Shown here piece after piece: positions 1 to 64,000 of a stretch of DNA of 64,000 nt. The position numbers and the translations under genes were made by a program. A model generated the notes under the pieces. The model was not told where the DNA came from and made no database searches. It saw only the letters and a program-made list of their open reading frames with translations. Within the stretch, counting starts at the first letter, position 1; each line of letters begins with the position of its first letter. Source of the DNA: Terebella lapidaria (taxonomy: Eukaryota; Annelida; Polychaeta; Terebellida; Terebellidae); the NCBI GenBank assembly GCA_949152475.1, contig OX424561.1, positions 20,268,481-20,332,480 on the forward strand. The letters are read 5' to 3'.

Positions 1-1163
1 CATGATGCGGTAACTGCAGTTACCGAATCATTTTCGGAATGGACGTGTTGTGTACATATATTTGAATTGTGTGTTTTTGCATTTATAACGCATAATAGCG
101 CTAGTTTTTGGTCAATGATTACTAATTTGTTGGATCTGAACAAAATCTATTGAAATTCTGTTGTGTTCCACGTGTAATTTGTGCTGAGACTGGATCTGAT
201 TGGTGTGACGAATTGTCAGTTACCGAATGCCAGTGTCACAGTTACCGAATCAATTTAGCTGGTCAGTTGGTCAGAGCTATGTCAGTTACCGAATGCCATG
301 TGTCACAGTTACCGAATCAATTTAGCTGGTCAGTTGGTCAGAGCTATGTCAGTTACCGAATGCCATGTGTCACAGTTACCGAATCAATTTCGCTGGTCAG
401 GGCAGTGGACAGTAATTCGCTCAGCCAATCAGCGAGCGTTGACCTCACTTAGGCAATTTAAAGGGAAACTGTTGTTAAACATCGCCTCATATATTTTTAG
501 GCCAGACTTTAAAGAACGCAGTGCTGGGAAATAATGACCCGGTTTTCAAGGCAGTATGTTGTTGGCGTTCTTCTCAGGAGCTGGGGAATCAAAGGGGTTT
601 TGCATGGGCATCAGTACCCATAATTTTGGGTATTTTTACCCCGGGTCCATTCAAGGCAGAATAGCGAAAAATCCCATGTGTCGTCAAATATATTCATGCT
701 TACCACGCGATGCCCAATACGTTGAGGGATAAAACTAGCATAGTGGTTAGGCTGGGATTTTTTTTAGGAAGGTGTTATGGACCGTCAAAGTAAGATCATT
801 TAACATTGAGTTGAATGGCCAATATAATTAATATACTGTAGCCGTCAGTTGGTCAGAGCTATGTCAGTTACCGAATGCCATGTGTCACAGTTACCGAATC
901 AATTTAGCTGGTCAGTTGGTCAGAGCTATGTCAGTTACCGAATCATCGCCGATATTCATAAACAGTCCTATGTCCTATCAGTGAAATTAAACATGGAACA
1001 CGACAGAATCTCACTAGATTTGGTTCAGACCCAATAAATGAATAAATATTAACCAAAACATAGTGCTTATATACTTTATAAATGCAAAAAAAACACACTT
1101 TGAATCTACGTACACGCTGCGTCCATGCTGAAAATGATTCGGTAACTGCAGTTATCGCATCAT
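1..1163. mobile_element. TIR (foldback-like) element with internal minisatellite, left edge at window start
   Basis: The first ~175 bases are an imperfect inverted copy of about 985-1163. Both contain the palindrome GGTAACTGCAGTTACC or a close variant, followed by ATTTATAAMG and GATTCTGT/AATTCTGT-type stretches at matching distances. Between the arms a unit of about 67 bp containing CAGTTACCGAATGCCATGTG is repeated at about 215-400 and 843-945. The middle (about 400-840) is single copy. No transposase frame is visible, so it is non-autonomous. Open frames of 60-100 aa here are translations of the minisatellite. The true left end and target duplication may lie outside the window. Confidence 0.6.
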
Positions 1164-1166
1164 GTC

Positions 1167-3540
1167 CAAAAAAAAAATACCGCAATCAAGTGCGGTGTAA
1201 ACGAGTTGGAAAAATCAGATTAGATCTATTTGTCGTATGCACATAAATATGCAGAGAGTAGGCCTACCGTACAATTTCGAACTAAATATGCCTAGGCTCC
1301 TATGAACTATGTCCATCCCACCCTCGGAGTCGGTGGTTATCGATAGAATATTTTTTCAAGTCAACAATGAAATTTACAACATGGCTGATACGATTTCAGA
1401 CAACTAAATGTGCTCCGAATTGCTCAGATTGCACCACAAAGCATCTGAAGATCGCTGCCTAGGCGTTTGATTAGCTGGTCTCCACCACGAACTTGACCCC
1501 CCCCCCCACCCCCACCCCCCACTTTCAAAATCGTTTCATCGCCCCTGTATACCGTAGTAGAATGATATTAATAGTGGGATCATGTATTTTGTGCTTTCAG
1601 ATAAAACACATTTAATTTAAAAACAATTTATTAAAACACATTTTATTGACATCTTTTTTTCGGGGACGAGACATTTCGAGCCGGAGCTCACTTGTGATTA
1701 AAACTGATGTGTTTGGAAAATTGATCTAAAAATGTATCTGACAGGATTGAATGGATTGCTTGCCTAGAAAGCTATATGAATGAAATGTTATGAATATTTG
1801 TGGTTATTTGTGCTGAAGTTATTTATCCATCAAAATTTCTAGGTACCATGCAGTTAGTTGATATGTTAAAAGTTTTCGGTAGACCTACATGTATGGTAAA
1901 AAGACAGAATCAAATAACTTCATCATATGATCATGTGCGGAACGGAGCAGTTATTTTTTGACAACACAGTATATTAAATGGCCCAGTGTCATGTAGTATT
2001 AAATTTCTTCATGAAAAATGGCTTTCCAATGCTGATACTAGATCGTAATACATTCTATTGTATTGTAATACATTATTTTTCATACCAAACTCAAATTATG
2101 AACTGAATTACACACTGGGCCTTTTATAGACCGCTTATCATTTTGGCATAGTCGATGACTGATGCATAAAATTAGACGCTTTATTCCGGTAATTCGTGTT
2201 GGAAAATGTTATCTGAGAACTGATTGTTTTTCAACGCACCAAAACTTTAACGCATTCGTGTTCAAAGTCTAACACCTAATAAGTACACAGAAGAGCACTC
2301 CAGTTTCATTTTATTGTGAATCAAATCATCATCTTCTGTGCACGATTGTTTGAAAAAGAAAGACCTGAGGTTACAAGCACTCAGCTGCTGTATTTAGTAC
2401 CCGCTGAGTAGCTGCCGGTTGTACCAGACTCTTTGTATACTAGTACAATGCGTTCCCATGCAGGCTACACGCCAATAATACCCCCACCTAATAAAACGTT
2501 TTATTTTATTTATTTCGCATGGGGCCAAAACAAAATATATTTCTATCACGTGCCGGTTCTTGTTTCAGCACATTCTTTGGATTGCACTGTGGGAATATCA
2601 TTGGTATTGCAGTTTCACATCGACCATTCACAGACATACTGTCAGTGATACTGTAGTAGACTACCTCTTTTGAGCAATGTGATATTTGTAGCTTCTGGAA
2701 ACTAGTGTTCTATAAAGTACATCGGAAACAAAATCGGTCAAAAATTTTAATTTTGTATGAACATCTTCACATTTTTACCCAAATATACAGCGACTGCCAG
2801 GAAATTGGAATAGTTTACAAAGTTGGGAAAAAATGAAAAAGTTGACACTAAACTTGTAGAATAAAACGAAATGTATGGACCTCGATGGAAATAAGCCCCT
2901 TGGAATCTGTCATCTGTCTTTGCCGTCATCGCATGTCGTCATGATTTTTTTAGGCTTCTCCAAGTCAATTCCTGGGTCTATTCCTATTCCTATTCCAATT
3001 AATGGAACATGGGAAAACGTTGTGTTCTGTTTGGTTGTGGAAACACCAACAAATTTTTCTTTAACGAATCACCGTTTTCCTGAAAAACGAACTCGGTGTG
3101 ATTTGTGGAATAATTAAGTTTATGCCGAGTACCAGGAAAGATTGGGTAACTTAGATCTATAATCAAGTTCACCATAAAACCTCAAATAATTTTTGACCAT
3201 AACTATTTTATGATCGTTGAATAAATTGGAAATTTTATATTCATCAAACCCTATCTTTTTTCTCCCAAATTTTTCACTTACACTGTATTGTATCGATATA
3301 AAATCTAATCCAACTTTGAACAAACCAGTGAGTGTTTTGAAGCGCGTTCTTCAATGTAGATCTATATATTTTTTTAAACTGTCTTAAACTGAAAGGTTGT
3401 GTTATGAAACAAAATTCTGCCTAGACATTATGGTTTGACTCAAGTAGATCTGTTTGACTTAATTTTTAACAATATTCTGTTGAGGGAGCACTTGCACACG
3501 AATGTGAAATCATGCGTCGATTAATAATTTGCAGTTTGTA
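1167..3540. other. Intergenic DNA upstream of DNAL1
   Basis: No gene is recognised. The stretch is AT-rich with short unconvincing open frames. A C-rich run lies at about 1497-1522. No splice-supported exon with similarity to a protein I know was found on either strand. Confidence 0.5.
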
Positions 3541-3543
3541 CTC

Positions 3544-3550
3544 TATAAAT
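3544..3550 (+). promoter_or_regulatory. TATA-like box of DNAL1
   Basis: TATAAAT lies 56 bp before the DNAL1 start codon, which would put transcription initiation around 3570-3580. This is a sequence match only. Confidence 0.35.
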
Positions 3551-3567
3551 ATTTCCCTCTTGGCAAC

Positions 3568-3580
3568 GTAACCTAGCAAC
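3568..3580 (+). promoter_or_regulatory. RFX X-box in the DNAL1 promoter
   Basis: GTAACCTAGCAAC fits the X-box consensus GTNRCC-N(0-3)-RGYAAC at every position, with a 1-nt spacer. It ends 25 bp before the ATG. X-boxes bound by RFX factors are the standard promoter element of ciliary genes from nematodes to vertebrates, and the downstream gene encodes a motile-cilium dynein chain. The site and its position are seen directly; binding is inferred. Confidence 0.75.
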
Positions 3581-3605
3581 GGCATCATAACGTTCATTCG
3601 GCAAG

Positions 3606-6600
3606 ATGGCGGTAAGAGCAATGTTTTTCTCGTGTCAAAAATATGTTTTTATTTATATCTAGGAGTAGGATCTAGAATTAGATCTAGATTCGTACAAGAT
3701 AATTGTGTATGAAAAAAGATTTGTATATTCTTTGCAGAAAGCGACAACGATTAAAGAGGCTCTCGCAAAATGGGTGAGTAGAAAGTCAACGTCGAACTAG
3801 GGGGGGGGGGTGGGCCTAGAGTAATCCAGCCTATTTTCGGACACCACCAGAAATCGGACACTTCATGATTTACCACCAATTTTCTATGTCAGTTATTATG
3901 TCGCAAATAAATTCTCTCAAGCACTGAACCGAGTCAAGTGTCTGGTCTTTTGCTGGTTTAAAGAAATGTCTGCGAAGTGTTAGCAGAGGTATCTAGAGTA
4001 CAGCTGTAAACCATACAGTTTTCGGACACTTAAGGTTGTTCGAAACACCCGGAAAGGTGTTTTTATTGAGTAAAAAGTTATATTTCTTGATAGCTAGATA
4101 TGTGATGGTTACAAAAAGCAGAAAAAAATAGTATGTCACCGTATGATATTTTTTGCTATGATGCATTTTGTTGACCTCCTATCAGTCTTGAAAGTACCTC
4201 AGCAATAGCCACAATCCATTACATCATGACATGCAATCTAACTGCATATTTTTGCCTAAAACTATATATTTATAGGATTTTTCAGTACATAACTATTGTA
4301 TATGCAACGGTTCATTAAACTGATGAAACAAAATTCGCTAGCACTGAGTTTGATATGTTTCGTGGCAAGAGTAAGAACATGTGTATATATTTCAGCACTG
4401 AAATTTTACAGAAAAAGAGTAACTTCTGATAATCCATACAACGTTGAGTATCACTGCTCGGTCAGTAATACAGTATTTTTTTCAAATTTTTTTACACATA
4501 TTTCTTCAATGATATTTTGGGTTTGTAAAAATAATGTAAAAAATATACCTATCCAGGTTACTTTTCGCGATATAAGCGTTAAAACATGAAAAGTGTCATT
4601 TTATGGAAACAAAAAATCAATAATTTCATGAATTTGGAGTGCATACGATGTCAAATTATTCAAGTTTTTGTGAGTATGAATTGAAAAAAAAATCATATAT
4701 TTCATATATTGTATGTTCTGATTTGACTCAGAAATGTATAAAAGGCTGTCATGGTAGATGTGATCATTAGCATGAACGGTATGGCTGCTAGAATGAACCA
4801 CTAGATGTTGACTGGTCAATTGGCTCAGATGAGATTCTCTCCGGTCGCCAACTCAGTAGGCCTAATAGTTGAAATATCCCCATCAAATTTGACAAGTCAG
4901 TAGAACTTTAGGAATAAATTTCACCCAATTAGCTTGAGCAAGATGACCGCCACATTTGGCACATGATTTTGCGATAACTTGTAGGCCTATACATACGGAC
5001 AACGTAAGGATATAGCTTATTATATATAAATGGCTGATAACGGATTTGACTGAGAGGGTAGCGCTGATCTGTGCGCGGTGAATTTTGGAGATTATTTCGT
5101 CTATAGGTCTATTTCATGCATCTCGATGAATTTTGGCAGAAAATCGCCTAACATAGTGTAAATTTCTGGGCTGATAACAGTGATAAGCTGCGGAAACAAA
5201 AAAGTTAGCCCCATTCGGCTTACATAGCGGAACGGGTATGGTAGACGAAACGTGTCAAAAATGACAACTGTAACGAAAACGGAGCCCCGCGAAATAGAGC
5301 CTGGTGGGCTGTAAATGTTGCGGCCCAATGAAGCTGAGCTCTTCTTATGATGTATTCCTCTTAAAAAGTGAACATTTGGTATATTCAGGCTATATAATGG
5401 ACAGGCTATAGAGGAATTGATGTATGTCAATGGAATGTTGCTTAGTGGAACTGGAAATGCATATGCGTGTTTGGACAAACTTAGGGGCGCATAGGACAAA
5501 CTATTATAAAAGAGTGTGTGACGACCTCTGGATATTTTGTGGTGAACTTTGAAGTTCTAAGAGATTGGAATTGTGAAGAAAACACTCCACAGGGGCACAA
5601 AATGCAGGATTCGGCGGATGGGAGGATGTGGTAAGAAACGGAAGAAACCCTCACACTTGTTTTATTGGTCTTACACAGATATCATATACAAAGTAATGAG
5701 CGCCACTTGCGCCAGCAACTCTCCCCCCCCCCCCCCCCCCCCACCCCTCAAATTTGCTCTTGCATTCGTTGTATCTTTTGTCCTTGGTCCACTCAAGTCA
5801 AGTAGCAACAAATTCCATGTGTTATGCCATACTAGTACATTCATGCTTATTAGCCCTACGAGATCTGCAATACCATGAATAGTCTTTCAAAATATTATTA
5901 TCGCTAAGCTTGAGTTGTATTGAAAATTATGCCATGATCCACAGAAGTGTTGTCAATTTATTTAACAGTGTTTTGAATAATTTTACGATCCATTTGATTA
6001 TGTTAATCAGAAGATTTGGAAATTGTTAGGTCTACTAGTTTTGTTGTGCAAACGTTTACTCATATACATATTAAAACTATGTAACGAATGGATGTTCTAG
6101 TAGTATTATCTTATTAACCGAGGCTGGCCCACTGAAAGATACTAGACATATGATGTGATGCTTCCAGTACTTTGTGTGTTCAAGTCGAGACTCCGCCGTA
6201 CTGATTACAGACCGCCGGATTTTCCAGTACTCCCATTGCACGGCAACATTCATACCCCGCCGATCCCTATTTCACCCCGCCGTTACATTCGCTGTTTATG
6301 ACACGATTGGTCAACCATAGACGGGCCACATTGATGACGCGTTCGGTGTATCGAACAACCGTAAAGATAATTCGGACAAAACAAAAATTTCGTCAGAAAT
6401 TTTTCAAACTTCGTCAGTTTATGCATGAAGTAGTACTGGGATAGTAGGTGGAAAAAAATATATATGTCACCGAACTAGTTTTCGAGTTATGATAGCGTTT
6501 TAAACATGTGTTTTGTATTAATTTTATAATGGGAGTGAATGGGAAAATGCAAATTTTGATCATTATTAATGCAAGAGAAAAAAATCCAGTCGTCAGATTT

Positions 6601-9600
6601 CACTGATTTTTTTATATGATTTACATCTTTGAAAAATACACGTGTAAAGAAAATAAAAAATATAGGTCACCGAATTAATTTCTGAGATATTGACAATTTA
6701 TTGGTGAAAAATGAACCAATTAGCCCCATTTTGGCGGGAAATTTCTTGTGACCGCCAGGAATACGTCTTTACGTTTTTTCGCAATCATGGTGAGTAATCG
6801 ATGTCCCGGAGGAAACAGTACATATTTCCATTGATTTCACGATATTATGGCAGCAGTCACATCATTGTCAACGACTACAACAAAATAATATTAATTTTAA
6901 AGTGATATTGGCAGTAAGTTATACATTTTTCCATAACTTTCTGATTGAACGAAGAAAACATAACAGTTATATATCTGCACTCGTATGCTCAAACAGATGC
7001 CCCTTTCTAATCGATTTCGTTGTGAGTTTCTGGTGGAGATATTTTGAGTTTGTTTACATTATCGCCATTCTCGGTGCTTTGTACCCCTTTGCTGCAGTGC
7101 GATTCCAGCTTACTCGTATATGTTCGAGCCAATCGAGCGTGAAGTAGGTTGAGTCAGAGGTAACTCTGAGTGGCGCATAAAACAAAATAAAAGCGGCTGC
7201 TAGTACTGTCATATGCTTGAATTATCGATCTGATCGAGCATAGTTTGTTTTGTAACCTATTTTTCTGAGACCACAGGCATATATGTAATTGATTTAGAAA
7301 AAATAGTTTTCCTGCCAACATCACTTTAATTCTAAACGAATCTCTGTGTCATGTCATATTAATTAACAACGCAAATTTCTGTGATAGTTAGAAACCAAGG
7401 TAGATTTTCATCTACAAGTGCAATCATTGACTTGAATTTCTGGAGTGTGGGCCTACATACACTTTTTCAGGCTCGGATGTCCGAACACATGTGTACTTTT
7501 TACACCCCAGGTTATGATAGTATGCGGGTGTCAGAACTTTTGTGATCATCAGAACTATTATGCCTACGTCAGCACCAGATATCTTGTTTTTGGTTCAAAT
7601 TAGGACAAAATAGGCCCATATGGTTAAGAGTGTTTGGGTCGGAGCATCGGCTCACTATCTGCTATTGAAAATGTATCAGTGTTTCGTTTGGGTTATTATT
7701 GAATTATCTGTTTATCTGAATTATCAGATTATCTGGATCTGTTTATCCCTTAATTCGTGACTCTATTTGCTGGAATTCCGTTATATATATTATTACAGTG
7801 CTAGTATATATTACTAGCTGAACTCCGTGGCAAGCACACTCCCCAATCTCAAGGGCCGCAAATCATCACGGCACGCATCTCGAAACGGATAGCCTAACAT
7901 GCCGCCTGGTGCTCTCACTATGAGGTTCGTTTCGGTATAAGCCTTCAGTTTATACCCATAGGTAAAAGCCTACAGTTTATACTCATGGGCCTAGTTTGTC
8001 AGGACAATATTGTTTGAATGCGAGCGTTACTTGCATAGATAGGCCAACGACAAAGTCACGGGCTCTCACACCAGCGACAGTTAGATTCATATAGCTCAGC
8101 AAAATAGTGGCAATCAAAAATGTACACGACAAAACTTATAGACTCTGGTTTTGCTCCAGACGTGGATTGTGTAATGCTTAAGTGATTATGGTGACGCCGT
8201 TAACATGCTCAAATGACTACGGTGACTACCGTCACCGTGCTCCTCATCACCGTGACTAGGCCTACACCACGCAGTATTATTCACTTAGAAATCTGTATAT
8301 TTATTTTACGGCATAGCCTACATTAGGCCGGGCTTTTCAGTTTGTTAGATTACTGGTTACTATACGTGATCATTTTATGCCACTTTCTGACGTCATGACG
8401 TTTTGATATAGCCGTAATATCGTTCGCTGGGTGGCGCCTGTGGGCCCTGTCCGAATTATCTTTAAGGGGAAATCTCAATAATGACTGTACAGAAAAATAC
8501 CAGATGATTTATTTTACATGCAACGGCATATGCACGTAAATGTGGTAAAAGTTAAAAAGTCGTATGGAGATATCATTTTGTCCTGACTTCGATATTGGTG
8601 AATTATGAACTGTGAGTTCAAGTGACGGTAATCGGACACCCCAGACAGAAATCGGACACCTTCTGTGTCTTTAAGAATAATAACTATACAGGTAGGGGAC
8701 TAAATATCGAACAGCACCAAATGTCGAACACAATTTTTAATTAAGGCATTTCGGCAGAAATGCCTTTATGGTTTTAGATCTAGCAGATTTTTTTTTTCTT
8801 CTTCTTCCGCCACTTTTGGTTTCCAGACGATAACTTTAGATTGCCTTGACGGATCCTCGTCAAATTTTCACCACAAGTCAGAAATGATATGTGGAAGAAC
8901 CCTATTCTTTTTGAGACGGATCCGAGGTCCGTGAGGTCCGTGAGGATGAAATCAAGGCTAATTTTGAGACTTGGTTTCCGGACGATAACTGGAAAAATAT
9001 GTACGCAATAGTTGCAGAACTCTGCATGGAGGTTCATATGCCACCAGGGAAGAACCCTATTGATTTTGGGATCGATCCGTCAAACGACCTTTGACCTAGA
9101 GGTCGAAATAATTTTTTGCTGATTCATCCTTGAGGCTTCCTGCATATCTCAGAAACCGTGCATCGTAGAGCGAAACGGACGTTATTTTCGGACTCGTCGC
9201 CCTAGACAAACATCTCTAAGGGGTATTATGGATGAACTTTGACCTTGACCCGAAATTTTTTTGCCGAGTCGGCATTTTTCGTTTTCGTCAATATCTCGGA
9301 AACGGTGTGTCGTAGAGCGAAACGGACGTTATTTTCGGACTCGTCGCACTAGACAAACATGTCTAAGGGGTATTATGGATGAACTTTGACCTTGACCCGA
9401 AATTTTTTCGCCGAGTCGGCATTTTCGTTTTCATGGATATCTCGGAAACGGTGAGCTGTAGAGCGAAACGGACGTTATTTTCGGACTCGTCGCCCTAGAC
9501 AAACATCTCTAATGGGTATTATTGATGAACTTTGACCTTGACCCGAAATTTTTTTGCCGAGTCGGCATATTTCGGTTTCGTCGATATCTGGGAAACGGTG

Positions 9601-12600
9601 CCTCGTAGAGCGAAACAGACGTTATTTTCGGACTCGTCGCCCTAGACAAACATGTCTAAAGGGTATTATAAATGAACTTCGACTTTGACCCGAAATTTTT
9701 TGCCGAGTCAGGATTTTTCATTTTCGTCGATATCTCGGAAACGGTGCGTCGTAGAGCGAAACGGACCGTATTTTCGGACTCGTCGCCCTGGACAAACATG
9801 TGTAAGGAGTTTTATTGATGAATTTTGACCTTGACCTGAAATTTTTTTGCCGAGTCGGCATTTTTCGTTTTCGTCGATATCTTGGAAACGGTGCGTGTGT
9901 AAGGGGTATTATTGATGAATTTTGACCTTGACCTGAAATTTTTTTGCCGAGTCGGCATTTTTCGTTTTCGTCGATATCTTGGAAACGGTGCGTCGTAGAG
10001 CGAAACGGACGTTATTTTCGGACTCGTCGCCCTAGACAAACATGTCTGAGGGGTATTATTGATGAACTTTGACCTTGACTCGAAATTTTTTTGCCGAGAC
10101 GGCATTTTTCGTTTTCGTCGATATCTTGGAAATGGTGCCTTGTAGATCGAAACGGACGTTATTTTCGGACTTGTCGCCCTAGACAAACATGTCTAATGGG
10201 TATTATGGATGAACTTTGACCTTGACCTTAAATTTTTTTGCCGAGTCGGCATTTTTCATTTTTCGTCCATATCTAGGAAACGATGTGTCGTAGAGCCCAT
10301 GGCAAACATGTTTTAAATATTAAGAATTCGTCCTAACACCGAAATGCCTCCAAGGCATCTTTAGGCCTTGACGTCTAGTTTTAGCAGTACTCAAAAAGCA
10401 TCAAATTAAATGAAAATTTTATGAGTAAGATTTGATTATATCTCACATTTGTATGCTCATGTGCCATAAGTTGTGATTTACGCTCATTATTTTCTGAGCA
10501 CTGACAACATTAAAAACTGTGTTCGACATTTGGTGTTGTTCGACATTTAGTCCTCTACCTGTATCATTATAATTTTAGGCTATATACATGAAGCTGTCAA
10601 TTGGTAGTTGTTGCAAGGCTAAAGATCAGTGATGAAAGAAAATTAAGCACCCCTGAGGACAGGAAGATCATATATAGTACACTAGACAGTTTTCGGACAC
10701 TAACACTAACAGGGAAGCTAACATTGTTTAACTTATCAAACTAGATACCTCTGCTAACACTTCGCAGAAATTTCTTCAAACCAACAAAGACCACAGACAC
10801 TTGGCTCGTTTCAGTGCTTGAGAAGATTTGTTTGCGACATAATAACTGACATAGAAAATTGGTGGTAAATCATGAAGTGTCCGATCTCTGGTGGTGTCCG
10901 AAAATAGGCTGGGTTACTCTAGTTCGATAATTTCCACAATGTTAGCTTCCCTGTTAGTGTTAGTGTCCGAAAACTGTCTAGTGTACTCTATATGATCTTC
11001 CTGTCCTCAGGGCTGCTTAATTTTCTTTCATAACTGATCTTTAGCCTTGCCACAACTACCGATTGACAGCTTCATGTATATAGCCTAAAATTATAATGAA
11101 ATAGATCTAGTTATTATTCTTAAAGACACAGAAGGTGTCCGATTTCTGTCTGGTTTGTCCGATTACTGTCACTTGAACTCACAGTTCATAATTCACCAAT
11201 ATCGGAGTCAGGACAAAATAATATTTCCATACGACTTTATTTAAGGCATGACAACACCAATGATATTGCGTCATATCCGTTACAGTCAGAGAATTCCCTA
11301 TTTTGAAAACGGGGGATGCCCTTGATCCCCCGCAGAATGGTGGGGGATATTTTGCTATGGCTGGTTGTTGACCCAGGCTGGTTGGCATTGCACACGAAGA
11401 GTTTCAAGACCACGGCACGCACAGAACGGCTCTGATGGCGAACGATATATATGGGTTGTCAGGCATGAAAATCAGTCGTTTTAAGGGGGTACCCTCAGAA
11501 TTCGAGCTGTAGCAAAAAATCCAATTTATCAACATATATTTTCCTTACTATAGTGAGATCAGGAAATGAATTGGCTATCTTTGTATATAAGCTGCTAAGG
11601 TTTATCTTGTTCTGGGACGGAGCTATGGAGACTTGAATTTGGGCTTTTTATCATTGTTTTGTATGGCCGAAGGAATTAGTGAAATCTGTCCTGAAGGAAA
11701 TACATGTATTCTATAATTTCTACTCTAGATTGAAGTTAACGTTGATGTTGCGTTCCCTTATAATGGTTTTGGTGCAAAAAGATTAAAATTGGCCTTTCCT
11801 CTGTGTTTTTGATGTATTTTTTTACAGAAACCGTGAATTTGGTGAAAATGCGTGATTTTGCAAAACAAAGAGGGCCCTCCCAAGAAATTGCTTCCCATGG
11901 CATGCATATATATGGCTTATTTGTGCCTAAGAGATGCTGTTTTCAATCGGCAAAACAAGAAAATCTCTCAGAATATATGTGTTTATTTTATACATCACCA
12001 ATCTAAACTACTACATGCTCCTTTTCGATCCTTTGGATCGTTCTGGATAGAAATTCGCGTACTGAAAGCAAGGCACGATCGTCTGCCTGCATGACTCGAG
12101 CGCTCCTTTTGCCGCCAAAACCGCCGCGCATATGCGCGCGCAGCTGCGCAGAAGCTTCACTTTTCTGTCCACCGCCATTTTTGCTTGGCAGCTTTGGATT
12201 TTGGTTCCCGGTGAATTCGTAGAATTTAGTCTGCAAACTAGACTTTTGCGATATATTCTTACGGAATTTCACCTGCCACGTTCATAGACATCGTTTTGTG
12301 TCTATTTGGATAAGTATCGGTCGATAGTTTGTTACTTGCTAGATCGTCAGCGATTTGTATAGCCAGTTCACCCTATTATCGTCCATCCGTCGTACTTGAT
12401 AGTGTACTTGTTGTGTACATCTATCAATAGTTCTACGTTAATTTTCTACTGTATATATTGTGTATACGTATACTGTAGTTATATATTCGTAGTCCTCTTA
12501 GGGTTCTTTTTTCAGCGCGGTCTCAGGTTTGCATATTTTGCCCGCCCTGTTACTGTGTGTGGTTAGTTCCCTTGTGTGATCATGACTTCACAATCCTCCC

Positions 12601-15600
12601 TTGGTACCGGTGCCATGGACGAACGTCCATGCCCGAAGTGTCTGGTCAATACCCTCCGAGGAGGGGAGAAACACAGTGTGTGTTTCGACTGTTTAGACCA
12701 TGGCCCGGTATCTATGGAGGATTTGAGGTGTGATCTGTGTCGTTTCTGGCGTCCCTCTTCCTTCGTGCAGGCGACTGCAAAGTATTCCGAAGCCTCGTTG
12801 GCTCGTCGGGATGCTTTGAGGCTTGCGGAAGCTTCGGCTCCGCAAGTCCGCCAGTCGCCCATGGAGGTGGAGACTCCGCCTGTGACGGCACAGATTGCGT
12901 CCGGTGTTAGCCAGCCCCTGGGGCTAACACAGGACATGGTCAACGCGGCTGTGCAATCTTTCTTTGCACAGTCGTTATCGTCCCTTCAGGGTCCCCTCCT
13001 GCCGGGTCTCTCTTCCCTGCTTGGACAGGGAGTCCCGGCCGGTTCTTCGGCTGCCCCTTCGTCGCAGGGAGAGCTTGCTCCCCCTGCTGGCAAGAAGTCG
13101 AAATCTTCTAAGAAGAAGGTTTCAGTTCTTGCCAAGGCGAAAGCAGCCAAGGAACCGCACTCCACCTTCGTCGTCCCTCAGGGGCCGATCGAGGTGGAGG
13201 GGTCCGTAGTCTCTTCCCCCGGGCCTTCCAAGAAGAGGAAGCGTGCTTCCTCTAAGCGCCGTGGTGCTGAGACCACATCGATTTTCGATGTGGCTCAGGC
13301 TTCGTCCGACCTCTCGGTGGGCGACGATCAGGCTTCGGGCTTCGATCGGCGGGGCAGCTTGGATGGCTCATTCGGGTCCTCGGTCTCGAGGTTCGAGGGG
13401 GGAGAGTTCCCCTTGTTTGGGGGTGAGGCTCTCGATCGTTCGTGCGATCGGGAGTCTTCACTTGGCGGTCGTGCTCCTGGTCCTCGATCAGGGCACGATC
13501 GGGCGGGTGGTGCTGGGGTCGTTCCTCAGGGCCACTCAAGTCCTGTGTACGCGGATGTAAGTCGCCGGACGGGCGCGATCGCTGAGCAGGCATTCCCTCG
13601 CCCGTCCTTTGATGTACCCTTGGGGTCATCGAGGTCTTCGATCGGACCTGTGAGGTCCAACGATCGGGGGGGTCGAGTGGAAGCTGATCAGGAGTCGTCC
13701 TCCTCGGAGGATGAGACTTCCGATCAGGCCGGGGGTTCTAACTTCCGGTGGGCTTTGGAGTCGGTCGCAAGGCGAATGGACTTGCCGATCGATGCTCCAG
13801 GGCCCTCACGGGGAACCGGTAGGTTCGCGTCGGCGCCAGTTCGTCGGCCGATCCGGCTCCCTGTGGCTCCCGCGTTGGTCAAGTCCTTCGACAAGATCAA
13901 CAAGGGAGTTATGGCTAAGAAGGATGTGGCTCGTACGGAGTCGACATTCCCGACCAGCCGTGTTCGACCTGAGTCGATCGACACCTATCGGACTGTAGAG
14001 TCCGAGGGTGGACATCAGACTTCCGTCCCGGTCGAAGACCCTAACCTTCACCTGCTTTCCCGGAAGCAGGGTACGGTCTGGTCAGCTTATGTGAAAAAGG
14101 CTCGCCTTTCTCACTGGCAGACGCTGTCTCATCAATTGATGGGGCAGCTCTCGTTGACAGATCACCTGACCACCTTGGTGCAGGAGTTTGTGGACGAGGC
14201 GGATCTGGAGGAGGGGAGTCGCGCCAACATTCATGCAGCACTCGGCGTCTTGGCCGGAGTGGTCCATGCTGCTGAGCGTGACAGTGCGCACCTGGGCGCA
14301 CAATTGGATCTCACCATGCGTGATGCCGATCTCCGTCTGCTTGACGTGTCCGCTACGGACGTCGCTGAGCTACGTGGGAGGCCGCTGTTCTCAGGCTATA
14401 CCTACGCCAACCTCTCTCGATCGGATATTTCCGTCATGCGGGAACATCTCCGGGATGAGGCTATGGCCAAGGCTTTGCTTGGGAAGTCGGCGGGGTCTGG
14501 GACAGGCAAGAAGACCAAGGGTCAGAAGCCTGCCCAGCCTCAGGCACCACATGCACCCGCTTCTACGCAGCCGCCCTTTCGTGGGGCGCAGCCTCCTCCT
14601 CCCCGGGGGGATGGCAAGCGCGGAGGCAAAGGGGGTGAACGCTTCAAGGGCAAAGGGAAAGCTTCTGGTAAGAAGTGACTCGTTGCGGGAAAGCGTAGGC
14701 TCTGTGGAAGGTTCAGTTCTGTCGGAATTCGATCTTCCACAACCTGGTCCAGTCGGGGGACGCCTGGCTCAGTTCGTCCAGAACTGGAGCGATCTGGCGT
14801 CGTCAGACAATTCAGTCGTGGCATGGGTGAAGTTCGGTCTCACCTTCAGATGGGAGGCTGGAAAACCACCGATCAGACCCAAAGCGTGGTTCTTCCCTGT
14901 GCCCGGCGATCGGGAAAAGTTTCAGCTTCTGCAGCACGAGGTGCAGCAGTTGCTAGAGAAACGTGCGATCGAGGTGGTCAAGGACGAGAGAGGATTCTAT
15001 TCTCTCATCTTTCTAGTGCCGAAAAAGACAGGCGGGTGGCGTCCCGTTTTCGATCTGTCAAACCTCAACAAATTCCTGATCATACCCAGGTTCAAGATGG
15101 AGTCGGCGCTTTCCGTCCAGAAAGCTCTGTCCAAGGGGAAGTGGGCAGTCAGTATCGACGTCAAGGACGCGTACTTACATGTGCCAATACACCCAGCCGA
15201 TCGGCGATACCTCAAGTTCGCCTTCGAAGGTTCGGTGTATCAGTTCAGGGTACTTCCTTTTGGAGTAGCCACCGCCCCTTACGTGTTCACCCGTATCGTA
15301 AGGACGATGGCAGCCAGGTTTCGATCGGTCGGAATTCAATTCCACCATTATATCGACGATTGGTTAATCATAGCCGACTCCCCGTCTCAGGCTATAGAGC
15401 AATCCGGGTTCGTCCTCAGGTTGGCGACCAGCCTCGGCTGGATCCCCAATTGGGCGAAGTCTCATCTGTCCCCGACACAGAGGTTCGAGTATGTCGGGGT
15501 AGATTACGATCTAGAGCGAGGAGTAGCTCTTCCTCCGCGGAAGAGAGTTCTCAAGGCGATTGCGGCGATGGAGGTCGCGCTGACCCAGTCGTCGATCACA

Positions 15601-18600
15601 GCTCGACAGTTTCTGTCCATCATCGGTCTGTTGGCGTCGATGGAGAAACAGGTACCGTTCGGCAGGTGCTTCCTCAGACCCATTCAATGGTGTCTAGCGT
15701 TGCAATGGCGGATCCTCACCGATCGACTAGACCAAGTCGTATCGGTGGACGATCGTGCTCGGGAAGCAATGCATTGGTGGCGGGACCATCGGAATCTTTT
15801 CCGAGGGATGCCACTCGCGGAGTATCTGCCCGATCGGACCTTCTTCACCGATGCGTCAGAATTGGCTTGGGGAGCTCATATGGACGAGCACGAACTCTCG
15901 GCTGTGTGGAACACGAGCGAGAGGGCGTTGCACATCAATGTCCTAGAGCTGCGAGCGGTGAGACGTGCGTTCGAGATCTGGGGGCCTCAGAGTCCCCCAG
16001 GGACGAAGTGGTTGGTCTTCACAGACAACAGCACAGTAGTGGCGCACATAAACAAACAAGGTGGAACTCGGTCGAGTCAGCTTTGTTTGGAGGCCGAGTG
16101 TCTGATCAGGTTTGCCTTCAAGTACCGTCTGTTTATCAGGGCGAGGCACCTGCCGGGTCACAGGAATGTCCTAGCGGACGCTCTGTCGAGACCGGACAAG
16201 ATCATAGGCACGGAGTGGAGTCTGCATCCGGGGGTGTTTCGGCGCGTTTGTCAGGCGTTCGGGACACCGAACATAGACCTGTTCGCAACCTCTCGGAATC
16301 ACAAGCTCCCGGTCTACTTCTCACCTCTGCCAGAGAGCGAGGCACTGGCTGTGGACGCGATGTCTCAGTCGTGGGACGGGATGTTCGGGTATGCGTACCC
16401 GCCAACTCGGTTCCTAACAGAAGTGCTGCACAAAGTAGCCAGGTCTCAGTGCGAGATTCTGTTGGTGGCGCCATGCTGGCCGATGCAGGCGTGGTTCCCT
16501 CTGCTACTGTCCCTCCTGATCGATGTACCACGTGTTCTCCCGATCGAGGACAGGTTGCTGAAGCAACCGGGGCGGGATATATTTCACGATTCCGTCCACG
16601 TGCTCAAATTACACGTCTGGAGGCTATCGAGCGATCCTTCCAGGAGGCAGGATTTTCTCAGCAGGTGTCCATACATCTCGCGAGAAAGAATAGGAGATCC
16701 TCCTCTAAAACGTATGAGGCTAAATGGAGAGTATTCGTACGTTGGTGTAACGGAAGGCGCATTGATCCGCTCTCTGCCCCTCTGAATGCAGTGCTAGACT
16801 TTCTCTGCTATCTCTTTGATAGGCTTAATTTGAAGCCTACTACGATCGAGGGATACAGGTCCATGCTGGGCCCTGTATTCCGTGCTAGGGGGATCGATTT
16901 AACTAATAATCGTATCCTTGCTGATCTCTTGGCGTCCTTTAGGACGCAAAGGCCACGTGGAGTTCCTACTCTACCGGATTGGGACATGGCTTTTGTGCTA
17001 TATTGTCTTACTAAAGCACCTTGGGAGCCTCTCAAGGAAGTTTCCTTGCAGAGGTTAACTCTTAAGACTTTCCTGCTAGTTATGCTAGCAAGTGGTCGAA
17101 GACGCTCAGATGTCGCGGCGATCGACGTATCGCGAGTCGCATTTGGCGCGGATGGGTCCGTTTCCTTATACCCAGTACGTGATTTTATGCCTAAAACACG
17201 TGCTGCAGTTGAGGGCGGGAAAGCGTTCTCCCCTATCGTAATTCCGTCACTGGGCGGTTACGTAGGACGGAATGAACCGGACGCTCTATTGTGTCCGGTA
17301 AGAGCGCTGAAAATCTACATCGATCGTACCAGATCGATCAGGAAAGATCGCAAGCGATTATTTATTTCCTATCAGCCTAACAGGGCTACGGATATCTCCA
17401 CAGCTACACTATCCCGATGGGTGAAGGTTGTAGTGAGGACTGTCTATGCGGAATCAGGTGCTGACGATCGAGTCACTTACAAAATATCGTCCCACCAAAT
17501 CCGACACATCTCGATGTCTTTGGCGGCCAGGTCGAATATTCCGTTGGAATATATCGTGAGGGCTGGAATGTGGACTAATTCTACGACATTCATCGGGTTC
17601 TATCTGTCCAATGCTGCCGAACTTCAGGACCAGTCGTCCAGATTTAGACTGGGTCCGCTGGTCGTAGCGCAAGCTGTTGTTTGAACCAGCTGGACAGAAA
17701 AGTCTTGGTTTTAATGTGCACGTGTATATAAGCAACACTTTGTGTTTGTGTTTGAGTTTCTTTTGTTACGGTCTCAAGTAGAGTTCCGTTTTCCACCGAT
17801 GGGTGAAGAAGAAATTCGTGCATGTCGGAGGCAAGCGATCGCACCGCTAGGTGAGTATCTTTATTATATTACTAAAGATATATCGAAAATGTAGCATTTT
17901 AGCGATTCGCTTGAAATCAAGACTATCGTCTGTTTTCATGACTCTCTAGCACTACTGCTCCACCGCCTATCCTTTGATTCTAAGGAGCATGTAGTAGTTT
18001 AGATTGGTGATGTATAAAATAAACTTCCCAAATTTTAATTGTAAATTTGCCGTTTATTGTTATTACTCACCTCTAAACTACTACAGTAAAGGCCCTCCCA
18101 TCCATCCCCGCCAGTTGTGTGCTAGGGGCTTCCTTTTGTCGTTTTTTGGACAGAAAAGTGAAGCTTCTGCGCAGCTGCGCGCGCATATGCGCGGCGGTTT
18201 TGGCGGCAAAAGGAGCGCTCGAGTCATGCAGGCAGACGATCGTGCCTTGCTTTCAGTACGCGAATTTCTATCCAGAACGATCCAAAGGATCGAAAAGGAG
18301 CATGTAGTAGTTTAGAGGTGAGTAATAACAATAAACGGCAAATTTACAATTAAAATTTGGGAAGTTATTGATATAAACACCGTTTTTGAGAAAAAAATGC
18401 ATATTTGAATTTTCGGCCGAACTAACAGAATTCCAGTTTAGCAGCTCAACTCCCGATGTTATGTTACTAAATCCCATAAAAGTTAATTATATATCATATT
18501 TTTGAAGATTTGATACCAGATTGATGATGATTTGCTTATTTTTGCTTGTGTAGCTGACCCTTTCATGTCATTTCGGTCCAATATTTGGGATGTAATTAAT

Positions 18601-21600
18601 ATTTGTAATTCCATGTGGCGCACATAATTCGTGGTTCTTTACAACAAAACTGCATCCTGGCTCTTAAGTACCTCAACCACTGTAGTATATGATAACATTA
18701 GCACCTGACACCAAAATTTGTAGCATCCACGATGAAATAACGTATTGATGGGCCAATTCCTTTTTTACGTTTTTACAATGGAACGAAGTCAGTTATTGGC
18801 TCATAAATCCAAAGTGATATAACTTGCACCCTTGAAACTTTGTACACATGTTATCTAGATCATAATCTATCACGATTTATTATCAGATGGTAGTGACACC
18901 AGGATCGCCTACTATTCAGGCATGACAACACCAATGATATTGCGTCATATCCGTTACAGTCAGAGAATTCCCTATTTTGAAAACGGGGGATGCCTTTGAT
19001 CCCCCGCAGAATGGTGGGGGATATTTTGCTATGGCTGGTTGTTGACCCAGGCTGGTTGGCATTGCACACGAAGAGTTTCAAGACCACGGCACGCACAGAA
19101 CGGCTCTGATGGCGAACGATATATATGGGTTGTCAGGCATGAAAATCAGTCGTTTTAAGGGGGTACCCTCAGAATTCGAGCTGTAGCAAAAAATCCAATT
19201 TATCAACATATATTTTCCTTACTATAGTGAGATCAGGAAATGAATTGGCTATCTTTGTATATAAGCTGCTAAGGTTTATCTTGTTCTGGGACGGAGCTAT
19301 GGAGACTTGAATTTGGGCTTTTTATCATTGTTTTGTATGGCCGAAGGAATTAGTGAAATCTGTCCTTAACTTTTACCACATTTACGTGCATATGCCGTTG
19401 CATGTAAAATAAATCATCTGGTATTTTTCTCTATAGTCATTATTGAGATTTCACCTTACGTGTCCGAAAACTATATGGATTACTCTACGTACACTTTTTA
19501 GGAAGAGCAGGGCTCTTCCTCTATGATGTTGGTTTTTTTTGGATTTTTGAATTTTTTCTTTTGTTTACATTCTTGAAAGTGCCACTTGGAACCACAACAG
19601 GCTATTCAACTGTGGCTAATTGGGAGGGCCCGGGGCCCGTTGGGAGGAAAATGACGCCCGTGTACCTAATCATGGTTAATGTAATAAGTTATTAGCGATA
19701 ATAATCCCAGGAGACGTGTGTTCCGACCGTTTTTGTTTATTTTATACATCACCAATCTAAACTACTACATGCTCCTTTTCGATCCTTTGGATCGTTCTGG
19801 ATAGAAATTCGCGTACTGAAAGCAAGGCACGATCGTCTGCCTGCATGACTCGAGCGCTCCTTTTGCCGCCAAAACCGCCGCGCATATGCGCGCGCAGCTG
19901 CGCAGAAGCTTCACTTTTCTGTCCACCGCCATTTTTGCTTGGCAGCTTTGGATTTTGGTTCCCGGTGAATTCGTAGAATTTAGTCTGCAAACTAGACTTT
20001 TGCGATATATTCTTACGGAATTTCACCTGCCACGTTCATAGACATCGTTTTGTGTCTATTTGGATAAGTATCGGTCGATAGTTTGTTACTTGCTAGATCG
20101 TCAGCGATTTGTATAGCCAGTTCACCCTATTATCGTCCATCCGTCGTACTTGATAGTGTACTTGTTGTTTACATCTATCAATAGTTCTACGTTAATTTTC
20201 TACTGTATATATTGTGTATACGTATACTGTAGTTTATATATTCGTAGTCCTCTTAGGGTTCTTTTTTCAGCGCGGTCTCAGGTTTGCATATATTGCCCGC
20301 CCTGTTACTGTGTGTGGTTAGTTCCCTTGTGTGATCATGACTTCACAATCCTCCCTTGGTACCGGTGCCATGGACGAACGTCCATGCCCGAAGTGTCTGG
20401 TCAATACCCTCCGAGGAGGGGAGAAACACAGTGTGTGTTTCGACTGCTTAGACCATGGCCCGGTATCTATGGAGGATTTGAGGTGTGATCTGTGTCGTTT
20501 CTGGCGTCCCTCTTCCTTCGTGCAGGCGACTGCAAAGTATTCCGAAGCCTCGTTGGCTCGTCGGGATGCTTTGAGGCTTGCGGAAGCTTCGGCTCCGCAA
20601 GTCCGCCAGTCGCCCATGGAGGTGGAGACTCCGCCTGTGACGGCACAGATTGCGTCCGGTGTTAGCCAGCCCCTGGGGCTAACACAGGACATGGTCAACG
20701 CGGCTGTGCAATCTTTCTTTGCACAGTCGTTATCGTCCTTTCAGGGTCCCCTCCTGCCGGGTCTCTCTTCCCTGCTTGGACAGGGAGTCCCGGCCGGTTC
20801 TTCGGCTGCCCCTTCGTCGCAGGGAGAGCTTGCTCCCCCTGCTGGCAAGAAGTCGAAATCTTCTAAGAAGAAGGTTTCAGTTCTTGCCAAGGCGAAAGCA
20901 GCCAAGGAACCGCACTCCACCTTCGTCGTCCCTCAGTCGGGGCCGATCGAGGTGGAGGGGTCCGTAGTCTCTTCCCCGGGGCCTTCCAAGAAGAGGAAGC
21001 GTGCTTCCTCTAAGCGCCGTGGTGCTGAGACCACATCGATTTTCGATGTGGCTCAGGCTTCGTCCGACCTCTCGGTGGGCGACGATCAGGCTTCGGGCTT
21101 CGATCGGCGGGGCAGCTTGGATGGCTCGTTCGGGTCCTCGGTCTCGAGGCTCGAGGGGGGAGAGTTCCCTTTGTTTGGGGGTGAGGCTCTCGATCGTTCG
21201 TGCGATCGGGAGTCTTCACTTGGCGGTCGTGCTCCTGGTCCTCGATCAGGGCACGATCGGGCGGGTGGTGCTGGGGTCGTTCCTCAGGGCCACTCAAGTC
21301 CTGTGTACGCGGATGTAAGTCGCCGGACGGGCGCGATCGCTGAGCAGGCATTCCCTCGCCCGTCCTTTGATGTACCCTTGGGGTCATCGAGGTCTTCGAT
21401 CGGACCTGTGAGGTCCAACGATCGGGGGGGTCGAGTGGAAGCTGATCAGGAGTCGTCCTCCTCGGAGGATGAGACTTCCGATCAGGCCGGGGGTTCTAAC
21501 TTCCGGTGGGCTTTGGAGTCGGTCGCAAGGCGAATGGACTTGCCGATCGATGCTCCAGGGCCCTCACGGGGAACCGGTAGGTTCGCGTCGGCGCCAGTTC

Positions 21601-24600
21601 GTCGGCCGATCCGGCTCCCTGTGGCTCCCGCGTTGGTCAAGTCCTTCGACAAGATCAACAAGGGAGTTACGGCTAAGAAGGATGTGGCTCGTACGGAGTC
21701 GACATTCCCGACTAGCCGTGTTCGACCTGAGTCGATCGACACCTATCGGACTGTAGAGTCCGAGGGTGGACATCAGACTTCCGTCCCGGTCGAAGACCCT
21801 AACCTTCACCTGCTTTCCCGGAAGCAGGGTACGGTCTGGTCAGCTTATGTGAAAAAGGCTCGCCTTTCTCACTGGCAGACGCTGTCTCATCAATTGATGG
21901 GGCAGCTCTCGTTGACAGATCACCTGACCACCTTGGTTCAGGAGTTTGTGGACGAGGCGGATCTGGAGGAGGGGAGTCGCGCCAATATACATGCAGCACT
22001 CGGCGTCTTGGCCGGAGTGGTCCATGCTGCTGAGCGTGACAGTGCGCACCTGGGCGCACAATTGGATCTCACCATGCGTGATGCTGATCTCCGTCTGCTT
22101 GACGTGTCCGCTACGGACGTCGCTGAGCTACGTGGGAGGCCGCTTTTCTCAGGCTATACCTACGCCAACCTCTCTCGATCGGATATTTCCGTCATGCGGG
22201 AACATCTCCGGGATGAGGCTATGGCCAAGGCTTTGCTTGGGAAGTCGGCGGGGTCTGGGACAGGCAAGAAGACCAAGGGTCAGAAGCCTGCCCAACCTCA
22301 GGCACCACATGCACCCGCTTCTACGCAGCCGCCCTTTCGTGGGGCGCAGCCTCCCCCTCCCCAGGGGGATGGCAAGCGCGGAGGCAAAGGGGGTGGACGC
22401 TTCAAGGGCAAAGGGAAAGCTTCTGGTAAGAAGTGACTCGTTGCGGGAAAGCGTAGGCTCTGTGGAAGGTTCAGTTCTATCGGAATTCGATCTTCCACAA
22501 CCTGGTCCAGTCGGGGGACGCCTGGCTCAGTTCGTCCAGAACTGGAGCGATCTGGCGTCGTCAGACAATTCAGTCGTGGCATGGGTGAAGTTCGGTCTCA
22601 CCTTCAGATGGGAGGCTGGAAAACCACCGATCAGACCCAAAGCGTGGTTCTTCCCTGTGCCCGGCGATCGGGAAAAGTTTCAGCTTCTGCAGCACGAGGT
22701 GCAGCAGTTGCTAGAGAAACGTGCGATCGAGGTGGTCAAGGACGAGAGAGGATTCTATTCTCTCATCTTCCTGGTCCCGAAAAAGACAGGCGGGTGGCGT
22801 CCCGTTTTCGATCTGTCAAACCTCAACAAATTCCTGATCATACCCAGGTTCAAGATGGAGTCGGCGCTTTCCGTCCAGAAAGCTCTGTCCAAGGGGAAGT
22901 GGGCAGTCAGTATCGACGTCAAGGACGCGTACTTACATGTGCCAATACACCCAGCCGATCGGCGATACCTCAAGTTCGCTTTCGAAGGTTCGGTGTATCA
23001 GTTCAGGGTACTTCCTTTTGGAGTAGCCACCGCCCCTTACGTGTTCACCCGTATCGTAAGGACGATGGCAGCCAGGTTTCGATCGGTTGGAATTCAATTC
23101 CACCATTATATCGACGATTGGTTAATCATAGCCGACTCCCCGTCTCAGGCTATACAGCAATCCGGGTTCGTCCTCAGGTTGGCGACCAGCCTCGGCTGGA
23201 TCCCCAATTGGGCGAAGTCTCATCTGTCCCCGACACAGAGGTTCGAGTATGTCGGGGTAGATTACGATCTAGAGCGAGGAGTAGCTCTTCCTCCGCGGAA
23301 GAGAGTTCTCAAGGCGATTGCGGCGATGGAGGTCGCGCTGACGCAGTCGTCCATCACAGCTCGACAGTTTCTGTCCATCATCGGTCTGTTGGCGTCGATG
23401 GAGAAACAGGTGCCGTTCGGCAGGTGCTTCCTCAGACCCATTCAATGGTGTCTAGCGTTGCAATGGCGGATCCTCACCGATCGACTAGACCAAGTCGTAT
23501 CGGTGGACGATCGTGCTCGGGAAGCAATGCATTGGTGGCGGGACCATCGGAATCTTTTCCGAGGGATGCCACTCGCGGAGTATCTGCCCGATCGGACCTT
23601 CTTCACCGATGCGTCAGAATTGGCTTGGGGAGCTCATATGGACGAGCACGAACTCTCTGCTGTGTGGAACACGAGCGAGAGGGCGTTGCACATCAATGTC
23701 CTAGAGCTGCGAGCGGTGAGACGTGCGTTCGAGATCTGGGGGCCTCAGAGTCCCCCAGGGACGAAGTGGTTGGTCTTCACAGACAACAGCACAGTAGTGG
23801 CGCACATAAACAAACAAGGTGGAACTCGGTCGAGTCAGCTTTGTTTGGAGGCCGAGTGTCTGATCAGGTTTGCCTTCAAGTACCGTCTGTTTATCAGGGC
23901 GAGGCACCTGCCGGGTCACAGGAATGTCCTAGCGGACGCTCTGTCGAGACCGGACAAGATCATAGGCACGGAGTGGAGTCTGCATCCGGGGGTGTTTCGG
24001 CGCGTTTGTCAGGCGTTCGGGACACCGAACATAGACCTGTTCGCAACCTCTCGGAATCACAAGCTCCCGGTCTACTTCTCACCTCTGCCAGAGAGCGAGG
24101 CACTGGCTGTGGACGCGATGTCTCAGTCGTGGGACGGGATGTTCGGGTATGCGTACCCGCCAACTCGGTTCCTAACAGAAGTGCTGCACAAAGTAGCCAG
24201 GTCTCAGTGCGAGATTCTGTTGGTGGCGCCATGCTGGCCGATGCAGGCGTGGTTCCCCCTGCTACTGTCCCTCCTGATCGATGTACCACGGGTTCTCCCG
24301 ATCGAGGACAGGTTGCTGAAGCAACCGGGGCGGGATATATTTCACGATTCCGTCCACGTGCTCAAATTACACGTCTGGAGGCTATCGAGCGATCCTTCCA
24401 GGAGGCAGGATTTTCTCAGCAGGTGTCCGTACATCTCGCGAGAAAGAATAGGAGATCCTCCTCTAAAACGTATGAGGCTAAATGGAGAGTATTCGTACGT
24501 TGGTGTAACGGAAGGCGCATTGATCCGCTCTCTGCCCCTCTGAATGCAGTGCTAGACTTTCTCTGCTATCTCTTTGATAGGCTTAATTTGAAGCCTACTA

Positions 24601-27600
24601 CGATCGAGGGATACAGGTCCATGCTGGGCCCTGTATTCCGTGCTAGGGGGATCGATTTAACTAATAATCGTATCCTTGCTGATCTCTTGGCGTCCTTTAG
24701 GACGCAAAGGCCACGTGGAGTTCCTACTCTACCGGATTGGGACATGGCTTTTGTGCTATATTGTCTTACTAAAGCACCTTGGGAGCCTCTCAAGGAAGTT
24801 TCCTTGCAGAGGTTAACTCTTAAGACTTTTTTGCTAGTTATGCTAGCAAGTGGTCGAAGACGCTCAGATGTCGCGGCGATCGACGTATCGCGAGTCGCAT
24901 TTGGTGCGGATGGGTCCGTTTCCTTATACCCAGTACGTGATTTTATGCCTAAAACACGTGCTGCAGTTGAGGGCGGGAAAGCGTTCTCCCCTATCGTAAT
25001 TCCGTCACTGGGCGGTTACGTAGGACGGAATGAGCCGGACGCTCTATTGTGTCCGGTAAGAGCGCTGAAAATCTACATCGATCGTACCAGATCGATCAGG
25101 AAAGATCGCAAGCGATTATTTATTTCCTATCAGCCTAACAGGGCTACGGATATCTCCACAGCTACACTATCCCGATGGGTGAAGGTTGTAGTGAGGACTG
25201 TCTATGCGGAATCAGGTGCTGACGATCGAGTCACTTACAAAATATCGTCCCACCAAATCCGACACATCTCGATGTCTTTGGCGGCCAGGTCGAATATTCC
25301 GTTGGAATATATCGTGAGGGCTGGAATGTGGACTAATTCTACGACATTCATCGGGTTCTATCTGTCCAATGCTGCCGAACTTCAGGACCAGTCATCCAGA
25401 TTTAGACTGGGTCCGCTGGTCGTAGCGCAAGCTGTTGTTTGAACCAGCTGGACAGAAAAGTCTTGGTTTTAACGTGCACGTGTATATAAGCAACACTTTG
25501 TGTTTGTGTTTGAGTTTCTTTATGTTACGGTCTCAAGTAGAGTTCCGTTTTCCACCGATGGGTGAAGAAGAAATTCGTGCATTTCGGAGGCAAGCGATCG
25601 CACCGCTAGGTGAGTATCTTTATTATATTATTACTAAAGATATATCGAAAATGTAGCATTTTAGCGATTCGCTTGAAATCAAGACTATCGTCTGTTTTCA
25701 TGACTCTCTAGCACTACTGCTCCACCGCCTATCCTTTGATTCTAAGGAGCATGTAGTAGTTTAGATTGGTGATGTATAAAATAAACTTCCCAAATTTTAA
25801 TTGTAAATTTGCCGTTTATTGTTATTACTCACCTCTAAACTACTACAGTAAAGGCCCTCCCATCCATCCCCGCCAGTTGTGTGCTAGGGGCTTCCTTTTG
25901 TCGTTTTTTGGACAGAAAAGTGAAGCTTCTGCGCAGCTGCGCGCGCATATGCGCGGCGGTTTTGGCGGCAAAAGGAGCGCTCGAGTCATGCAGGCAGACG
26001 ATCGTGCCTTGCTTTCAGTACGCGAATTTCTATCCAGAACGATCCAAAGGATCGAAAAGGAGCATGTAGTAGTTTAGAGGTGAGTAATAACAATAAACGG
26101 CAAATTTACAATTAAAATTTGGGAATTTTTTTTGTATGTCACCGTTTCATACCCATCACCACTCCCGTTTTGATCTCCACTGGAACAGTGCTTTCTTGCA
26201 ATCATATGCACTCAAAGTTTTGGATATACATTCCGCACAATATATAGATACAGTATGGTATTGCAACAATGAAAGACAAGTTGATACGGCAACATAATAA
26301 TTATGTGTTAGTGGTGGTATTCCATATTCCAGTGGGCAAATTCAATTCTCGTGTGGCCCCGATAAGCAGTCACGGCAGTCGGCCCGCCAGCCAGAGAGTC
26401 ACTGAATTGTCCAATCGGGAAGCTGTCTTGGCGGACACACCCACACGTTTATGAAATACACGTGGATATAATGATATGCAAATGATCACGTGAGCGAGTC
26501 CCGCCAATTAGCGTACTGCCCCAAAAAATTGCTGCAGGGTCAAGGTCAAAATGCCAGCCGCCAAGAGATCGTCCAACCATAGAACTCCCAACTGAGTGCG
26601 GTATTTGTGGAAATACTTGTTACGACCCAAATAAATGGTCTTTTCTATGACTCTTTCCTACTTCACTGGTAATACTTCATAAAAATATCACCACCGAAAG
26701 CTTGTTTATGGGGGAATTTAATTAAAAATGCCATTGAAGTGAAGCGAGATTTCAACGAGATTTGACTAAAAGGAACAGTCGGAAACAAACAAAACTTGGC
26801 AGATTTGCGGAGCTTTTACACGGGAAAAAACTTAGTTTCCTCCTAAAATAAGCAGAAACAAATGGATACTAGATCTAGCACTTTTATCATGTTTATGATA
26901 GTTTCATATTGCCGACGAGAATTGTCAGTGCTGATTTTGATAGCAGTCACACGAGCGGCGATTCGGGGGTGTGCCTGGGCTACTTCAGTATTTGGCAGCT
27001 GACACTACACACTGCACACTGACACAACATGTACGCTGATCTTCAAACCAACATTTGGGCAAGGAGAAACATGATCGCATTGATGAAAAAAGCTTTCATA
27101 CATGTCATGAATTATTGGAAATGCAGACAAGTTACTGAAATGTCTCTGCAGTACAAATCAAAACACTGAAAAAAAATCCATAAAGAAATTTAAATCTAAG
27201 ACTAAAGCTCAAAAAACATTGTGCCTCCTAAATCAGAAAAACATAATCAGAACCTTGAAAATCTTACACATTGGTCCCAAAAATAGTCGGGTGATTTTTA
27301 AACGTGTTCAACAAGGTAAAGCTTCTGACTTGTAGAGATTTCATGGCTGTAACGGAATAAGTAACATTAGTTTTATTGATTAAGTCTTATTGGCCACAAT
27401 AAAAATAATTATTACAAGAAACATTTATTATTGGGTTCAACAATGTAAAGGTTCTGGTGCCCAGACGAGTCGACAGGTACCCAAATTCGGGGCGGGTCAT
27501 ACAATTACCTGGATCGGAATTTTGTTACTCGTATTTGAGAACAAATAAAGATATAGTTTTGAATATTTGTGATAAACACTAGTAAAATCACAAGAATGAC

Positions 27601-30600
27601 AAGGAAATCATCAGGAAAAAAAACGATAGTTTTATGAGGTCATGACATTGTGATCTTTCTCAAACTTGAAAATACTGGTAATTACTGACGAAACAAATAA
27701 TATGTGTCAAAGATCAATGTCTGGCGTTTACGTGTTACAAATTGCTTCAGTGAGTATCATTCAAATTTTGCTATATATTTGGACGGGTCGGGTCAGACGA
27801 CACAGGTACCCGGTTCGGAAATTTCCGACTCACTCGGGCCCTAAAAAGTTCTATCCAGTCATGACTAACCGAATAGGTTATCATTAGTTTTACTAGTTAA
27901 GTCTATTATTGACCACAATAAAAATAGTTACATGACAAGAAAATAGTTACATGACAAATTTATTGGCCCAACAAGGTATAGATTCTGCCCAGTAGAGTTA
28001 CAATATGGCCACAACATATATGTACCAAATCAAATACAATATTCAAGGGTTTTTAAATAGTTCTGTGCAAACATTTTCGAAGCTCTTCCTTTGAGGCCAG
28101 TGGCCCTTGTTCAAATTTTTTTTTTCGATAGATCTAATCGTAGACGTAGCCTTCCCTTCCCCTCCCCCCCCCCCCCCCCCCCCACAAAAAAAACTTGAAA
28201 TTTTGTGTGTCTTAATTGAGTATCATGCCGCAATTTTTCACCAAATTTCGGAAACCATGCTAGACTACTGCCTGCCTATACCCACCTTGACGGTTCTCAA
28301 TCTTCCGCACTCGAAAAAATTAGCTCGTGCGACGTTGTGGGACATCGAAAACTAAATGCGTATCCAGTCAGAAAATGGAACGTAACAATTGGGCACTGAC
28401 ATGAAGTATAAGCGTGAGAAGTGAGCAATGGCCGGTTGACTGAATGCACACATAGTTATGTATTTATTCTCAAATTCAGCCGACACGCTAATGAATGTTC
28501 ATGTAAATTGGCGATACAATAAATTACTCCCTTCGACGAAAATATTCGTCAGAATATATTATTTAACTGAATTATTTACGCCAACCTCCGTAGAACACAC
28601 GTTCAAAGTATTTTCACTTCGAAACCAGGTTTTTCCCCCAGTCGAATTAGGGCCCGGACGAGCCGACGGGTACCCGAACTCGGGGCGGGTCATACAATTA
28701 CCTGGGTCAGAATTCCATTACCCGTACCCGAGAACGAATAAAGATATTGTTTCTGTCTTGAAAATTTGCGATAAACACTAGTAAAATCACAAGGATGACA
28801 AGAAAATCATCGGGAAAAATCGGAAGGAGTTTTTTGAGGTCATGTGATCTCTTGCAAACTTGAAAATAAACACCAATAAAACAAATGATATATGTGTCAA
28901 AGATCGATGACTTGCGTTTACTTGTTGTAAATTGCTCCAGGGATTCCCGTTCAAATATGATCTATATTTGGACGGGTTACCCGGGGTGGGTCGGGTCAGA
29001 CCAGACGGGTACCCGGGTCGGAAATTTCCGACTTGTCCGGGCCCTAAGTCGAATAGTATTTCCCCCATGGGAATCTCAGAGAGGGTTTAAGAAATCTCCC
29101 CGCTGCCACAATTTTTCACCAAATTCCAGAATTTTACCTCTAGATTGAAACCTCTAGAAATGAAATTACACTGCCATGTGCATTTTCTGAGACGATTTTG
29201 GTACTTTCAGCTAATTGCAATACTGGTATAGAAATTGTCCAAAACATTGAAATATACTAGAATCCATGAAATCAATAGATGTTACCGGTAATTCAAATAT
29301 ATGGTATATATCAATATTACTGTAATGTGTTGAGATTTATGATGTTTTTCAGGAGGAAAAAAACAGCAAAGAGGATAAAAAAGTGAAAGCGTCAGAATCA
29401 ACAGATGTGCAGCTGTATGCACAGTACCCTCCTGTTGAAAAAATGGATGCCTCATTGTCAACACTCACATGCTGCGAGTATGTTCTCTTGTTCCATGTGT
29501 CATCTCTGGTTCATGTATCTTTCATCCAGATATGTAGTGATTACTAATTCTTTGTACAGTAAGAATTTGTATAATAGAAACTGCACTAGAACCTGTATCT
29601 ACATGTATATCTGTCTTCCAGGAGGCTGTCGTTGTCAACCAATTGCATTGAAAAAATTGCTAATCTTAATGGCTTGAGTAAGTATGAAATGTATTATCAT
29701 GATTCTTCTTTTTAGGTTACCGGACCTTTGGTCCGATAACCTATTGCCGTGGCGTTGCGTCCGTCGTCCGTCGTCGTCGTCCGTCGTCGTCCGTCGTCGT
29801 CCGTCTACATTTTTATCTTTAAAGTTTACGATCGAATCTTTCTGAAATTTTGCACAAAAATGCCTAAAAATATTTCGAGAGGGAGGTATTTTTTAGTTTT
29901 TTGATTTTCGCAATTATTTCAAAATGGCGGCCGTTTTCGTCGAAAAATGGCCAATTTTGGACTTTGGCTGTCGTTTTCTCAAAATCTGTTCAGTAACTTT
30001 TTCTCTTATTCATGCATAACACTCCTCATATGTACCCATTTTGGGCCCAAACTCGGCCCAAATGGGACTTTCCCATGTTAAATTCTCCTATGCTTTATAA
30101 TGGGACACATTAAGCCTAATATCTCACTTAATATTGAGATTAGAGACTAGGAATCAATTGTGGACATATAGGAAATGATATATGCTGAATATTGTCGTGA
30201 CCTTGAATTTGACCTTTGACCTCATTTTCAAGGTCACAGGACAAAATGGCTAATATCTCGCTTATTATCGACTTTACAGCTTAGGATTCAATTGTGAACA
30301 TATAGGAAATGATATATGCTGAATTTTCTCGTGACCTCGAATTTGACCTTGACCTCATTTTCAAGGTCACATGACAAAATGGCTAATATCTCGCTTATTA
30401 TCGACTTTACAGCTTAGGAATCAATTGTGAACATATAGGAAATGATATATGCTGAATATTTTTGTGACCTTGAATTTGACCTTTGACCTCATTTTCAAGG
30501 TCACAGGACAAAATGGCCAATATCTTGCTTATTAGTGACTTTATGCCTTATGAATCAATTGTGAACATATAGGAAATGATATATGCTGAATATTCTAGTG

Positions 30601-32676
30601 ACCTTGAATTTGACCTTTGACCTCATTTTCAAGGTCAACAGGACAAAATGGCTAATATCTTGCTTATTATCAATTTTACAGCTTAGGAATCAATTGTGAA
30701 CATATAGGAAATGATATATTCTGAATATTCTCATGACCTTGAATTTGACCTTTGACCTAAATTTCAAGGCCAGTCATTTTATTTTCAAGGTCAGAATACA
30801 AAATGGTTTATATTTCTCTTATTATCAAATTCACAGCTTAGGGGTCTATAGTGAACATATAGGAAATGATGTATGCTGAATATTTTGGTGATCTAGAATT
30901 TGACCTTTGATCCAATTTTCAAGGTCAGAGAACAAAATGGCTAATATGTCGCTTATTATCATCTTTACAGCTTCGGAATCAATTGCGAATATAGAGGAAT
31001 GATATATACTGAATCTTTTCATGAACTTGAACTTTGACCTCATTTTCTAGGTCACATCACCGATCACAGAATGGCTAATATCTCACTTATTATCGACTTT
31101 ACAGCTCAGGAATTTATTGTGGACATACTAGAAGTGATATATTTATTGCAAAATTATTTTCAAGGTCACTGGACAAAAGGCTAATATCTAAAATGTATAA
31201 TGTCCGGTAACCTTTCTTAGCCCTTGGGCTAATTTTATTACATGGATCACCACACTTCAACTGTAGTTGTTTTGGTCATTTCCAAAACACAAACATGTGT
31301 CATAATGTCTGTTTCTAATTTGTGAACAGAAAACTTGAGGATCCTCTCACTTGGCAGAAACAACATCAAGAGCTTAACAGGACTGGTAATTAATTCGTAC
31401 AATTTTTATTCTGTTAGCATTTGGATTTCAGAAGTAAACTCTCATAAATGAGACCTATTAGAATGATCATTTGATGTTAACTTCTTACTGTAACCTTAGT
31501 CACACTTAAGTTCAATATTCAAACTCAGTCAGTATGAGGCAAATAACGGTTTATAATGGAAAAGCTATAATTGACATTTTGTTTTGCAGGAGGCAGTGGG
31601 TGACACACTACAGGAACTGTGGATTTCATACAACTTGATAGAAAAACTGAAAGGGATCAATGTTCTGAAGAACTTGAAGGTAACGAAGACAACAAGTTTT
31701 CTTCATAATTTTCGAATGTATAAGTAACACATTTTAAATGAAATTTTAACTACATACAAATGATGTTACATGTATGTTATTTTTCTGGGTAAAAGTACAA
31801 TATCATGATTATATCACACCTTGTGGCAGTTGATTAATTCCACCTCGTAGATACATATGACACTGAACATAAACAATGCACTCTTTCAGGTTTTGTATAT
31901 GTCAAACAACTCCGTAAAGGAAAAGGGAGAGTTCATGAAGTTGGTAAGTTTCAGCCAATTATTACACTTAAGTATTTGCATATTGTTTAAAACCCTGCTT
32001 GATATATGTGCATGCAGAATCACCCATATTTTATACTTTTCTCAAAATCAAAATGTTGTTTCCGCCCTCACTTACTATAGGCTGAGCTGCACAAGTTGGA
32101 AGAGTTGGTCTTCGTTGGTAGGTCGCTTCATATTTTTGTAAAAAAAAAAGTTCAATGGAAGTGTTTTGCCACAAATATCTTGAGATATTTTATTTGTAAA
32201 AAATGAGTGTTGTGACAATTGAGTGAAATTTGTTTAATAATTGTAACTGATTACGTACAAACATACCACTAATGTTTGCAGGTAACCCGTATGAGGAGAA
32301 GCTATCTGCGGAGGGGACTTGGAGGGACGAAGTTGCTGTCATGCTGAAAAATCTCAAGAAGCTTGATGGTACAGATGATTTCCAGAACCTTTTATCATCA
32401 AAATGATTCTGAAATCCAGCATGCGTGCAAAATATGAAGTTGTTCTTGCAAAATACAGTTACGAAAATGGCATGATTAACTTGAAAAGAATTACAGCTGT
32501 CCCGAATGTCACAAACTTTATGTAATTCTCAATATACTAGTGCTAGTTTGTTACACAAAGAGCACCAGGCCAATTTGGGTCCACCTGCTATATTATTTGT
32601 TGAAACCTGTTACCAATTTCTATTTGTAATTCCAGGAGTACCCATGATCAGACAGGAACAGGATGATGAAGACTGA
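3606..32676 (+). CDS. DNAL1: Dynein axonemal light chain 1 (outer-arm LC1), 10 coding exons
   Basis: Leucine-rich-repeat light chain that binds the motor domain of an outer-arm dynein heavy chain and tunes ciliary beating. Coding exons: 3606-3611, 3738-3773, 29353-29477, 29622-29677, 31330-31385, 31590-31679, 31890-31943, 32081-32117, 32282-32368, 32636-32676. All introns are GT-AG and phases join cleanly to 588 nt (195 aa; human 190). The N-terminus [14 protein letters not shown] is nearly identical to vertebrate DNAL1. Then follow [58 protein letters not shown] and VLYMSNN, the successive LRRs, and the conserved FVGNP motif whose Asn is mutated in human ciliary dyskinesia. The tail is acidic (QDDED). 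The linker after exon 2 is about five residues longer than in human. The first exon codes only two residues. Intron 2 spans 25.6 kb of transposons. Identification is secure; the UTR start is not defined. Confidence 0.96.
3795..4030. repeat. Short repeat related (inverted) to the loop of the 8.4-19.5 kb palindromic element
   Basis: About 3795-3998 is an inverted copy of 10741-10926, sharing CTATTTTCGGACACCACC, TTTACCACCAATTTTCTATG and TGCGAAGTGTTAGCAGAGGT. A G-run plus TGGGCCTA (about 3803-3818) interrupts the match. A second CAGTTTTCGGACACT end lies near 4016-4030. It is a non-coding repeat in DNAL1 intron 2. Confidence 0.6.
4031..8441. other. DNAL1 intron 2, no gene recognised
   Basis: AT-rich intronic DNA. 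A C-run occupies about 5723-5742. Two loosely similar stretches near 6440-6490 and 6650-6700 share TATRTGTCACCGAAYTARTTTYYGAG, suggesting an old tandem repeat. No coding exon is supported. Confidence 0.4.
8689..10561. mobile_element. Non-autonomous TIR transposon carrying a ~147-bp satellite array
   Basis: Terminal inverted repeats of 44 bp with 3 mismatches begin CAGGTAGGGGACTAAAT (8689-8732) and end at 10561. Both ends are flanked by TA (8687-8688 and 10562-10563), suggesting a TA target like Tc1/mariner. It interrupts the left arm of the palindromic element, whose right arm at about 11092-11108 shows the nearly uninterrupted version. The inside is mostly the tandem array described separately. 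No transposase is seen. Confidence 0.72.
9150..10310. repeat. Satellite-like tandem array, ~147-bp unit, about 8 copies
   Basis: The phrase GATATCTCGGAAACGGTG or a close variant recurs at about 9153, 9292, 9434, 9582, 9731, 9877, 9970, 10118 and 10268. Spacing is 140-150 bp, with one short unit near 9877-9970. Each unit also carries GACGTTATTTTCGGACTCGT, TTTGACCTTGACC and GCCGAGTCGGCAT, the last a small palindrome. A 124-codon minus-strand open frame at 9812-10186 is a translation of this array, not a gene. Confidence 0.85.
11245..11692. repeat. 448-bp direct repeat, left copy (LTR-like)
   Basis: This is nearly identical to 18919-19366; one C/T difference was noticed. It starts GGCATGACAACACC and ends GAAATCTGTCCT. 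Its left flank (TTAA, 11241-11244) belongs to the palindromic element. The pair bracket an interior that contains DIRS copy 1, which suggests terminal direct repeats of one inserted element. TG...CA ends, a primer-binding site and a polypurine tract are not evident, so LTR is only a working label. Confidence 0.7.
12003..12170. repeat. Left inverted terminal repeat of DIRS copy 1
   Basis: Inverted complement of 18148-18315 over 168 bp. It contains the self-complementary CGCGCATATGCGCGCG-type core. Confidence 0.92.
12582..14678 (+). CDS. DIRS copy 1 ORF1, Gag-like protein
   Basis: A frame of about 698 codons from ATG 12582. The N-terminus has a cluster of paired cysteines (CPKC, CFDC, CDLC) that may bind metal. 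A long Ser/Gly/Arg-rich low-complexity middle follows, and the tail is lysine/glycine-rich ([10 protein letters not shown]), suited to nucleic-acid binding. It comes first in a DIRS element, the usual Gag position. The assignment rests on position and composition, because DIRS Gag proteins are poorly conserved. Confidence 0.75.
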   Translation: MTSQSSLGTGAMDERPCPKCLVNTLRGGEKHSVCFDCLDHGPVSMEDLRCDLCRFWRPSSFVQATAKYSEASLARRDALRLAEASAPQVRQSPMEVETPPVTAQIASGVSQPLGLTQDMVNAAVQSFFAQSLSSLQGPLLPGLSSLLGQGVPAGSSAAPSSQGELAPPAGKKSKSSKKKVSVLAKAKAAKEPHSTFVVPQGPIEVEGSVVSSPGPSKKRKRASSKRRGAETTSIFDVAQASSDLSVGDDQASGFDRRGSLDGSFGSSVSRFEGGEFPLFGGEALDRSCDRESSLGGRAPGPRSGHDRAGGAGVVPQGHSSPVYADVSRRTGAIAEQAFPRPSFDVPLGSSRSSIGPVRSNDRGGRVEADQESSSSEDETSDQAGGSNFRWALESVARRMDLPIDAPGPSRGTGRFASAPVRRPIRLPVAPALVKSFDKINKGVMAKKDVARTESTFPTSRVRPESIDTYRTVESEGGHQTSVPVEDPNLHLLSRKQGTVWSAYVKKARLSHWQTLSHQLMGQLSLTDHLTTLVQEFVDEADLEEGSRANIHAALGVLAGVVHAAERDSAHLGAQLDLTMRDADLRLLDVSATDVAELRGRPLFSGYTYANLSRSDISVMREHLRDEAMAKALLGKSAGSGTGKKTKGQKPAQPQAPHAPASTQPPFRGAQPPPPRGDGKRGGKGGERFKGKGKASGKK
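14611..16785 (+). CDS. DIRS copy 1 ORF2, reverse transcriptase / RNase H / methyltransferase-like
   Basis: I chose ATG 14611, which overlaps the ORF1 end by 68 nt; the frame is open further upstream. The reverse transcriptase region includes [41 protein letters not shown] and the catalytic YIDD box. Then comes RNase H ([41 protein letters not shown]). The end ([43 protein letters not shown]) matches the methyltransferase-like domain typical of DIRS. The recombinase frame overlaps most of it in another frame, as known for this family. Confidence 0.93.
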   Translation: MASAEAKGVNASRAKGKLLVRSDSLRESVGSVEGSVLSEFDLPQPGPVGGRLAQFVQNWSDLASSDNSVVAWVKFGLTFRWEAGKPPIRPKAWFFPVPGDREKFQLLQHEVQQLLEKRAIEVVKDERGFYSLIFLVPKKTGGWRPVFDLSNLNKFLIIPRFKMESALSVQKALSKGKWAVSIDVKDAYLHVPIHPADRRYLKFAFEGSVYQFRVLPFGVATAPYVFTRIVRTMAARFRSVGIQFHHYIDDWLIIADSPSQAIEQSGFVLRLATSLGWIPNWAKSHLSPTQRFEYVGVDYDLERGVALPPRKRVLKAIAAMEVALTQSSITARQFLSIIGLLASMEKQVPFGRCFLRPIQWCLALQWRILTDRLDQVVSVDDRAREAMHWWRDHRNLFRGMPLAEYLPDRTFFTDASELAWGAHMDEHELSAVWNTSERALHINVLELRAVRRAFEIWGPQSPPGTKWLVFTDNSTVVAHINKQGGTRSSQLCLEAECLIRFAFKYRLFIRARHLPGHRNVLADALSRPDKIIGTEWSLHPGVFRRVCQAFGTPNIDLFATSRNHKLPVYFSPLPESEALAVDAMSQSWDGMFGYAYPPTRFLTEVLHKVARSQCEILLVAPCWPMQAWFPLLLSLLIDVPRVLPIEDRLLKQPGRDIFHDSVHVLKLHVWRLSSDPSRRQDFLSRCPYISRERIGDPPLKRMRLNGEYSYVGVTEGALIRSLPL
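14823..17684 (+). CDS. DIRS copy 1 ORF3, tyrosine recombinase
   Basis: This frame is open from ATG 14823. Its first ~620 codons overlap ORF2 and are low-complexity. The recognisable recombinase occupies about the last 330 residues, from 16.7 kb. An N-terminal helical region ([14 protein letters not shown]) precedes the catalytic core with the arginine of [14 protein letters not shown], the HQIR box, a tryptophan in GMW, and a terminal tyrosine in FIGFYLS. This R-HxxR-W-Y signature identifies a tyrosine recombinase, the DIRS integration enzyme. The true start is uncertain. Confidence 0.9.
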   Translation: MGEVRSHLQMGGWKTTDQTQSVVLPCARRSGKVSASAARGAAVARETCDRGGQGRERILFSHLSSAEKDRRVASRFRSVKPQQIPDHTQVQDGVGAFRPESSVQGEVGSQYRRQGRVLTCANTPSRSAIPQVRLRRFGVSVQGTSFWSSHRPLRVHPYRKDDGSQVSIGRNSIPPLYRRLVNHSRLPVSGYRAIRVRPQVGDQPRLDPQLGEVSSVPDTEVRVCRGRLRSRARSSSSSAEESSQGDCGDGGRADPVVDHSSTVSVHHRSVGVDGETGTVRQVLPQTHSMVSSVAMADPHRSTRPSRIGGRSCSGSNALVAGPSESFPRDATRGVSARSDLLHRCVRIGLGSSYGRARTLGCVEHEREGVAHQCPRAASGETCVRDLGASESPRDEVVGLHRQQHSSGAHKQTRWNSVESALFGGRVSDQVCLQVPSVYQGEAPAGSQECPSGRSVETGQDHRHGVESASGGVSARLSGVRDTEHRPVRNLSESQAPGLLLTSARERGTGCGRDVSVVGRDVRVCVPANSVPNRSAAQSSQVSVRDSVGGAMLADAGVVPSATVPPDRCTTCSPDRGQVAEATGAGYISRFRPRAQITRLEAIERSFQEAGFSQQVSIHLARKNRRSSSKTYEAKWRVFVRWCNGRRIDPLSAPLNAVLDFLCYLFDRLNLKPTTIEGYRSMLGPVFRARGIDLTNNRILADLLASFRTQRPRGVPTLPDWDMAFVLYCLTKAPWEPLKEVSLQRLTLKTFLLVMLASGRRRSDVAAIDVSRVAFGADGSVSLYPVRDFMPKTRAAVEGGKAFSPIVIPSLGGYVGRNEPDALLCPVRALKIYIDRTRSIRKDRKRLFISYQPNRATDISTATLSRWVKVVVRTVYAESGADDRVTYKISSHQIRHISMSLAARSNIPLEYIVRAGMWTNSTTFIGFYLSNAAELQDQSSRFRLGPLVVAQAVV
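17982..18084. repeat. Internal complementary region of DIRS copy 1
   Basis: The first part is the reverse complement of the element's left edge (about 11981-12020). It runs directly into the reverse complement of the right edge (about 18304-18363). It thus preserves the circle-junction sequence GGGAA-GTT-TATTTT in complement, the feature DIRS elements use to regenerate their ends. Confidence 0.9.
18148..18315. repeat. Right inverted terminal repeat of DIRS copy 1
   Basis: Inverted complement of 12003-12170. Confidence 0.92.
18919..19366. repeat. 448-bp direct repeat, right copy (LTR-like)
   Basis: Near-identical partner of 11245-11692. It is followed directly by TTAA-type sequence (19366-19369) and the resumed palindromic element. 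Confidence 0.7.
19454..19734. other. Intronic spacer between the two DIRS copies
   Basis: About 280 bases with GTGTCCGAAAAC at the start, probably the outer edge of the palindromic element, then unremarkable AT-rich DNA. No gene seen. Confidence 0.4.
19757..19924. repeat. Left inverted terminal repeat of DIRS copy 2
   Basis: Inverted complement of 25910-26077; the same sequence as in copy 1. Confidence 0.9.
20337..22436 (+). CDS. DIRS copy 2 ORF1, Gag-like protein
   Basis: Counterpart of 12582-14678, one codon longer, with the same paired cysteines near the N-terminus and the same basic Gly/Lys tail. Confidence 0.75.
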   Translation: MTSQSSLGTGAMDERPCPKCLVNTLRGGEKHSVCFDCLDHGPVSMEDLRCDLCRFWRPSSFVQATAKYSEASLARRDALRLAEASAPQVRQSPMEVETPPVTAQIASGVSQPLGLTQDMVNAAVQSFFAQSLSSFQGPLLPGLSSLLGQGVPAGSSAAPSSQGELAPPAGKKSKSSKKKVSVLAKAKAAKEPHSTFVVPQSGPIEVEGSVVSSPGPSKKRKRASSKRRGAETTSIFDVAQASSDLSVGDDQASGFDRRGSLDGSFGSSVSRLEGGEFPLFGGEALDRSCDRESSLGGRAPGPRSGHDRAGGAGVVPQGHSSPVYADVSRRTGAIAEQAFPRPSFDVPLGSSRSSIGPVRSNDRGGRVEADQESSSSEDETSDQAGGSNFRWALESVARRMDLPIDAPGPSRGTGRFASAPVRRPIRLPVAPALVKSFDKINKGVTAKKDVARTESTFPTSRVRPESIDTYRTVESEGGHQTSVPVEDPNLHLLSRKQGTVWSAYVKKARLSHWQTLSHQLMGQLSLTDHLTTLVQEFVDEADLEEGSRANIHAALGVLAGVVHAAERDSAHLGAQLDLTMRDADLRLLDVSATDVAELRGRPLFSGYTYANLSRSDISVMREHLRDEAMAKALLGKSAGSGTGKKTKGQKPAQPQAPHAPASTQPPFRGAQPPPPQGDGKRGGKGGGRFKGKGKASGKK
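22369..24543 (+). CDS. DIRS copy 2 ORF2, reverse transcriptase / RNase H / methyltransferase-like
   Basis: Counterpart of 14611-16785 with the same domain order: RT with its YIDD box, RNase H, then the methyltransferase-like segment. The start ATG is chosen as in copy 1. Confidence 0.93.
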   Translation: MASAEAKGVDASRAKGKLLVRSDSLRESVGSVEGSVLSEFDLPQPGPVGGRLAQFVQNWSDLASSDNSVVAWVKFGLTFRWEAGKPPIRPKAWFFPVPGDREKFQLLQHEVQQLLEKRAIEVVKDERGFYSLIFLVPKKTGGWRPVFDLSNLNKFLIIPRFKMESALSVQKALSKGKWAVSIDVKDAYLHVPIHPADRRYLKFAFEGSVYQFRVLPFGVATAPYVFTRIVRTMAARFRSVGIQFHHYIDDWLIIADSPSQAIQQSGFVLRLATSLGWIPNWAKSHLSPTQRFEYVGVDYDLERGVALPPRKRVLKAIAAMEVALTQSSITARQFLSIIGLLASMEKQVPFGRCFLRPIQWCLALQWRILTDRLDQVVSVDDRAREAMHWWRDHRNLFRGMPLAEYLPDRTFFTDASELAWGAHMDEHELSAVWNTSERALHINVLELRAVRRAFEIWGPQSPPGTKWLVFTDNSTVVAHINKQGGTRSSQLCLEAECLIRFAFKYRLFIRARHLPGHRNVLADALSRPDKIIGTEWSLHPGVFRRVCQAFGTPNIDLFATSRNHKLPVYFSPLPESEALAVDAMSQSWDGMFGYAYPPTRFLTEVLHKVARSQCEILLVAPCWPMQAWFPLLLSLLIDVPRVLPIEDRLLKQPGRDIFHDSVHVLKLHVWRLSSDPSRRQDFLSRCPYISRERIGDPPLKRMRLNGEYSYVGVTEGALIRSLPL
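22581..25442 (+). CDS. DIRS copy 2 ORF3, tyrosine recombinase
   Basis: Counterpart of 14823-17684. The recombinase core lies in the last third and has the same catalytic signature. The first part overlaps ORF2 in another frame. Confidence 0.9.
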   Translation: MGEVRSHLQMGGWKTTDQTQSVVLPCARRSGKVSASAARGAAVARETCDRGGQGRERILFSHLPGPEKDRRVASRFRSVKPQQIPDHTQVQDGVGAFRPESSVQGEVGSQYRRQGRVLTCANTPSRSAIPQVRFRRFGVSVQGTSFWSSHRPLRVHPYRKDDGSQVSIGWNSIPPLYRRLVNHSRLPVSGYTAIRVRPQVGDQPRLDPQLGEVSSVPDTEVRVCRGRLRSRARSSSSSAEESSQGDCGDGGRADAVVHHSSTVSVHHRSVGVDGETGAVRQVLPQTHSMVSSVAMADPHRSTRPSRIGGRSCSGSNALVAGPSESFPRDATRGVSARSDLLHRCVRIGLGSSYGRARTLCCVEHEREGVAHQCPRAASGETCVRDLGASESPRDEVVGLHRQQHSSGAHKQTRWNSVESALFGGRVSDQVCLQVPSVYQGEAPAGSQECPSGRSVETGQDHRHGVESASGGVSARLSGVRDTEHRPVRNLSESQAPGLLLTSARERGTGCGRDVSVVGRDVRVCVPANSVPNRSAAQSSQVSVRDSVGGAMLADAGVVPPATVPPDRCTTGSPDRGQVAEATGAGYISRFRPRAQITRLEAIERSFQEAGFSQQVSVHLARKNRRSSSKTYEAKWRVFVRWCNGRRIDPLSAPLNAVLDFLCYLFDRLNLKPTTIEGYRSMLGPVFRARGIDLTNNRILADLLASFRTQRPRGVPTLPDWDMAFVLYCLTKAPWEPLKEVSLQRLTLKTFLLVMLASGRRRSDVAAIDVSRVAFGADGSVSLYPVRDFMPKTRAAVEGGKAFSPIVIPSLGGYVGRNEPDALLCPVRALKIYIDRTRSIRKDRKRLFISYQPNRATDISTATLSRWVKVVVRTVYAESGADDRVTYKISSHQIRHISMSLAARSNIPLEYIVRAGMWTNSTTFIGFYLSNAAELQDQSSRFRLGPLVVAQAVV
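25744..25846. repeat. Internal complementary region of DIRS copy 2
   Basis: Complementary to both outer edges of copy 2, as in copy 1. Confidence 0.9.
25910..26077. repeat. Right inverted terminal repeat of DIRS copy 2
   Basis: Inverted complement of 19757-19924. Confidence 0.9.
26129..27446. other. DNAL1 intron 2, no feature recognised
   Basis: AT-rich intronic DNA without a repeat, exon or RNA gene that I can support. Confidence 0.4.
27455..27843. mobile_element. hAT-type MITE, copy 1
   Basis: A 389-bp element with degenerate terminal inverted repeats (TGGTGCCCAGACGAGTCG against the inverse of CTCACTCGGGCCCTA). It is flanked by an 8-bp target duplication with one mismatch (AAAGGTTC at 27447-27454, AAAAGTTC at 27844-27851). 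It is related along its length to 28648-29046. The termini resemble the YARGG ends of hAT elements. No transposase. Confidence 0.78.
28157..28183. repeat. C-rich homopolymer tract
   Basis: A C-run interrupted by few other bases. Similar tracts occur near 1497-1522, 5723-5742 and 46338-46368. Confidence 0.8.
28648..29046. mobile_element. hAT-type MITE, copy 2
   Basis: A 399-bp element with terminal inverted repeats TAGGGCCCGGACGAGCC / inverse of CTTGTCCGGGCCCTA. It has a perfect 8-bp target duplication AGTCGAAT (28640-28647 and 29047-29054). It is same-orientation kin of 27455-27843. Length, TIR and 8-bp duplication fit a hAT-derived MITE. Confidence 0.9.
29714..31236 (+). mobile_element. Helitron/Helentron-like non-autonomous element (HINE/Pearl-like) in DNAL1 intron 4
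   Basis: It begins after a T-run with AGGTTACCGGAC, inside a 5' hairpin (GGTTACCGGACC / GGTCCGATAACC). A GTCGTCCGTC microsatellite (about 29757-29805) and about 8 core repeats follow. It then has the inverted subterminal copy GTCCGGTAACCT (31202-31213), the 3' hairpin TTAGCCCTTGGGCTAA (31217-31232) and a T-run. Subterminal 12-bp inverted repeats, a 3' hairpin, a microsatellite and a tandem core between T-runs match Helentron-associated elements and the bivalve Pearl family. It has no Rep/helicase frame. The class is inferred from structure. Confidence 0.65.
30100..31190 (+). repeat. Tandem core repeats (~135 bp) with nuclear-receptor-like half-sites
   Basis: About eight diverged units contain ACATATAGGAAATGATATAT, TGACCTTGAATTTGACC and TTTCAAGGTCA. 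Several units hold TGACCTTTGACCT, for example 30210-30222, which is the complement of the DR1 element AGGTCAAAGGTCA. The same core recurs at 51.7-53.7 kb. Confidence 0.8.
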
Positions 32677-32889
32677 GCTCTCTACAACCAGATTAACCAT
32701 ATCACAATACATAATGTACACAAATGTACATACCATAAATAATGAACTGTTTAATATGTATTCAAGTTCATCTCAATAATTATTGTTTTATGTACTTTTC
32801 TAATGCACCATCATTTCACCAGCGAGTGAATGTTTAGGAGTCTATCCATTGGTAATCGTGTCTTGAACCACAAATTATGTTTGTTCACA

Positions 32890-32895
32890 AATAAA
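32890..32895 (+). terminator. Possible proximal poly(A) signal of DNAL1
   Basis: AATAAA 214 bp after the DNAL1 stop codon. Confidence 0.4.
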
Positions 32896-33076
32896 CGTAA
32901 GAATTGTTGTATGAAATACACCCAAAAAACTGTAAATTATGTATTTATTTGTGTCGTAAATGTTTTACAGTGAAGGCAATACATTGTATGATGTGCTTAT
33001 AGTTTGTGATGCTTGGTTTGTAAATATTTCTGAACTATATTCAAATAATTTATTATTGTTGCTGATAACTTATCGG

Positions 33077-33082
33077 AATAAA
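33077..33082 (+). terminator. Likely poly(A) signal of DNAL1
   Basis: AATAAA about 400 bp after the stop, followed by GTGTACAGC and a GT/T-rich stretch (TTTGTTTATTG near 33110), as expected downstream of a cleavage site. Confidence 0.55.
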
Positions 33083-33119
33083 ATGTGTACAGCTTAAAAG
33101 CCTTCACACTTTGTTTATT

Positions 33120-35224
33120 GAAGAGAGTTTGAGAAATTTATTGCAGAGTAATATTTGACACAGCGATGCAGGTTTACATGTCGAGACCAGGTTATGTGAA
33201 GCGAAATGACCTAATTCATATTCTGTACACACCATGCACAAGCACCGATGGGTTCAGGATCTTAATGTTACTTGAATATAAATCTGGAGCTTGACACTTG
33301 AATATAGATAGGTGTGATTTGTAAATTTTACTGTACGAGGGTCTGAACATAGAGAAACACAACCTTTACAATGGAGGTGGTCTGACCTGAAGCTGAACTC
33401 CTCTTCAGACAATGCTGGGTACATGTACTGTGAAAAGATTGATATTGCCAGCTATTATCAGTAAATTTGGCAGTTGTGACCTCAACATGATTTTGCAGTG
33501 ATATAATTTGGTAACTTCAAAACTACATATATTCTTTCTAACATATGTTTTTTAAGTATTGAATTTGACACAATAATCAATTTGGGAGTTTCTTCCCTGC
33601 GAAATAAAAAAAGTTAATTTTTTTACAGTAACAAAACATTTGCCATTCCCGAAGAACATACTTCTTATATATACATTGGATTATGATACAGATGAGAATA
33701 TTCTATTATTCTTGGTACAACAATTTGCTGTATCAGCCAGAGCTGCACAATTTCGAACATAAGCATGAATATTCAGGGTTGTGCTGGGAGTTGCCAAGAG
33801 ATCCACATATACGTAATGCAAACAAAAGTTAGCTCGATACGGCTGTATACAATGTGATCATGACTCTCATCATCAGAAAACTATGTGTATTATGCAACAC
33901 ACTAGAATCATATATGACCTTCGGTTAGACCACCAAATCAAGGTCACCAAAATATCAACAATATATTGACCTTCGTGTTTACTATATGTATGTACGTATA
34001 GTATCACTCAAAACCTAACTGCCTACAGCGTTTGTGTCTTATTGTAAATTTACATCATTAATGCACATCGATGACCGTTGATAGTCGCCTGGGGTCAATT
34101 TCAAGGTCATCAATAGATCAGCCATACATATGCTAGTCATTATGGCTTCTTGTATTCCTAAAACACAACTGTAGAAACCTTTTTATATAAAATTGCATTC
34201 ATGCCAAGTTTGGATATTTCGGGCAATTCAAAATTCAGAGCCTATAAGTGGAGTTGAAACAGATTAATAATTTATATGGAAAACACAAACAAACACACTT
34301 TTGTGGAATTGGAATATCTCAAATAGTTGTCAAAATTGAAGTATTTGTGGACAATTTTGGCCACATTTACATCTTGATATATTGTCTCATCGCTTCTATA
34401 ATTAGTCTTCGTGATGTCACATTAGAAAAAAAAAGATTTTATTTACATGTATCAGTTCTGTCTTGAAACAAAATGATTAGTGGGACTTCCTTTTAAATAT
34501 GTATTAAAAGGAGTTCGTGAACTAACTCAGGCTTCGATACAATTCAATTAAAAAATACTTTATGTTCTCAATTTCCTTACATGTAGGTGCATACCCAAAT
34601 TTCCTATAGCTTCTTGCTCTCTCTTTTTTCTTTTTTTTCTCTTTTTTCACGGCCCAATAGGGGGGGGGTGCGCGCCGGGTGCACCCCCCCCCCCTAAATC
34701 CGCCAGTGTCAAAGGATATATGCCTGCATATAGCTATATGTTTATTTTATTCAAAATGATTTTAAATATGCATATGTTTATTTATATATTAATATACACG
34801 GTGGGGTCGGGAAAAGCAGTGTACCTAAGAGATATCGGCCCTAAAGTTCGGGCAGGTGCCCTCGAGTTACCAGCTGGTTATCGCGCGACATAAATTGGAC
34901 ATCCATAAAACGCGGGACTGTGGTCGCGTCAAATGAGTCGGAAGTGACGCAAAAAAACCGCGAAAGGATGAAAGTTGTTTTGTTTCTGCCCCTGGTTTCT
35001 GCCTGAAAGCTTGGAACAGTGAATAAATCTCAAGGTAGATCGTGGCATAAAGTATCATTATTACGACATAGAATCTAATGAGAGTTAAGCTAAATCTATA
35101 AACTAGATCTAAAAGTCTTTATATTTAGACTGGCATGAACACCCATCATGTGAACACCCCACGGTCCACGGGCACGGGCCGCTCTGCCTCGGCTAGTCTA
35201 GCCTAGTGGCCTACCCTAACTATC
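33120..35224. other. Intergenic DNA between DNAL1 and the upstream repeat of CLSPN
   Basis: No gene recognised. At about 34658-34696 a G-run and a C-run flank TGCGCGCCGGGTGCA, forming a GC-rich inverted repeat next to CTAAATCCGCCAGTG, possibly a transposon end. The remainder is AT-rich. Confidence 0.45.
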
Positions 35225-35567
35225 TAGAGCTTCAACGAGTACTCGGTTAACCGGTTACGGTTCGGTTACACAGTGTAACCGGTCAATCGTGAACGTATTT
35301 TGCAACCTTTTAATTGAGTTTCAAACACTTCATTTTAGAATCTGTCGTTTTTTAGGACCTCACCTATGCAGACCGTTCTCAGTACACCAGCTAACCAATA
35401 TAATTTAGTTCGCTGGTGGATATGGCCAGGCCAAAATCTTCGAAATTTGGCCCGGCCATACAATAATAACTCTTAGAATGGATTCCCTTCCGCCAAAAAG
35501 TTAGAACAGTCTGCTAACAGAGCTCAAAACCCTTATCTGGTAAAGTGGAGACTCAGCAATTCTTAAA

Positions 35568-35637
35568 GAGGCATTTCGTCTTCGGCCCTCAGAGAAGACT
35601 ATATAATCTTCTCTGAGGGCCGAAGACGAAATGCCTC
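35568..35637. repeat. Perfect 31-bp stem, 8-nt loop palindrome
   Basis: Arms 35568-35598 and 35607-35637 are exact reverse complements, starting GAGGCATTTCGTCTTCGG. The loop is CTATATAA. Confidence 0.95.
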
Positions 35638-35752
35638 CCGTGTCAAAATTCCGCTGAATTCCTGACAAAAAAAAAATCGGAACTTCGAGTCTGCTCTAAC
35701 TGGCTAAAAATCAGGAATGGTACTCACATTCTTGGTCAGAAGCAGCTCAAGA

Positions 35753-35932
35753 AGTTGTTATCGTGTTTATCCTCACAATTTAACATTCTGAAGCCGGCCG
35801 GGATACTTTTTCAAACAAATTTCCTGACATCTTTGCCTGCCAAGTGACGTCACACGCGCGGTTGAAAAAGTTTGAAAAAGTATCCCGGCTGGCTTCAGAA
35901 CACTAAATTGTGAGGATAAACACGATAACAAG
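35753..35932. repeat. Imperfect ~64-bp inverted repeat with ~53-bp spacer
   Basis: The arm 35753-35816 (TTATCGTGTTTATCCTCACA, CCGGGATACTTTTTCAAAC) pairs with 35870-35932 (GTTTGAAAAAGTATCCCGG, TGTGAGGATAAACACGATAA) with few mismatches. Confidence 0.9.
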
Positions 35933-36310
35933 TGGATATTTCGTTGGATTTAGGAAGTACTGACATCATGACCTGATTTTCATTTCCGAAAATAATTAGT
36001 TATTTTGGAGAATATTTACCTCCTAAATTCGCCGCATCCCAAAGTTCGCCAACTTGATATTATCAGAACTCAGAAGCTCGTTTTGTGGAAAATAAATTAC
36101 TGGAACAGAGATTGGATATCAGAGTCTCGATTGACGATCGAACTTGTTAGTTTCATTTACATTACAAGGCCTGAAATCCACGTTGGCGAATTTGGGAATG
36201 CGGCAAATTTAGGACGGATGGCTCGTATATTTTTGGACGAGTAACCGGTTACGGTTCGGTTACAAGCTAACAAGTAACCGGCACAAAATTTTGTACTCGT
36301 TGAAGCCCTA

Positions 36311-37121
36311 CTAGTCTCCGCGGTCCCGCACCCCGGGCCTCACACTTTAAGTTTCAGTTGTACACTCACATTGACACACTTGTGACACTCACCTACATTA
36401 TTGTGTTAAACTCTTTGATTACGTACAGTACACTCAGTGAGACGGGGGCTGTCCCTCTAAGTCTCAACAGCTGCCCACCCCACTCTCACTTTGAACTGCC
36501 TGTCTGGCTTGGACTGGCCACCCAAGTTACAAGTATCAACTAGGCCTACTGTATTCCAGAAGCATACAGGCACATGCGCCTATAAATGAAACAGCGCCTT
36601 TTTGGGCACACGCGGATTTATTATTCTGCCTCATATATATGCGCATGTGCCTTTCTGTGAGGTATGGCGCATGCGCCTACATGTGAATCCACTTTCTTTC
36701 GAACACAAGCTTTCAAGGTGAAGTTATATGCATTTCGTTACACAGTGAAGCACATATAGTAGGCTACAAGTCGGTCGGACCTATCCCATACTACATATTT
36801 CACATACTTCTATGTAATGTATCGCCAAAAAACGCTCCAAGAGGTGTGCCTATAAACAATACCGTATCATTGTCATATTCTGCTGGAGAAAAAATATACC
36901 TCGTATATAAGCGTTTATATCCTGCTTCACTCCTATATACAATCTGCACCCAATGTCACCACCATTTCACTGTCCAGTAGGGCTGTAAACCGCTCCCACC
37001 TCCTCCCTTACAAAGCCGAAGGTACATGTGCATGACTTCGATTTTTCATATATACATAACATTAATGCCGAATGTATTCTTCGGATAGTGCCAACATTCT
37101 GGAATTCTGTTCTGGATCACA
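36311..37121. promoter_or_regulatory. CLSPN upstream region with NRF1-like motif
   Basis: It holds GCGCATGCGC at 36667-36676, the exact core of the NRF1 site, 446 bp before the CLSPN ATG. Partial copies (CACATGCGCC near 36570, GCGCATGTGCC near 36640) lie nearby. No TATA box is evident near the start codon. Transcription start and any untranslated exons were not identified. Confidence 0.3.
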
Positions 37122-40100
37122 ATGGATTCAGACAGCGACTCTGACACTGGTCCTCTTCAAAGGAGGACAACGCAGAAAGGTACAGTAGAACGTGACAAGA
37201 TATTTTAAATTTACTTTTTTGTTTGCAATCGTGACTTTTGCGTTCATGACCAAATTATTCCCTATGCTTGAAATCATGTATTCCTTTCTTCCCCACAGGC
37301 ACAGAGTTGGCGAGTGACAGTGATGAAGAAGATAATATTCTCATCAGCAGCTGTCGTAAGAAGGTCTGTACTAGATCTGTGTACACATTTAGAATGACAC
37401 ATAATTTCACATCCCACGTAACTCTTTCTCAGGTGTCGCTGATACTATAGTCATTAGCTTATGGTTTTGACACATCTAGCGTGTTGCGATACTTGATGAC
37501 TCTGATGATGAAGATGGTGCTGTTGCTCCAACTAATGGACAAGATTCGGGAGATGAGAGTGATGTTTCTGCCAGTGGCAACAACTCTGACACCAACAACG
37601 AAGGACAAGATGTAGAGGAGCCTGACGGTGACGTGGAGATGCAGGCCGATCCAGAGGACTCTGAAGACGAGAAGAAATCCACAGCGTGGAGAGACAGTGA
37701 TTCTGAGGACGAGAGTGATGCTGCTTACAAATCTGCAAAAACCTCCCAGGATTCCACTGGTATTAACCATGGAAAATTTTGCTCCTCACTTCACCAGTTC
37801 AATTGTCGAGATTGAAATCCAATTTCCAATTTTTTTATGTTTGCAGATGCTGGCACTTCACAAACAGCTATAACTCCTAAAGTAAGCATTTTCACAGCAG
37901 TTGAGCCCAAAGTGTGATTAAGAATTATCTCTGTACATTATGAGTGTCGCCGTAATTCTGAAATCCACCTTATATTAATTTTCACAGCTTACCAATGGTT
38001 TAGCCAGCGACCTTTTCGATGCAGAAATGGACAGTGACGATGACGGAAAATCCAACAAGTCTTCAAACAAGGACTCATCTGATTGTAACAGCTCAGATGA
38101 CGAAGGTACAAGTTCAGAAAAATTTCCAGAAAAAAGATGTTTATTTTGTTAGTTTTTACGTTACAAGTATAGCTGTCCCTCTTTGCAGAAAGAAATCAGT
38201 CAGATTCTGGCCACAGCACCAATAATGAAAATGATGATTGTGACACTGGGGAAGTTAGTGCAGCTTTGAAGCGAAGACTCCAAAAGGTATAGTTGTTACA
38301 ATAGTTTTACATCACATTTGACAATGCTGTATTGATGTAATAATGCATGATAAATTCTCAGTTATTTTGGATTTAGAGTATACTGTACATCATGAGTTCA
38401 AGTTTGTTGCCGGACTGTTCCAAAGTTGTTGTTGAATCCAGGGAGCAGGGAAGAAAGCAAACACGCCACGAGGCAGAAATTCTGACAAGCCACATCGACC
38501 GAGCCGAGACGAGATCCAAGACCTACACAGTGAATCACAGCGGCTCGTCAGGGGTGAGTTAAGACGTAATGAAACCTGTTTTTTCTCGAACTGTTGGTAT
38601 TAATTCATAAGTCTTTTGTTTGAGTCATATGTGAAAATTTATAATTATCTTGATGGTAACAATATGTTTACTATGATACAAATTGGCTGATTACATGTAA
38701 TTGAACTTTGTTTCCAGAGTCTTCCGTGAAGCTACCATACCATAAACCCGACAAGGAGAAGCTCGGTTTGTCAGTGTTCTTGGCTCGATGTAAACAGAAA
38801 CAAGAACAACTTGACAGCATCAAAAAGCTGGGGTGCGCTGTATTCTTCTAGTAGTAAAGATTGTTGATTGCTACTGTATCGAATAAGGATTGGTATTTCA
38901 TTGTGAGCAATGTCTAGTCCTAGGTGAAGAAAATAATCATTTAAATAGATATGTTTTTCTCCAGACCCGCTTGGAAGCACACGCCAGAGCCGCAAACTCA
39001 ACCCAAGGTTAGCCTCCCACCTCGACCGAAAACCATAGAGAAACTCAAATCCTCTCCACTGCCACCAGTTACCAACAAACCCAATCAAACAGAGGAGAGT
39101 CAGTCACAGACGCAGGAGTCTCAGGTAGTCGACACGGTCAGGAAGGATATCTTGCAAGACTTGGACCACGCTGAGGAGGACTGGGACAATTTGCCTGATC
39201 TCACCGTGGAAAAGGAGAGTGCTAACATTCAGTTTGAGGTCGTTACGGCTGAGGAGGCGGAGCGAGACGCTATGCAAAGAACGGAGATGGATACTAAAGA
39301 AATTAGCAGTAGTTGTGTTCAAAAGAAAGGTACAAGTGTTACCAAAGAAGCTGCTCCCACTGAGCAGGAGTCAGGGTATATCAGTGTGCCAACCTCAGAA
39401 GAGGAAAACAGTGGGGATAACATAAAAAAAACTTCCGATATGGACGGTGCTACATTGTTGACCGAGGATAAAAACTTGCTGTTGACTGACAATCTCGACA
39501 AACATGACCTTTTAGGCTCTAGTAGCCAGGCGACAAATACTCCAATTGATAACAGTTGTTTGAACAAAACACAGACACATTTGACGCCCAAGCTGGCAAG
39601 TTTGACTGTGGAAAATTTCACCCCAAAGTTGAGTGGGGCACCGGATAGTTTCATAGATTTTGACGAAGATGAGGATGAACAAAAAACTCCAAAAGTGCCA
39701 TCGGGAGTCGTCAACCTCATGGAAAGAGTCATCAAACACTCGGCTAAACACACTCGTAAAAAGTCCAAAGAAGTTGAAATCAGGTACAGATCAATTTTGT
39801 GTGAGCCATGAAAACCTTCAAGATTGTTCCATACATGTACTTCTGTACTTGTATTATAATAGCTTTTCTTATATGGCTTAGCCATTTTATAATGGCTTGG
39901 TATTTTCACCTGTTTAATACAATCGTGTCTTACTATGATTATGTGCCCCAACCCTAGCCTGGTTTCCAAGGAGGCAGGAGAAGCCCGAGATGAGCTGAAA
40001 TTGAAGAAGTTGACTTACCACATTGAGGAGAAGGAGGAGGAGCCAGAGAGCCAGACACCAGGTATGTTCTCTACAGCTAAGGCTGGTCGCTCTTTGTGAT

Positions 40101-43100
40101 GTAAAAAGGTTTTCGAATTTATATGGGTGATCCGGGCTTTTGTCAAATGCTCAAAATACATGCAACACACATGAGAATGCCACGCATACATATAATTATA
40201 TCATATATTGAGATGTGTAACACAATATTGCTCCAACACAGGCGCCAAGCTGTTGCAGCTGAAGGAGAAGCTAAAAGAGCGCATGAAGCAGAAGCGGGAG
40301 GAGTCCCGACAGAAACGAGAAGAGCAGCATGCCTACGAAAACGAGGAGGGGTTTGGCGAGGCAGACCCCATGGATGATGAGGCAGAGCTCACTGACCAAA
40401 CCGACACTGATGATGATGAGGAAATGTTTGATGAGGAGGAAGATCTCATCGGTGGGCATGGTGATGAAGAGGAAGAGGAAGAAAAGGAGGTGAATAAGAT
40501 TGTTACCAATTACCAGTACTACCAAAAACTGATCTGATTCTATTCAGGAATCGTTTTGGAAATATGTTCCTTCAGTGTAGAATTTGAGGGACAATAATGT
40601 TGATGAAGATTTATCTTTTTCCACAGAACAACCCGTTCGTTGATGATGAAGCGGATGAGGATGATGAGGAAGACGAGGAGATGGAGGAATCTCTGCACCT
40701 GGAGCTGGAAAATGATGAACAAAGCCAAGAGAAAGGTGGAGATATACTGCTGTTAGACCAGCTTTAGAACTGTTCATGATTAGAGTCAATATTTTTATAT
40801 TTCTATTTAACGCTTTGATGTATTTATGAATGATCAGCATCATCTCTATGATCGACTGTTATATCAGCTGTACACAAAAATGCAGAAGTGATTACATGTG
40901 GGAATGAGGTATACATTTATACGATTTACTTATAGAAGATCCAGCCCCTCGAAAAGATTTCCTAAAGAGTGCTCTGAAAAAAACAAACACTCTCGAGCTG
41001 TTCGATGAGGACGCAAACACTGAGAGCCCAACCATGTCTCAAAACTCTAATGGATGTTGTAAGTGTCTATGAAGATAATTTAGAGATAATGTAAAACTAT
41101 TCCACAATATCAGCAGTGTTGGTGAGGTACTGGACTTTCCATGAGATGTACATTTTTTTCTTACTCTCAGTGACGGAGGTTAGTTCTCGGCCGTTCCAAC
41201 AGCTGTCAGGGACCTCAAACTCACTTGGGGATGCTGACCAGGACGACATTCTCATGTTAGACACACAGCCTCCCAAACACGCTGGTATGTTTGCAAAACC
41301 ATTTTGGAAATCTCAAACTTTCCGACCTATACTTGCTTCATCACGAAGCTAAGTAGTTCCAAACACAGAAATAACTATTGCTATCCATCCGTAAACAGTC
41401 TTCATTGCATTACTGTCAGATGTGTCAAGTCTACAAGAGAACAGGGACAAGGACACCAGTCTGCTGAGTGCGGACTCTAGCTTTGAGATGATGGGGTCCT
41501 ACATCCCAGCCGGCCAGCGCATGTCCAAGAAACACCAGAGCCGTGACCTGATGACACCAGAGCTCCTGACGCCATCCAGCAAATCCTCGGCCACCGCCGG
41601 GACGGGACACAAAGTCAGTTCCGGAAGCATCACACACTCAATTGTGGGATTTATACTGCTAGTTGCCCTTCAATTTTGCACTGAGGGCTTATTTATATCG
41701 CCCAATCCAATCAAATAATACACTGTGGGTGATGTGTTCAGTCCATTTGTTTATATAAATTTATCTATTGATTATTGTATCATGACAAGTACCAGAAGAA
41801 CTAACACTTTTCAGATGGGCAGTCGGATGTCTGACCTGACTATGCCGATAGAAGACTCCCAGGACCTGCTGACCACAGGAAGCCCGTCCAAGGATTCAGT
41901 CATCCGACCCTCACAGAACAGGTCTCCATCCTACGAGTTCCAGATCGAGGAGACACAGTCACTCATGCTTGACGAAGAAGGGTGAGAGTGGAAAAAAAGT
42001 CTGTTCATTAAAACATGACTTAATATTTATAGACATTTCATCAGCAATATATTGGTTTCAATCACCTTTATGTTCGAATTGATCTTGAATAGAGAAAGAC
42101 TGCATTGTATATTATGAATAAGTATGAACTGCATGCATATCTGTGTACATGTCCATGACAACTAACCATCAAATGTGTTTTACAGTCTGTTTAAGGTTCG
42201 TTCAGTACCTAAGCCCAGGAGACAGTTACTCCTTGACCACTCTACACGGGGAAGTGCCTCTGTCGGCACCGAGGACGAACTACTGGGTCTTTGCTCGGGA
42301 AAATTTACTGGAGGTAAAGAACACCATCTGGATGAAACTTTCTTTGTGTGTGTTTCATGCATTGTAATGATTTGAAAACACCTTGAAACATTTATTTTGT
42401 GGACAGAAAGTTGTTCTGAAAACAGATGCGAAATTAAATAACTACATGAATTTAACTGATATAACGATATGGATTGCTCGTTTGACAGACTCGCAGCACA
42501 CGGACCGTGAGAGCCACACCAGCAAGAGTTTGTTTGGTGACTCACAGTCGACCCTCGCCAGCACGCAGAACAACATGGACGAGTTGCTGGGGTTGTGTTC
42601 GGGACGCTTCAGCGGACCGTCGCAGACTCAGGGTGCACGACCCGAGCCTCAGCTCTCTCCACAGACACAGCAGGGCACCGGACCCTTCCAGGTCATCAGC
42701 AGTCTGGGGGCAGCGAGCAACGACCAGTAAGTTCACTGCACTATATAAGGATGAAATAAATAGTTGAATCCGCAATGAAGTTTGGGACCCAAATGGGGTA
42801 AGTTATGCACACTGGACTCGTCCACAAATGACTAGAAAGATTCAAATCCATGTGATTTTGAAGAGTTCAGTTCTGTGTCTTACAGAGAGAAGAAGCAGAA
42901 GAAGAGGAAACGAGCAGTGATCCGGGACGAGGACTCAGGCGACTCCTTCGAGGCTGTTGGCGGGGGAGAGGAGGAGGAGGGGAACGAGGTACAGGCTCCT
43001 GCTTATGGCTGGGATGTAACTCGAGTAACTAGTTTATCCCTTGTGTTATGGTGAGAAGGTATGTATGTTTGTGAATGGTTTCAAGTGTCTGTTCTGCACA

Positions 43101-45924
43101 GTCGGATGCCAGTACTGGTGAGGGGGAGAATGATCCCCTGGAAGACGAAGTTGACTCCGATGATGAGGAGATGCAGCAACTCAGGCAATTCAGAGGCTTT
43201 GCAGATACCAAAAAACCTGGGTAGGTGCTGAATGTGTCGTGATACTTAACTTATATCAGATGTGGGTACACTTTCCTCCTGTCTTTACCTATTTGCACCT
43301 AACCAAAATTGGTATGATGGCATATTGTGATACTATGTGGATCTACTTGTACAGAAAAATCCACAGGGAATTCGTGGACGAAGAAGCTGAGTTGTCTGGT
43401 GAGTAGAACACTGGTCTCACCCGTCTCAGAATGACATGTTATGCTCAATTGGGCATGAGCAGAAAAAAAACCTTATCGCCAGGTGGCGGCACTGTTTTAG
43501 AAGTAATATGATGTCATAACGTTATTTATCCTAGAGATACCATGGTATTACTCTAAACATACATAATTTTGTGTCAAATGTCACATGCATAGTTCACAAC
43601 AGACCATATTCCTTACTGATTTGCCACCAAAATTACCTTTATTAAAGTGCTGCCTCCTATCGAATGAGCTATGTAGTGAGTTATATCGCATCGTGTCTCT
43701 TTATTATATCCGATTATCCAACATAGGCAGTGAGTATGACAGCGATGAGAACTTTGACATCGCTGAGAAAGACGACATTTTGGAGATGGAGGCCGGCGAC
43801 ATGGACGACGTTGGCACAGAGGAACAGCTACGTGACCAAGTCAACAGAGTCCATCTGTAAGTCAATAATCAGGACAACGTTGTTCATCTGTAAGTCAATA
43901 GATGGGTCAACAGAATCTATCTGTAAGTCAATAGATGAGTCAACAGGGTCTATCTGGAAGTCAATAGTCAGGACAACATTGTCCTTGTCCATCTGTAAGT
44001 CAATAGATGGTCAACATTGTCCATAATAATTCGATAGACATGCCAACATTTGCCATATCCAATGGTGTCCATCTGTAAGCCATTAGACAGTCAACAAAGT
44101 TCACCTTTAAGTCAACTGGGTCACCTTTTCGTCAATACACATGTCAATATTGTTCATCTGTAAGTCAGTAGACGTTCAATAAAGTTCATTTGTAAGTCAA
44201 TAGACAATAGAACTTAGGAGTCATGTGTTAGTCAATGATTAGCATTAAATCATTCCTCGTGAGAGATGTGTATAAATCAATCATACACTGACAGGAAGAG
44301 CGTGATAGACGCTGACAAGAAGGAGCTGCGGCTGTTCCAGGAGATGTACTTACAGGACGGTGACCTGCACACGGAGGGAGGAGGCAGGACTCGCAAGTTC
44401 CGCTGGAGAAATATAGGTATAAAGTATATATGCTTCGATGACAAGTTTGAGGATTCCTTGTCTAAGTCTTAAAATCTAAAGGTCTCTAGGTAAAACTGAC
44501 TGGTTCTGCCATCTAGTGATTGTAACTGGTGTTACACCAGTAAAATATTTGGGATATTTTGTGCTGCCATCTACTGAATGAATTATCACCTAAAGTGTTG
44601 TTATAACACTGAGTATACAAGCTAAGTAATGATACACCGTGAACAGAAGTGAACATTCTCTTATATATAAAAGTGGGATATTCATACAAGAGTGAATAGA
44701 GCCTACTCCCACAAATGAGATGCCAGATTACTTCATGTAGTGCACTCTATTCTTCCTCACCAGATGACGAGGACACTCAGGAGGACATGTTCGCCAAGTC
44801 TGACGAGGAGGACGCTGGCGGAGAGGACCAGGAGGAACAGGCCTGGCGCGTCAAACGCTTCGAGCGTGAGAAGTTCCTCATGGAACAGAAGGTGTGTCTG
44901 AGGGAATTGTCTGTACTGTCACTTTCATGTTCCCAATTAAACCAGTAATACTCAATTCATCATTATATAGTATTGAAAGTACAAATATGTTTTGTCAATT
45001 TTCAATGTACATGTCTGATTTGTTCTGTACAGGCAAAAGCTGAGAACGATGAAGAAGTTATTAAACTTGGCAAAGTTGTCTTCAAGCCAAAGAAAGGTAA
45101 TTGAAATCAGCCGACAGCATTCAGAATAAAAACATTTGAAGCTATTGAGACTTGAAATTTCTAGCATCAATTCACACCAAATGTTTTCACAGATAAAAGC
45201 AGTCCACTTGTGGTGAAAGAAAATGTTGTGCCGAAAGAGAAGGTGGAAAAGGTACAAGCAAAGGAAAGCTCTAAAGAAAACTTCACAAAGCCAAAGGTAA
45301 GTCGGCATCTTTCCAGACACAAACCACAGTACATTCTGAAGACTGATGCCTCTGCATGCAGTGGAACTATAACTGAAAATGCTTTTGTCCCCTAGTTGCC
45401 CGTCCATGGTTCCTTCCTGCGAAGAAGCAGAGACGCCCTCGCTAAGCTCGCCGAGATGACCAAGCCCATGACGTCGGTCGGTGGAGCCAGGAACTCAGGA
45501 ATGTTTGTTTTCTCATCGATGTCGGCAGAGGAGAAAGCAAAGGAAGACAAACAGGACAAGAAACGACCTCAGGTTAAAAAAACAAAATAATTCTAGTGAT
45601 GTCGAAGTACGGGTATCTGAAAGTCATACAATCCACATTTCCATGACTTCATGCGATTTGGCTGCAAAAATATATTCAGAATTCTAAGTTGGCATTGTTC
45701 AAGATTTCAAAATCAAATTTTTGCCCATTTCTGGACCAGATATCTCACTTTCTCATGATGCAATCTTTTTGTTTATTTCGTTTCAATCTGTTTGTAATCC
45801 TCCATCATGTTCATTATTTCTCTAGGTTAAACGTTCAATGAGTTCAAGTCAGCAGCCAAACAAGAGACCTCGTCTAGAGAAAAGTAATTCAATACCAGCC
45901 AACAGTATATTCAACCATATGTAA
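37122..45924 (+). CDS. CLSPN: Claspin, checkpoint adaptor for CHK1, 28 coding exons
   Basis: Nuclear fork-associated mediator that lets ATR activate CHK1 and supports fork speed. Exons: 37122-37179, 37299-37363, 37480-37759, 37847-37881, 37988-38105, 38189-38286, 38442-38553, 38718-38832, 38965-39783, 39958-40061, 40242-40489, 40627-40735, 40936-41058, 41171-41284, 41420-41613, 41815-41981, 42186-42313, 42489-42726, 42886-42988, 43102-43220, 43355-43398, 43727-43856, 44295-44416, 44764-44891, 45033-45096, 45193-45296, 45396-45572, 45826-45924. All are GT-AG and in phase: 4215 nt, 1404 aa (human 1339). Landmarks: acidic Ser/Asp N-terminus; LHSESQRLVRESSVKLPYHK (~247-266); basic LKEKLKERMKQKREESRQKR (~607-626) before an acidic run; SSFEMMGSYIP (~819); PIEDSQDLL (~875); Chk1-binding repeats EDELLGLCSGKF (949-960) and MDELLGLCSGRF (992-1003); LRLFQEMYLQDGDLH and RKFRWRNI (1207-1214); C-terminal SIFNHM matching vertebrate SIFKYLES. 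Confidence 0.96.
43838..44215 (+). repeat. Degenerate tandem copies of the exon 22 / intron 22 splice donor of CLSPN
   Basis: The real junction reads CAACAGAGTCCATCT|GTAAGTCAATA with the donor at 43857. The 10-mer CTGTAAGTCA recurs at 43888, 43921, 43993 and 44158. Near-copies such as CTGTAAGCCA and TTGTAAGTCA lie between them, alternating with GTCAACA-like pieces. The array therefore repeats a sequence containing the end of the coding exon and its donor. Confidence 0.85.
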
Positions 45925-46271
45925 ATAAGTATGTGTAGATCATATTTTAACATTCATCTTCAAATATTTGTACATATGTAGCATCAAATAATGAATGTCG
46001 TGAATTGAGTGACTATATTTCATCCTGTACTGAAAGTCTAGAATTCCTTGTGTGACAGGAAAGAGAATTAACTTACTTTGTTGCAGTAGTTGTTAATTTG
46101 TTCGAATATTTATTGTAGGGTGTTCGATTGATTGTGTATACATATGTTATGTAATCATGTGTAAAGACAAAAGATGATTCAATGTAGATTTTTACTGACA
46201 GAAATACAACCAGCAAGTGAAAAGTAATGATGTTTGCTTGGAGACTGTTCAGTACCACATCGTGTTCAAAC

Positions 46272-46277
46272 AATAAA
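46272..46277 (+). terminator. Likely poly(A) signal of CLSPN
   Basis: AATAAA about 350 bp after the stop; a second lies at 46302-46307. A C-rich tract follows at about 46338-46368. Confidence 0.55.
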
Positions 46278-46805
46278 ATCACATCAAGGTTCCTGACATA
46301 CAATAAAAAATGTACTGTACTCTATCATTGTTGTTCTTCCCCCCCCCCACACCCCCCCCCCCCCCCCGCCATACTTGGTAGGCAAGATTGTCCTTCATAT
46401 ATGTAACCCCAATTATTGACATACACAACAGGCTATAAGGAGCGCCTGACCCACAAAGAAATGCTAAATATGTTTGGCGATTATAGGGCAACAAAACTTA
46501 TACATGTCATAGAGGTACATGAGGTGGATATTTTGGAAGAAAACTGATCAGTTTTTGAGGAAATGGCCACCAAAGTCCAGAATTGACCATTTTTCGTCAA
46601 AAACGACTGCCAAAACGACAAAAATGATTTGGTAAAAAACATTTCATAAAGCTCCTTTAGATATTGGCTCATGGTATGTTCTGAAAGATTTTTAGGAAAT
46701 GCTGTGTCAAAAAAACTTAGACCGGAATGACTTGGAAGGATGGACAAATAGGCGGACGGCAAAGGTTTATTGGTCCAAATGGGTGGGTAAGATGAGCTGG
46801 TAATC

Positions 46806-47829
46806 AGGTTATCGGAGCTATGTTTCGATAACCTATTGTCCGTCCATTCACATTTTTATCTTTAAAGTGTACGGTCCAATCGGTAAAGTTACCTTAAAAT
46901 AATTCAAGGAGGTATTTTTTACTCTTGATTTCTAAATTTTTTTCAAAATGGCTGTTTTCGTCGAAAAACACTCAATTTTGAACTTGAAAAGATTCTTGTC
47001 ATGTACCTTTGTGACGTGTATAAGTTTTGTTTCCCTTGAATTGCCGGTCATTGTGTGGCGGCCATTTTGAATTTTTTATTGATAGGCGAAAAAAACATTT
47101 TTTGCCCCAAATCGCATTACTGTCCATCTTGGACCATTTCTAGGCAGCCAAAAAAATTTCACCCTTTGAAAAATGTTTTTGCACTTTTTTCCTCCATAAT
47201 GGGAGCTGCTCCAACTGTACACATAGAACGCTTGGGAGATAGAGCTTAGATATTGACACTTCGAAATGGGAAGTGATATGGCGATTTGTTAGGTGACCTT
47301 CGATGACCTTGAAAGGTCAAAACAGCCTTTTGGGGGTCCAAAATTGCCCAAGTTTGCTTTTACAGACGAACCGCTTGTATGTAAGGCTTATGTTTACATT
47401 ATAAGCATATAGGAGGTCATATGGCCGAACTAATGTTGACCTTGAGCATGAACTCGGATGACCTTGAGTGCTAAATGTCTAAGATGAAATGTGTTAATTG
47501 GCTTCTGAGGCTTGAACACTTGCACATGCAGTTTAGGACTATGTACAAGAAGTCCTGTATATGTGGCACATATTTTGCTGACCTTGAACTTGACCTTAAA
47601 CGACCTTGAAGGCCAATCTCAAAATCTTACCTGACGTGACCTGTGTAAGTTGGCCTCTACAGACAATACACTGTTGATAGAGCCTATATGCGTATTTATA
47701 TGAACATATATAAAGTCACACGCTGCATGCCTAATGGTGACATTGAAGTTCACAAAGATGACCTTAATTATTAAATCTCAAGGTCATATGACACCTCAAA
47801 TGCTTGAAACCAATATTGTCCGGTAACCT
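46806..47829 (+). mobile_element. Helitron-like (HINE) element, diverged copy
   Basis: It starts AGGTTATCGGAGC with the paired TTTCGATAACCT and ends with the subterminal GTCCGGTAACCT (47818-47829). The 3' hairpin seen in the 29.7-kb copy is missing here. The sequence runs on into another copy. The interior has the CATTTTTATCTTTAAAGT segment and diverged core repeats (ATAGGAGGTCATATGG, TTGACCTTGAGCATGA). Confidence 0.6.
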
Positions 47830-48968
47830 ATCGTACTCAAGGAGGACATTTTTTTTGGTTTCTATATTTTCGCATTTTACCCAAAATGGCGGCAATTTTT
47901 GGTGAAAAACAGCCAATTTTGGACTTTGGCGGCTATTTTCTCAAAAATCAGTTTTGAGATTTTTTTATTTTAAAAGAATTCTCTTATGTACCTGTGATGT
48001 GTATAAGTTTTGTTGCCCTTGAATCGCCGGGCTTTGTGTTGCGGCCTTTTTTAATTTTCGACGGGTCGGCAAAAAAAAGTTTTTTGGGCCCAATTCACAT
48101 TACTATTCATTTTGGGCCATTTCACCCTTTGAAAAGAATTTTGGACTGCTTTTTTTCCTTCATAATGGGAGCTGCTCCCACTGTACTCGAAGAACGCCTG
48201 AAGATAAAGCTTAGATATTGGCACTTTCAAATGGGAAATCATATATGGCGATTTGTGTGGTGACTTTGAATTTGACCTCCGATGACCTGGAAAGGTCAAA
48301 ACAGCCATTTTGGGTTCAAGAAATGCCCAAATTTGCTCATACAGATGAAAAGCTTGTACATAGAGCTTATGCTTGCAATATGAACATATAGGAAGTCATA
48401 TATGACATAACCAATGATGACCTTGAGCTTGACCTCGGATGACCTTGAGTGCTAAATGTCTGATGTGCAATGTGTAAATTGGCCTATGAGGCTTGCACCT
48501 AGAGGTGAGGATTGTGTTTTAAACTTGGAACCATTTTTGAAATTAGCCAAATCTAGCATTCTTGTTTGTCATGCAAACTTGAAAGCACATCTCGAGATTG
48601 TCAAGAATAAATAAGAAATATGCAAAATTCGATGACAGACAATCGGAAAATCGTCGTTAACTGTGCATGAAAATATTGGAATAGAAAATGATCGGTCTGC
48701 ATTCACTGCCGGTTGCAACACGAGACTAATACCAATGACGTCTGAAGACTGTATGTGTGTTGTGGACCACTCTGAGGAAAAAAAATGGTTGCGAAATTGA
48801 TTGGCCCGAGTATAAATCTTGATTTTGGCAACTCAATTTAGGCACATGATACATATTTTCAGACCAAAATTTGCACGAATTCTCATTCTATAGACAAAAT
48901 GAAGCTATTGCAGACTGAATAAATTTTGTCAATTCTAAAAGTGGTTATAGCTTTAAGCTTATGAGAAG

Positions 48969-49008
<40 letters not shown>

Positions 49009-49100
49009 CATCTTTTGTGATCTTAATCTTGAAGGTGTCACCTGCAATGCTTAAAACCAAAATTTCCCAGTAGCCTATCTTAGTTCTTGGGCTAATTTTG
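47830..49100 (+). mobile_element. Helitron-like (HINE) fragment lacking its 5' end
   Basis: It begins inside the 5' portion (GGCGGCAATTTTTGG, ACTTTGGCGGCTATTTTCTC) and contains core repeats. It ends at TTAGTTCTTGGGCTAA (49080-49095), a diverged 3' hairpin. Short cores of the type TGACCTTGAGCTTGACCTCG recur. Confidence 0.55.
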
Positions 49101-49846
49101 GGTTTAAAAAATGCCCAAATTTTGCCTCTACAGATGAGACACGTGTAGATAGAGCGTAAGTTCGCATTATAAGCATATATGAAGTATATTGAACAACTAA
49201 TGATGACCTTTGCCTGACCCCGGATTACCTTGAGTGTAAATTGGTCTTTGCGCTTAAAACACTTGTACACACAGATTAGGATTGTGTATAAGCTTATAAT
49301 AAGTCATATATATATATATATAATTCTTGTTAACAGAGCTTATATGTTTATTATGAACAAATATATAAAGTGATATGGAGCATACCTAATGGTGAAATTG
49401 AAGTTAAAGATGACCTGGGTTGGTAAATCTCAAGGTCATATGTCGCCTGCAATGCTCAAAACCAAATTAATCGGTAACCTATCTTAGCCCTGGCCTTGGG
49501 ATAATTTTTATCTTTAAAGTTAACGGGCGAATCTTTCTGAAATTTTGCACAAAAATTCCTAAAAATATTTCGGGGGGGGTGGGGGGGAGTATTTTTTATT
49601 TTTTGTTAATTTCGCATTTTTCTCAAATTGGCGAGCATTTTTAACGTAAAACGGCCATTTTTCTAATTTGGAAGCCATTTTCTCAAAAACTGTGTGATTG
49701 ATTTTGAGATTTTTCTTTCGAAACATTCCTCTTATATACTATGACTATTTTGGACTTTTTTCCTAGTTTTGCATAGCATGAAATTTTGAATTATGAAGCT
49801 GGTAGGCCTTAAATTACTCGTAAAGCCCAAAAGTATGCCCAAAGGA
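48577..49846. repeat. 1.27-kb tandem duplication, first unit
   Basis: The unit starts ACTTGAAAGCACATCTCGA and is followed at once by a near-identical second copy. Visible differences are single bases plus changes in length of the (TA)n and G runs. Confidence 0.9.
48970..49004. repeat. (TA)n microsatellite
   Basis: About 17 TA dinucleotides. A shorter allele-like version sits at the equivalent place in the second duplicated unit (about 50240-50269). Confidence 0.9.
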
Positions 49847-50237
49847 CTTGAAAGCACATCTCGACATTGTCAAGAATAAATAAGAAATATGCAAAATTCG
49901 ATGACAGACAATCGGAAAATCGTCGTTAACTGTGCATGAAAATATTGGAATAGAAAATGATCGGTCTGCATTCACTGCCGGTTGCAACACGAGACTAATA
50001 CCAATGACGTCTGAAGACTGTATGTGTGTTGTGGACCACTCTGAGGAAAAAAAATGGTTGCGAAATTGATTGGCCCGAGTATAAATCTTGATTTTGGCAA
50101 CTCAATTTAGGCACATGATACATATTTTCAGACCAAAATTTGCACGAATTCTCATTCTATAGACAAAATGAAGCTATTGCAGACTGAATAAATTTTGTCA
50201 ATTCTAAAAGTGGTTATAGCTTTAAGCTTATGAGAAG

Positions 50238-50273
<36 letters not shown>

Positions 50274-51116
50274 CATCTTTTGTGATCTTAATCTTGAAGG
50301 TGTCACCTGCAATGCTTAAAACCAAAATTTCCCAGTAGCCTATCTTAGTTCTTGGGCTAATTTTGGGTTAAAAAAATGCCCAAATTTTGCCTCTACAGAT
50401 GAGACACGTGTAGATAGAGCGTAAGTTCGCATTATAAGCATATATGAAGTATATTGAACAACTAATGATGACCTTTGCCTGACCCCGGATTACCTTGAGT
50501 GTAAATTGGTCTTTGCGCTTAAAACACTTGTACACACAGGTTAGGATTGTGTATAAGCTTATAATAAGTCATATATATATATATATATAAAATTCTTGTT
50601 AACAGAGCTTATATGTTTATTATGAACAAATATATAAAGTCATATGGAGCATACCTAATGGTGAAATTGAAGTTAAAGATGACCTGGGTTGGTAAATCTC
50701 AAGGTCATATGTCGCCTGCAATGCTCAAAACCAAATTAATCGGTAACCTATCTTAGCCCTGGCCTTGGGATAATTTTTATCTTTAAAGTTAACGGGCGAA
50801 TCTTTCTGAAATTTTGCACAAAAATTCCTAAAAATATTTCGGGGGGGGGTGGGGGGGAGTATTTTTTATTTTTTGTTAATTTCGCATTTTTCTCAAATTG
50901 GCGAGCATTTTTAACGTAAAACGGCCATTTTTCTAATTTGGAAGCCATTTTCTCAAAAACTGTGTGATTGATTTTGAGATTTTTCTTTCGAAACATTCCT
51001 CTTATATACTATGACTATTTTGGACTTTTTTCCTAGTTTTGCATAGCATGAAATTTTGAATTATGAAGCTGGTAGGCCTTGAATTACTCGTAAAGACCAA
51101 AAGTATGCCCAAAGGA
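49847..51116. repeat. 1.27-kb tandem duplication, second unit
   Basis: Second copy of 48577-49846. It ends at CCCAAAGGAC, where the first copy runs into the repeat start. Confidence 0.9.
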
Positions 51117-51337
51117 CCCGAAATGGCCAATATTGCACTTTTTGACACTTTGCCCAATTCTATTCCTTAGCTTTCTCTCTAATTTCACAAGTGGATGGCA
51201 TGTAGGATTTCTAGCTTGTGAATATAAACAGTAGGCTTTGAATCACTCTAAAGGCCCAAAGTATTCGCACAAAATAGCCCAAATATTCAAAATTTCATCT
51301 TTCGGCACTTTGTTCGGAAACTTTTCAGCAACTTTTT

Positions 51338-52736
51338 AGGTTACCGGACCTATGGTCCGTTAACCTATTGGCATGGCGTTGCGTCCGTCGTCCATCGTCG
51401 TCGTCGTCGTCGTCCACATTTTTATCTTTTTTGTTTACGGGCGAATTTTTCTGAAATTTTGAACAAAAATACTTTAAAATAATTCAAGAAGGAGGTAATA
51501 TTTAGTTTTTTTATTTTCGCATTTTTTTTTCAAAAAGGCGGCCGTTTTCGACGAAAAATGCCTGATTTTGGACTTTGGCGGCCATTTTCTCAAATCTGTT
51601 CAGTAACTTTTTTTTCTTTTTGATACATAACACTCCTCATATGTACTCCTATGATGTCTATAAATTTCGTTGCGCTCGAATCGCTCGAAGTGGGCCATTC
51701 TGGCCCAAACTCGGCCCAAATGGGACTTTCCCATGTTAAATTCTCCTATACTTTAAAATGGAACACATTTTGCCTAATATATCACTTAAAATTGAGATTA
51801 GAGACTAGGAATCAATTGTGGACATATAGGAAATGATATATGCTGTATATTCTCGTGACCTTGAATTTGACGTCTGACCTCAGTTTCAAGGTCAGAGCAC
51901 AAAATGGCCAATATCTTGCTTATTATCGACTCTACAGCTTAGGAATCAATTGTGGACATATAGGAAATGATATGTGCTGAATATTCTGATGGCCTTGAAT
52001 TTGACCTTTGACTCCATTTTCAAGGTCATAGTACAAAATGGCTTATATCTCGCTTATTATCGACTCTACAGCTTAGGAATCAATTGTGGACATATAAGAA
52101 ATGATATATACAGAATATTCTGATGACCTTAAATTTAACCTTTGACCCCATTTTCAAGGTCATAGGACAAAATGGCTAATATCTCGCTTGTTGTCGACTT
52201 TACAGCTTAGGAATCAGTTATGAACTTATAGGAAATGATATGTGCAAATTATTGTCATGACCTTGAATTTTACCTTTGACCTCATTTTCAAGGTCACAGG
52301 ACAAAATGGCTAATATCTCACTTATTATCGATTTTACAGCTCAGGAATCAATTGTGGACATATAGGAAATGATATTGCTGAATATTCTCGTGACCTTGAA
52401 TTTGACCTCTGACCTCATTTTCAAGGTCCAAGGACAAACTGGCTCATATATTGCTTCTCTTTTGTCTGTATGGCTTGGGAATCAATTGTGGACATATAGA
52501 AAATTATATACAATGTACACTGAATATTTTGATGACCTTGAATTTGACCTTTGCTTTCATTTTCAAGGCCACAGCACAAAATTGCTAATATCTCTCTGAT
52601 TATTGAATTTACAGCTTAGCAATCAACTGTGGACATGATATATGCTTGATATTATATATGCTGAATATTCTCTTGACCTTGAATTTAACCAGTGACCTGG
52701 CTAACATCTATAATATTAAACATTGTACGGTAACCT
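51338..52736 (+). mobile_element. Helitron-like (HINE) element
   Basis: It opens after a T-run with AGGTTACCGGACCTATGGTCC and GTTAACC, the 5' hairpin. The TCGTCGTCG microsatellite and about seven core repeats of ~135 bp follow, matching those in DNAL1 intron 4. It ends with the subterminal GTACGGTAACCT (52725-52736). No 3' hairpin follows; another 5' end abuts directly. Confidence 0.65.
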
Positions 52737-52890
52737 ACCTATGGTCCGATAACCTATTGGCATGGCGTTGCGTCCGTCGTCCGTTGTCGTCGTCCACATT
52801 TTTATTTTTTTCTGTTTACGGGCGATTTTTTTCTGAAATTTTGCACAAAAATGCATAAAGATATTTCAAGGAGGTATTTTTTTAATTTTT
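52737..52890 (+). mobile_element. 5'-end fragment of a Helitron-like element
   Basis: ACCTATGGTCCGATAACC, the GCGTTGCGTCCGTCGTCC segment and the start of the ATTTTTATTTTTTTCTG region are present. A further copy then interrupts at 52891. Confidence 0.55.
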
Positions 52891-53781
52891 AGGTTACCGG
52901 ACCTTTGGTCCGATAACCTATTGGCATGGCGTTGCGTCCGTCTTCCGTTCGTCGTCCGTCCGTCCAGGCATACCAGAAGGGTTTACGGGGATTTCTTAGG
53001 GGACAAAAAGCTGAAAACGCCCCACAACCACAGTTTAAGCCAAAAGTGCGGTTTTGACTTACGAGGAAAGTTTAGATAGGATATTTAACATTGGGTCCGC
53101 CCGTAGCGCCCGTCCGTCGTCCATCCGTAAACAATTTTATCTTTAAAGTTTACGGTTGAATCTTTCTGAAATTTTGCACAAAAATGCCTAAAAATATTTC
53201 GAGAGGGAGATATTTTTTAGTTTTTTTATTATCGCATTTATTTCAAAACGGCGGCCATTTTTGACGAAAAACAACCAATTTTGGAATTTGACGGTTGTTT
53301 TCTCAAAATCTGTTCGGTAACTTTTTTTCTTATTGACGCATAACACTCCTCATATGTACCCCTGTGACGTGTATAAGCTTCGTTGCTCTTGAATCGCTCG
53401 AAGTGGGCCATTTTGGACCCAAACTCGGCTAAGATCTCGCTTATTGACTTCATAGTGTGGTAATCAATGATGCACATATAGGAAATGTCATACGCCAAAT
53501 TCTGACAACCTTGAATTTCACCTTTGCCTTCATTTTCAAGGCCACAGATTCTGACAACCTTGAATTTCACCTTTGCCTTCATTTTCAAGGCCACAGGACA
53601 AAATTGCTAATATCTCTGATTATTGAATTTACAGCTTAGCAATCAATTGTGGACATGATATATGCTTAATATTATAGATGCCGAATATTCTCTTGACCTT
53701 GAATTTAACCAGTGACCTGGCATCTAAAATATTAAACATATATTGTCCGGTAACCTATCTTTTAGCCCTTGGCCTAATTTT
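52891..53781 (+). mobile_element. Helitron-like (HINE) element, short or rearranged copy
   Basis: It starts AGGTTACCGGACC with GGTCCGATAACC. A second GTCCGTCGTCCATCCG block near 53110 suggests one copy nested in another. A 44-bp stretch containing GATTCTGACAACCTTGAATT is directly duplicated near 53500-53590. It ends with GTCCGGTAACCT (53745-53756) and the hairpin TTAGCCCTTGGCCTAA (53762-53777). Confidence 0.6.
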
Positions 53782-55500
53782 CTTTAATTTAACATATGAG
53801 TGGCATTTAGTACTGCTTAGCTTGTGTATTGAGAAAGAGGACCTCAAATTGCTCGAAAGGCCCGAATTAGGCCCGAAAGGCCAAAAAGGACCAAAATTCC
53901 ACTTTGTTCAAAATTCTATAAATTCTTCTCTAATTTCATATATTCATGGTATTATGTACTGTCTAACTCATGACGTGTGCTATTATGTAATGTGTTTAGA
54001 TATGGAATGTCTTAAATCGCTCGAAAGGCCCGAAATTCAGGCCAATATGGCCCGAAACGGCCTGAAATAACCCCTGAAATAACAGGCCCCTGTAAACTAA
54101 AATGGTTTGGGCATGTATTATGAACATATAGGAAGTCGTATATGGTGGATCTCTCGATGACCTTGAATTTGACCTCATTATTTCGAATTGTTAAACTTCA
54201 AGGTCACGTCCAAAGTGAAATGTGTAATTTGACCTCTACATACTAAACGGGTGCAGGTTTATGTGATCAGTCACGATCAGTTACGTGATCAGTTACGTAT
54301 TGCTGATCTTTGGTAATCTTGAAGTTGACCTCAGATAACCTTGAGTGATAAATCTAAATGTTGCCTCTGACCTGAACTGTGTGAATTGGGTTCTGCATAC
54401 AAATTTTCTGTAGATAGAGCTTAGGTTTTTAGTTGCATTATGAACATATAGGAAGCGGATATTTTGGTAGTCTTGAAGCTGATCTCGGATGACATTGAGT
54501 GTAAATCAGAAGGTCACAACTGACCTCAAAGATGTAAATTGGACTCAGATTGGACATGAAAACGGCCGTAGATTGAGTCCAGGCTTGGATTACAAACTGC
54601 AAGCGTTCACTCAGTCGTACAAATGAGTACCCGATTGGTAGTGTTTGCTAATGTATGTGTGACCTAGTCACCTTGCGCCAGTGGCAACCTTACAGGTGAT
54701 TGTCTATTGACGGTGGTCGGAAAGTGGTTACAGGCCATAAAATCGGGGGTAATAATTGTACAGCGCTTTGAGAATGTTGGAAAACGTTAGAAAGCGCTAT
54801 ATAAAAGCCTACAATTATTAATTATTATTATTATTAAATAGGAAGTCGTATATGAGTTCACATCCAGAGTTCACATCTGACCTGAATTGGAAAATGAGTA
54901 AATTGGACTCTGCATACAAAACGGCTATGGATAAAGCTAATTTTGAATTATAAGCATATGGAAAATCATATATGTTGGATGGTGACCTTGAATTTTATCT
55001 TACTTGACCTTGAGTGGTGAATTTCAAGGTCACGTCCAAACTGAAATGTGTGATTTGACATCTACATACGAGACGGCTGAAGATAGAGCTTAGGTTTGTA
55101 TTATAAACGTATTGAAGTACATAATATATTACGTATCTTCCGATAGTCTTGAAGCTGGCCTCAAGTGAGCTTGAGTGATCAATCCAAAGGTCACATCAGA
55201 CCTGAAATGTATAAATTGGACTCTGCATACAAAACAGTGTGTTGATAGAGCTCGGGTCTGTATTATGAGCATACAGAAATTCATGTATGGTATGTCCTTT
55301 TGTGACCTTGAACTTGACTTAAGATGACCTTGTGTGGTCATAGTTGATGTGACTTTGAGGTGACAGATGTGAATTGGCCGATGCTTGTAGATAGACCTTA
55401 GCTTTGTATTATGAACATATATAGAGAGTCACATAAGGTGGTTCTTTGGGTAACCTAGAATTTGATCTTCAGTGGTTTTGATATATGTTAAACCAGCAAT
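53782..55500 (+). repeat. Degenerate core repeats of the Helitron-like family
   Basis: About eight diverged ~150-bp units have TTATGAACATATAGGAAGTCG, TGACCTTGAATTTGACC and AAGGTCACRTC, with CTCTACATAC/CTCTGCATAC spacers. There are no terminal structures. A SINE interrupts one unit near 54.6-54.84 kb. Confidence 0.6.
54592..54840 (+). mobile_element. SINE-like retroposon
   Basis: It ends with TGTACAGCGCTTTGAGAATG, then AAAGCGCTATATAAAAGCC and an (ATT)n tail. This 3' module is shared by many invertebrate SINEs and their LINE partners. The element splits a core-repeat unit (GGCTTGGATTA ... ATAGGAAGTCGTATATG), which marks it as an insertion. A tRNA-like head is not clear, so the left edge is approximate. 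Confidence 0.6.
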
Positions 55501-57275
55501 TTTACTGAATAAAAAGTGTTCTGGCTAACAATGTTCTACATTTCTTCTGTAATTATTTCTTCCAGCCCGCCTGATTTTTTTTCTGTGTAAAGTTTGCGTG
55601 AAAACACGTAATTTTTTTATTCACCTTCCTCATAATGTGAGCTGTGTCGAGTAACTCCTGGAATACTTCAAGATAGTTGAAATATTGACACATGTTCAAA
55701 TGATAATTCATTGTATGGCAATTGTAGAGGTGAAGTTGAGTTCGACAATTCGAACAGAATTCTCAACATATGAGGCACCACTGACTCCTCAATGAATTCA
55801 ATCCAGAAGATATATGTGGCGGATCCTTCGTTGATCTGGAAATACCTTGGGTGGTTATTCTCAAAGGCTCATACATTGTATAATCCAAAACGTGCATCAA
55901 TACGAAACAAATTGTTCAGTTGTAGCTGTTGTATTTTAACATTGTAATTATGAGCATACGGGGTTTTATTTATGGTGATATTTATTATGAATATTGTAGC
56001 TACATTGGAAACGTCATTTATAATCGCTTCGAATATTAATTCGACCCTTAAATCAATGAAATAATATACCAATGCAAAAATACATTTTATTTGCTAGTAT
56101 TCATGTTCTCATGAGTTTTAGAAATTTCCTAATAACAGATAATCCAAGGACAAAAACTATTGTGTGTAATATGTTACATGAGCTGAGTAATGAAAATTTT
56201 GTGCTTTTGATGGTCCTGTGCTTTTTTCATACAATTGAATCAAAGGTGGTACAAATGACCAATAACAAAGGATGATACAAGAACTGGGTATTACACAAAG
56301 ACATTCATGCAATGGAAAGGTAAAATGAGTCGCGAATTAATTTCATTTTCGTCCGGGGACACTGGAGAATCTCTTTAATTCCCGAAAAAAACTTCAGGAA
56401 TAATCTTGACCATCACAAAAAGATAGCCAAAGCGATCCATTTCTCTCTCCATTGTGTCTGTTGTTTCATTTTTACAAGAAAACACAGGGAGATAACCTTT
56501 CAATTATGACGAGTTTTATATTAATTCTCCACTTATACGTACGAATGTCTATTTATTGTTGAAATGACCAGTTGACTGATTAATGAAATAGTCTGCAATA
56601 ACGTGAACGTGGTCGTTTTTATCCTCACTTTCCAAGACGTTTTAGCTCCTACATATTGTTGTGTGACGGACGAAGTTTCTCGTTACGTCCATGTATACCG
56701 TGATATCGTTTTAATAATTATCACCCCGCTAATATATCAGTAATTTCCTAGCCTTTTGCAAGTGCATTATTGCTGGTACTGACCATTGTGCCCTGGGCGA
56801 CTTTGCCAACAAGAGGACTCGTCGACGAATGCCTTCGGACTTGTCGCTGCGCCGTCTGTTCCTATTGTCCAGTCCGTAACCTTACCGCCGGCCAATTTAT
56901 CCCATCGATGTGACAATCGCCATGTGCAGACCGGATAAGTTTCCTCATTGTGCGAGCTACAGTGAATTAAGTACGAGCTTTTAGTGGTAAAATTACACTG
57001 ATTAACATGTTCGCTATACAATACCGCTATATCGAACAAGCATGCGCTGACAGTTAATGTCATTTAGTGGTATTTTATTCTGAAGAATTCTATGCAGAAT
57101 ACGTCGCAAATTGGTAGAGGCATTCGACTGAATTGTTGCAATGGGGCCAATCATTGGGTTCTTATTATTGGTCATACTTTAGACGCGTGCTATTTGAGAC
57201 GATTGTATTGTGATCTCGCCAGTCTCATGTCGCTTATTCCTCGTCTAAAGCAAAGAGCAGTTGTGTACAAGTACA
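55501..57275. other. No gene recognised
   Basis: AT-rich DNA. A minus-strand open frame of 98 codons at 56767-57063 has no recognisable family and no supporting splice or repeat context; I leave it unassigned. Confidence 0.4.
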
Positions 57276-57304
57276 ATTAGTTATGGTGTACGATGGCGGC
57301 CACC

Positions 57305-57638
57305 TCGTGGCCTCGTGGACTCGCCTTAGTATATATGCGAGGCCACGAAGCGAGGCTGCGAGGCCACGAAGCGAGGCCGCGAGGCCACGAAGCGAGGCCA
57401 CGAGGCCACGAAGCGAGTCCACGAGGCCACGAAGCGAGTCCACGAGGCCACGAAGCGAGGCCACGAAGCGAGTCCACGAGGCCACGAAGCGAGGCCGCGA
57501 GGCCACGAAGCGAGTCCACGAGGCCACGAAGCGAGTCCACGAGGCCACGAAGCGAGGCCACGAAGCAAGTCCACGAGGCCACGAAGCGAGGGCACGAAGC
57601 GAGGCTACGAGGCCACGAAGCGAGGGCACGAAGCGAGT
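57305..57638. repeat. Left minisatellite arm of foldback element A
   Basis: GC-rich 15-21-bp units built from GAGGCCACGAAGCGAG and GAGTCCAC. Inverted relative to 58560-58915. Confidence 0.9.
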
Positions 57639-58559
57639 CCAAGATGATACAAAACAAAACCCAAAACCCTGTCACAAAACATTTGTCCATACAGACTCAT
57701 GCAGGAAATTGTGAGTGGCATTCCCTCAACATGGATAAAAAGAAATTTACTTTTTATGTGTGAATAATTATTAGGGAATTCCGTTTAATGTGACTGAACT
57801 AAACTTAATATTTCTTTTAAAGTCATACAAATGCAGGGGTTTGCATCGTCTTGAAAGCTGACCAGTAACTTGAGGAGTTTTCTAATTGCTATTATTCATC
57901 ACAGCTAACACTTTTTGTTCTTGGCACCCAGAGGATCGAATAACAAAAGAACTTATATTGGAGGATGTAAATATGCCAGTCCTGAAAAAAAGGTACATAA
58001 ATTATATTATAATAAACTGATTGGTTGCTGGAAACTTTACGAATCACACATTCACACAGTTTTCCAAATATGTCATTCAGTCATCATCAGATACGAAGAG
58101 ATTATAGGTCACACCGATTGGAAAGAGCATTGTCGGTGTCATTGAACCTGACTTCGAGTACAGATAAGTTTTAGGTTCAAACGTGGTGTGTTGTAGTTGT
58201 GGTTTATATATTTCACAAATCATTTTTTGTTAGCTTATAGTCAATATGTAGTCTAATGTAAGTGATATATAGACTGAAAAATAGACCTAGATGCCATAGA
58301 AAAGTGTACATTTAATACGATCGTCTACATATATTTACGATCTTATCCAGTACCGAAAACGTCTTGATAACAGATATACAAACGCTTTGCATATACACAT
58401 ATGAAATGTCGGTAGTTGTGGTAGCTGTCTTTGATACATATTTGTAGTATATTATTGATATAAACAAGTACCGTTCGGCATTTTTCAGATGAAGAAAGAT
58501 CACTGAATATTGTTGCGAATGCGTTATGATTCCTCATGGGTTCATGCGTGAGCTTGCTC

Positions 58560-58915
58560 CGTGGCCTTGTGAACTTCTTTCGTTGCCTCGCTTCGTGGCC
58601 TCGTGGACTCGCTTCGTGGCCTCGCCTTAGTTCATATGCGAGGCCACGAAGCGAGGCAACGAGGCCACGAAGCGAGTGAAGACACAGACTCGCTTCGTGG
58701 CCTCGTGGACTCGCTTCGTGGCCTCGCGGCCTCGCTTCGTGGCCTCGCAGCCTCGCTTCGTGGCCTCGCGGACTCGCTTCGTGGCCTCGTTGCCTCGCTT
58801 CGTGGTCTCGCTTCGTGGCCTCGCAGCCTCGCTTCGTGGCCTCGCGGCCTCGCTTCGTGGCCTCGCAGCCTCGCTTCGTGGCCTCGCATATATACTAAGG
58901 CGAGGCCACGAGGCC
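58560..58915. repeat. Right minisatellite arm of foldback element A
   Basis: Complementary units CTCGCTTCGTGGCCTCG with variants. A short internal inversion occurs at 58637-58690, where the units briefly read in the opposite sense. Confidence 0.9.
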
Positions 58916-58948
58916 ACGAGGTGGCCGCCATCGTACACCATAATTAGT

Positions 58949-60530
58949 CAATTACGGTCGTCTTGGTGTCCAGATATAGATCTACATCACAAAAACTCCT
59001 AGATCCTTTCCAGGACTTTAGGGTTATTACCGGATTGTTCTTCACATATTATAAATTAGCATGGCCGCCACTTGTAATCAATGTATGAGCGGCTATTATG
59101 GCCCCGACAGCACTTGCAGTCTATCAGTGATCAATTTATAATTGGCTCGTATGCTTCTATGAAAACGTAGTATCAAATGGGTGCCAATTTATTAAATTCA
59201 TTGTGACATTGCGAGAAAGTTTGGAGAGGTCCAAATTAACTATTATAATAATTACAATATCTCAAGGCTGAAGAACGTCATGTTCACGCATCTAATAGCC
59301 GCATAAGAGTCGGAACATTTCTTGGATTTCAAAGAGCTATATAGCTGATAAAAACGGGTTATTAATTAAGATTACCCACTTGCTCCAACCGCTAATTGTG
59401 ATAAAGGGCAGACTCCTGCATTGAGTAACATGATCGCTTCGAGAAATCGCATGCCCTTAATGCCACTGAAGAAAATTAAAAGCACAAGTTGCGGTGAATG
59501 AATTTCCTGCGAATAACATCGATAGCCCTTGCGGAGACATTGCCGTCCACGCGAGAGTGCTCCTGACTCGGGGGTGGGGCAGTCATCCCTGGATCGTTAT
59601 AAATGACCGGCCAGAGTCGTTTATTTCTTATATCCGGATTCAACAAACCACCCGTCACCTCGCTAAGTTAAAATTGATTTGGGACCTTGTCACGTGAATG
59701 GAAGCAAAACCAACGGTGCTGCAGCTTACCGGTAAATTGATTTGATGGTCCGTTGCTTCAGTGTATATATACATGTATGATGTATGTTGCAAGAGAAGCA
59801 GAATACATTATCACTTCTATATGTTTCCTGTGATACAAACCTAAACTCTATCTTCAATGGGTCTTTATCTCAATTGTTTTGGCCCTCAGTGACACAACCT
59901 GAGCATTCAAGTTCATAAAGTCGTCAAAGGATTCACCGAATATTTTTTTTTGTATTCTGATAACCCAAACCAATGCCCTCTTATGGCATTGACATTGACC
60001 GCTGTAGGACATATTGGATCGAGTGCAGGTCACCGTAAGATGCTTTAATTCCTAAATGATTGTTTATTTGACCAGTGCGTAGTGCTGGGCTTCGATTATC
60101 TGGTCAAATCACACTACTGGGAGTCGCTTGGCCAAAAATAATTTGAAAGTGTGAAAACGAAATTGGTTTGTACCCGAAAACACCGACAGATGTCCAGATT
60201 ATTGTTCATCGTTATGCGGCCGTATTGAAATCGCAATCGATGCATAGCTGGCTGGATTACATGCATCATTCTGTTGCCAACAGCTTTAATAGAATGAATG
60301 GAAGACACATATTAGACATTGTTTAAGTAGCCTACATTTTGATAACTGATTTCAAATCTTTGATAATAAGTCTTGTGAGAAACTGTAATGGCGTTCACTA
60401 TGGTAAGTTTTCTAGCACAATATTTTGTCGATTTTGTTGAGTTCATCGAGGGTCCAGCAACCAAATCAGTTTTATACCCGATGACTTTTCTGTTCGCCAC
60501 ACAAATAATTGTCTCTACAGAACATTACAG
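58949..60530. other. No gene recognised
   Basis: AT-rich DNA with only short open frames. Nothing I can name. Confidence 0.4.
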
Positions 60531-61827
60531 TGCTTGTGCAGATCTAAGCTCTATATTTTGTATGCAGAGCACAACTCACACATTTAGGTTCAGCTGTTAC
60601 CTTTAGATTACCACTCGAGGTCATGTGAAATTAACTTCCAGATCACTGAAAATCTGCCTTATATGATCACATATGGTCATAATACAAATTTGAGCTCCAA
60701 ATACAGTCGTTTTGTATGCAGAAGTCAAGTCTGACTTTCCAGTTTGAATGTGACTTTGATACTCACCACTCAAATCATGTAAGGTCAGGTTCTAGGTCAC
60801 CAAAATATCCGCCATACAAACTTGAACTCTATCTACAGACGGTGTGTATGCAGAGTCCAATTTACAAATCTCAGGACAAATGTGGCTTCGGATTTACCAG
60901 TCAATGTATTCTGAGGTCAAACCCATGACCATCAAATATCTGCCATATATGACTTTCTTTATTCATATAACACATATTGAAAGCTGCTGCCTTCGAGTGT
61001 ATGTAATATTTTTTTTCAAAACCAATTGGTGTGCTCAATGATTTTGACGATTACAGTCCGTCCGAGTTGTCTTGTCATCCGTTTTAGTGCCCATTTTGTA
61101 CCGGTTTTGTAAATAAACAAAAGAAGTGTATCCATCAAACCCGAATGTAAACAAATGCTCAGTACATTTTCCCGTTCGAATGTGCATATATAGTGTAGTT
61201 GTGAAAAATAATCAGTGATATACCATGATGTGCGTGGAATTGTCAGTCTATCTCGCACTTCTATGCTTTGTTTACATCTGCGTGTGATGGATACAGTTCC
61301 TGTATTTACGCGAGAACCGCCTGTTCAAATGAGCAAAATTTCCCTGAGGACTGGTTATTTTCATTACATTTGATGTGAGTATGTTTCATTCGGTTAGTTT
61401 AGCATGTTTAATATGAAATATAGTTTTCAAAAAAATACTGACTGGTTTCGAAGGCAGCTGCTTTAAGCTCAGTCGTTTTGTGTCGTTTTGTGTGTAGAGG
61501 TAGGCCTACTTACACACAGAGGTGCATATATATCTCTCCAGGTCATGACAGTTCATGTTCAAGGTCACCAAAAGATGTGCCACATTGAATTACATACTTC
61601 CTACGATTTTTATACACAAGATAGTCAGTGAATCATTAGTGTAAGCGATTACTGAAGACATTTTGAGCAAATTGCCAAAAAGTGGAATTTCGCCTTTTTT
61701 GGATTAAGGCATTCCATCTTTATACACTTTGCGAATGGCCTAAAATGTAGTGTTTGTGAGAAATCAGAAAACAAATTCGGAGAAAATGGCCATCAAAGTC
61801 CAAATTTGATCGAAAAGATTTGATCGT
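60531..61827 (-). mobile_element. Inverted Helitron-like (HINE) element, 3' portion
   Basis: On the minus strand this holds diverged core units (60531-60990 and about 61540-61640) and then the segment TTTGGACTTTGATGGCCATTTTCTC, a match to the 5' interior of the plus-strand copies. About 61000-61540 is unlike the core and may be another insertion. The element continues at 63205-63285 beyond a foldback insertion. Confidence 0.6.
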
Positions 61828-61864
61828 TACGGAAGCGTATTGCTATCAAGTGTGTAAAAATTTG

Positions 61865-62095
61865 TATCTCGTACGTACGACTTACTAACTCGTATCTACG
61901 ACTTATTAAGTCATATGTATGACTTATTAAGTCGTATGTACAACTTATTAAGTCATACGTATGACTTATTAAGTCATACGTACGACTTACTTACTCGTAC
62001 GTACGACTTACTAACTCGTACGTACGACTTATTAACTCGTACGTACGAGTTAATAAGTCGTACATATGACATATAAGTCATACGTACGAGATACA
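61865..62095. repeat. CGTACG-rich minisatellite, first block
   Basis: About a dozen ~20-bp units joining GACTTATTAA or GACTTACTAA with CGTACGTA. Nearly every unit is itself palindromic. Confidence 0.9.
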
Positions 62096-62164
62096 TTTTT
62101 TTGCACACTTGATAACAATACGTTTCACTACGGAAGCGTATTGCTATCAAGTGTGTAAAATTTC

Positions 62165-62365
62165 TTATCACTTAATAACTCATATGTATGACTTAGTATC
62201 TCATAAGTACGACTTACTAACTCGTACGTATGAGTTAATAAGTCGTACGTACGGGTTAATAAGTCATACGTAGGAGTTAATAAGTCGTATGTACGAGTTA
62301 ATATGTCGTACGTACGAGATACTAAGTCGTACGTACGGGTTAACAAGTCATACGTACGAGTTAAG
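62165..62365. repeat. CGTACG-rich minisatellite, second block
   Basis: About ten ~20-bp units of GAGTTAATAAGTCGTACGTA and variants. A shorter third block lies at about 63080-63170. Confidence 0.9.
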
Positions 62366-63204
62366 GTGTGATTGCACGTAACTTACCGGTGACTGCACTG
62401 AGGCACTTTTCCATTGACTTATAATGGGAAAGTAAAGGTAACAAAATTACTAAAACAATACAATCCCCTGACCTAAAACTTAGCTAGCACACACACATAT
62501 ACTCATGGATGATGAACCGAGACATGGTTTCATAAATGATATCACGAAAGCTGTGCAATTTGATGATTAGATAAATCATTTTATACGTTTCACCAAAACG
62601 AAGATTCGAGTGTTTTGCTTGACAAGCACTGGCTGTTGCATATATTCATTCCTTGTTGTCGTCAAAATAATGAGAATATCTAGGGCTATACTTTCTGTGA
62701 GATGAATACAATGAGCTGAACATTCATAATCCCAAACACCTCGGTGCACCCGAGTGCATATCACCTTTGAGTTTTGCTGGCCTCACTAGCTATTTGCTGC
62801 ACAGCATAATCCTTTCGCTCGCCCTGTTGTGAGTGTATTTTGTAGACTGAGAAATAGGTCGGAAGATGACATATGAAAACGATGAATTTAACAAATTTAA
62901 CATTGCTTAGTAAGAAACAGAGTCTCGGTTAGTAATCCTTGGTGGCTAACAATCAGAGAGGCAAAGTTTCACGTTGATTGGAAGTGTGTAAATTCATGAA
63001 TTTGTTACCTTTATATTTACATTATAAGTGAATGGACAGCTGGTCAATGCCAGGTTCATGACGATCACATGCAATCAATCCTTAATAAGTCGTTCGTACA
63101 AGTTATTAAGTCGTACGTACGGGTTATTAAGTCGTACGTTCGAGATATAAGTCGTACATACGAGATAATATTTTTTACACCCTTGATAGCAATACGCTTC
63201 CGTA

Positions 63205-63285
63205 GATCGTAACATTTATAAAGATAAAGATATTTTCCTACGGACGACAGACGCAACGCTTCGGTTCGATAGGCCCTAAACCCAA
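63205..63285 (-). mobile_element. Inverted Helitron-like element, 5' end fragment
   Basis: The minus strand reads GAAGCGTTGCGTCTGTCGTCCG and then ATCTTTATCTTTATAAATG, equivalent to GCGTTGCGTCCGTCGTCC ... TTTTTATCTTTAAAG near the 5' end of the plus-strand copies. It belongs with 60531-61827. Confidence 0.6.
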
Positions 63286-64000
63286 TATTGAAGCCCAAAG
63301 ATACCATGCACTGAAAAAAATGGTGTCTTTTCGGAAAGAAAGTACCACGTAATCGTGTGGAAACATTTAAATCTATCACGTGCGCACGTAGAAACATTTC
63401 GGTTTCCTTACATAATTGCCGATATATATATAGTCGAGTTGTCCAAAAGGGTATATCGTTAACGAGTAAATGCCATACGTGGGCGTATTTGTAACTTTCC
63501 ACCCATTGTTGAATACATGTACGAAGGGCTTTACTTGTTGAAATGTCCTTGTCGTTAAAACCTGATATGTAGGCCAATGATTTTCCTGCATGGTCTGCTG
63601 TCATGCTAGTTACTAACTAATTAATCTATGGCGTTAATCAGCGCATTACCACAGTCGCACCGTCTCGACATCTTCCACCGTTCTATTAGCACATGATTTA
63701 TTATGACGCCTGCATGAGGATTCATTTGCGAGAAATTATTCTTTATACGGTCAATACTCGTAGTTGTCCGGAATAAATTGTCATTCCTTCGTCAGCGGCG
63801 ATGATGATAGTAGTGCATATAAGCAGGAACGATAGGAGAAACTGTAAAAGTTAAAATGATTCTAGTACTTAGAGCGATTCCACGGGTAGTAAATTTCACT
63901 AAAACAGTGATAAATCGGGTGGATTCACAGACAATGCAGAGAAAAAGAGATTTCCGTTCCGTTGTTAACTATTGGTCATGGTGCACGTCCGACCAGGGAG
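63286..64000. other. No gene recognised
   Basis: A 179-codon minus-strand frame (63065-63604) runs through the minisatellite and Helitron-like end. Its N-terminal half resembles nothing I know, and I do not call it a gene. Confidence 0.4.

What the first reader, a model, noticed from the sequence alone, without database searches (positions are those of the whole stretch)
8463..19453. Nested palindrome: a ~1-kb foldback split by two different insertions
Pairing the two arms base by base shows that 8689-10561 interrupts the left arm and 11245-19366 the right arm. Each intact arm serves as the pre-insertion reference for the other, so relative ages can be ordered: palindrome first, then the TIR/satellite element and the direct-repeat element, then DIRS copy 1.
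Basis: seen in the sequence. Interest (0 to 1): 0.7.

Follow-up and report, generated by a model that had tools for sequence, protein, structure and literature searches.

The report
Transposon inserted backwards in its twin
What looks like a one-kilobase DNA palindrome is one small jumping element that landed, back to front, inside another copy of itself, with six more jumping elements later stacked into the pair: an ordinary but unusually readable fossil stack, one layer of which belongs to a family that also forms long tandem arrays.

Summary
The inverted arms are real, far beyond chance, and the two reported insertions are exact to about a base. The 'palindrome' is not a foldback element. 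It is two copies, A and B, of a common ~610-bp non-autonomous DNA transposon (imperfect 26-bp inverted ends, TA flanks). A is inserted in reverse orientation at a TA inside B. The 'loop' is the 3' third of A. The missing pieces of B (3819-3993) and A (3996-4033) lie 4.4 kb to the left, so the stack runs 3817-19487 and no deletion has to be assumed. A is also split at TTAA by two elements (4034-6360, 6365-8461). The 'TIR/satellite element' is itself nested: a TA-flanked MITE holding a HINE-like element with 147-bp repeats. The 'direct-repeat element' is TRIM-like (TTAA flanks here) and holds a DIRS-type retrotransposon at a GTT. None of ten other copy-bearing loci examined has arm-loop-arm order, and no other match returned spans the arm/loop junction. 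The most interesting part is the TRIM-like family: 720 exact repeat starts, solo repeats, tandem arrays of ~1,290-bp units over at least ~56 kb, and rarer base-exact joins of internal units without the repeat.

The parts
3817..19487 (.). whole nested stack, from the left TA (3817-3818) to the right TA (19486-19487) of MITE B
3819..3993 (-). MITE B, 3' part (the part of B missing from the reported palindrome)
   Evidence: consensus 436-616 matches 3996-3817, 95%, E 3e-78
3994..3995 (.). TA target duplication of A in B, left copy (right copy 10920-10921)
3996..4033 (+). MITE A, 5' terminal inverted repeat, ending in TTAA 4030-4033
   Evidence: consensus 8-38 matches 4006-4036, 100%
3999..4008 (.). 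TACAGCTGTA in A where the family has TA: possible footprint of an excised CAG...CTG element
   Evidence: sequence; interpretation is inference
4034..6360 (+). element X1, 2,327 bp, TIR GGTTGTTCGAAACACC/GGTTGTTCGATACACC, TTAA left and GTAA right
   Evidence: of 40 listed genome matches (360 candidates) 17 begin exactly at the TTAA, 22 up to 8 bases before it, one is the window itself; right end by TIR only
6365..8461 (+). element X2, 2,097 bp, TIR AGATAATTCGGACA, GTAA left and TTAA (8462-8465) right
   Evidence: of 40 listed matches (216 candidates) 39 stop at query 305-313 = window 8465-8473, one is the window itself; left end by TIR only
8466..8688 (+). MITE A, second piece (reported left arm), ending in TA 8687-8688
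8689..10561 (+). MITE C with its insert; TIR CAGGTAGGGGACTAAATATCGAAC..., TA on both sides (8687-8688, 10562-10563)
   Evidence: the MITE A/B family consensus is the empty site
8741..10380 (+). HINE-like (Helentron) element with 147-bp tandem repeats, between T and T of MITE C (8741-10378 or 8743-10380)
   Evidence: none of 42 other match rows covers the outer 34 bp of MITE C; empty site read in one locus, L004
10564..10919 (+). MITE A, 3' part; includes the reported loop 10746-10917
   Evidence: consensus 251-616 matches 10556-10921, 97%
10922..11244 (-). MITE B, middle part (reported right arm), ending in TTAA 11241-11244
   Evidence: consensus 124-440 matches 11240-10918, 96%
11245..19365 (+). 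TRIM-like element L-I-L with its DIRS insert; TTAA on both sides (11241-11244, 19366-19369)
11245..11691 (+). L, left 447-bp direct repeat
   Evidence: 1 mismatch in 447 to the right copy
11981..18366 (+). DIRS copy 1 between two GTT
   Evidence: reverse transcriptase match and a weak tyrosine-recombinase match; inverted and internal complementary repeats; site without insert in six other copies of I
18919..19365 (+). L, right 447-bp direct repeat
19366..19485 (-). MITE B, 5' part with its terminal inverted repeat; TA 19486-19487 follows
   Evidence: consensus 3-124 matches 19488-19367, 97%

Best explanation
A non-autonomous DNA transposon (MITE B) inserted at a TA. A second copy of the same family (MITE A) then inserted, reversed, at a TA inside B; that alone makes an inverted repeat of about 410 bp with the rest of A as the loop. 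Further insertions: X2 into a TTAA of A and X1 into the TTAA beside X2 (the order of these two is inferred); MITE C into a TA of A, then a HINE-like rolling-circle element into C; a TRIM-like element into B, then a DIRS-type retrotransposon into the TRIM-like element. Each layer was moved by enzymes of its own class (inferred from target sites and termini, not shown). No function of the palindrome is needed.
For: Family copies are ~610 bp, TA-flanked and not palindromic: 13 of 14 copies read have TA on both sides; the 14th (L003, the same locus as L022) has a changed 3' end. All pieces of A and B are present and collinear: B = 3819-3993 + 10922-11240 + 19370-19485, A = 3996-4033 + 8466-8686 + 10564-10919. 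Both A/B junctions carry an A terminus next to TA. The A/B right junction matched end to end only here. The sequences left of 8466 and right of 4033 are separate repeats whose other copies stop at or within a few bases of the TTAA. Empty sites: C in the family consensus, HINE in L004, DIRS in six other copies of I. Ages are compatible: A differs from the consensus at 17 of 584 aligned positions and B at 10 of 435 (left-hand pieces not included), the two L repeats at 1 of 447; the two DIRS copies are 99.2% alike.
Against: A and B are about equally diverged from the consensus, so sequence does not confirm that B is older; only the nesting does. The site between X1 and X2 reads GTAA, not TTAA, so one change must be assumed, and that junction rests on the inverted ends alone. 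A's left terminus carries eight extra bases (4001-4008). Beside the TRIM-like element, B has two bases more than the family consensus. The consensus rests on 14 copies, two of them (L028) inside one local duplication. The genome searches scored only the best 40 candidates each. No allele or relative without the insertions could be examined.
Confidence: 0.96

Rival explanations
1. A true foldback (long inverted repeat) transposon of about 1 kb, of which the 610-bp copies are deletion products.
For: Arms and loop are continuous in the window once the inserts are set aside; one other locus (L025) also has inverted copies.
Against: Copies end at TA with terminal inverted repeats at ~610 bp; the arm-loop junction was found nowhere else (40 of 172 candidates scored); the remaining part of B and the 5' end of A lie to the left exactly where insertion of A into B predicts them. 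L025 has the opposite geometry, two whole copies 5'-to-5'.
Confidence: 0.02
2. Inverted duplication by a replication or repair error (template switch, hairpin) of a single MITE copy.
For: Would also give arms of one family.
Against: The breakpoints would have to fall on the transposon termini next to TA on both sides. The arms differ at 3-6% of positions while A and B each differ by 2-3% from the consensus, as expected of two separate copies.
Confidence: 0.02

Closest known systems
Nested and self-inserted DNA transposons / MITEs (self-insertions: PMC4744444; nested insertions: PMC3903597; both seen only as search listings with the start of the abstract)
   Same: One element inside another copy of its own family, relative order read from the nesting
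   Different: Nothing in kind; here it mimics a foldback element, and eight elements are stacked
biv-TRIM of bivalves (PMC6934838, passages read)
   Same: Direct terminal repeats round an internal part, solo repeats, tandem arrays TDRx_I(x-1) (longest locus 16,618 bp), no clear tRNA primer site
   Different: biv-TRIM has 202-218 bp repeats and a 77-80 bp inner part; here 447 and 844 bp, ends GG...CC, and some I-I joins without a repeat between. No sequence comparison was possible.
Cassandra tandem arrays in plants (PMC7215508, passages read)
   Same: LTR-I-LTR-I arrays attributed to recombination or template switching
   Different: Plant, 5S-derived repeats; the longest array in the passages read is 13 LTRs, about 6 kb, by a PCR method
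Helenus TRIMs of animals (PMC10886601, abstract and first part of Results read)
   Same: Non-autonomous LTR element with 4-bp target duplications in animals
   Different: Helenus has tRNA-like LTRs with A and B boxes; in L and I no B-box consensus match on either strand, though L has two A-box-like matches
Cg_HINE of the Pacific oyster and DINE-1/HINE (PMC7492417, PMC4067079, passages read)
   Same: Subterminal inverted repeats, central tandem repeats mostly of 140-180 bp, 3' palindrome, T-rich target without duplication
   Different: No difference seen in what was compared
DIRS retrotransposons (features recalled)
   Same: Reverse transcriptase, weak tyrosine-recombinase signal, inverted terminal repeats with an internal complementary region, no target duplication
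   Different: Not examined in detail; no Pfam match in the first open frame

Membership tests
Foldback element | genomic copies have long inverted arms round a loop | tested here: not met
   0 of 10 distinct loci; junction found only here
TA-target (Tc1/mariner-type) MITE, copies A and B | TA target duplication and terminal inverted repeats | tested here: met
   13 of 14 copies with TA on both sides; imperfect 26-bp TIR
TA-target (Tc1/mariner-type) MITE, copies A and B | autonomous partner with a transposase sharing the TIR | not tested
   no search made
TTAA-target elements (X1, X2) | TTAA target duplication and TIR | tested here: met
   outer ends by family copies, inner ends by TIR only; the shared middle site reads GTAA
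HINE (Helentron) | subterminal inverted repeats, 3' palindrome, insertion at T|T without duplication | tested here: met
   GGCATTTCGG / CCGAAATGCC and an AAGGC...GCCTT stem read by eye; empty site in one locus, L004
HINE (Helentron) | autonomous Helentron partner | not tested
   no search made
TRIM (short non-autonomous LTR retrotransposon) | direct terminal repeats, fixed-length target duplication, solo repeats | tested here: met
   22 of 26 insertions with both ends read have identical 4-bp flanks (8 of 9, 14 of 17; 3 partial repeats dropped); solo repeats
TRIM (short non-autonomous LTR retrotransposon) | LTR ends TG...CA | tested here: not met
   GGCATGACA...AAATCTGTCC; the TG/CA rule is recalled
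TRIM (short non-autonomous LTR retrotransposon) | primer-binding site and polypurine tract | tested here: inconclusive
   I begins TGAAGGAAAT and ends GCCTACTATTCA, neither typical by eye; no tRNA set was compared
TRIM (short non-autonomous LTR retrotransposon) | whole element under 1 kb | tested here: not met
   447 + 844 + 447 bp; size limit as stated in PMC6934838
Retrozyme | hammerhead ribozyme in the repeats | tested here: not met
   no Rfam match at gathering score in the window; at E up to 5 in 8400-19600 one sub-threshold snoRNA hit only; here I is split by the DIRS insert and was scanned in two parts
DIRS | reverse transcriptase | tested here: met
   PF00078 E 2.8e-23
DIRS | tyrosine recombinase | tested here: inconclusive
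   PF00589 E 3.3e-4, 20.9 bits, below its cut-off of 27.1
DIRS | inverted terminal repeats, internal complementary region, no target duplication | tested here: met

The most novel reading that the evidence does not exclude
The L-I family is a retroelement whose cDNA is joined into multimers before it integrates. The joins seen are L-I-L-I-L and L-I-I-I-L. In the latter, I units meet base-exactly at TTCA|TGAA, which, if the element is LTR-like, are the two points where reverse transcription is primed, and the whole stands between one 4-bp target duplication (L031). Integrated multimers would then seed satellite arrays of 50 kb and more, so that one unit is at once a mobile element and a satellite monomer.
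Probability: 0.2. Interest if true: 0.55.

Novelty: new member of a known kind. Interest (0 to 1): 0.3.

Why it matters
It shows how easily self-insertion of a MITE passes for a foldback element, and gives one locus at which eight elements with five kinds of target site can largely be ordered against each other. The TRIM-like family links dispersed insertions and long tandem arrays in one genome, which makes the origin of such arrays testable.

Tried and rejected
Foldback element: rejected. My own intermediate reading, that the missing ends of A and B had been deleted at 8463 (note), was dropped when the left-hand pieces were found. One single TIR/satellite element at 8689-10561: replaced by MITE C plus a HINE-like insert. 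Retrozyme: no ribozyme match and no CTGANGA motif in L or I on either strand. Pol III promoter: no B-box match in L or I, although L has two A-box-like matches. L as a DNA transposon inserted in arrays of I: the flanks TTCA and TGAA are not a direct duplication, and L has no inverted ends beyond 2 bp, so disfavoured, not excluded. Sequence relation of L-I to biv-TRIM or Helenus: not testable here. Literature searches bearing on MITE self-insertion in inverted orientation gave listings on self-insertion and nesting in general; I read none of those papers.
Full report
Observation. The inverted arms are present as described and score 210 and 155 bits, against at most 35.6 in 20 windows shuffled by two-base blocks, a rough control. 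The window lies in an unnamed 762-Mb genome, G000:C7:20268481-20332480.

What the arms are. The other genomic copies examined are not palindromic. Of 10 distinct loci tested for self-complementarity (12 entries, two of them repeats of the same locus), only L025 has a long inverted match involving the element, and there two complete copies face each other 5'-to-5' about 100 bp apart. The family is a ~610-bp element between TA dinucleotides, with imperfect 26-bp inverted ends (GAGTAAACCATACAGTTTTCGGACAC / GAGTAATCCAGCCTATTTTCGGACAC). TA stands on both sides in 13 of 14 copies read (L003 and L022 are one locus, counted once; two of the 14 lie in one local duplication, L028). A search with 106 bases across the arm/loop junction returned 77 pieces (40 of 172 candidates scored); only the window itself matched end to end.

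Where the rest is. Searching the window with the 14-copy consensus places both copies in full. Copy B, minus strand: consensus 436-616 at 3996-3817, 124-440 at 11240-10918, 3-124 at 19488-19367. Copy A, plus strand: 8-38 at 4006-4036, 32-258 at 8462-8688, 251-616 at 10556-10921. B is cut at consensus ~436-440 (AACTAGATACC) and A stands in the cut, reversed, with TA at both junctions (3994-3995 and 10920-10921). This is a MITE inserted into another copy of its own family. The arms are A and B, the loop is the 3' third of A, and no deletion has to be assumed.

Later layers. (1) A is cut at TTAA. Left of 8466 lies a repeat whose other copies stop there (39 of 40 listed matches end at query 305-313, window 8465-8473; the other is the window; 216 candidates). 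Right of 4033 lies another whose copies start there (17 of 40 listed exactly at the TTAA, 22 up to 8 bases before it, one the window; 360 candidates). Their other ends meet at 6361-6364 (GTAA); that junction is read from the inverted ends alone. Their longest stop-to-stop frames are 151 and 117 codons. (2) A is cut at TA by element C (8689-10561); the family consensus is the empty site. (3) C holds a HINE-like element: none of the 42 other match rows covers the outer 34 bases of C (41 begin at query 35-52, one at 215; 40 of 1,816 candidates scored), and L004 shows C without the insert at that point. It has the subterminal repeats GGCATTTCGG/CCGAAATGCC, 147-bp repeats and a T|T target, as described for HINE (PMC4067079, PMC7492417, passages read). 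(4) B is cut by the direct-repeat element (TTAA on both sides). (5) That element holds DIRS copy 1 between two GTT; six other copies of the internal part read across the point without it (L009-L012, L014, L016). Its frames match reverse transcriptase (E 2.8e-23) and, below the curated cut-off, phage integrase (E 3.3e-4); the first frame has no match. Copies 1 and 2 of DIRS in the window are 99.2% alike.

Order. Fixed by nesting: B before A; A before X1, X2 and C; C before HINE; B before TRIM; TRIM before DIRS. Not fixed by nesting: C, X1/X2 and TRIM against each other, and A against TRIM. Divergence from the consensus is 17 of 584 positions for A and 10 of 435 for B (left-hand pieces not included); the two L repeats differ at 1 of 447, which makes the TRIM-like insertion look younger than A. 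X1 after X2 is an inference from the reading that X1 took the TTAA beside X2.

The direct-repeat family. L is 447 bp (GGCATGACA...TCTGTCC), I is 844 bp (TGAA...TTCA). An exact 26-base L start occurs 720 times and an exact 24-base L-to-I junction 533 times in the genome (only the first 100 places of each are listed). Forms read: solo L, L-I-L, L-I-L-I-L and longer, and two loci with adjacent I units (L031 L-I-I-I-L, L037 L-I-I-L). The loci are not a random sample: L009-L018 are top-scoring matches, L029-L048 come from the listing for C1. Of 26 insertions with both ends read, 22 have identical 4-bp flanks: 8 of 9 (the window included; L013 not) and 14 of 17 (L038 and L044 not; L029 has a 5-bp match instead). 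Dropped: three loci with only part of L (L033, L036, L042); the arrays L009 and L010, not read at both ends, are not counted. L-start positions, mostly at ~1,290-bp steps with some of ~2,130, cover C1:44.731-44.772 and C1:58.616-58.672 Mb. In the first of these arrays (L009) some I units are joined with L and four more bases missing (TTCA|GGAAATAC). Base-exact joins TTCA|TGAA occur 35 times, 9 of them on C6:26.43-26.52 and 9 on C17:5.89-6.00 Mb. In L031 the three I units differ by 0 or 1 of 843 and the two L by 3 of 447; in L037 both pairs are much more diverged, with many gaps. The near-identity in L031 fits joining before insertion but equally growth afterwards. Solo repeats and tandem forms are published for biv-TRIM and ta-TRIM (PMC6934838, PMC4558846, passages read) and arrays for Cassandra (PMC7215508, passages read). 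I did not meet I-I joins in those passages, but did not search for them specifically.

Against my reading. The TRIM label fails two of its usual marks (TG...CA ends, size) and a third is open (primer sites). The 4-bp flank rule fails in 4 of 26. The tyrosine-recombinase match of the DIRS copy is below its cut-off. The left half of the stack rests on the assembly being right over 15.7 kb of repeats.

Verdict.

Noticed in passing
window 3999-4008: TACAGCTGTA in MITE A where the family has TA; reads like the footprint (CAG + CTG between two TA) of an excised CAG...CTG element such as MITE C.
   Followed up: partly
G000 C1:58.616-58.672 Mb, C1:44.731-44.777 Mb, C2:3.931-3.956 Mb, C6:26.43-26.52 Mb, C17:5.89-6.00 Mb: Clusters of the L-I (TRIM-like) unit; ~1,290-bp arrays on C1 and C2, with scattered ~2,130-bp steps where an L is missing. 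On C6 and C17 only I-I joins were listed.
   Followed up: partly
window 19735 to about 26130: Second DIRS copy, 99.2% identical to copy 1, just right of the stack.
   Followed up: partly
L028 (C23:330000-339999): Two copies of the MITE about 6.25 kb apart with the same flanking sequence: a local duplication.
   Followed up: no
L004 (C13:34844365-34847590): MITE A-type copy inserted in a MITE C-type copy, the reverse nesting of the window, which suggests that both families were active in overlapping periods.
   Followed up: partly
window 30116-31142 and 51806-52698: Arrays of what looks like the same 134-bp repeat, perhaps the centres of further HINE-like elements.
   Followed up: no
window 57337-57641 and 58556-58888; 61869-62364 and 63082-63170: Pairs of 21-bp tandem arrays whose units look like reverse complements of each other, about 1 kb apart: possibly repeat-bearing inverted ends of two more elements.
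   Followed up: no
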